A stretch of DNA of 34,991 nt from Acidobacteriota bacterium (GTDB lineage: Bacteria; Acidobacteriota; Terriglobia; Bryobacterales; Bryobacteraceae): positions 1 through 34,991 of the forward strand of contig VFZX01000034.1 of NCBI GenBank assembly GCA_016871015.1, in the 5' to 3' direction. The position numbers were made by a program, and so were the translations under genes. How positions within the stretch are numbered: position 1 is the stretch's first letter; every line of letters starts with the position of its first letter. The notes under the pieces were generated by a model. The model saw only the letters and a program-made list of their open reading frames with translations. It had not been told where the DNA came from and made no database searches. Below, piece by piece: positions 1 to 34,991 of the stretch.

Positions 1-54
1 TTCGTCATAGCCTACCGCTGCGAGTGTGGAAGACTCGACGGCTGTGATTGTCAT
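1..54 (-). CDS. KTSC domain protein, N-terminal fragment cut by the window edge
   Basis: An ATG at 52-54 reads leftward off the window and gives 18 residues, MTITAVESSTLAAVGYDE. The pattern V-x-S-S-x-L-x-x-V-G-Y-D is the start of the KTSC domain, a small domain of about 60 residues found alone or attached to nucleic-acid-related proteins; its biochemical role is poorly defined. The start is well supported: AAGGAGG lies 7 bases before the ATG. A candidate promoter and a leader hairpin sit directly upstream. The rest of the protein is outside the window, so length and any extra domains are unknown. Confidence 0.72.
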   Translation of the reverse strand, partial: MTITAVESSTLAAVGYDE

Positions 55-56
55 GC

Positions 57-80
57 GATCGCCTCCTTGTGGAGGCAATC
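57..80 (-). promoter_or_regulatory. Leader hairpin that buries the Shine-Dalgarno of the KTSC gene
   Basis: Read on the minus strand, arm 80-71 (GATTGCCTCC) pairs with arm 66-57 (GGAGGCGATC) around the four-base loop ACAA at 70-67. All ten pairs form, one as a G-U wobble. On the plus strand the same position is a C-A mismatch, so the fold suits minus-strand RNA better. The Shine-Dalgarno AAGGAGG is made of the loop end plus the 3' arm, so the closed hairpin should hide it. The hairpin fills almost all of the predicted leader. A regulatory role is inferred. Confidence 0.6.
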
Positions 81-90
81 GCCCTAAAAC

Positions 91-119
91 AGGATATCAC
101 AAAAATGTTCTTAAGTGAA
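91..119 (-). promoter_or_regulatory. Candidate sigma70-type promoter of the KTSC gene
   Basis: On the minus strand TTCACT (119-114) and TATCCT (96-91) are separated by 17 bases, four of six matches each to the -35 and -10 consensus. Initiation would fall near 84-85 and give a leader of about 31 bases, nearly all of it the SD-hiding hairpin. The -35 overlaps the last codons of the neighbouring hydrolase gene. Confidence 0.4.
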
Positions 120-121
120 CA
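101..121 (-). terminator. Weak intrinsic-terminator-like hairpin at the end of the hydrolase gene
   Basis: On the minus strand TGTTC (121-117) pairs with GAACA (110-106) around a six-base loop that contains the TAA stop, followed at once by five T residues (105-101). The stem has only five pairs, so termination would be weak. The same bases overlap the promoter proposed for the KTSC gene. Confidence 0.3.
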
Positions 122-2108
122 GTATTGTTCCTAGGCATGACAGGCCGACCCCATGCGTCGACAGGCATTCAAGGTACCATAGCTGCGCGGTGGCAGGTTC
201 CGTGATCCGCGGTACGGTCAGGCGCATCTGATAGACGCCGGCCGCGCCGGGAAGCAGTCTCACTGATGCTGTAGCATCCGTTAGCGAATGAAGGGTCTCC
301 CCCACCCGAAGGCGGTATCCGGACTTGGAGTCACTCATGCGAATCAAGGCACCCGTGGCGTCCGGATGGCCAGTGACCGGCAGGGTACTCACGGGACGGA
401 GCTTCAGATTCGTCAGATAAAGGAGGACCGTCTGGCCAGCACGGGCCGGATCCGCTGGAGTCGCGGCTTCCCCTGAGCGCTCGTGGACTGCGAGCGCGTT
501 GCCATCCGCTCCACGGAAGAAGTCGCTCCATCCGCTGTTCCGGTTGACCAGCAGTGCGCTGGTCCGGCCATCCTGTTCGACCGTCAACGCAGTCGTAGCG
601 GTTCGGGTCTCCCATGGGACCTGCACTCTGAGCCGCTGCAGCTTCCCGCCATCCTCAATTTCCAGGAACGCGCCGGACTCGGCCCCGCCGAACACAACCC
701 GTATCCCGAATTGAGATCGCGGATACGGGAACCCGGTCGGACGCCAGAGCGCAGGCAGTCCCTGCAGTCCGCTCACGATCATCGTGATCAGGGACCCAGG
801 CTGCCAGCTCGCGGGCATCCCGCTCGCGGCCGATACAACGGACCGCACATCAATCCCCGGCTCCGGATCGGGAAGGAATGTGCCGGCCGGCGGTCGCGGC
901 GCGCCACAATCGAGTAGCTGGTTGTGACCTGCGGCGAGGACGCTCCATGCGGGTTTGAATCCGCGCGAGCGATCCTCGAACGCCAGCCCCCAATGTCCGT
1001 TGAGCGACGCCTCCCCGGGCGGCAGCGACCACACCGGCGACGACCAGAGCGCCGGGGCGTCATAGAGGGTCCAATAGGCAGTCTTGTTGATGCCCAAGGC
1101 CTGGAACGCACACAGGGACGCCCGCAGCCATTCGGACTGGCCTTGCAGGTCCACCGTAGGCGCGCCATTTTCTCCAAGCGCCATCACCGGAGCGTCCGAG
1201 GAGCCGAAGGGTGACGAGATGCCGTACTCCGCGACGAACAACCGTTCGGCCGGAACGGCTCCTTCTCCGGTGGTGAGTTCGCGGAGGGAGGACTCGATCG
1301 CTTCCGGGTCCGGGCCAAAGACGTAGGTGTAAACCAGGTCCGGTCCGGCGGCCTCGCCGAGCTCGAACGACAAGTGGCGCCGCATCGAAGCGTAACGTTC
1401 CCGCGCGACCGCGGCATCAAGCCTGTATCCGCTCTCCCGGCCTCGGGACGGAAGGAACAGAAAAGTGATCAACGGCGTTTCGCCAGCCTTCCGCTTGAGC
1501 GCGGCGTACACCTTGCGCCAGAGCCGGCTGTATGGATTCGGTTGCGCGGGATCGTCGGCTGGCGCAGGCTCGCTGGCGTACAGCATCCCCCAGGCGGAAA
1601 TGTTCTTGTGCCGCGGCCCAAGGTATTCGATGAAGACCGAAGCCCAGCGCGCGATTTCTTCCGCGCGCTGTTCCACCGCGGTGGCGCTCAGGACATCCAT
1701 GTCTTCGTTGAAGGGCGTGTGCACGAAGTGCGGGATGACCCCCAAGCCGTGGCGGCCAGCGAGCGCGATGAACTCGTCGAGGGCCTCCCATTGACGGCGC
1801 GGCGACAGCCTGGGATCCGGAAATGCGAAGCCCGCCGGCTCGAGTTGTTTGGTGGATCCTTTGCGATGGAAGTCTGCGAACGTGGGCTGATCCCAGAGGT
1901 AGACGTGCAGTGTGTTGAAGCCGGACCGTTGAAGAAGTTCCATGTCGGTGGCGGCGAGCTGGCGTACCGGAAGCCCCGTGGCCCGGTCGGCTGAATGCCA
2001 GTCATAGAGCATCCGGAAATAGGGATGGCCGCGGGGCGCGTAATTGATCCCGCGCCACTCCGCCGCCTGACAGGCGGTTGTCAACAACAGGAGCCACGCC
2101 GGCCTCAT
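111..2108 (-). CDS. Secreted GH5-like glycoside hydrolase with TIGR03437-like C-terminal domain
   Basis: 665 residues. A short signal peptide (about 1-16) precedes a TIM-barrel-like region (about 17-400) opening with W-R-G-I-N-Y, as in clan GH-A cellulase/mannanase-type enzymes. Plausible catalytic glutamates are E180 in YASEP (the usual N of NEP is S here) and E294 in VAEYG. Residues about 420-655 match the domain common in Solibacter proteins: an SVVSAAS...PGSL opening and LLPGAAGVYQMRLTVP near the end. The gene is last in the receptor-transporter-hydrolase run, 30 bases after the transporter, which suggests action on the substrate imported there. No strong Shine-Dalgarno precedes the ATG. 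The exact family and substrate cannot be read from sequence. Confidence 0.72.
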   Translation of the reverse strand: MRPAWLLLLTTACQAAEWRGINYAPRGHPYFRMLYDWHSADRATGLPVRQLAATDMELLQRSGFNTLHVYLWDQPTFADFHRKGSTKQLEPAGFAFPDPRLSPRRQWEALDEFIALAGRHGLGVIPHFVHTPFNEDMDVLSATAVEQRAEEIARWASVFIEYLGPRHKNISAWGMLYASEPAPADDPAQPNPYSRLWRKVYAALKRKAGETPLITFLFLPSRGRESGYRLDAAVARERYASMRRHLSFELGEAAGPDLVYTYVFGPDPEAIESSLRELTTGEGAVPAERLFVAEYGISSPFGSSDAPVMALGENGAPTVDLQGQSEWLRASLCAFQALGINKTAYWTLYDAPALWSSPVWSLPPGEASLNGHWGLAFEDRSRGFKPAWSVLAAGHNQLLDCGAPRPPAGTFLPDPEPGIDVRSVVSAASGMPASWQPGSLITMIVSGLQGLPALWRPTGFPYPRSQFGIRVVFGGAESGAFLEIEDGGKLQRLRVQVPWETRTATTALTVEQDGRTSALLVNRNSGWSDFFRGADGNALAVHERSGEAATPADPARAGQTVLLYLTNLKLRPVSTLPVTGHPDATGALIRMSDSKSGYRLRVGETLHSLTDATASVRLLPGAAGVYQMRLTVPRITEPATAQLWYLECLSTHGVGLSCLGTILFT

Positions 2109-2138
2109 GCTTCAAAGACCCGCGAAGGCCCGAATCAA

Positions 2139-3329
2139 CTACGGCGCGAGCTTTACCGGACCCCGCACCAGCCACCGGATGATCAGGTACGCCACCGGAT
2201 GCATGAAGGCCATGATGACGAAGATCACGTCGTAGGAGTAATGCTGCACGATGTGTCCGGTCATCCAGGTGAACAGCGTCCCGCCGAGTCCGTTGCCGAA
2301 TGCCACGATCCCCGAGAGCGAGCCCACCACGTGGCCCGGATAGATGTCATTGGTGATCGCCATGATGTTCGACTTCCAGGCCATGTGCGCGAACGTCACC
2401 ACGCAGATCACGCCCAGGACCACCGTGTTCGAAGGCGCGTTGGCGATCAGCAGGCTCAGCGGCATCATCAGCGCGAAGGGCCACATGCCCAGGGACCTTG
2501 CCCGTGACACTTCATAGCCGCGCTTCACCAGGTATCCCGACAGCACTCCGCCCACGATCGCGCCGATGTCTCCGGTCAAATAGGGCAGCCACGCAAGCAT
2601 CCCCACTTCCTTCATCGTGAATCCGCGCCGTTCGGTGAGGAACTTCGGCAGCCAGAACAGGTAGAACCACCACACCGGATCGGAGAAGAACCGCCCGAGC
2701 ATCAGTCCCCAAGTCTGCCGGTAGCGCAGCAGCGAAAGCCAGGGAACACGCGCGGGTGCGGTAGCCGGATCCACCGGCGGGGTCCGGTAGAGCCACAGCC
2801 ATGCGGCGAGCCAGAGGAATCCCGTTGCGCCGGTGACAACGAACGCGGTCTGCCAGTTGTAGGCCTGCAGCAGAAAATAGATCACCGGCGGCGCGATCAC
2901 CGCGCCGACCGAGGCGCCCGCCTGGACCAGGCCGTGCACGAAGGCGCGCTCCTTGGGCTCGTACAACTCGGAGATCGCGCGGGAGGCGGCCATGAAGTTG
3001 CCCGGCTCGCCGATCCCCAGCAGCATCCGGAAGAATCCAAGCTGCATGGCCGACTGCGCGAAGGCATGCAACATGTTGCTCACCGACCACCAGGCAACGA
3101 ACGCGGCCAGCGCCATGCGTGTGCCCCAGCGGTCCACCAGGATCCCCGAGCCGATGTACATCAGCGTGTAGGCAACCAGGAACGCGTTGAGGATATAGGA
3201 GTACTCAACCGCCGAGAGCCCCAGTTCCTTGGTGATCACTGGCGCGGCGATCGACAGCGTCTGCCGGTCCAGGTAGTTGATGACCGTGGACAGGAAGAGC
3301 AGGATCGCGATCCACCAGCGCAGGTGCAT
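2139..3329 (-). CDS. MFS transporter, anion:cation symporter (hexuronate-like) family
   Basis: 396 residues with about 12 hydrophobic segments. The first helix ends in NYLDRQTLS (about 18-26), typical of the ACS family that includes ExuT, GudP and related sugar-acid transporters. The loop after helix 2 carries DRWGTRM, the MFS motif A. It lies 13 bases after the outer-membrane receptor and 30 bases before the hydrolase, so it probably moves the receptor's cargo across the inner membrane. A hexuronate, aldonate or similar acidic sugar is the most likely substrate, from family membership only. Confidence 0.85.
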   Translation of the reverse strand: MHLRWWIAILLFLSTVINYLDRQTLSIAAPVITKELGLSAVEYSYILNAFLVAYTLMYIGSGILVDRWGTRMALAAFVAWWSVSNMLHAFAQSAMQLGFFRMLLGIGEPGNFMAASRAISELYEPKERAFVHGLVQAGASVGAVIAPPVIYFLLQAYNWQTAFVVTGATGFLWLAAWLWLYRTPPVDPATAPARVPWLSLLRYRQTWGLMLGRFFSDPVWWFYLFWLPKFLTERRGFTMKEVGMLAWLPYLTGDIGAIVGGVLSGYLVKRGYEVSRARSLGMWPFALMMPLSLLIANAPSNTVVLGVICVVTFAHMAWKSNIMAITNDIYPGHVVGSLSGIVAFGNGLGGTLFTWMTGHIVQHYSYDVIFVIMAFMHPVAYLIIRWLVRGPVKLAP

Positions 3330-3342
3330 CGAAGTGAAGCTA

Positions 3343-6300
3343 CTAGAAAATCACCTTCAGCGCAAGCTGTCCGATGCGTGCATCCCGCGCCGAGTTGACG
3401 GTGCCGAACGTGGAGCTGCGGTTCCGGCCGTCCGCGCCCGGTGAGAAGTTGTCGTCGGCCAGTCCCAGATTCACGCGGTTCGCCACGTTGAAGGCCTCGG
3501 CCCGGAACTCCAGCCGGATGCGTTCGGTGATCGACGTATTCTTGATGAGCGAGACATCGAAGTTCACCGCGCCCGGGTGCCGGGCGTCGGGAAGCGTGCG
3601 CCCGACATTGCCCAGCTCGAACTCGGGTGGATTCACGAAGACGTCGGTGCGGAACCAATTCGTGCGGACGGCGCCGTCGAGCCGCGCGCTGACGCCCGTC
3701 GAGTTCGGACGGTCGGCGGCGAAGTTGTTCGCCCCGCGCACCGTGAGCGGGATGCCCGATTGAATCACATTGATCAGGTTGAGCTGCCATCCGCCCACGA
3801 TCTTCTCCGCGACGGCGTTCGACGGAGCGAACAGCTTGCCCTTTCCGAAGGGCAGCTCATACAGCACGCTCACGACGCTGCGCTGTGCGACATCGGCGGG
3901 ATCGAGAGCCTTATTCAGCTTGCGGTTGGTGAAGCCGTCCTGGAATCCGTTTTCGTTGGTCTGTTCGACCGGTCCGAAGTCCACCGGGACCGACACGCCG
4001 TCGCTCATTTTCTTTCCCGCTGTGTAGGCCAGGTGCACCAGAAGGCCATTCGACATGCGCTTCTTCGCGTTGAACTGCATCTGGTGCGAGAGATAGTTGC
4101 CGTACCGCGGATTGCGGATGCTGACGCTGTTGTAGTGCGGATACGGCAGCAGCGTGCGCTCGCGCGTCACCGTGGCCGCGCCCAGTCCTCCGGGAACGCG
4201 CCCGGCGAGCGGGTTTGGCACCACGTCCTGGAGTGTGCGTCCCAACCGCTTCCGCTCATCCGGCGTGAGCTGATTGATGCCGTAGCTGTTGGCGATGAAG
4301 TGATTGCCCTTGTTCGCCGCGTAGGTGACGTCGAAGAGCCAGCCGCGGATTTCCTGCTGCAGCGAGGCGGTCCACTGCTGGGTCACCGGTGTCGTCTTGT
4401 CGTCCTCCATGGTGTTGACAGCTTGTCCCAGCAGCGCGCTTGGACCAGCCCTCGAGCCAGGCGACTCGATCGGCGGCGAAGGCAATCCCTGCGCGAACAG
4501 GAACGCCCGCTGTCCCGGCGCGCGCGCTACGTATTGCGTGTTATTCGTCGAGAACAATTGCGTGTTGCCGAGGAAGTTGCGCCAGAAGACGGGAGGATAG
4601 AAGATCCCGTAGCCGCCACGGAGCACGGTCCGGCCGTTGCCGAAAATGTCGAACGCGAAGCCAGCGCGCGGTGCGAAGTCGTTGTAGTCCTCTTTCAAGA
4701 ACGTGCGCGGCTGGCCGTCGACGCCCGCGAACACGGTCCGCCCCTGGAGGCCGGACACCGGGTCCCGACCGAACAGATCGAAGTTGATCTGGCCGTTGTG
4801 GCGCTCGTAGGGCTTCTGCTGGAAGTCGTAGCGGAAGCCGAGGTTCAGGGTCAGGCGGCGCGTCACCTTCCAGTCGTCCTGGATGAACGCGCTCGAGGAG
4901 AATCCATGCCAACTGTTGCCGAGGATCCGGTCGATGCCAGCGCTGGATACTTCGCCCAACAGGAACTGCGCCAAGTTGTTACCAGTGGCGGCAGGCGCCT
5001 GCGGATTTGTCGTGAGTCCTGCGAATGCGTAGCTTCCTGACAGCGCCGCCCCCTGCAGGTTGCCGCCCTGCAACAGGCGGTGGTTGTAGCCAAGCTTGAA
5101 GGTGTGGTTGCCGGTGATCTTGGTCACCATGTCCTGGATGTCCCAATTGAACGACCCACGGTTGCCGGCCGCGCCGCCACCAATCTCGCCGTGGCCAAAG
5201 TTGACCGCGGGCATCTGGTCGTTCGGCACGCTCGCCGGAAGTCCCAGTTTGCGCGGCCAGTCCTTGAGGTAGTTCACGGCCACGAAAATGAACGACTGCC
5301 GCATGACGCCCACGCGCAGGTCATTGATGAGGGTGGGAGAGAAGGTGTGGGTGTCGCTCACCACGGCGTTGCGGTTGGTCTGGTCGTCGGAGCGGTTGCC
5401 GCCGGCGCTGGGATCAAGGAAGAACGAATTCCCGAACGGCTTGTGCTGGGCTGAGGTGTAGCGTACGAACATCGAGTTCCGGTCGTTGATGCGATGGTCC
5501 ACCTTGAAGTTCCATTGGCGCCAGTCGATTGTGCTGCGTGCCGCGTCCTGGAAGTTCTGCGCCTGGGTGAACGCGTTCTGAGGGACCCGGTTGGGCAGCG
5601 GATAAAGCTCGACGATCTTGGGCGTGATGGGATCAAAACGGCCCCGCGGCACCTGGTTGCCCGGAAACACGTCGCGGACCTGGCCCGCGCCCGCCGGGTT
5701 CGCCCGCGTGGTGGCCGGATCGAAGATGGGAATGAGCTCGCCGCGGTCCGTGAACAGATTGCTGAAATCGCCGTTGCGCCAGTTGGCCAGCGGCATCGTC
5801 GCGATGCGCGGATTGCTCCGGCGCGACTTGTAGTCCTCGAAATTGAAGAATCCGAAGGTGCGGTCTTTGCGCACCGGGCCACCAACGGCGCCGCCGTATT
5901 GGTTGTAGCGGAACGGCAGCTTGTTGGGTGCGAACGTGTTCCGCGCATCGAACTTGTCGTTGCGCAGGAACTCGTACAGCGAACCATGAATCTGGTTCGT
6001 ACCGGACTTGGTCACCAGGTTGATGGTGCCGCCCGCGGTAAATCCGAACTCGGCCGACATGGGTCCGCTCTGCACCTTGAACTCCTCGACGGCGTCCACC
6101 GCGGGAGGGACGCCCACTTCGCCGACATAGCTCAGGATGTTGTTCGAGCCGTCAAGCATTTGCGCGTTCATCGAATTCGGACTGCCGTTGATTGAGATCG
6201 ACGAGATCTGGATGCCGCGGTCGCCGAATCCGGAATTCGTGGGACCGGCGTTGGACACTACGCCCGTGGTCAGCAGCGTCAACGCCAGCGCGCCGCGCCC

Positions 6301-6726
6301 GTTCAACGGAAGGTCGCGCACGCGGCGGTTTTCGATCACCTCGCCCACCGTGGCGTTCGAGGTATTGACCAGCGGCGCTTCGCCCACCACTTCCACCGTT
6401 TCCGCCACCTGGCCAACTTCCATGCGGATGTTGACTTGCGCGTTCTGGTTCACCTGCAGGGTAATTCCGCTGCGCACGGCGCGCTTGAATCCGGCGAGCT
6501 CGGCGGTCACTTCGTATTCGCCCACAGCCATGCCTGGGGCTGTATAGAAGCCCTGGTCATTGGTGCGCGTGCCGAACGTGATGTTGGTGCCCGTGTTGCG
6601 TACGCGGATCCCGGCGCCCGCGGCAACGGCGTCCTGGGGGTCGGTGACGATTCCGCTGATGGTGCCGGTTCCCTGCTGGGCCAGCGCGGCGAGAGCGGTG
6701 AAAACGAAAGCGGCGATTCTATGCAT
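3343..6726 (-). CDS. Oar-like TonB-dependent outer-membrane receptor with carboxypeptidase-regulatory-like N-terminus
   Basis: 1127 residues. A signal peptide (about 1-17) is followed by a beta-sandwich domain (about 20-105, GTISGIVTDPQ start) of the CarboxypepD_reg-like type. A TonB plug follows, with VGEAPLVNTSNATVGEVI and RDLPLNGR (about 113-145), and the INLVTKSGTNQIHGSLYEF segment marks the barrel entry. The chain ends in LALKVIF; a terminal Phe is the usual signal for the barrel-assembly machinery. Such receptors are greatly expanded in Solibacteres and are thought to import oligosaccharides or peptides. The ATG at 6726 overlaps the end of a 72-codon Tat-signal frame by 8 bases. No clear Shine-Dalgarno is present, so translation may be coupled to that frame. 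Its promoter lies near the divergent GntR gene. Confidence 0.9.
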   Translation of the reverse strand: MHRIAAFVFTALAALAQQGTGTISGIVTDPQDAVAAGAGIRVRNTGTNITFGTRTNDQGFYTAPGMAVGEYEVTAELAGFKRAVRSGITLQVNQNAQVNIRMEVGQVAETVEVVGEAPLVNTSNATVGEVIENRRVRDLPLNGRGALALTLLTTGVVSNAGPTNSGFGDRGIQISSISINGSPNSMNAQMLDGSNNILSYVGEVGVPPAVDAVEEFKVQSGPMSAEFGFTAGGTINLVTKSGTNQIHGSLYEFLRNDKFDARNTFAPNKLPFRYNQYGGAVGGPVRKDRTFGFFNFEDYKSRRSNPRIATMPLANWRNGDFSNLFTDRGELIPIFDPATTRANPAGAGQVRDVFPGNQVPRGRFDPITPKIVELYPLPNRVPQNAFTQAQNFQDAARSTIDWRQWNFKVDHRINDRNSMFVRYTSAQHKPFGNSFFLDPSAGGNRSDDQTNRNAVVSDTHTFSPTLINDLRVGVMRQSFIFVAVNYLKDWPRKLGLPASVPNDQMPAVNFGHGEIGGGAAGNRGSFNWDIQDMVTKITGNHTFKLGYNHRLLQGGNLQGAALSGSYAFAGLTTNPQAPAATGNNLAQFLLGEVSSAGIDRILGNSWHGFSSSAFIQDDWKVTRRLTLNLGFRYDFQQKPYERHNGQINFDLFGRDPVSGLQGRTVFAGVDGQPRTFLKEDYNDFAPRAGFAFDIFGNGRTVLRGGYGIFYPPVFWRNFLGNTQLFSTNNTQYVARAPGQRAFLFAQGLPSPPIESPGSRAGPSALLGQAVNTMEDDKTTPVTQQWTASLQQEIRGWLFDVTYAANKGNHFIANSYGINQLTPDERKRLGRTLQDVVPNPLAGRVPGGLGAATVTRERTLLPYPHYNSVSIRNPRYGNYLSHQMQFNAKKRMSNGLLVHLAYTAGKKMSDGVSVPVDFGPVEQTNENGFQDGFTNRKLNKALDPADVAQRSVVSVLYELPFGKGKLFAPSNAVAEKIVGGWQLNLINVIQSGIPLTVRGANNFAADRPNSTGVSARLDGAVRTNWFRTDVFVNPPEFELGNVGRTLPDARHPGAVNFDVSLIKNTSITERIRLEFRAEAFNVANRVNLGLADDNFSPGADGRNRSSTFGTVNSARDARIGQLALKVIF

Positions 6727-6937
6727 AACAACGAGCTGGTAGTTTCCCTTGACGCTGGCCAGCGGGATCCACTGGCCCTCTGAATTTGGTACGGCACGCT
6801 GTAGTCACGCACCTTTTCCGTTTGCGGACCACGGACGATGCCCCGGCTGATGGTGATTGTGCGGCAGGAAGCTGGTCTGCGAGGACGATAAGTGAGTAGC
6901 CGCCCGCGGCCGAAGCAATGAAGTCGCGGCGATTCAT
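6719..6937 (-). pseudogene. Tat-signal gene fragment or short leader frame ahead of the receptor
   Basis: 72 codons beginning MNRRDFIASAAGGYSL, a clear twin-arginine signal (R-R-D-F) with a hydrophobic core and an A-x-A-like end near residue 27. The remaining 45 residues are strongly basic and resemble no mature protein. Another frame over the same bases reads EGQWIPLASVKGNYQLVV, which looks protein-like, so frameshifts in a decayed gene are possible. The stop TAG (6721-6719) overlaps the receptor ATG within ATGCATAG. TAGAGT lies 8 bases before this ATG, so the frame may still be transcribed and translated as a coupling leader. Remnant versus functional leader is unresolved. Confidence 0.4.
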
Positions 6938-6945
6938 GAACGGCT

Positions 6946-6951
6946 ACTCTA
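6946..6951 (-). promoter_or_regulatory. Candidate -10 element before the Tat-signal frame and receptor
   Basis: TAGAGT on the minus strand ends 8 bases before the ATG at 6937, and no Shine-Dalgarno is visible. The spacing fits a leaderless or near-leaderless start. It is one of several TANNNT hexamers in this window at the same distance from a start codon. Confidence 0.35.
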
Positions 6952-6982
6952 TGGTGCCACATCGCAGAGTTGGTTGGCAAGA

Positions 6983-7012
6983 AAAATATTTCAGATTCTT
7001 GATCTTTTACAA
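6983..7012 (-). promoter_or_regulatory. Alternative sigma70-like promoter for the receptor operon in an AT-rich island
   Basis: On the minus strand TTGTAA (7012-7007) and TATTTT (6988-6983) are 18 bases apart, four of six matches each. The surrounding 40 bases are strikingly AT-rich for this genome. The site faces the receptor operon and sits where a divergent GntR regulator could act, though I find no clear operator palindrome. Confidence 0.33.
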
Positions 7013-7023
7013 GCTGCGCCGTG

Positions 7024-7029
7024 TATCCT
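7024..7029 (+). promoter_or_regulatory. Candidate -10 element for a leaderless GntR-gene transcript
   Basis: TATCCT ends 8 bases before the ATG at 7038. No strong Shine-Dalgarno is present (only GGTAAG). TTGATC at 6999-7004 could be a poor -35 with a 19-base spacer. Confidence 0.35.
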
Positions 7030-7037
7030 GGTAAGAC

Positions 7038-7694
7038 ATGGAATTGACGCGGATCCGCCAACAGCGCGCGACCGATGAAGTCTACAGCGCGCTGCGGCAG
7101 GCGATCCTCACGCACGTCTTCCAGCCCGGGGAGCGGCTGAACATTCCGGACATAGCGGGCAAGCTGGGGGTGAGCCTGACGCCGGTGAGGCATGCGATCC
7201 AGGCGCTGGCGGCGGAGGGGCTGATCTCGATCCAACCGCGGAGCGGGACGTATGTAGCGAGCTTCACGGCCCGGGACATCGAGGAGACGTTCGACATCCG
7301 GTGCGCGCTCGAATGTCTGGCGGCAGAATCAGCGGTGTCGCGCATCACGGCGGCGGAGCTCGGCCGGCTGCGGGAGCTGCTGGCGGCGATGGACGGGGAG
7401 GTCCGGGACGAGGCGCACAACGCCGAGTTCCACGGGATCCTGGTGCGGGCGGCGGGGAATCAGAAGTTGGCGGAGATGTACGAGGGCTTGAAGGCGAACA
7501 TCCAGATTGCGCGGGTCCATCTGGCGGAAGGCTACCGTGGGGCGCGGTTGGTACAGGAGCGTGAGGAGCATCGCAGGATCTATGAGGCTCTTGACGCACG
7601 GGACGCGGTCCGGCTGCAGCAGGAGTTGCGGGTCCATATCCAAAGGGCGAAGCGGTCGTTGGCGGCGAGTTGGGCGGCTCCGGCTGGGGTTTAG
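7038..7694 (+). CDS. GntR-family transcriptional regulator, FadR/FCD subfamily
   Basis: 218 residues. The N-terminal winged helix-turn-helix spans about 10-75, with GERLNIPDIAGKLGVSLTPV at its core and the wing near RSGTYV. An all-helical FCD ligand domain follows (about 80-205). N128, H132, H178 and H200 sit where FCD proteins bind a metal ion used to hold carboxylate ligands; N replaces the more usual D at the first site. It is divergent from the receptor-transporter-hydrolase operon, the usual place for the local regulator. FCD proteins often sense sugar acids or other small carboxylates, consistent with the adjacent hexuronate-like transporter. Its TAG overlaps the TAA of the convergent lipid kinase by four bases. 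Confidence 0.9.
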   Translation: MELTRIRQQRATDEVYSALRQAILTHVFQPGERLNIPDIAGKLGVSLTPVRHAIQALAAEGLISIQPRSGTYVASFTARDIEETFDIRCALECLAAESAVSRITAAELGRLRELLAAMDGEVRDEAHNAEFHGILVRAAGNQKLAEMYEGLKANIQIARVHLAEGYRGARLVQEREEHRRIYEALDARDAVRLQQELRVHIQRAKRSLAASWAAPAGV

Positions 7695-8608
7695 CTCGAA
7701 GCCCACACCGAAATCGCCTTTGGAATCAAGCTCACCTCCACCGGCAGCGTTCCCAGCGGCTCCCCGTCCACCTCGATCGACACCGGAGATTGAGCATCCG
7801 CGGCGATGCTCTTCGCATGGAAGTGCCGGGTTTTCGGATGAACATACAGGTTGTCGGAATACAGCACCTTGATGTCGCGCGCGAGCTCGTACATCCCCAG
7901 TGCCTCGATCACCGTGACCTCCAGCAATCCGTCGTCGAGCCGGGCCCGCGGACACACATGCATGCCACCGCCATGGAACCGCCCATTGCCGATCGCGATG
8001 TTCAGGATCCGGTGCCGGGTCCCCGCCGGCTCGCCGTCCAGCCGCAACTCGACGATCTTGGGCGTGTAGCGCAGGAACACTTCGCCCGTGGCCCAGAAAA
8101 ATGCAGCCTTCCCGCTGACGCTGCTCAGGAAGTTCTTTGCGCGCGCGGCCACCTCACCGCCCATTCCGAAGCTGACCACGTTGATGAAGAAGCGCGTGCG
8201 GATCTGGCCTTGATAGTCGCGGTAGCGAAGCCGGCCCACATCCACAGGACGCGGATGGCCATGGCGCAGAACCTCGATCGCCTGGTCCACGCCACCGATA
8301 TTCAGGCTGCGCTTGAAATCGCCGCCGGTGCCGATCGGCACGAGCGCGAGAGAGGCCGCGGGGTTCACCGGGACATCCTGCTGGAAAAACCCGTTGACCA
8401 CTTCGTTGACGGTCCCGTCGCCGCCGACCGCCAGGATCCGGTCGAAGCCCTCCTTCAACGCGAACCGGGTTAGCTCCGCCGCCTCGCCGGGTTCCCGTGT
8501 GATCCGGACTTCGAGACCTTGGAGGCCAAGCCGCCGCTCGATCGCGGGCCACACTCGTCCCGCACGGCCGCCGGCCGACGCCGGATTGATCACGGCGCAA
8601 GTGGTCAT
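7691..8608 (-). CDS. Diacylglycerol/sphingosine-kinase-like lipid kinase (DagK/YegS family)
   Basis: 305 residues. The catalytic domain opens with INPASAGGRAG (7-17) and has the GGDGT nucleotide-binding motif at 62-66, followed by VNEVVNGF. The C-terminal half forms the beta-sandwich typical of YegS/DgkB/LCB5 proteins. Members phosphorylate diacylglycerol, ceramide, sphingoid bases or related lipid alcohols with ATP. The frame stays open further upstream, but the ATG at 8608 is chosen because MTTCAVINPASAGG is the family N-terminus and it overlaps the previous stop as ATGA. It is the last gene of the five-gene lipid operon, so it may phosphorylate that pathway's product. The substrate is not predictable. 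Confidence 0.88.
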   Translation of the reverse strand: MTTCAVINPASAGGRAGRVWPAIERRLGLQGLEVRITREPGEAAELTRFALKEGFDRILAVGGDGTVNEVVNGFFQQDVPVNPAASLALVPIGTGGDFKRSLNIGGVDQAIEVLRHGHPRPVDVGRLRYRDYQGQIRTRFFINVVSFGMGGEVAARAKNFLSSVSGKAAFFWATGEVFLRYTPKIVELRLDGEPAGTRHRILNIAIGNGRFHGGGMHVCPRARLDDGLLEVTVIEALGMYELARDIKVLYSDNLYVHPKTRHFHAKSIAADAQSPVSIEVDGEPLGTLPVEVSLIPKAISVWASS

Positions 8609-9579
8609 GCGCGGGCCTTCAATTCGTGCATTGTCGCGGCGAGTGTCTCCACCGGATCGCGCGGGTTCAGTCCCAGTTCGCGATGCGCCTTGGCGCAGTT
8701 GCAATACCAGAACACGCCGGACATTTGAATGGTTGCGTCCTCGACATCGAATTTCCGGCCGGCTATGGGCATCACCTTGCGCAGCAGCGGCGCCACCAGT
8801 AACGACAGCCAGGGAGGCGAACTCATCCACGGCGCCCGGATCCCGGCCAGCCGCGCCGCTTCCCCGATGATCCGGGCGAAAGGCCAGTTCGCGCCGCCCA
8901 GCAGGTAGCGCTCGCCGGGCCGGCCGCGATCCATTGCCGCGATCAGCGCCGCCGCGCAGTCGCGTGCGTCGATAAAGCTCGCGCCGCCCACGGGCAGCGA
9001 CAGGAACTGGCCTTCGAGCAACCGTTCCAGATCCTTGGTCGAGGACCGGCGTTCGTCGCCCGGCCCCAACAGCAGCGACGGGTTGACCACCACCAGCGGA
9101 ATCCGCCGCCTCTGCCACTCGTCGAAACAGAGCCGCTCGGCCGCGATCTTGCTCATGTAGTAGGCCCAGTCCCGCACCACATCTTCCTTGTAGCCGGAAT
9201 CTTCCGCGTGCTCAACCGGGGCCTGGCTGACAGCGATGGTTCCGGAGGTGCTCACAACCACGACGCGCTCCACTGATTCGCGCGCGGCGGCATCGAGCAC
9301 GTTGCGCGTCCCGTCGACATGCGCCTGGTAGAGCCGCTGCGAATCCGCTGGATCGCGCGACACGAAGCCGGCAAGGTGGTACACACGCGCCGCGCCACGC
9401 ACCGCCCGCGCCACGTCGTCAGCGCGCGTGATGTCGCCTTGCACCGCCTCGACAGGGGAGCCGGACGGCGCCGCGCCGCGGCACAGGATCCGCACGTGAG
9501 CTTCGCCCCGCGCGAGCAACTGTTGCACCAGGTGCTTGCCCAGGAATCCCGTGGCGCCAGTGACGAGGACCGGTTTCAT
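8605..9579 (-). CDS. NAD(P)-dependent epimerase/dehydratase, extended SDR (HpnA/dihydroflavonol-reductase-like)
   Basis: 324 residues. The Rossmann motif TGATGFLG is at 7-14, an acidic GDI lies near 48-50, and the catalytic Y140-x-x-x-K144 (YYMSK) is preceded by a Ser/Thr cluster at 110-112. The overall pattern resembles hopanoid-associated sugar epimerases and 3-beta-HSD/dihydroflavonol reductases. Start and stop overlap both neighbours as ATGA, so it belongs to the lipid operon. There it could reduce a keto-lipid or modify a sugar head group. A comparable NAD-epimerase-type reductase acts in alphaproteobacterial ceramide synthesis (recalled), but no serine palmitoyltransferase is visible here. 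Confidence 0.85.
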   Translation of the reverse strand: MKPVLVTGATGFLGKHLVQQLLARGEAHVRILCRGAAPSGSPVEAVQGDITRADDVARAVRGAARVYHLAGFVSRDPADSQRLYQAHVDGTRNVLDAAARESVERVVVVSTSGTIAVSQAPVEHAEDSGYKEDVVRDWAYYMSKIAAERLCFDEWQRRRIPLVVVNPSLLLGPGDERRSSTKDLERLLEGQFLSLPVGGASFIDARDCAAALIAAMDRGRPGERYLLGGANWPFARIIGEAARLAGIRAPWMSSPPWLSLLVAPLLRKVMPIAGRKFDVEDATIQMSGVFWYCNCAKAHRELGLNPRDPVETLAATMHELKARA

Positions 9580-10232
9580 CGTAGATCCAGCACCGGCCAG
9601 CCGCGCGCCTTCGCGACCCGCCGGAGTCCGGAGGACGGATTCACCGCGGCGGGCTGTGAGACGGCTTCGAGCATCGGCAGGTCCGACGTGCTATCGGAAT
9701 ACGCCTTCGCGTTGTCCGGTGAGACATTATACCCGGTGAGCAGACGCTGGACCGCGTCCGCTTTCGTGCGTCCCGCGAGCAGTGGCTGGACCAGCCGCCC
9801 GGTGGCGAATCCACTGCGGTCGAACTCGAGGCGGTTCGCAACCACCTCATCGAAGCCAAGCCGCCGGGCCAGCGGCGTCACGGCGAAGTCGAGCGACCCG
9901 GTGAGCAGCACGGTGCGGTACCCAGCGGCGCGATCCCGTGCCACCAGGTCCGCCGCACCGGGGAAGGTCGCGGGGTCGAGCACGGCGCGCGCCATCGCTT
10001 CCGCGCAGTCCTCGAGCCAGGGGCGCTGCATGCCCCGGTATTGGCGGAAGAAGACCACGTTGAACCATTCGCGGGAGACAAGCTCGACGGCGAACGACGG
10101 ATAGGAGATCCACAGCCACGGGATCCGGAGAGCCCGTTGGGGATGGTGCCGCGCGAACCAGGCGTACTGATGGATCACGTTGCTCGACACCAGGGTCCCG
10201 TCCATGTCGTAAAAAGCCAGGCCGCGGATCAT
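9576..10232 (-). CDS. HAD-IB family phosphatase (SerB/CicA-like, lipid-associated type)
   Basis: 218 residues. The HAD nucleophile motif is FYDMDGTL with D9 and D11; motif II is TGSLDF, the Lys motif is GRTKADAV, and the acidic motif IV is SDSTSDLPML. The insert after motif I (about 20-60, ending QYRGM) matches the TIGR01490-type subfamily, which is often found near or fused to PlsC acyltransferases. Upstream in-frame sequence is a shadow of the neighbouring acyltransferase gene; the ATG at 10232 overlaps its stop as ATGA. Likely reaction: removal of phosphate from a phospholipid or phospho-intermediate made by the operon. The substrate is inferred from context only. Confidence 0.85.
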   Translation of the reverse strand: MIRGLAFYDMDGTLVSSNVIHQYAWFARHHPQRALRIPWLWISYPSFAVELVSREWFNVVFFRQYRGMQRPWLEDCAEAMARAVLDPATFPGAADLVARDRAAGYRTVLLTGSLDFAVTPLARRLGFDEVVANRLEFDRSGFATGRLVQPLLAGRTKADAVQRLLTGYNVSPDNAKAYSDSTSDLPMLEAVSQPAAVNPSSGLRRVAKARGWPVLDLR

Positions 10233-10816
10233 GCGGCGGCCATGTTGGCGAAGTTCTTCTTGTGGCGGAAGGCGATGAAGGCGAGCAGCGCAGCCCCAAG
10301 CGCCGCTTGCTGCCAGCCACTGAAGACGAGCAGCAGCACGACGAACACGAGCGCGGCGCTGAGGCTTGCGATCGCGCCGCGTTCCTTCCAGCCGGCCTTT
10401 GAGCCGATGATCCGCCAGATAATGTACCAGAGGACGCACGGCAGCACGATGCGCGGAAACAGGTACAGCATCACACCCGCCGCGGTGGCCAGTCCTTTGC
10501 CGCCATTCCAGCCCAGGAACGGCGAGTAGCAGTGGCCGGCAATGGCGGCGAAGCCGAACAGCCAGGGAACCGTGACCGGGTCGTCCGGACGGCTGAACAG
10601 CCAGATCGGGAACAGGCCCTTGCCGGCGTCTCCAATCAGGCACAGCGCACTTCGCCACTTGCTGTAACGCAGGACATTGTTGAAGCCCGGATTGCCCGAT
10701 CCGAACGTCGTGATGTCGACGCCCGTGCCCCACATCGAGACAACAGCGAAAGGGATCGAGCCAATGAGGAAACACAGCAGAAGCTTGCCGCACAAGGCGG
10801 GCGAAAGCTCAGGCAT
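10229..10816 (-). CDS. PlsY-like glycerol-3-phosphate acyltransferase
   Basis: 195 residues with five or more hydrophobic segments. The three PlsY loops are present but altered: SGNPGFNNVLR at 40-50 (canonical SGNPGATN), GHCYSPFLGWNGGKGLAT at 94-111 (canonical GHxFPxFLxFKGGKGVAT), and RHKKNFAN at 184-191. PlsY moves an acyl chain from acyl-phosphate to glycerol-3-phosphate in the membrane. Acyl-phosphate is normally made by PlsX, which is not in this window. The ATG lies inside the end of the upstream fused ligase gene (8-base overlap) and the stop overlaps the phosphatase start. The altered first loop and the operon suggest a specialised paralogue rather than the housekeeping enzyme. Confidence 0.85.
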   Translation of the reverse strand: MPELSPALCGKLLLCFLIGSIPFAVVSMWGTGVDITTFGSGNPGFNNVLRYSKWRSALCLIGDAGKGLFPIWLFSRPDDPVTVPWLFGFAAIAGHCYSPFLGWNGGKGLATAAGVMLYLFPRIVLPCVLWYIIWRIIGSKAGWKERGAIASLSAALVFVVLLLVFSGWQQAALGAALLAFIAFRHKKNFANMAAA

Positions 10817-13376
10817 AGATCGCGTGGATGGCTTCCTTTACCTTTTCCCGCAGATCGCGCGCCGAAAGCCCGTCCTGCGTGGCGATCGGAGGGGCGCCGC
10901 GGGAGACGAAAATCCCCCGCCGCTCCTGCATCGCAACCGGAATCACCGGAGCCCCGGCCGCGATCGCCGCTCCGAGCGCACGCAAACGGATCCGGCAGCG
11001 CCGGGCGGAGATACCAATGGGGCTGTCGGGGAACGCGACCACAACTCCGCCGCGCTTGAGTGCGGCTTCAAGTTCCGCCGGGGAATGGGCTACCAGCGGC
11101 GACAGCATGCTTGCGATCCATTCGGGGAGCGCGTGCAAGGCGCTGTCTCCGGCCAACGTCACGTCGCCTTGGATCACGGACACGAGCGCGAGCGGATCCA
11201 GCCGCGCGGCGCGGTTGGCGACCACCACCGCGGGGCCCTTGAGGTGGGAGCCCGAGTGCGTGGCGCGGCGTCCGATGATCGACAGCAGCCGCGTCGCGGT
11301 GGGCCGCGAGGTCCCGGCGGCAGCGGCGTATCCGCGCGCCACCGTTCCGAAGAGCGCGCTCCGGGCCGATCGCTTCATCTGCTTGGCGGTCCGTTTGGCG
11401 AGCGCGCCCAGGTTCCGCCACCAGAGCGTGGTCATCTCGACCCACGGCGCTGGTACCGGCGCTCCCAGCTTGCCGTCGCGGTACAGCGACCGCGCCTCGC
11501 CGCGCCGGATTTTTCCGTTCGACGTCTTGGGGAGCGTATTGGGCGGGATCAAGCATACCTCGTCGGGGAACTCTCCGAGCAGGCTCTTGACCGCCGTGCG
11601 GACCTCGGCGTCCACGCGCGGAATGTCGGACTCTTCGACCGCCGTGGTCTCGGCGATCACCACCAGCTTCTCCGATCCACGCTCCTTGTCAGGCGCGCCG
11701 ATCACCGCCACCCCGCTTGGACGGACGCCCGGGGCTTTGGCGGCCGCGGCTTCCACGAGCTCCGGCGAAATCGGACGGCCTTCGCGAATGATCACGTCGT
11801 TGGCCCGGCCCGTGACGTACAACTCGCCGTTTTCGATGAATCCGGTGTCGCCCGTGTCCATCCAGCCATCGTGGATGGAAGATTCCGTGAGCCGCGGATT
11901 GTGCTGGTACTCCTTGCAGCGCGAAGGACCGCGGAATTGGATGCGTCCATTGTCCCCGATCCGGATTTCATGGCCTGGCAGTGCGGGGCCAGTCGAGAAC
12001 ACACCGCCGCTGAGCAGCGGACCACGGTCTGGCGGCGGAATCGTGAGAGCCACTGAGCTTTCGGAAAGGCCGTAGCACGGTGTCATGGCTTCAGCCCGGA
12101 ATCCCGAGCTTGCGAACCGCCGCGTGAAGGCTTCGACGGTGGAGGGCAGCACCTGCTCCCCGGCGTTCACCGCCGTGCGCCAGCAGCTCAAGTCGATGCC
12201 TTCGATCGACCACATCGGAATCCGGCGGGCGCACAACTCGTATGCGAAGTTCGGTGCGGCTGAAAGTGTCCCGCGCGAATCGTGAATCGCCCACAGCCAA
12301 CTCTCGGGCCGCTCCAGGAATTCCTGCGGCGGGATGACGGTGAGCGGCAGGCCGTGATAAAGGCTGAACAGCCAGCAGCCGACGAGTCCGAGGTCGCTCG
12401 CGAGCGGCAGCCAGGTGACCACCGCGTCGTCGCCGCGGACTCCGGTGGCTTGCCCGATCGCGCGCAGGTTCGCGAGCACGCTGGCGTGCGTGAGGACGCT
12501 GCCTTTCGCGTCGGCCGTGGTCCCCGAAGTGTACTGAATCAGCGCGACATCCGAAGGTTCGGGCAGCCGGCACGAGGAATGGAGCCCGGTGTCGGTCAGG
12601 TCCGCGATCGTAAAGACATCGACGTTCCGGAGGTTCACGCTGACCACGCGAGACACCGGCCGGACCTGATTGAACACGATCAGGTACTTCACCTCAGCGT
12701 TGCGCAGGACATGGATCTGCCGCTCGACGTAGCGGGCGAGACTCGCGCCTGGGGCCGGGGGATAGATCGGGACCGGAATTCCACCCGCCATCGCCACGCC
12801 GAAGAAGGCGGCGAAGAAGTCCGCACCGGTGGGCAGCAGGATCGCGACGGTCTGATTGCGCTTGAGTCCTTCCGAGATCAGGCCGCGCGCCACCACGGTG
12901 GCGGCCTCGAGGATCTGCGCCGCCGTGAGTCCCTGTCCACCGCCTTGTTCGAGCAGGTGGATGTGGATCCGGCCGGCTGAGGCGTCCGCCTGGTAGTTCA
13001 GGACCTCGACCAGATTGCGGGCGTGGACCGGCGGGGGAGCAGCGTCTCCCGACGGTGGGACGATCCGGTACTCGGACCGCGCCGCTTTGTCCTCGGTGCC
13101 CTGCTGGATTGCCTTCGCCCAACTGGCTGCGGTGTCGGCGACGTCAGCGATCTCATCGGGAATCTCGACGTCGAGCCTGGTCTCGCAGCGGACCACGAGC
13201 TCGACCAGGTCCAGGCTCTGGAGTCCGAGGTCGCGCTCAAAGCTGGACGATGGCGTGGCCTTGGCGCCAAGGCGCTCCTTGCCCTGCTCGGCGAGCATCT
13301 CGCGCACGACGTCGAGGATCCGCACATCGAGCGGAGCGGCGGCTTGAGCGGGCGCGCTGGTCCCCGTGGCTTCCAT
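10809..13376 (-). CDS. Fused acyl carrier protein / fatty acyl-AMP ligase / degenerate PlsC-like acyltransferase
   Basis: 855 residues. Residues about 15-95 are an acyl carrier domain with DLGLQSLDLVEL; S54 is the phosphopantetheine site. Residues about 120-640 are an adenylating enzyme of the FAAL/acyl-ligase type: YTSGTT at 282-287, WLPLASDLGLVG near 322, YGLSES near 435, MDTGD at 506-510 and PKTSNGKIRR with K622. Residues about 690-855 resemble PlsC, but the HX4D motif reads N-R-A-A-R-L-D with R722 in place of His and D727 kept, and the third motif is FPDSPIG rather than FPEGTR. The ligase probably loads a fatty acid onto its own carrier domain. The ATG at 13376 is preferred because AGGA lies 8 bases upstream; an in-frame TTG at 13382 is the alternative. 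First gene of the operon. Confidence 0.85.
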   Translation of the reverse strand: MEATGTSAPAQAAAPLDVRILDVVREMLAEQGKERLGAKATPSSSFERDLGLQSLDLVELVVRCETRLDVEIPDEIADVADTAASWAKAIQQGTEDKAARSEYRIVPPSGDAAPPPVHARNLVEVLNYQADASAGRIHIHLLEQGGGQGLTAAQILEAATVVARGLISEGLKRNQTVAILLPTGADFFAAFFGVAMAGGIPVPIYPPAPGASLARYVERQIHVLRNAEVKYLIVFNQVRPVSRVVSVNLRNVDVFTIADLTDTGLHSSCRLPEPSDVALIQYTSGTTADAKGSVLTHASVLANLRAIGQATGVRGDDAVVTWLPLASDLGLVGCWLFSLYHGLPLTVIPPQEFLERPESWLWAIHDSRGTLSAAPNFAYELCARRIPMWSIEGIDLSCWRTAVNAGEQVLPSTVEAFTRRFASSGFRAEAMTPCYGLSESSVALTIPPPDRGPLLSGGVFSTGPALPGHEIRIGDNGRIQFRGPSRCKEYQHNPRLTESSIHDGWMDTGDTGFIENGELYVTGRANDVIIREGRPISPELVEAAAAKAPGVRPSGVAVIGAPDKERGSEKLVVIAETTAVEESDIPRVDAEVRTAVKSLLGEFPDEVCLIPPNTLPKTSNGKIRRGEARSLYRDGKLGAPVPAPWVEMTTLWWRNLGALAKRTAKQMKRSARSALFGTVARGYAAAAGTSRPTATRLLSIIGRRATHSGSHLKGPAVVVANRAARLDPLALVSVIQGDVTLAGDSALHALPEWIASMLSPLVAHSPAELEAALKRGGVVVAFPDSPIGISARRCRIRLRALGAAIAAGAPVIPVAMQERRGIFVSRGAPPIATQDGLSARDLREKVKEAIHAIYA

Positions 13377-13388
13377 GGACAATTTCCT

Positions 13389-13394
13389 AGTTTA
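13389..13394 (-). promoter_or_regulatory. Candidate -10 element of the lipid operon
   Basis: TAAACT on the minus strand lies 12 bases before the preferred ATG (13376) and 6 bases before the alternative TTG (13382). Initiation would fall close to that TTG. The whole divergent gap to the sulfatase gene is only 42 bases, so both promoters must overlap or extend into coding sequence. Confidence 0.3.
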
Positions 13395-13406
13395 GCGCCG
13401 AAGCGG

Positions 13407-13412
13407 TATCCT
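13407..13412 (+). promoter_or_regulatory. Candidate -10 element for a leaderless sulfatase transcript
   Basis: TATCCT ends 6 bases before the sulfatase ATG at 13419. There is no Shine-Dalgarno and no convincing -35. The same hexamer stands 8 bases before the GntR start. Confidence 0.33.
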
Positions 13413-13418
13413 ACGGCC

Positions 13419-14741
13419 ATGCTGAGCCGACGCCGCCTTCTCGCCGCATTTCCGGCCGCCGCTGCCGCGCAGAGGCAGCCCATGAACGTCCTGTTCATCG
13501 CCGTCGACGACCTGAATACGCGGGTTGGATGCTACGGAGCGGCGGTCAAGACGCCGAATATCGACCGCCTGGCCTCGCGCGGGGTGCGGTTCGACCGTGC
13601 GTATTGCCAATATCCGCTGTGCAACCCCTCGCGCAGTTCGATGCTCAGCGGCCGGCGGCCGCCGCGTACTCAGATCATGGAAAACCTGACCTGGTTCCGG
13701 GATAAGATGCCGGACGTGGTGACGATGCCCCAGTTTTTCCGCCAGAACGGGTACCACACGATGGTCTCGGGGAAGATCTTCCACGGCGGTCTGGACGACG
13801 ACAAGGCATGGGACACCGGCGGGACTCCACTCAGCCGCCAGGCTCCCCGGAATCCGGCTCAACAGAAGGATCGCGAGAAGACCGCGGACCGGTGGCTGGC
13901 GCTCGACGATGCCGGCGCGCAGACCGCAGACGTGCGAAACACCAACCGCGCCATCGAGTTGCTCAAACAGAAACACACGAAACCGTTCTTTCTCGCCGCG
14001 GGCTTCGCCAAGCCGCATGTGCCGTTCCTCGCGCCCAGGAAGTACTTTGATCTCTACGATCCCGCGCAAATGGAACTGCCGCCGGACTTCCGGCCCCTGC
14101 CGCCCGCGGATTCCCCCGCCTACCGGACCAACTTCGACATCTTCATCCGGCGTCCGGCGAGCGAGACCGAAGCGCGGCAGATGATCGCAGGCTATTACGC
14201 GGCCACCAGCTTCATGGACGCCGAGTTGGGACGCCTGCTCGACGCGCTGGATGCGTCCGGCCACCGCGGCAACACCGTGGTCGTCTTCTTTGGCGATCAT
14301 GGATTCCACCTGGGCGAGAAGGGCATGTGGTCGAAGATGTCGCTCTTTGAGGCGTCCACCCGTGTTCCGCTGATCATCAGCGCGCCGGGCATGACGGTGG
14401 GAGGCGTGTCCCCACGGACGGTGGAACTGGTGGACTTGTACCCCACGCTTGCGGACCTGTGTGGCCTGCGGGCTCCGGCGAGCCTCGACGGGGAATCGCT
14501 CGGGCCGCTGCTCAAGAATCCGCGGGCGGAATGGAAGCATCCCGCGTATTCCTACATCCGGCGCGGCCAGACGATGGGAGCAAGTGTGCGGACCGAGCGC
14601 TACCGGTACACGGAGTGGGACGGTGGCCAGCGCGGGGCCGAGCTGTACGATCACGATCGGGATCCGCGTGAGTCGAACAATCTCGCGGCGTCGGCATCGC
14701 ACTCGAGTGCCGTCGCGGAGCATAAGAGGCTGCTCGCCTGA
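13419..14741 (+). CDS. Exported sulfatase, iduronate-2-sulfatase-like
   Basis: 440 residues. The N-terminus MLSRRRLLAAFPAAAA is a Tat-like export signal. C68 in CNPSRSSMLSGRRP fits the type I signature C-x-P-S-R; this Cys is normally converted to formylglycine. Metal-site residues are visible in VDDLN (D30, D31) and GDHGFH (D293, H294). VSGKIFHGG and the KTPNIDRLASRGVRF segment match the iduronate-sulfatase branch. The ATG at 13419 is chosen because the frame upstream overlaps the divergent lipid operon. No formylglycine-generating enzyme is in the window. The C-terminus (EHKRLLA) looks slightly short. Its TGA shares one base with the next ATG. Confidence 0.9.
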   Translation: MLSRRRLLAAFPAAAAAQRQPMNVLFIAVDDLNTRVGCYGAAVKTPNIDRLASRGVRFDRAYCQYPLCNPSRSSMLSGRRPPRTQIMENLTWFRDKMPDVVTMPQFFRQNGYHTMVSGKIFHGGLDDDKAWDTGGTPLSRQAPRNPAQQKDREKTADRWLALDDAGAQTADVRNTNRAIELLKQKHTKPFFLAAGFAKPHVPFLAPRKYFDLYDPAQMELPPDFRPLPPADSPAYRTNFDIFIRRPASETEARQMIAGYYAATSFMDAELGRLLDALDASGHRGNTVVVFFGDHGFHLGEKGMWSKMSLFEASTRVPLIISAPGMTVGGVSPRTVELVDLYPTLADLCGLRAPASLDGESLGPLLKNPRAEWKHPAYSYIRRGQTMGASVRTERYRYTEWDGGQRGAELYDHDRDPRESNNLAASASHSSAVAEHKRLLA

Positions 14742-15226
14742 TGGCGGCAAAGACCAACGCGGTCCGCCTGCTCGATCAAATGGGCGTCACGTATGAGACG
14801 CGCGAGTACGAAGTGGACCCCGAGGACTTGTCGGCGGAGACGGTTGCCGCGAAGGTTGGGTTCCCGCCCGCTCAGGTCTTCAAGACTTTGGTCGCGCTGG
14901 GCGACCGCAATGGTGTGTGCCTGGCGGTGATCCCCGGCGATTGCCAGCTCGACCTCAAGGCGTTGGCGCAGTTGGCAGGTGACCGTAAAGTGGAGACCGC
15001 GCCGCTCAAGGATGTCCAGAATCTGACGGGCTACGTGCGCGGCGCGGTGACCGTCTTCGGGTGCCGCAAGCCCTATCCCGTGTACCTGGACGAGACCGTC
15101 TGGTTGTGGGATATGATCTCGGTGTCGGGCGGGATGCGCGGGCTGCAGGTGCTGATCGCGCCCGATGACTATATCCGCGTCACCGGGGCGCGTATCGGCG
15201 CCATCGCCCGCGAGAAGCCGGCCTGA
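14741..15226 (+). CDS. ybaK: YbaK-type aminoacyl-tRNA deacylase (Cys-tRNA(Pro) type)
   Basis: 161 residues, the normal length for the YbaK/EbsC family. K48 in QVFKTLVALGD is the conserved lysine of the substrate pocket, and the GDRKVETAPLKDVQNLTGYV and GGMRGLQVLI segments are typical. The enzyme removes Cys wrongly attached to tRNA-Pro, acting in the cytoplasm. It starts inside the sulfatase stop (TGATG), so it is probably translated from the same mRNA although the functions look unrelated. It ends three bases before the convergent receptor gene, leaving no room for a terminator between them. Confidence 0.88.
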   Translation: MAAKTNAVRLLDQMGVTYETREYEVDPEDLSAETVAAKVGFPPAQVFKTLVALGDRNGVCLAVIPGDCQLDLKALAQLAGDRKVETAPLKDVQNLTGYVRGAVTVFGCRKPYPVYLDETVWLWDMISVSGGMRGLQVLIAPDDYIRVTGARIGAIAREKPA

Positions 15227-15229
15227 GGA

Positions 15230-18175
15230 TCAGAAAACGATCTTGGCCGCGATCTGCAGGATCCGCGGGTCGCTTGTGTTGCTCGGCGCGCGGAAGTTCG
15301 CAACCGGCGTGAACACCCGGGTCGTGGCGTTGTAGTTGAACGGCGTCAACTGCAGGGCGCTGAAGTTCGCGCGGTTGAACGCGTTGAACGCCTCGCCCAT
15401 CAGCTTCAGCTTGACCCGTTCGCCAAACGGGACGTCCTTCGAGACACGCAGGTCGACGCTCGCGAAACCGGGACCCTCGAGCGTGTTCCGTCCGAATCCC
15501 GGCGAGCGGTCGCTCTGGCGGTTGCCGTCATTGTTGAGATCCAGGTTGGACCGCGCGGTGAACCAGCGTCCGCTCTGGCCCGAGATGATCGTCGAAAGCT
15601 GCCAGCCGCCGAGGATGTATTTGGCCGCGGCGTTGTCACCTTTGAAGTAGTTGAGATCCCACACGGCGGATGCGACCACGCGGTGCGGAATGTGCGCGTC
15701 GCCCACGGCCCGGTCGAGATTTGGATTCAGCGTGTCGAACGGGACCTTGGCGTCGTCGCCCGTCGCCACCACCACCGAGGTCTGGTCGGGCAGCGTGTCG
15801 ATCACCTTGCTGAAGGTGTAGCTGCCCATGAGCTGGAAGTTCCGCGCGTAACGGCGTGTCACCTGAATGAACCCGCCGTGGTAGATCGAATCGCTGCCGG
15901 AGTCGAACAGGCTGATGCGGCCGAAGGCACGGTTGGGACGCGTGGCAGGGCGCCGGCCGAAGTTCACTGTGCCGCCGGTGGAGAAGGTCGCGTTGACGGT
16001 CTCATAAGGGAAGTGGTTGATGTCGCGGGTGCGGCTCAAGTGCACGCCGCGCGCGCCGATGTAGCCGAGCGTGAGCGCCGTGGCAGGCAACACCTGCGCT
16101 TCGTAGTTGAAGTTCCACTGGTGCGTTTGCGGCTGGACGTAGTCCGGAGCGATGGCATAGATGTCCGGCGTGCGAGCGAGTTGCGGCGGCGCGCTCAGCA
16201 CGGCGGGAAACGTGGGGATCAGGGGCGCTTGGACGGGTACCGATGCGTTCAGCGTGTAGGTTTGCACCTGGATGCCGTTCTGGCTGTGCGAAGTGCCGAT
16301 CAGGATCGAAGCGGTCCGCCCGTAAAAGGTGCCGAAGCCGCCGCGCACCACCTGCTTTCCGGTGGCGCCGAGCTGGTAGGCGAATCCGAAGCGGCCGGCG
16401 AGATTGTTTTTGTCGCGATTGATCCGGGAGGTGTCCGGGCCGAGCGCGGCCAATCCCTGATCGGGATTGCGGACGTTGTTCTGCTTGTACGCGAAGAAGT
16501 CGTACCGGAGGCCGTAGGTCAGCGTCAAGCCGTTGGTGGCGCGGAACTGGTCCTGCGCGTAGAAGCCGTATTCATTGGCGTTGGGCGTGGTGGCGGGTCC
16601 ATTCGTGTTGGCCCCGGCGAAGCCCTGCGTGAAGGCGGCCGCGCGGCGGTTGGCAAAGTCGGCGAGCGAGTCGAACGAGTAGGAACCGGAAAAGTTGCCA
16701 GGGAAGAAGTTGGTGATCCGCTCGAAGTTCAGGTCCATTCCGAACTTCAGCGCATGTTTGCCGTGGTTTCGCGACACGGCGTGGATGAACTGGTACTTCT
16801 TCGAGTTCGTGAACCGCGGCGAAAAGTTGTTCCGGCCAATGGAAAGCATCGTGGACCCTGCCTGGCGGATGAAGGCTTCGGGCGATGCCGAGTTCGCCTC
16901 CCCGGGAGCGTTGTCGCGCAGGAAGATGAAGCGGGTGTCGATCACCATCGACGCGCCGCGGACCGCGGTGTGATTGATGGCGATGTTGTCGGTGATGTTC
17001 TTGCTGTCGCCGGTGTGTTCGGAGGCCGATTGCGCACCGGCGCTCTCGAAGTTCCGGCCCGTGAACCGGTGCAGGTTGTACCGGACGTTGATGTTCTGCG
17101 TTGCCGACAACAGGTAGTCCACCTTCCAGGTGTGGATGTTGTTCACCAGTCCCGTGGTGTAGGGCGTCTGGAGGCGGCGTAGTTCTTCAACCGCGCGCTG
17201 CGAAGCGGCGTCGCTTGGGATCACCACGGTCACCGGGAAGAACACGGGATTGGGCAGGGTATTGCGTTGGGCGTCGAAGTTGTAAAAGAAGAACGCCTTG
17301 TCGCGCTTGACCGGACCTCCCAGGTTCCCGCCGAACTGGTTGAAGTGATAGGGCTGCTTCACGCGTCCCGCGGCGTTGTTGAAGAACGTATTCGCGTTCA
17401 TCGCTTTGTCGCGGAAGAACCAGAAGGCGGTGCCGTGCCACTCGTTGGTGCCGGACTTGGTGACGACATTGATCACGCCGCCTCCGGCGCGTCCGATCTC
17501 CGGCGCGTATCCGCTGGTGTTGACCTGGAACTCCTGGACGGCGTCCTGCGAGAACGTGTAGGGGTTGCGGGTGCCCGCCCGTCCGGAGGACTGGCCGAAG
17601 AACAGATTGTTCGAGTCGCCACCGTCGATGAGGAGCGAGTTCGAGGTCCCGCGCTGGCCTGCAAAGGACAGGTCGCCACCGCGCGGATCGCGCACCACTC
17701 CCGGCGTCAGCACGGTGAAGTCGAGGAAGTTCCGGCCATTGATCGGGAGGTCCGATACGGCCTTCTGGTTCACCACGCTCGATGTCTGCGCGCGCGTGCC
17801 TTCAACCAGCGGGATCTCCGCGCTGACCGTCACGGCTTCCGAAGTCTGGCCCACTTCGAGCGCGATCTGGAGCGTCTGCACCGCACCCACGTTCAACTGG
17901 ATTCCGGTCTGCTTCACTTGCTTGAATCCGGGCGCTGCGGCCACGATTTCATAGGCGCCAACGGGCAACCTCACGAAGTTGAAAAACCCTGCTTCGCTGG
18001 TCTGCGATTCGCGGGTCAGACCAGTGAGCGTATTGGTTACCGTGATCTTCGCGTTCGGGACCGCGGACCCGCTGGGATCGAGCACCGATCCGTTCAGAGT
18101 CGCGCCACCGGCTTCCGATTGCGCCAGAGCGGCGGATGCCGCCAAAACCAAGAGCGAGAGAATGTGAGCGAGCAT
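15230..18175 (-). CDS. Second Oar-like TonB-dependent outer-membrane receptor
   Basis: 981 residues from the ATG at 18175; a GTG at 18181 would add two. A signal peptide (about 1-18, ending ALAQ) precedes a carboxypeptidase-regulatory-like domain (about 25-105) with the DPSGSAVPNAKITVTN start. A plug follows with VSAEIPLVEGTRAQTSSVV and SDLPINGRNF. The barrel entry shows INVVTKSGTNEWHGTAF. The protein ends in IAAKIVF with the terminal Phe expected of an outer-membrane barrel. It is a clear paralogue in architecture of the receptor at 3343-6726. It follows yceH by about 20 bases, but TAGACT lies 6 bases before the ATG, so it may have its own promoter. Substrate unknown. Confidence 0.9.
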   Translation of the reverse strand: MLAHILSLLVLAASAALAQSEAGGATLNGSVLDPSGSAVPNAKITVTNTLTGLTRESQTSEAGFFNFVRLPVGAYEIVAAAPGFKQVKQTGIQLNVGAVQTLQIALEVGQTSEAVTVSAEIPLVEGTRAQTSSVVNQKAVSDLPINGRNFLDFTVLTPGVVRDPRGGDLSFAGQRGTSNSLLIDGGDSNNLFFGQSSGRAGTRNPYTFSQDAVQEFQVNTSGYAPEIGRAGGGVINVVTKSGTNEWHGTAFWFFRDKAMNANTFFNNAAGRVKQPYHFNQFGGNLGGPVKRDKAFFFYNFDAQRNTLPNPVFFPVTVVIPSDAASQRAVEELRRLQTPYTTGLVNNIHTWKVDYLLSATQNINVRYNLHRFTGRNFESAGAQSASEHTGDSKNITDNIAINHTAVRGASMVIDTRFIFLRDNAPGEANSASPEAFIRQAGSTMLSIGRNNFSPRFTNSKKYQFIHAVSRNHGKHALKFGMDLNFERITNFFPGNFSGSYSFDSLADFANRRAAAFTQGFAGANTNGPATTPNANEYGFYAQDQFRATNGLTLTYGLRYDFFAYKQNNVRNPDQGLAALGPDTSRINRDKNNLAGRFGFAYQLGATGKQVVRGGFGTFYGRTASILIGTSHSQNGIQVQTYTLNASVPVQAPLIPTFPAVLSAPPQLARTPDIYAIAPDYVQPQTHQWNFNYEAQVLPATALTLGYIGARGVHLSRTRDINHFPYETVNATFSTGGTVNFGRRPATRPNRAFGRISLFDSGSDSIYHGGFIQVTRRYARNFQLMGSYTFSKVIDTLPDQTSVVVATGDDAKVPFDTLNPNLDRAVGDAHIPHRVVASAVWDLNYFKGDNAAAKYILGGWQLSTIISGQSGRWFTARSNLDLNNDGNRQSDRSPGFGRNTLEGPGFASVDLRVSKDVPFGERVKLKLMGEAFNAFNRANFSALQLTPFNYNATTRVFTPVANFRAPSNTSDPRILQIAAKIVF

Positions 18176-18181
18176 GCTCAC

Positions 18182-18187
18182 AGTCTA
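18182..18187 (-). promoter_or_regulatory. Candidate -10 element before the second receptor
   Basis: TAGACT on the minus strand ends 6 bases before the ATG at 18175, inside the 20-base gap after yceH. No Shine-Dalgarno is visible. This favours the ATG over the GTG at 18181 and suggests a separate transcript for the receptor. Confidence 0.33.
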
Positions 18188-18195
18188 GCGCCTGC

Positions 18196-18837
18196 TCAGT
18201 CGAATTGTCGCCGGAACTCCGCGAATTGCGCCTTCAGCCCATCGATCTCGGCCTCCAGCCGCGCCACGCGCTCAGCCAGTCCATCCGTCCGCACGAGCTG
18301 CGGGACCGCCGCCTGGGCGGCCGCTGACTCATACGCCGCCATGTCCACCTCACCCGCCAGCAGGTGCATCCAACGCGGTTCCCGCATCCCGATCAGCTTG
18401 GGCAACTGGACCGCCATCCCGCGCTCGCCCAGCCGCGACAGAACACCCTCCACCGATTCCAAATCGTCGAACTCATACATCCGCTCCGTGCGGGTCTTGA
18501 GCTCGTTCAGCGTCTGCGGCCCGCGCAGCAGGAGCACACACAGCAAAGCCAGCTCGCGATTGTTGACGTTGAGGATCTCCGATGTGCGGTGGCCGTACTT
18601 TGGCACGCGGTTCTCGCCGCCGCTCAGCACCGTAATCAGATTCCGCCGCCGCAGGGAATCGAGCGTGGACCGGATCACGTCGTCGCCATAGCTCGTCATC
18701 GGGTCGCGATTCGTCTTCTGGTTGCACGCGTTGGTGAGCGCGTTCAGCGACATCGGATAATACTCCGGCGTCGCCATGTCCTTCTCGATCAAAGATCCCA
18801 GGACCCGGGCCTCTTCCGGCGTCAACTCGAGTGGCAT
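18196..18837 (-). CDS. yceH: YceH/DUF480 (UPF0502) family protein
   Basis: 213 residues, usual length. LTPEEARVLGSLIEKDMATP at the N-terminus and the NRDPMTSYGD and LLLRGPQT segments are typical of the family, which is built from two winged-helix domains. A C-terminal coiled-coil-like tail (about 185-213, RVARLEAEIDGLKAQ) follows. The function is not established; DNA binding is plausible from the fold. It starts one base after the RNase R stop, so the two are co-transcribed. Confidence 0.9.
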   Translation of the reverse strand: MPLELTPEEARVLGSLIEKDMATPEYYPMSLNALTNACNQKTNRDPMTSYGDDVIRSTLDSLRRRNLITVLSGGENRVPKYGHRTSEILNVNNRELALLCVLLLRGPQTLNELKTRTERMYEFDDLESVEGVLSRLGERGMAVQLPKLIGMREPRWMHLLAGEVDMAAYESAAAQAAVPQLVRTDGLAERVARLEAEIDGLKAQFAEFRRQFD

Positions 18838-18838
18838 G

Positions 18839-20875
18839 TCAATGCTTTCCCTTCTTGCGCTCTTCCATCACGACGGAGAATTGCAGCTTCTTTTCCACTC
18901 CGTCCACCTTGTCCAGCCGCACTGTCACGCGGTCCCCGGCGGCGAACTGGCGGCGCGTCCGGGCGCCCACGATCCGGCGCGAATTCTCATGATATCCGCA
19001 GCGGTCGCCTGGAAGGGTGTCGATCGGCACCAGCCCCTCGACGAAGAACTCTTCGAGCTCTACGAAGAAGCCGTACTTGGTCACGCTCAGGATCACACCG
19101 GGGAACTCGTCGCCCACGCGGCCCGCCATGAACTTGACCTTCTTCCACTCAACCAGCTCGCGCTCGGCTTCGGCCGCGGTGCGTTCGGTGACCGATGACT
19201 GCTCCGCGTGCCGGGCCAGTTCTCCCGGCGTATAGGGCGGCGGCGCACCGTCGAATATGGCCGCGAGCGCTCGGTGCACGAGCAGATCGGGATACCGGCG
19301 GATCGGTGACGTGAAGTGGCAATAGCAGTCCGAGGCAAGCGCGAAGTGTCCCACGTTCTCGGCGCTATAGCGCGCTTGCCGGAGTGATCGCAGCATCAAG
19401 TAGCTCAGGATCCGCTCGGAGGGGCTGCCCTCGATCTTCGAGATCAGCCGCTGGTAGTGGCGCGGAGTCACGCGGAAGTCCGCCGGCGTCCTGCGTCTGC
19501 CCTTGGAGGCGATGCCCAGCGTCACGCCGAATTGCGCGGCCAGTTCCTCGAATTCGATGACCTTCTTCGGATCCGGCTCTTCGTGGATCCGGTAGACCAT
19601 CCCGGGTCCGGCGCCGGTGATGTGGCGCGCCACCGCCTCATTCGCCGCCAGCATGAACTCCTCGATGATCCGGTGCGCGATGTTGCGTGGCGCACGGCGG
19701 AGCCCCGTCATCTCGCCGGTCTCGTCGAACTCGATCAGCGGCTCGGGCATGTCGAAATCGATCGATCCCCGCCGCGTGCGCTTGCGGTTGAGGATCAGCG
19801 CCAGTTCCCGCATCAGCTCAAAACGCGTGACCAGCGGCGCATAGCGGTGCCGCAAAGACGTGTCGCCTTCGAGGATCGCGTGGACGCTCGTGTAGGTCAT
19901 CCGCTCGGCGCTGTGGATCACTCCGCGGCAGAACTCCTGGGAAACGATGTCCCCGCCGTGGTCGATCTCCAGCAACGCGCTGAGCACCAGACGGTCGGCC
20001 TTCGGCTTCAGCGAGCAGATTTCGGTGGAAAGCTCGAGGGGCAGCATCGGGACCGCCCGGTCCGGGAAATAGACGCTCGTTCCGCGCAGCGCCGCCTCGC
20101 GGTCGATCGGCGATCCGGGGCGCACGTAGTGGGACACGTCGGCGATGTGGACCTGGAGAGCGAAGTTTCCGTTGGGCAGGCGCTCAACCCAAACGGCGTC
20201 GTCGAAGTCGCGGGCGGTCTCGCCGTCGATGGTGACGATGTCCAACCCACGGAAGTCGCGCCGGCCCGCCGCATCCACGGTCAGCGGAATCGATTGCGCC
20301 TGGTCGAGCGCCTCGGGCGGAAATCGGTGCGGGATGCGGAACTTGCGGATCGTGATCTCGACGTCGACACCGAAGTCGTCCGGATGGCCAAGGATCTCGA
20401 CCACGCGGCCAACAGGCGCGCTGCCGTGCTTGGGGAACTCGATGACCTCCGCGTGGACGATCATCCCTTCGAGTTCTTCGGGCGATGAGACCTCGACGGG
20501 GCGGGCGGCGATCCGGTAGGGTCCCGCGGCGCCCTTGGGTGTGGCGAGTCCATCGGGGATCCGGATCCACTGCTGGATTCGGGCATCGTGCGGCTCCACC
20601 CACATGCCTTTGCGCTTGAGCCGGAATGTCCCGACTACCGCGGTGTTGGCGTGTTCGAGAATCCGCGCGATCTCGCCTTCCGCGCGTCCGTCGCGTCCGA
20701 ACCGGACAATCTTCACCGCGGCGTGATCACCGTGCATCGCCTTGGCGGCGGCATCCGGAGGGAGGAAGATGTCCCCTTCGAGTCCGGCAACCGGATGATC
20801 CGGAATCAGGAACCCGAAACCGTCACGGTGCACCCGGACCCGTCCGGTGATCAACTTGGGCGCCGCTCTGGCCAT
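18839..20875 (-). CDS. rnr: Ribonuclease R, 3'-5' exoribonuclease
   Basis: 678 residues. N-terminal cold-shock-like OB domains (GFGFLIPD near 20, and a second before 200) are followed by the RNB catalytic domain. The metal ligands are intact: D217, D223, D225 and D226 in TIDGETARDFDDAV. HIADVSHYVRPGSPID and the FTSPIRRYPDLLVHR motif are also typical. A C-terminal S1 domain covers about 595-675 (FPGVILSVTKYGFFVEL). The enzyme degrades structured RNA in mRNA and rRNA quality control. It lacks a long basic C-terminal tail; only KKGKH remains. It follows the MauE-thioredoxin gene by 9 bases and precedes yceH by one. Confidence 0.95.
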   Translation of the reverse strand: MARAAPKLITGRVRVHRDGFGFLIPDHPVAGLEGDIFLPPDAAAKAMHGDHAAVKIVRFGRDGRAEGEIARILEHANTAVVGTFRLKRKGMWVEPHDARIQQWIRIPDGLATPKGAAGPYRIAARPVEVSSPEELEGMIVHAEVIEFPKHGSAPVGRVVEILGHPDDFGVDVEITIRKFRIPHRFPPEALDQAQSIPLTVDAAGRRDFRGLDIVTIDGETARDFDDAVWVERLPNGNFALQVHIADVSHYVRPGSPIDREAALRGTSVYFPDRAVPMLPLELSTEICSLKPKADRLVLSALLEIDHGGDIVSQEFCRGVIHSAERMTYTSVHAILEGDTSLRHRYAPLVTRFELMRELALILNRKRTRRGSIDFDMPEPLIEFDETGEMTGLRRAPRNIAHRIIEEFMLAANEAVARHITGAGPGMVYRIHEEPDPKKVIEFEELAAQFGVTLGIASKGRRRTPADFRVTPRHYQRLISKIEGSPSERILSYLMLRSLRQARYSAENVGHFALASDCYCHFTSPIRRYPDLLVHRALAAIFDGAPPPYTPGELARHAEQSSVTERTAAEAERELVEWKKVKFMAGRVGDEFPGVILSVTKYGFFVELEEFFVEGLVPIDTLPGDRCGYHENSRRIVGARTRRQFAAGDRVTVRLDKVDGVEKKLQFSVVMEERKKGKH

Positions 20876-20884
20876 GTGTGCGGG

Positions 20885-21802
20885 CTACTCGATGAAGCCG
20901 TGCGTCCGCAGTCCCTTTCGCGGTTCCTGCTCGTCAAAGTGGATGAAGGCCACGCGCTGGATGCCGTTCTCCAGTGCCACGCCATACGGCGGATCCTTGA
21001 ACTTGAACACCGCCCGCAGCGCTTCCTGGTCGAGCGTCACGTCCGCGCTCAGCCCGGTGTCCTTGAGGAACTGCCCGGCGAACTGCTGGACACGGGTCGG
21101 GATGGCGACCACTTTGACGTCCTTCCACTTGTACCCGGTCATTTGCTTCGCGGCCTGGAAGCAGTGCATGCATTCCGGGTCAAAAAAGTACAAGAACACG
21201 CGGCCCTGGTTCAACGGGTAAGCCTTGCCATCGACCACCACCGACGCCGGCGCGCGCAGCCCGCTGTGCTGGAATACGGTGACGCCGTAGCAGACGCCGG
21301 TGAACACCGAGATCGCCCCGAGCACCACGGCTGCGCCGCGCAGTCCGTGTGACCGCTGCGCCCATAGTCCGGCAAGGCCAGCCATCACCAGCATCGCGGC
21401 GTCGCCCAGGAAAAAGCCAGGACCCACAGCCCGCTTCACCCACGGGAAGCAACTGCAGTCCTTCCCCACCAACTGGTTGTAGTTGATGGCCACGTACACC
21501 ATGAACACCACCAGCAGCACGCACGTGAGCATTGCGCCCCAGCGCCGGTATCGCGGGATCAGGATCGCGATCCCCGCGAAGATCTCCGAGACCGCAAGCG
21601 CGATGGTGCCCGGAATGGTCAGCCACCCCGGAACCAGAAACTGCCCGAGCGACTGGGCCCAGGTGAGCGGGTCGGTCGCCTTCCAAATTCCGGCGGCGAG
21701 GAACAGAATCGAGATACAAGCCGCACAGATCCAGCCAATCGCGGACTTCCAAACAGCCGTTTCAAAGGCTGTGGACGCCGGATGTGACATACTGTCGTCC
21801 AT
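20885..21802 (-). CDS. MauE/DoxX-type membrane protein fused to a thioredoxin-like domain
   Basis: 305 residues from the ATG at 21802 (301 from the ATG at 21790). Four or more membrane segments (about 20-180) match the MauE/DoxX family, including KDCSCFPW with C116 and C118, as in MauE-type proteins linked to thiol oxidation. A hydrophilic C-terminal domain (about 188-300) has FFDPECMHC, a C-x-x-C pair (C211, C214) in a thioredoxin-like fold. The whole resembles a membrane module that passes electrons to an attached redox domain. Partner proteins are unknown. TAGAAT lies 7 bases before the ATG at 21802, favouring a leaderless start there; AAGGAG lies 13 bases before the second ATG. It heads the RNase R operon. 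Confidence 0.8.
   Translation of the reverse strand: MDDSMSHPASTAFETAVWKSAIGWICAACISILFLAAGIWKATDPLTWAQSLGQFLVPGWLTIPGTIALAVSEIFAGIAILIPRYRRWGAMLTCVLLVVFMVYVAINYNQLVGKDCSCFPWVKRAVGPGFFLGDAAMLVMAGLAGLWAQRSHGLRGAAVVLGAISVFTGVCYGVTVFQHSGLRAPASVVVDGKAYPLNQGRVFLYFFDPECMHCFQAAKQMTGYKWKDVKVVAIPTRVQQFAGQFLKDTGLSADVTLDQEALRAVFKFKDPPYGVALENGIQRVAFIHFDEQEPRKGLRTHGFIE
21788..21793 (+). promoter_or_regulatory. Candidate -10 element of the amidohydrolase gene
   Basis: CATACT ends 7 bases before the ATG at 21801; TACTGT at 21790-21795 is an overlapping alternative 5 bases away. No Shine-Dalgarno is present. The site lies inside the 5' end of the divergent membrane-protein gene. Confidence 0.3.
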
Positions 21803-23939
21803 GCTCCTTATTCTAGCGGTACTGGGTGTGGCGGTTTTCCTCCATCCAGTAGCCTCTGGGCAGCCAGCGGACTTGGTTCTGGATAACGCCAACATCCACA
21901 CGGTGGATCCGGACCATCCGAAAGCGATGCGCGTTGCGATCCGGAACGGGCGGATCGCAGACCTGGACAACGATGCCTCAAAGCTCATTGGTCCGTCCAC
22001 CAAGGTGATCGATCTGCGGGGCCAGACGGTGGTTCCCGGCTTCATCGACGCGCACGGACACATGCGTGGGCTCGGCGAGAGCTTGGAGTCGCTCGACCTC
22101 CGCGATGCAGCCTCAGCCGCCGCCGTTGCGGCTCAGGTGAAGGCCGCCGCCAGCGCCAAAAGGCCCGGCGAGTGGATCACGGGCCGTGGTTGGGATCAAA
22201 CGCGCTGGGAGGGTGGCGAGTTTCCCCCAGCCACCGTGCTTACGGATGCCGCGCCGCGGAATCCGGTGTATCTCACCCGTGTTGACGGCCATGCCGCCTG
22301 GGTGAACGCGGACGCTATGGCCCGTGCCGACATCAACCCGGCCACGAAGGATCCAGATGGCGGGCGGATCATCCGTGGACCCGATGGCAAGCCGGCCGGA
22401 GTGCTGATTGACCGCGCCATGGGGCTGGTCCGCTCGAAGATTCTCTCAGCCGCGCCCGAAAAAGTACGTGCACAACTGAGCCGCGCCGCCATTGAGTGTT
22501 CGCGGCTGGGGCTCACCAGTGTCCATGACGCTGGTGTCGACGAGCAAGACTTGGCGGCGTACAAGCAGCTCATCGGCTCCGGAAAGTGGCCCGTGCGGAT
22601 CTACGCGATGATCCGCGGTGAGGGTGAGCTGTGGCGCCGCTATCTCGCCCAGGGCCCTCAGGTAGGGCCCTGGCTGACGGTCCGGAGCATCAAGCTGATG
22701 GCCGACGGCGCGCTCGGCTCGCGTGGCGCCGCGTTGAAGGAGCCGTACTCGGATGAGCCGGGCAATCGCGGGCTGTTGATCCTCGGCCGCGAGGCTGTCG
22801 AGCGCGTGGCGCGGCAGGCCGCTGCCGCCGGGATGCAAGTGAATACCCATGCGATCGGTGACCGCGCGAATCGCGAAGTGCTCGATGCCTATGCCGCCGT
22901 GCTGGGAGGCGTCAACAACCGGCGTTTCCGTATCGAGCACGCACAGATCGTGACGCCCGCCGATATTCCCTTGTTTGCCCGGTATTCGATCCTCGCGTCG
23001 ATGCAGGCCACGCACGCCACCAGCGACATGCGCTGGGCGGAGAAGCGCGTGGGCGAGCGGGCCGCGGGTGCTTATGCGTGGAACCGGTTCCTCGAAGCCG
23101 GGGTCAGGATCGCCAACGGGTCGGATTTTCCCGTCGAGGACCCGAATCCGCTCTGGGGCTTCTACGCGGCCGTCACGCGCCAGGATCACTCCGGCTGGCC
23201 GGCCCAGGGTTGGCAGCCCGCGCAACGGATGAGCCGCGCCGCGGCGTTGCGGAGCTTCACAATCGACGCCGCCTACGCGGCGTTTGAAGAGGACTCCAAG
23301 GGGAGCATCCAAAAGGGCAAGCTGGCGGACCTTGTGGTCCTGTCCCAAGACATCATGGCCGTGCCGGCTGAGCAGATCCTCAAGACGAAGGTGACGATGA
23401 CGCTCGTGGGCGGCGAGGCCGTGTTTCAGGGGAAAACCGCCCGCGTGCTGTACGACGGCGCTGTCGAGATCGGCCGGTCGCAATGGAACATGATTCCGGT
23501 CAGCGCATGGGACCGTCCGGCCATGTTGCGCGGCCAGTTCAACGTTACGCGGGGATCGTCGAAGCTGCGAATCCTGGTGATGACCGCGGAGGATGTGATC
23601 CGTTTCCGCGACGGCAAGCCATTCCGGATCCTGGCGGCGGCCGGACCGGACCGGGGCGGCGGATTCGAGCACCGGCTGAGCCGTCCCGGAGATTACCGCG
23701 TGTTGATCGACAACCGGACCAACGGAACGTCCAACGTCCTGGTGGACCTCAAGGTCACCGCGGAACCCTTGGAGGGAGCCACATTCGAGCCGTTCGAATT
23801 GAGCCGGGCGACGCGCTGGACCGTATTGGGGATGAGCCTGGGGTTCTTCCTGATCACGGCGGGGTGGTCCGGGTTGAGGATCCACCGGGCATGGCGGAAG
23901 AGGTTCGATGCGTTGCGTGGTTGGGGCTCCGGCGAATGA
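21801..23939 (+). CDS. YtcJ-like amidohydrolase with C-terminal beta-rich, membrane-anchored extension
   Basis: 712 residues. A signal peptide or anchor (about 1-20) precedes an amidohydrolase-3 domain (about 22-545): metal ligands H85 and H87 in FIDAHGHM, K298 in IKLMADGALGS, H350 in NTHAIGD, H380 in IEHAQ and D442 in GSDFPVE. The family hydrolyses amide-like bonds in diverse substrates. Residues about 560-712 are not part of the usual enzyme: a beta-rich region (PGDYRVLIDNRTN near 629) and one membrane helix (about 674-690, LGMSLGFFLITAG) with a basic cytoplasmic end. The ATG shares CATG with the divergent gene's ATG. The stop overlaps the next start as ATGA. Confidence 0.85.
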   Translation: MLLILAVLGVAVFLHPVASGQPADLVLDNANIHTVDPDHPKAMRVAIRNGRIADLDNDASKLIGPSTKVIDLRGQTVVPGFIDAHGHMRGLGESLESLDLRDAASAAAVAAQVKAAASAKRPGEWITGRGWDQTRWEGGEFPPATVLTDAAPRNPVYLTRVDGHAAWVNADAMARADINPATKDPDGGRIIRGPDGKPAGVLIDRAMGLVRSKILSAAPEKVRAQLSRAAIECSRLGLTSVHDAGVDEQDLAAYKQLIGSGKWPVRIYAMIRGEGELWRRYLAQGPQVGPWLTVRSIKLMADGALGSRGAALKEPYSDEPGNRGLLILGREAVERVARQAAAAGMQVNTHAIGDRANREVLDAYAAVLGGVNNRRFRIEHAQIVTPADIPLFARYSILASMQATHATSDMRWAEKRVGERAAGAYAWNRFLEAGVRIANGSDFPVEDPNPLWGFYAAVTRQDHSGWPAQGWQPAQRMSRAAALRSFTIDAAYAAFEEDSKGSIQKGKLADLVVLSQDIMAVPAEQILKTKVTMTLVGGEAVFQGKTARVLYDGAVEIGRSQWNMIPVSAWDRPAMLRGQFNVTRGSSKLRILVMTAEDVIRFRDGKPFRILAAAGPDRGGGFEHRLSRPGDYRVLIDNRTNGTSNVLVDLKVTAEPLEGATFEPFELSRATRWTVLGMSLGFFLITAGWSGLRIHRAWRKRFDALRGWGSGE
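21810..21815 (-). promoter_or_regulatory. Candidate -10 element of the MauE-thioredoxin / RNase R operon
   Basis: TAGAAT on the minus strand, five of six matches to TATAAT, ends 7 bases before the ATG at 21802. It lies inside the first codons of the divergent amidohydrolase gene. Confidence 0.42.
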
Positions 23940-24790
23940 GAATTCTGGTAGCGGGCGGAACGGGCACCGCGGGCCAGCACATTGTCCGGATGCTCGAGGC
24001 CAGGGGTGGACACCGCATCGAAGTCCTGAACCGTGAGAGCGGCGATGCCACGGATCCGGCTGTGGCCGACCGCTGTTGCCAGGGACAGGACGCGGTCGTT
24101 TCGGCGCTCGGCCAAAGCGTGTATCTCGACAGGGCGCGTCCGTCGCCGTTTTCGGACATTGACGTGGCCGCGCACCGCAATCTGATCACCGCCTGCCAGC
24201 GGCATGGAACCCGGAGGTTCGTGTACATCTCGGTGCTGTACGCGGCCCGGCATCCGGATGACCCGTACCTGGCGGCTCACTCTGCTGTTGAAGCGATGCT
24301 TCGCCAATCGGGGATCCCTTACGGAATCGTGCGGCCCACCGGGTTCTTCAAGTCGTACCTGCCGTTCCTGGATCTCGCGTTCAAGGGCACCGGCATTGTC
24401 TTGGGATCAGGAGCCGCGAAGTCGAATCCGGTTCACGAGGCGGATGTGGCGGAGGCTTGCGTCAAGGCACTATTTGAGGAACGCAACGTGGAGATCGATG
24501 CGGGTGGTCCCGCAATCCACACGCGCCGCCAGATCGCGGAATTGGCGTTTGAGGCAATCGGCAAGAAGCCGCTCATCTTTCACGCTCCGCTGGGCCTGGT
24601 GCGGATGGGCGCCCGGCTGGCGCGGCTTTTCGACTCGCGGAAGAGTGAGCTGTTCCGCTTCGCGTGCACGGTAAGCGAACATGATTTCGTTGGTCCGGCG
24701 ATCGGCACCAGGAGCCTGCTGGACTATTTCCGGGAGGCTGCGAAGGGCAGGGTGGACCGGCGCTACTCGATCGCGAGCCGGTACAAGTAG
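23936..24790 (+). CDS. NmrA-like NAD(P)-binding oxidoreductase (atypical SDR)
   Basis: 284 residues. The Rossmann motif is AGGTGTAGQ (6-14). The family pattern continues with DAVVSALGQ and RRFVYISVL, and PYGIVRPTGFF near 130-140. No Y-x-x-x-K catalytic pair stands out, as is usual for atypical SDRs related to NmrA and complex I assembly factors. It may act as a reductase, isomerase or redox sensor. It is translationally coupled to the amidohydrolase through an ATGA overlap, and its last 28 bases overlap the convergent gene's 3' end. The upstream frame is a shadow of the amidohydrolase. Confidence 0.82.
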   Translation: MRILVAGGTGTAGQHIVRMLEARGGHRIEVLNRESGDATDPAVADRCCQGQDAVVSALGQSVYLDRARPSPFSDIDVAAHRNLITACQRHGTRRFVYISVLYAARHPDDPYLAAHSAVEAMLRQSGIPYGIVRPTGFFKSYLPFLDLAFKGTGIVLGSGAAKSNPVHEADVAEACVKALFEERNVEIDAGGPAIHTRRQIAELAFEAIGKKPLIFHAPLGLVRMGARLARLFDSRKSELFRFACTVSEHDFVGPAIGTRSLLDYFREAAKGRVDRRYSIASRYK

Positions 24791-25641
24791 TCGCGCGCCT
24801 TGAGGTAGGTCTCCGGATTGTAGCCGGTGACCGGCGTGTGGGCCTTGGCGCAGAATCCGGCAGCGGTGTCTCCACCCATCGCTTGTGCCAGAACGTTCTT
24901 GAGGTCCTTCGCGGCGGGCTTTGACTCGATCGACTTCGCCAGCGCGATGTCTTCCGACGCATTGCGCCGTAATAGCGTGCGGACGCTGGGATTCGCGGAG
25001 ACGTAACGTTCGCTCTTGCCGCACACGTAGCCGCGCAGGACGCTGAACGAGGTATCGGCGCTTACGGCGGTCAAAGGTGCGACGGCCCCTGAAGTCATGG
25101 TCACCAGTGGAATCGCCGCGGGCTGGATCCGGAGCTCTAGCGGCGAGATAATCCAGTCCGCACCCACGTTGAGCTGTGCTTCGACGCGAATCCGGCGGAT
25201 TGGTGACACCGAAGGGATGAACAGATCCACGACGTAGACGTCCGCCTTCCGGGCCGGAATCTGCGCGGGGTCCCCGATCGTTGTGGTCAGCGGGAGCTTC
25301 ACCTCTTCAAGCTTGTCCGGAATCCAGCGCTCGCCTTCCTGGTTGTAGACCACGCGGTAGACGTGCTGCTGGACGGCGTTCTCCGGATTCGCCCCGAAGT
25401 AGAGGTGATAGGGCTTGCCCAGCGGCGCGGTGATCACCAGATGGTACGTCGCGTGGCCGTTGCGGGGGACCGCGGGCGAGAGAATCTCACGCGGCCTGCC
25501 CGCCGCGTCAGGCGGGATGATTGCGCCGTCCGGACCCACGCGGCGGAACTCGGATAGCCATTGGACTTCGGGGTAGGGCTGAGTCTGCGCCCCCAGGGAA
25601 GCGCAGACCAGCGCCAGGTATGGAAGCCGGAGTCCCGTCAC
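24763..25641 (-). CDS. Secreted protein of unknown function downstream of RNase E/G
   Basis: 292 residues from a GTG start that overlaps the RNase E/G stop as GTGA. A signal peptide is likely (MTGLRLPYLALVCASLGAQT). The middle is beta-rich (GHATYHLVITAPLGKPYHLY, KADVYVVDLFIPSVSPIRRI) and suggests an immunoglobulin-like or other sandwich fold. The C-terminal third is helical, with two Cys residues near VCGK and GFCAK. I do not recognise the family. It is the last gene of the mre/rnG transcript, so an envelope role is possible. The final 28 bases overlap the convergent oxidoreductase gene. Confidence 0.7.
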   Translation of the reverse strand: MTGLRLPYLALVCASLGAQTQPYPEVQWLSEFRRVGPDGAIIPPDAAGRPREILSPAVPRNGHATYHLVITAPLGKPYHLYFGANPENAVQQHVYRVVYNQEGERWIPDKLEEVKLPLTTTIGDPAQIPARKADVYVVDLFIPSVSPIRRIRVEAQLNVGADWIISPLELRIQPAAIPLVTMTSGAVAPLTAVSADTSFSVLRGYVCGKSERYVSANPSVRTLLRRNASEDIALAKSIESKPAAKDLKNVLAQAMGGDTAAGFCAKAHTPVTGYNPETYLKARDYLYRLAIE

Positions 25642-27911
25642 ACCAGATCGAACTTCTCGGGATGCAGCAGCGGATCGCTCTTCAGCAGCACCGTCCGCCC
25701 CAGCACCTCTTCGATCTCGTGGATGTAGTTGGCGCCCTGCGCCTTGAGCGCCTTGGCGACATCGGGGTGGGCTCGGAGGACGACGCTGTTGCCCTCAACG
25801 GCGCGGGCAATCTTGTGCGCCTCGGTCAGGATCTCGCCGATCACCGTCTGCACACTCTTGACGTACCCGGATCCCTCGCAGGTTGGGCAGGAAGTGCACA
25901 GCGCCTTCTCCAGACTCTGCTTGACGCGGCGGCGGGTGATGGCCACGAGTCCGAAGTCGTTAAACTGCAGGATCTTGTACGGAGCGCGGTCCAACCGCAT
26001 AGCCTCTTCGAGCGCCTGCATCACCTTCTGCCGGTTCTTGCGCTCGTCCATGTCGATGAAGTCGACCACGATGATTCCGCCCAGGTCGCGCAGGCGCACC
26101 TGCCGGACGATCTCCTTGATCGCTTCAAGGTTGGTCTTGACGATGGTGTCCTCGAGGCGGTTCGACTTGCCGACGAACTTGCCGGTGTTGATGTCGATCG
26201 CCACCAGCGCCTCGGTCTGGTTGATCACGATGTATCCGCCGGACTTGAGCCAGACCTTCGGCCGCAGCGCCTTCTCCATCTCCGAGGTGATGTTGAAGAA
26301 GTCGAAAATGGGCGTGTCCCGCTGGAAGAGCTTCACGCGCGGAACCAGCGCCGGCTGGAAGCGCTCGAGGAAGCCCACGATCTTCTCGTACAGGTCCTCG
26401 TTGTCGACAATGATCGACTTGAAGTTGTCGTTCACCTGGTCGCGCAGGGTGCGGGTGACCAGATCCAGATCGTGATGAAGCAGGCACGGAGCATTGCGCT
26501 TCTCGGCCCGCTTGCGGATGTCGAGCCAATGGTCGTGGAGGTACTTCATGTCCGCCGCGATCTCGGCCTCGGTGCGGCCCTCTCCGGCGGTACGGACGAT
26601 GAATCCGCCGCTTAAGCCCTGGCTCTGGGCGAGGACGATCTTTTTCAACCGCTGGCGCTCTTCGTCGGTGGAGATCTTGCGCGACACACCCGAGCGGTCC
26701 TCGGTGGGCATGTACACGACGTAGCGGCCCGGCATGGCGATGTGGGACGTGATCCGGGCGCCTTTTTGGCCCAGCGGCTCTTTGCGCACCTGGACAATGA
26801 TCTCCTGGCCCTCCTTCAAGAGGTCGCTGATGGAGGGCACCGGCGGGCGGTCCCGGTCCTTGTCTTTGTCACGCGCTTCGGGCCTGGATTCCGGTCTCTG
26901 CTCCGGACGTGGCGCCTCCTGCCGGAGTTCGGCGCGCTCCGGGCGGCCATCGCGGCCACGGCGGCGGAACTTGCGTCCGCGGGGGTGCGGATAGCGTGCT
27001 GCGGGCTGCTCGCGCGCTTCGGCGATCCGCTCTTCGCCGGAAGCTTCTTCGATTGGTTCATCCGGCTGGTCATTGGTTCCGGCGCCTGGATCCTCGATCT
27101 CCACCGCGGGCTCTTCTTCAGATTCGTCGAGCGGCGGATTCCAGTCATCAGCAGCGGCCTCAGCGGCCTCCTGAGCGGCATCAGCCACTTCATCTTCCGT
27201 GATGGCCCTGCTCACGGCGTCATCGCCGGGCTCGGGGGCCGCCAGCTCTTCGGGCTCTTCAACGGCGGGTTCCGCCTCGGCAGCGGTATATTTGGCGATC
27301 GACTCACCGGGCAGTACCAGCGGCTCAAGCTCCGGTTCCGGATCGGGTTCGGGTTCCGGATCGGTGGCGGAATCATCTTCGGCGGACGCTACGTCCTGTC
27401 TGTTCTCCTCGCCCTCGGGCAGAGAGGTGAACTTGGACTCCGGCATACCGCGTCCCCGCCGCCTGCGCCGTCTGCGTCCGCGGCGGTCACGGTCGTTCTC
27501 CCGGTCGCCCTGCTCGCGGGCCGGCGGCGCCTGCGTGGGGCTGCCGCCTGGAGCGGCGTCCGCACTGGCGGCGGGCTGGGCAGCGGCCTCGGGTTCCGGC
27601 AGCGCGGCGGGGGTTGGCTGGGCAGCGGCCAGTGGCGGCTTCCGCTTCCCCTTGTCATCGATCCGGTCGAACTCCTCGTCGGACTCCTCAAAGAAGTCGG
27701 AAACGTAGAGGAACGCATCCCGTTCCAGCCCGACATGCACGAACGCGGACTGCATTCCAGGGAGGACACGCGTGACCCGGCCCTTGTGAATGCTTCCCGC
27801 TAATGAATACTCGTTAGACCGTTGAAAATATACCTCAACGAGCTGATCGTCTTCCACGACGGCGAGTTTGGTTTCGTGGCGATTTGCCGAAATCACCAAC
27901 TCTTTGATCAT
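25638..27911 (-). CDS. RNase E/G family endoribonuclease with a ~275-residue disordered insertion in its S1 domain
   Basis: 757 residues. The N-terminal MIKELVISAN and the S1 half-domain (about 35-75, HKGRVTRVLPGMQSAFVHVG) are normal. Residues about 82-357 are low-complexity: an Arg block at 143-155, acidic Glu/Pro repeats (about 180-300) and a basic Pro-rich end. The S1 domain then resumes (VRKEPLGQKGARITSHIAMP). Catalytic Mg ligands D573 (VAIDINTG) and D617 (VVDFIDMDERKN) are intact, and the Zn-link Cys residues are C672, C675 and C678. The enzyme cuts single-stranded RNA in mRNA decay and rRNA maturation. The ATG at 27911 has GGAG 7 bases upstream. It lies downstream of the mreBCD-mrdA-rodA genes, like cafA near mreBCD in enterobacteria. 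Confidence 0.92.
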   Translation of the reverse strand: MIKELVISANRHETKLAVVEDDQLVEVYFQRSNEYSLAGSIHKGRVTRVLPGMQSAFVHVGLERDAFLYVSDFFEESDEEFDRIDDKGKRKPPLAAAQPTPAALPEPEAAAQPAASADAAPGGSPTQAPPAREQGDRENDRDRRGRRRRRRRGRGMPESKFTSLPEGEENRQDVASAEDDSATDPEPEPDPEPELEPLVLPGESIAKYTAAEAEPAVEEPEELAAPEPGDDAVSRAITEDEVADAAQEAAEAAADDWNPPLDESEEEPAVEIEDPGAGTNDQPDEPIEEASGEERIAEAREQPAARYPHPRGRKFRRRGRDGRPERAELRQEAPRPEQRPESRPEARDKDKDRDRPPVPSISDLLKEGQEIIVQVRKEPLGQKGARITSHIAMPGRYVVYMPTEDRSGVSRKISTDEERQRLKKIVLAQSQGLSGGFIVRTAGEGRTEAEIAADMKYLHDHWLDIRKRAEKRNAPCLLHHDLDLVTRTLRDQVNDNFKSIIVDNEDLYEKIVGFLERFQPALVPRVKLFQRDTPIFDFFNITSEMEKALRPKVWLKSGGYIVINQTEALVAIDINTGKFVGKSNRLEDTIVKTNLEAIKEIVRQVRLRDLGGIIVVDFIDMDERKNRQKVMQALEEAMRLDRAPYKILQFNDFGLVAITRRRVKQSLEKALCTSCPTCEGSGYVKSVQTVIGEILTEAHKIARAVEGNSVVLRAHPDVAKALKAQGANYIHEIEEVLGRTVLLKSDPLLHPEKFDLV

Positions 27912-28026
27912 CGAAAATCTCCGGTTCCGAAGCTGCCGCAACGGAGAGGAGACCGGCCCGGCGTCGTCCGGACGCGGCAACGGCCATCAAACTGTCCTTG
28001 GGCGCTTCTGTCATGAAATGAAATGC
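27912..28026 (-). other. Leader region between rodA and the RNase E/G gene
   Basis: This 115-base gap is the largest inside the rod-shape transcript. It holds a GC-rich inverted repeat (GCGTC...GACGC around CGGAC, near 27961-27975) and the GGAG Shine-Dalgarno of the nuclease. An open frame of 59 codons starts at 28014 and runs out of frame into the nuclease gene, ending at 27835; its product is unremarkable. RNase E genes elsewhere regulate themselves through their leaders, so this gap is a candidate control site, by analogy only. Confidence 0.4.
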
Positions 28027-29124
28027 CTACTCTACGATTCGCTTGAGCCGGACGTTATTCACCAACCCCAGCATCAGGAACGTGGACAATGTGCTCGATC
28101 CGCCATAGCTCATTAGCGGAAGGGGGATCCCGGTAATCGGCATCTGGCCCACCACCATCCCGGCGTTCACCAGGATGTGGAAGAGCAGCAGCGCCGCCAC
28201 CCCCATGCAGATAAACGTCCCCGAACGGTCGAGGGCAGTCTGGGCGTTCTGGACGATCTGCATGAGCAACAGGAAATAAAACACGAAAATCACGACAACG
28301 CCTGAAAAGCCGTGCTCCTCGCTGAAGGTGGCTAAGATGAAATCGGTGTGGGGTACTGGAAGGAACTGAAGACGGGTCTGATACCCCTTCGCTGGTCCGC
28401 GGCCGAGCAACCGGCCCGAACCTACCGCGATTTTGGACTGAATCACCTGATACCCGGAGCCGTGCGGATCCGATTCCGGATCGATGAAGCTGTCCACCCG
28501 CGCCCTCTGGTACGGCTTGAGGACGAAATGGTAGGCGAACACCGGAACCACAACCGCCAGGACACCGAAAATCGCGATGTGCCGCCACCGGAGTCCGGCA
28601 AGCAGAATGCCAACGCCCGCCACCGGAAGGTACGTTAACGCGGTTCCCAAATCCGGCTGGCGCATCACAAGGAGCATCGGCACTGCCACCAAACCCGCAA
28701 GCTTGAGCAATTCGCGGCCATGCAGCGTGTCGCTTTTCGTGGCTGTCAAATATCTGGCTACTAGTAATATTATCACCAGCTTGCCGAACTCCGACACCTG
28801 AAAATGAAATCCGAACGCGAGAGGAATCCACCTTCGCGACCCGAACACCTTGGCGCCAGCCGACAGCACCACCACCAGGAGGATAATCGTGACCCAATAC
28901 AGGAGCATCGACTTGCCCATTTGGGAGTGGTAGTCGATGCTGGCGATCACCCAGAAACCCACCAGGCCCGCGGCGACGAACAGAGTCTGGCGCCACCAGG
29001 CGCTCCCCCAGCGGGTCTCTTGGGTTGCGCTGTAGATCTGCAGGATGCCGATGGCGCTGATCGCCAGGGCCAGTCCGAGCATGACCCAATCGAGATTCCT
29101 CAAACGGCGCAGGCTCAAATTCAT
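28027..29124 (-). CDS. rodA: RodA, SEDS-family peptidoglycan glycosyltransferase
   Basis: 365 residues with about ten membrane segments. RQPDLGTAL (155-163), SRRWI (96-100), the GRGPAKGYQTRLQFLPVPHT region with the conserved Asp D261, and the PLPLMSYGGSS end are all SEDS hallmarks. RodA polymerises lipid II into glycan strands during side-wall growth, paired with PBP2. The start overlaps the PBP2 stop as ATGA, so the two partners are translated together. The gene sits in the mre operon as expected. Confidence 0.95.
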   Translation of the reverse strand: MNLSLRRLRNLDWVMLGLALAISAIGILQIYSATQETRWGSAWWRQTLFVAAGLVGFWVIASIDYHSQMGKSMLLYWVTIILLVVVLSAGAKVFGSRRWIPLAFGFHFQVSEFGKLVIILLVARYLTATKSDTLHGRELLKLAGLVAVPMLLVMRQPDLGTALTYLPVAGVGILLAGLRWRHIAIFGVLAVVVPVFAYHFVLKPYQRARVDSFIDPESDPHGSGYQVIQSKIAVGSGRLLGRGPAKGYQTRLQFLPVPHTDFILATFSEEHGFSGVVVIFVFYFLLLMQIVQNAQTALDRSGTFICMGVAALLLFHILVNAGMVVGQMPITGIPLPLMSYGGSSTLSTFLMLGLVNNVRLKRIVE

Positions 29125-31004
29125 CGCGCCGTGTCCCGTGCGCGAGCCACAAGCGGAGGCGCCGGCCGCCGGGACTTCTTGTCGAAGTACGCCTTCACGA
29201 CATCGCGGACGATCGGCGCCGCGCGGTCCCCGTGCTCTCCGTGCTCATAGAGCGCCGCCACCACGATCTCCGGGTTGTTCCGCGGGGCGAACCCCACAAA
29301 CCAGGCGTTGTCCGACAGCGCGATGCCGAGCTTTCTTGAGCGGATCAGGTCGTTTGAGGCCAACTGCGCGGTTCCGGTTTTTCCGCACAGCTCGACCCCG
29401 GGAATCACCGCGCCGCGCGCCGTTCCACCCTGGTTGACCACTCCGAACATTCCGTTGACCACGCGGGCTACGTTGTCCGGTTTCCAGTTTGCCTTCCGCG
29501 GCGGGTCGAGCGCGGGAGGCGGGTCGAGCAGCAGGTGTGGCCGGTGCCACTCTCCGCCGCGGGCGAGCCCCCCAATGGCGTGCGCGAGCTGGAGGGGTGT
29601 CACGGTAAGCGCTCCCTGCCCGATGACCACCGAAAGCGTCTCCCCCGAAAGCCAACGCTGACGTTGCGTCCGCATCTTCCACTTGCGCGACGGGACAGTG
29701 CCCTCGGATTCGGCTGGCAGATCGATTCCGGTCTTTTTTCCCAGCCCGGCCAGATCGGCGTATTCCGCGACCCGGTCGATGGTGATCTTGGCGCCGATGT
29801 TCTGCTGGAAATAGATATTGCAGGAGTGGATCAACGCCCGGTTCAGGTTCATGTATCCGTGGCCGCTGCGGATGTTGCACTTAAAGTAGCGGTCGTAGAA
29901 CTGCGCGCCTCCGGTGCACACGGCATGCGAGCCTTCTTCCACAATACCGTCCTCAAGGCCGGCCATCGCCATCAGGGGCTTGAAGGTTGATCCCGGTGCG
30001 AGAACGGCTTGGATGGCGCGGTTCATCATCGGGAAGTCGGCGCTGTCGCGGATATCAGCCCAGTCCTTGGCGCGGATCCGGCCGACGAACCGGTTCGGAT
30101 CATAGGCCGGACGGCTTACCATCGCGAGCACTTCACCGGTCCGGGCATCGAGGGCGACCACCGCGCCGCGCCGGTCCTGCATGGAGAGCTCCGCGACTGC
30201 CTGGAGGTCGAGATCGAGGGTCAGCCGGATGTCCTTGCCTGCCGCGGCTCCTTTGTGGTCGATGACTTTGAGGATTTTATTGCGGTTGTTGACCAGCACG
30301 CGCCGCTGGCCGTCGATTCCCATCAGCAGGTCGTTATACTGGCGCTCAATGCCCGTCTTGCCCACGATGTCGCCCTGCTTGTACCGCGCGAAATCAGCCG
30401 AATCGAGTTCGGACTCGCTGATCTCGCCCGTGTAGCCGATCACGTGCGCCAGCATTCCGCTCCGCGGATAAATCCGGCGGAAGGTCTGGATGACTTCGAG
30501 CTCCTGGTAGTTGTCATGGCCGCTGTGGGCTTCGATGAAGGCGAGCTCGGCCGAGGTCAGCTCGCCTTTGACATTGATGGCCTCGTACTTGGCGCGCGTG
30601 CGGTCGTAGCGGCGGAGCCGCTCGTTCAGATCTTCGCAGTCCAGATCGATCGCCTTGCAGACGGTTTGGAGATGGTCCGTCTTCAGGTTGTCGCGCGACA
30701 GGTAGAGTGAGAACGACGAGTGGTTGTCGACGATCACTCGCCCGTCGCGGTCAAGAATCCTGCCCCGGGGAGCGGGCAGGGGCTGGGAGCGGACGTAGTT
30801 TTTTTCCGCCAGTTCGTCGTAGTAGTCGGGGTCGCGGATCTGGAGCGCCCAGAATCCGGCGAGCAGGTACAAGAACACAGCCAGTACCACCCAGCGGAAC
30901 AACGTGATCCGGTTGGTGAGGGCCTTCGGATCCTCTTTCAGGACCCAGCGGATTTCCGGTTCTTTGTCTTTTTCAAGGTCGGCCGGGATGGTCGGATCCG
31001 GCAT
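29121..31004 (-). CDS. mrdA: Penicillin-binding protein 2, elongasome transpeptidase
   Basis: 627 residues. A cytoplasmic tail (1-32) and one membrane helix (about 34-55) precede the PBP dimerisation domain (APRGRILDRDGR near 78-89, and the GKTGIERQYND region near 215-225). The transpeptidase domain has S339-T-F-K342, S394-C-N396 and K542-T-G-T, so it should be active. It crosslinks peptidoglycan made by RodA along the side wall. The N-terminal tail before the helix is somewhat long and acidic. The gene starts 17 bases after mreD and overlaps rodA by four bases. Confidence 0.95.
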   Translation of the reverse strand: MPDPTIPADLEKDKEPEIRWVLKEDPKALTNRITLFRWVVLAVFLYLLAGFWALQIRDPDYYDELAEKNYVRSQPLPAPRGRILDRDGRVIVDNHSSFSLYLSRDNLKTDHLQTVCKAIDLDCEDLNERLRRYDRTRAKYEAINVKGELTSAELAFIEAHSGHDNYQELEVIQTFRRIYPRSGMLAHVIGYTGEISESELDSADFARYKQGDIVGKTGIERQYNDLLMGIDGQRRVLVNNRNKILKVIDHKGAAAGKDIRLTLDLDLQAVAELSMQDRRGAVVALDARTGEVLAMVSRPAYDPNRFVGRIRAKDWADIRDSADFPMMNRAIQAVLAPGSTFKPLMAMAGLEDGIVEEGSHAVCTGGAQFYDRYFKCNIRSGHGYMNLNRALIHSCNIYFQQNIGAKITIDRVAEYADLAGLGKKTGIDLPAESEGTVPSRKWKMRTQRQRWLSGETLSVVIGQGALTVTPLQLAHAIGGLARGGEWHRPHLLLDPPPALDPPRKANWKPDNVARVVNGMFGVVNQGGTARGAVIPGVELCGKTGTAQLASNDLIRSRKLGIALSDNAWFVGFAPRNNPEIVVAALYEHGEHGDRAAPIVRDVVKAYFDKKSRRPAPPLVARARDTAR

Positions 31005-31021
31005 CTGCGCCTGCCTTATCT

Positions 31022-31537
31022 CTACAGTTTATCCAACAACTGGAACAGAGGAACTGCGACGGCGGCATTGAGGATCGCAAACAGGAGCGCCTCACCGGGC
31101 TCGAAGCTGAACTGCTGGCCGAGGAGCGAACTGGCCAGGGTCCAGTAGAGGAGCTGGTGGACGAGGTAGAACGCGAAGGCGAATATCGCCCGGACCATGT
31201 TGTTGTCCGAGTCCATCCGCAGGCTCACCGACGCGGTCCAATAGCCTGTGAGCGTCTTGACGATCCCGAACAGCCCGAGGGGATTCTGAGACAAGGCGTC
31301 CTGCAGGAGCCCCACGCCCATGCCGATGAACAGGGCCGAGACCGGCTCCCGCCGCATCAGCCCGAAGTAGACCGTCACCAGCAGTGGCGGATCCAGGTAG
31401 GACAGGTATTCCGTAAAGAGAGGCGCTTTGACCTGGAAAGCCACCGCGACGATGGGCGCGATGATCAGGGCGAGCGGCCGCAGCCGGTACTTGCGCGCGC
31501 CAGCGTTCGGCGGCAGGTGAGCCGGAAGAAGCGACAT
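31022..31537 (-). CDS. mreD: MreD, rod-shape-determining membrane protein
   Basis: 171 residues with about five hydrophobic segments, the usual size for MreD. GMGVGLLQDALSQNPLGLFG is the most typical stretch. MreD links MreC to the elongasome in the inner membrane. The ATG at 31537 shares a base with the mreC stop (TGATG); a GTG three bases earlier is also in frame. No Shine-Dalgarno is evident, so coupling to mreC is likely. Confidence 0.9.
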   Translation of the reverse strand: MSLLPAHLPPNAGARKYRLRPLALIIAPIVAVAFQVKAPLFTEYLSYLDPPLLVTVYFGLMRREPVSALFIGMGVGLLQDALSQNPLGLFGIVKTLTGYWTASVSLRMDSDNNMVRAIFAFAFYLVHQLLYWTLASSLLGQQFSFEPGEALLFAILNAAVAVPLFQLLDKL

Positions 31538-32637
31538 CACTCGGGCTGCTGGCCCCGCGGCTCGGCTGGCCGTGACTCTGGATCCGGCTTGGGCGCGGGC
31601 GGTGGCGGTTCGATGTTGAAGTTCGGGACCCCGCCAGCTCCGTAGGGATGTCCCTGAACGATGCCGATGCGCCGGTAGCGGTCCACAACCTGGTCGGCGT
31701 CGGTTTCCACCACGCCTCCGCGAATCACGCGAGAGGCGCCGGAGCTCGTGTTTTGCTCAGCCGGGGGAGGCTGCATCAGGTGCGGCTGCTGGGCCTGGAC
31801 GGTTTGAGAATCGGGCAGTGGCTGGTGGACCCCGTCGAGAACGATGAGCACCTCTTCCAGTCCCTTCTGGAGTCCACTGGGGACCAGGTGAACTTCCTGG
31901 AAGAACATTTTGCCTTCGCGCGTGGACTTGACCTGTCCGACCGGGATTCCTTTCGGGAAGATGAGATCATCACCGGAAGTGAAGAACCACTCGCCGACTT
32001 CCAGTTTTTCCTGGTTCTGAATGTAGTCCACCAGGCACGTGCTGTGGCCCTGGCCCTTGAGCGTGCCGGGGATCCGGTGCTTCTGCGAGATCACGCCTGC
32101 CTTGAAATTGGTGTCGATGAGCAGAACCACCTGGGAGAAGCTCGGATATGCCGCGCCGACGCGGCCCACGATCCCGTCTGAGGTGACCACCGGCATGTTC
32201 TTCTTGACGCCATCGTTGGCGCCACGATCGACGAACACGACCTTCGAGTTGTCCGGGCCCCGGCCGGTGACGTGCGCGGCCACGGTCTTCGACGGAGTGC
32301 GTGCCTGGAAAAGCGCCAGTACCCGTGCGCGGTCAGCGGTGGACAGGTCGTTGCGCAGGAACTGATTCTCCATTTGCAGTTTACTCACCCGGTCCTGGAG
32401 TTTTCGGTTCTCCTCGCGCGCCTTCACCAGTGAGGCGTATTCGGAGATCAGGCCGAACGTGTTGGCGTGCAGGACGTCGAGAAGCCGCGCTAGTGGCATC
32501 ACGCCGGTGACGGCCCACACGCGGATGGAGCGGACTTCCTGCCGGCTCTTCACCTGATAGGCGAGCAGAAACAGTTGCGCCGCCAAGGCGATCGCCAGGA
32601 TGGTTACGTTGCGGTAACGATTCACCAGGAGTTCCAT
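31537..32637 (-). CDS. mreC: MreC, rod-shape-determining protein with a long proline-rich tail
   Basis: 366 residues. A membrane helix (about 11-28) is followed by a coiled coil (about 66-105, REENRKLQDRVSKLQMENQF) and the two beta-barrel domain (about 115-268) with TSDGIVGRV and GEWFFTSGDDLIFPKGIPVG. MreC organises PBP2 and RodA in the periplasm. Residues about 270-366 are an extra low-complexity tail rich in Pro, Gln and Glu, beyond the usual length of about 280. The ATG at 32637 is preferred since GGAG lies 6 bases upstream; a GTG just before it is too close. Confidence 0.93.
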   Translation of the reverse strand: MELLVNRYRNVTILAIALAAQLFLLAYQVKSRQEVRSIRVWAVTGVMPLARLLDVLHANTFGLISEYASLVKAREENRKLQDRVSKLQMENQFLRNDLSTADRARVLALFQARTPSKTVAAHVTGRGPDNSKVVFVDRGANDGVKKNMPVVTSDGIVGRVGAAYPSFSQVVLLIDTNFKAGVISQKHRIPGTLKGQGHSTCLVDYIQNQEKLEVGEWFFTSGDDLIFPKGIPVGQVKSTREGKMFFQEVHLVPSGLQKGLEEVLIVLDGVHQPLPDSQTVQAQQPHLMQPPPAEQNTSSGASRVIRGGVVETDADQVVDRYRRIGIVQGHPYGAGGVPNFNIEPPPPAPKPDPESRPAEPRGQQPE

Positions 32638-32667
32638 CACCCGCTCCGTGGAAAGGAGTCACGAGCC

Positions 32668-33726
<1,059 letters not shown>

Positions 33727-33728
33727 CT

Positions 33729-33734
33729 ACCATA
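33729..33734 (-). promoter_or_regulatory. Candidate -10 element of the mre operon
   Basis: TATGGT on the minus strand ends 5 bases before the GTG at 33723 and 29 before the ATG at 33699. No good -35 is visible. The gap between the esterase stop and mreB is short (33724-33764) and contains no convincing terminator. Confidence 0.3.
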
Positions 33735-33764
33735 TTCGGGGTTAGCCCGCGCAACCGGAGTGTA

Positions 33765-34649
33765 CTACCGGTCGAGTGTTTCGAGGAAAAACTCCTGCAT
33801 TTTCTTGAGAGTAGGTTCGAACCACGGAGGGCTGTTAAAGAAGCCGTGAGCAGCGCCCGGAGCTGTGAACAGCTCCGCCTTGACCCCTTTTGCGGTGAGC
33901 AAGTCGAGCATTCGCTTCGACTGGGCGAACGGCACTGTCGCGTCCGCATCACCGTGTAGGAACAGAAATTTAGCGGACTTTTTCGCCACATGGGTGATCG
34001 GTGACGCAAATTTCCATAGGTCCGGATTGGCCGTATAGGACGCGCCCAGGAACTGGGCGACCGAGTTGTTCGCGTTGCCGCCTACCTGAGGGCCGAAGCT
34101 GGCCAGGTCGACCGCGGGGTTGAAGGCGGCGACGGCTGCGACGTGGCTGGATACTCCCGGGTTGCCACCGTCGCCCTCGAACTCCTTCTGAGACGTGGTC
34201 CCGAGCAGCGCTGCCAGGTGTCCACCCGCGGAGCCTCCGGCCGCTCCGATCCGGTTGGGGTCGATCAGGTATTTCGCGGCGTTGGCGCGGACCCACCGGA
34301 CAGCCGCCTTCGAGTCGTGGATCGCGGCGGGCCACCTGGCCTCACCCGACAGACGGTACTCGATACAGGCTCCCACGTATCCGGCCGCAGCAGCCATGTG
34401 CGCGGCCTGGCGCGAAAAAGCCTGCTTGTTTCCGCCGCGCCATCCTCCGCCGTGCACGTAGACTACGGCTGGGCGGGGCCGCGCGGCGGGCGCCTTGGGC
34501 AGGTACAGGTCCAGGCGCATCTCACGGGCGCCATAGCGGGCGTAGACGATGTCCTTTTGGACCTCCACGGTGTCCGGGATGCGAAGCGGCGGATTCTGCT
34601 GTGCGGCGGCAAGGCCCGCCAGCGCGAGGATCAGGATCGTGGGTTTCAC
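33765..34649 (-). CDS. Secreted alpha/beta-hydrolase esterase (HGGG type)
   Basis: 294 residues from a GTG start with AAGGGAG 7 bases upstream. A signal peptide (about 1-17, ending AAAQQ) is followed by an alpha/beta-hydrolase domain. The oxyanion motif is HGGG at 66-69, the nucleophile S140 lies in GGSAGG, the acid is D236 in HGDADATVP and the base is H268 in GAAHGF. This is the BD-FAE/acetyl-esterase pattern of enzymes that often remove acetyl or feruloyl groups from plant polysaccharides. The start overlaps the upstream sulfatase stop as GTGA, so the two form a unit for modified glycans. Confidence 0.88.
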   Translation of the reverse strand: MKPTILILALAGLAAAQQNPPLRIPDTVEVQKDIVYARYGAREMRLDLYLPKAPAARPRPAVVYVHGGGWRGGNKQAFSRQAAHMAAAAGYVGACIEYRLSGEARWPAAIHDSKAAVRWVRANAAKYLIDPNRIGAAGGSAGGHLAALLGTTSQKEFEGDGGNPGVSSHVAAVAAFNPAVDLASFGPQVGGNANNSVAQFLGASYTANPDLWKFASPITHVAKKSAKFLFLHGDADATVPFAQSKRMLDLLTAKGVKAELFTAPGAAHGFFNSPPWFEPTLKKMQEFFLETLDR

Positions 34650-34991
34650 CGGGACGCTCCCTTCTTCCGGCCGCCTGCCGCCCGTGGCACATCCGGGACG
34701 CCCTCTCCGTTGTAGCGGCTGAGGATCATCCACGGATCGTTGGTCCGGGCGCGCCATTCGTGGACCGTCTTGCGCAACGATGCGAGAGTCGCGGCATGAG
34801 CAGCGGATCCGGCAAGATTGTTCACCTCGTTCGGATCCTTGGTGATGTCGTACAGCTCCTCGCCCTTACGGTGGAGATAGGCGGCAGCGGTGCGCTGGCC
34901 GATCTTGCCGTTCTCCCCGGCGCGGAGCACGCTTTGCCAGGTGGCCGAGGCCCACAGGTCGGAGGCGTGCGGAAATTCGAGCTCGGGAAAC
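34646..34991 (-). CDS. Sulfatase, C-terminal part only (5' end outside the window)
   Basis: About 114 residues are visible, open to the right edge. The pattern FPELEFPHASDLW, then EELYDITKDPNEVNNLAG and TNDPWMIL, matches the C-terminal subdomain of sulfamidase/heparan-sulfatase-like enzymes. A basic tail ends in GRRKKGASR-like sequence. The catalytic half with C-x-P-S-R is outside the window, so activity cannot be judged. The stop overlaps the esterase start. Confidence 0.8.
   Translation of the reverse strand, partial: FPELEFPHASDLWASATWQSVLRAGENGKIGQRTAAAYLHRKGEELYDITKDPNEVNNLAGSAAHAATLASLRKTVHEWRARTNDPWMILSRYNGEGVPDVPRAAGGRKKGASR

Follow-up and report, generated by a model that had tools for sequence, protein, structure and literature searches.

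Organization of the operon

The window, the whole stretch of 34,991 nucleotides that was analysed, is contig C34 of genome G000 (8.66 Mb in 720 contigs, 99.7% complete), the genome of a soil Acidobacteriota. As shown in Table 1, it contains five minus-strand frames arranged head to tail, each with an ATG start and one terminal stop. Neighbouring genes overlap by 8, 4, 4 and 4 bases, and the sequence-only reading of five overlapping genes was borne out exactly in its frames and in all four overlaps. Gene classes were assigned with Pfam and NCBIfam. The name HpnA, which NCBIfam suggested for the SDR, was not adopted since its score of 203.6 bits falls short of the cut-off, 367.65.

Table 1. Genes of the operon and domains of the fusion protein; gene coordinates are positions in the window.
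Feature	Position	Strand	Length and assignment
ACP-FAAL-PlsC-like fusion	10809..13376	-	855 aa; Pfam PP-binding, AMP-binding, AMP-binding_C
Fusion, N-terminal ACP	residues about 20-95	-	Pfam PP-binding
Fusion, fatty acyl-AMP ligase	residues about 120-640	-	Pfam AMP-binding + AMP-binding_C
Fusion, C-terminal PlsC-like domain	residues about 700-855	-	predicted structure; NRAARLD, PDSP replacing EGTR
Operon PlsY	10229..10816	-	195 aa; Pfam G3P_acyltransf (PF02660)
HAD-IB phosphatase	9576..10232	-	218 aa; Pfam HAD; DMDGT motif; closest to ElbB
Extended SDR ("epimerase")	8605..9579	-	324 aa; Pfam Epimerase; closest to ElbE
YegS/BmrU-type lipid kinase	7691..8608	-	305 aa; Pfam DAGK_cat + YegS_C; GGDGT motif

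The fusion protein

We class the ligase of the fusion as a fatty acyl-AMP ligase (FAAL), as the top-scoring family models and the solved relatives are mostly FAALs. The first gene had been read as an ACP-ligase-PlsC fusion. The ACP and the ligase stand, and structure prediction supports a PlsC-like fold; the acyltransferase domain PF01553 gave no Pfam match at E ≤ 0.001 in the fusion, including its last 200 residues, and the catalytic His is missing. The C-terminal 244 residues were modelled with a mean pLDDT of 82 (much lower over the first 80 residues), and the best Foldseek match of the modelled domain was the Thermotoga PlsC 5kym (E 2e-7, TM-score about 0.5). The HX4D motif of PlsC is not present, and Arg occupies the position of the catalytic His. 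This Arg is found in 20 of 21 aligned fusion homologues, the window included, and His only in L080, so the fused PlsC-like domain is probably catalytically dead as an acyltransferase. In the G033 and G074 proteins (L068, L071) the ACP serine is out of its alignment column.

Distribution and gene order

We searched a family sample of 101 genomes (apparently Bryobacteraceae), drawn evenly from a larger group and including drafts and some incomplete genomes. The full-length fusion matched 17 of the 101 at E ≤ 1e-60, and 14 were counted; G014, G022 and G053 were left out as their matches cover the ligase part alone (33-38% identity). The 14 operon genomes span 11 genera of the sample. Their prevailing order is fusion-PlsY-HAD-(LarA-like)-SDR-kinase. 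The operon of G031 is without PlsY, and G033 has no kinase match adjoining the SDR. In G061 the genes lie on two contigs, fusion-PlsY on one and HAD-LarA-SDR-kinase on the other, and contig breaks fall within the operon in G009, G021 and G051, the contig of G051 giving nothing past HAD.

The fusion was also found in seven more records titled Acidobacteria or Terriglobia (L077, L080, L081, L084, L085, L086 and L092), which are among the best 80 of at least 467 LarA-like relatives described below. Because the arrangement recurs in 11 sampled genera and in seven further records, it is more than chance, and the gene order is not unique to one genome, the outcome that the sequence-only reading had named as counting against a new Acidobacteriota lipid.

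Relationship to the elb operon

According to the accessible text of the review PMC9131029, the elb operon of Myxococcus xanthus comprises elbA and elbE (NAD-dependent epimerase family), elbB (HAD), elbC, to which that text assigns no function, and elbD, which encodes FAR, ligase, ACP and acyltransferase. The same text reports that ether lipids of Myxococcus were strongly reduced by elbD insertion and reduced by elbE inactivation, that elbA insertion had no effect, and that the effect of elbB was attributed to polarity. The ligase and ACP activities of ElbD were confirmed in vitro, and its reductase or acyltransferase activity could not be demonstrated (PMC9131029, accessible text).

The window SDR had an elb-cluster gene as its best match in all six elb-bearing genomes tested (39-45% identity; next-best matches at most 34%, bar one 124-residue match at 41%). 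The window HAD gave the same result in six of six (38-46%, the next at most 36%). In FastTree trees of 52 SDR and 43 HAD sequences, which drew on 15 of the 37 ElbD loci described below, operon and elb genes group together, apart from the included paralogues, with modest support (0.85 and 0.86). In the reverse comparison, Myxococcus ElbE scored 228 bits against the operon SDR and 142 against the other of two G000 candidates; the comparison for ElbB had a single G000 candidate. The operon thus holds an ElbB-type HAD and an ElbE-type SDR.

When the N-terminal 540 residues of ElbD from Myxococcus locus L101 were used as query (E ≤ 1e-15), an ElbD-type fatty-acyl reductase was found in 14/14 operon genomes and in 0/87 others. 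A LarA-like protein aligned at E ≤ 1e-30 in 13 of the 14, with one match each, and in none of the 87; the exception, G051, carries fusion and reductase but has no LarA-like match. The Fisher values for co-occurrence with the fusion (2e-17 for the reductase, 2e-15 for the LarA-like protein) overstate independence, since the sampled genomes, from 11 genera, share ancestry.

In 9 of the 14 operon genomes the reductase gene immediately precedes the fusion on one contig. It is detached and head-to-head with a PlsC gene in G000, G023, G088 and G054; in G033 it is also detached, and no facing PlsC gene was seen in the neighbourhood comparison. The G000 reductase is on contig C10, and the PlsC gene beside it keeps NHxxxxD. 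In G000, therefore, FAR, ligase, ACP and AGPAT domains are not united in one ElbD. The adenylation domain of the operon is 25% identical to that of ElbD, and by sequence comparison the operon ligase is a FAAL non-orthologous to the ElbD domain.

The LarA-like protein and ElbC

A genome scan with five LarA-like operon proteins gave at least 467 relatives; the analysis used the loci of the best 80. Our comparison with elb used three of the Myxococcus loci (L100, L101 and L108, from species other than M. xanthus), which read epimerase-HAD-LarA-like-ElbD-epimerase. ElbC of L101 belongs to the LarA family (PF09861), so that ElbC, by position and family, is the LarA-like protein. Compared with the LarA-like genes of five operons it shows 51-57% identity.

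Two LarA-like subtypes were distinguished. The ElbC-like subtype adjoins HAD and SDR in six operon genomes (five measured, G061 placed by match score). The second lies away from the operon in seven genomes, including G000, and the six of its proteins that were measured share 33-35% identity with the first. The G000 protein, on contig C168, is of this distant subtype (34% to ElbC), and its cluster accordingly has no ElbC of its own. ElbC and both subtypes keep the first LarA catalytic His, and none has the second in the expected stretch; ElbC and the operon type have an Asn there, whose exact column is uncertain. The best structure matches of the operon LarA-like profile were 9q2u and 9q3j, of the single-His branch of the LarA superfamily of nickel-pincer 2-hydroxy-acid racemases, in which the first His is likewise kept and the second missing (PMC12611868, accessible text). 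That text suggests carbohydrate metabolism for the solved proteins of this branch, whereas the neighbourhood of the LarA-like operon genes is lipid synthesis.

The LarA-like matches of G000, G023, G088 and G054 contained internal stops. Open frames span all but the end or ends of these matches, which indicates that the profile ran past the gene; the frame was read base by base in G000. LarC (PF01969) did not discriminate as a marker of the nickel pincer, being carried by 97 of the 101 family genomes.

Among the best 80 of the at least 467 LarA-like relatives, 37 loci have an ElbD of at least 1,000 residues and 10 have a fusion-type FAAL (one of them, L143, a 613-residue FAAL), and none of the 80 has both ElbD and a fusion-type ligase. 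PlsY was found in 0 and a kinase in 4 of the 37 classic-ElbD loci. Many of the 80 loci are short, so these absences carry little weight.

The operon PlsY

The operon PlsY matches PF02660 end to end and has a C-terminal HxxN, as in canonical PlsY. In these respects, and in the presence in G000 of PlsX (contig C306) and an NHxxxxD-bearing PlsC outside the operon, the genome resembles one with the PlsX/PlsY/PlsC pathway. The operon protein differs in that its C-terminus ends soon after HxxN, which makes it shorter than canonical PlsY, and in its score, 118 bits for the window protein against about 153-188 for canonical PlsY. It does not group with the PlsY of relatives and forms a separate clade (support 0.96).

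The operon type (118-137 bits) is the sole PlsY found in nine of the 14 operon genomes, eight of them at least 91% complete and G088 77%. Canonical PlsY (162-176 bits) is present in the other five (G021, G031, G061, G074 and G092). The 87 genomes without the operon have canonical PlsY in 80 cases, no match in 5 and fragments in 2. The Fisher value is 1.5e-6, or 7.6e-6 if fragments count as missing, and the caution about shared ancestry applies here too.

The sequence-only reading had regarded a PlsY that was the only one in its genome as a sign of housekeeping orthology. It is literally the sole PF02660 match in G000; the orthology does not follow, as 80 of the 87 operon-less genomes carry a different, canonical PlsY. 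The operon PlsY thus looks like a replacement and not an ordinary orthologue, and appears from its sequence relationships to have replaced the ordinary PlsY of the cell. The PF02660 pattern and the separate clade suggest that glycerolipid synthesis in this genus appears to start with the operon PlsY.

Interpretation of the operon

Like the elb operon of Myxococcus xanthus (MIBiG BGC0000871 according to the accessible text of PMC9426513), the operon holds the closest relatives of ElbB and ElbE, and ligase, ACP and PlsC-like domains are present; an ElbD-type reductase and a LarA-like relative of ElbC occur in the same genomes. Unlike elb, it has no one-piece ElbD: the reductase is detached, the FAAL is non-orthologous, the ACP is N-terminal and the acyltransferase domain is without its His. 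It also adds PlsY and the kinase, and the ElbC relative of G000 is a distant subtype outside the operon. On the ElbB and ElbE matches and the co-occurring reductase and LarA-like protein, we consider it probable (roughly 0.6) that this is an elb-type cluster with separate or non-orthologous parts standing in for a one-piece ElbD, extended by PlsY and a lipid kinase. The sequence-only reading had named ElbD-like ether-lipid enzymes as a partial parallel, and that lead has gained substance: ElbB and ElbE are the best matches of HAD and SDR, and the genome has counterparts of ElbC and of the ElbD reductase at other sites.

The alternative that retains some plausibility, though we think it unlikely, is that an elb-derived operon makes an ester lipid. 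It would serve salvage or remodelling, with FAAL-ACP feeding PlsY and the phosphatase and kinase cycling phosphatidate and diacylglycerol, and the elb-type genes would modify another part of the lipid, such as a chain bearing a hydroxyl group or an uncommon head group. Nine of the 14 operon genomes match PlsY in the operon protein alone, which suggests that the operon probably serves bulk phospholipid synthesis; this suits the explanation, as does the action of LarA family enzymes on 2-hydroxy acids described in the accessible literature. The link to an ElbD-type reductase (14/14 against 0/87), however, would be superfluous for ester lipids.

That these are ordinary housekeeping glycerolipid genes, adjacent by chance, agrees with the single PlsY of G000 and is nevertheless very improbable given an arrangement kept across 11 sampled genera, the separate clade of the operon PlsY and the canonical PlsY of most operon-less relatives. 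Least probable of all is a sphingolipid or ceramide-type cluster (ACP, acyl-ACP ligase, CerR-like SDR and ceramide kinase), a parallel that had been proposed from gene classes which do overlap. It gained no support: of the genes compared, a set without CerR, ElbE is the nearest to the window SDR, and no serine palmitoyltransferase was found among the 16 window proteins scanned. We know of no place in a sphingolipid route for PlsY, HAD or a linked fatty-acyl reductase. We dropped this explanation because of the SDR result and because the linked reductase is not known to have a role there.

Two other ether routes were considered. The AGPS-type (dihydroxyacetone phosphate) pathway would likewise use a fatty-acyl reductase, but no AgpS was found among the three PF02913 proteins of G000, part of the check that had been proposed from the sequence. 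Two of them had glycolate oxidase or LctD as best structure match, with AGPS far lower; the third, judged by its reading frame, is a fusion with cysteine-rich, Fe-S-like motifs. G000 also has a PF09989 match on contig C391, in a family that includes the Ger/PlsA ester-to-ether reductases, and that protein could be the source of any ether lipids. Since PF09989 matches 61 of the 101 family genomes, with and without the operon, its distribution does not decide the matter.

Proposed route

Returning to the elb-type cluster, its best reading on the present comparisons is an AgpS-independent alkyl-ether glycerolipid route that may have absorbed the first step of phospholipid synthesis. From the relationships, gene order, co-occurrence, loss of the catalytic His and PlsY pattern observed here, we infer the following reactions. 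The FAAL domain would activate a fatty acid as acyl-AMP and load it onto the built-in ACP, and the detached reductase (C10) would convert acyl-ACP to fatty aldehyde or alcohol. The operon PlsY would use acyl-phosphate to acylate glycerol-3-phosphate, giving lysophosphatidate, and the second chain would be added by the PlsC next to the reductase, the fused PlsC-like domain merely docking or binding substrate. The presence of a phosphatase and a kinase in one set favours an intermediate that is dephosphorylated, changed and re-phosphorylated: the phosphatase, SDR and LarA-like protein may convert one of the ester chains to an alkyl ether on the dephosphorylated intermediate, and the kinase may re-phosphorylate the resulting alkyl-acyl-glycerol and return it to phospholipid synthesis. 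It is a further step, in our view unlikely, that the nickel-pincer (LarA-like) protein helps to make the ether bond and that most membrane glycerolipids of the genus pass through this route.

Implications

The statement that no standard pathway has exactly this set agrees with the accessible parts of the literature searched, in which we found no description of the exact five-gene set or of a split elb form with PlsY, and none of ElbC as a LarA-like protein. Even in Myxococcus, most of the path that leads from a fatty acid to an alkyl ether lipid has yet to be explained, according to the accessible text of PMC9131029. Many phyla have homologues of elbD, which are named in 15 of 97 Black Sea Acidobacteria MAGs and also occur in Pontiella, a genus where no ether lipids were found (PMC11868695, accessible text). 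Clusters of elbD type are reported from sponge Acidobacteriota (PMC9426513, accessible text), and whole elb operons from several subdivision 4 genomes (PMC10087280, accessible text); the latter source gives Candidatus Solibacter usitatus, an ether-lipid-making acidobacterium of subdivision 3, as without ElbD. Branched tetraether lipids from some Acidobacteriota serve as climate proxies, according to the accessible literature.

A split arrangement such as this one could be missed by searches for a one-piece ElbD. The co-occurrence names a small set of genes for study, namely the reductase, the LarA-like protein, HAD, SDR and FAAL-ACP. ElbC gains a protein family and, if the proposal is true, would be a member of the LarA superfamily working in lipid synthesis, of which we found no example in the accessible parts of the literature searched. 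Through the apparent replacement of PlsY, the basic construction of the membrane would be linked to an unusual lipid pathway.

Genes flanking the operon in the window

The regulator gene and the lipid kinase gene of the operon overlap by 4 bases at their 3' ends. Elsewhere in the window, the RodA/FtsW, penicillin-binding protein and MreC genes form a cell-shape cluster. The 665-aa ORF had no Pfam match at 1e-5.

Other genes of the window
Feature	Position	Strand	Remark
GntR/FCD regulator gene	7038-7694	+	convergent with operon kinase gene
RodA/FtsW, penicillin-binding protein, MreC genes	28027-32640	-	closely spaced
RNase E/G gene	25638-27980		adjoins cell-shape cluster
665-aa ORF	111-2108	-	

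Variation among related loci

By alignment, the ACP domain of the fusion protein lacks the serine of the phosphopantetheine site at two compared loci (L068 and L071). At two Acidobacteria loci (L088 and L090), the HAD, LarA-like, fatty-acyl reductase, SDR and kinase genes are consecutive and PlsY is on the opposite strand, which is a different arrangement of the operon's gene set.

Two record titles are doubtful. Locus L102, titled Comamonas sp. KCTC 72670, carries an elb cluster of the Myxococcus-like kind, and the record is probably mislabelled or contaminated. Locus L076, titled Acidimicrobiia bacterium, matches a contig of one operon genome of the family sample (G031) in length and in the place of the LarA-like gene; it appears to be the same contig, and its title is probably wrong. 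The grouped FAAL, HAD and LarA-like genes of L143 (titled Cyanobacteria bacterium RYN_339) may represent an additional variant.
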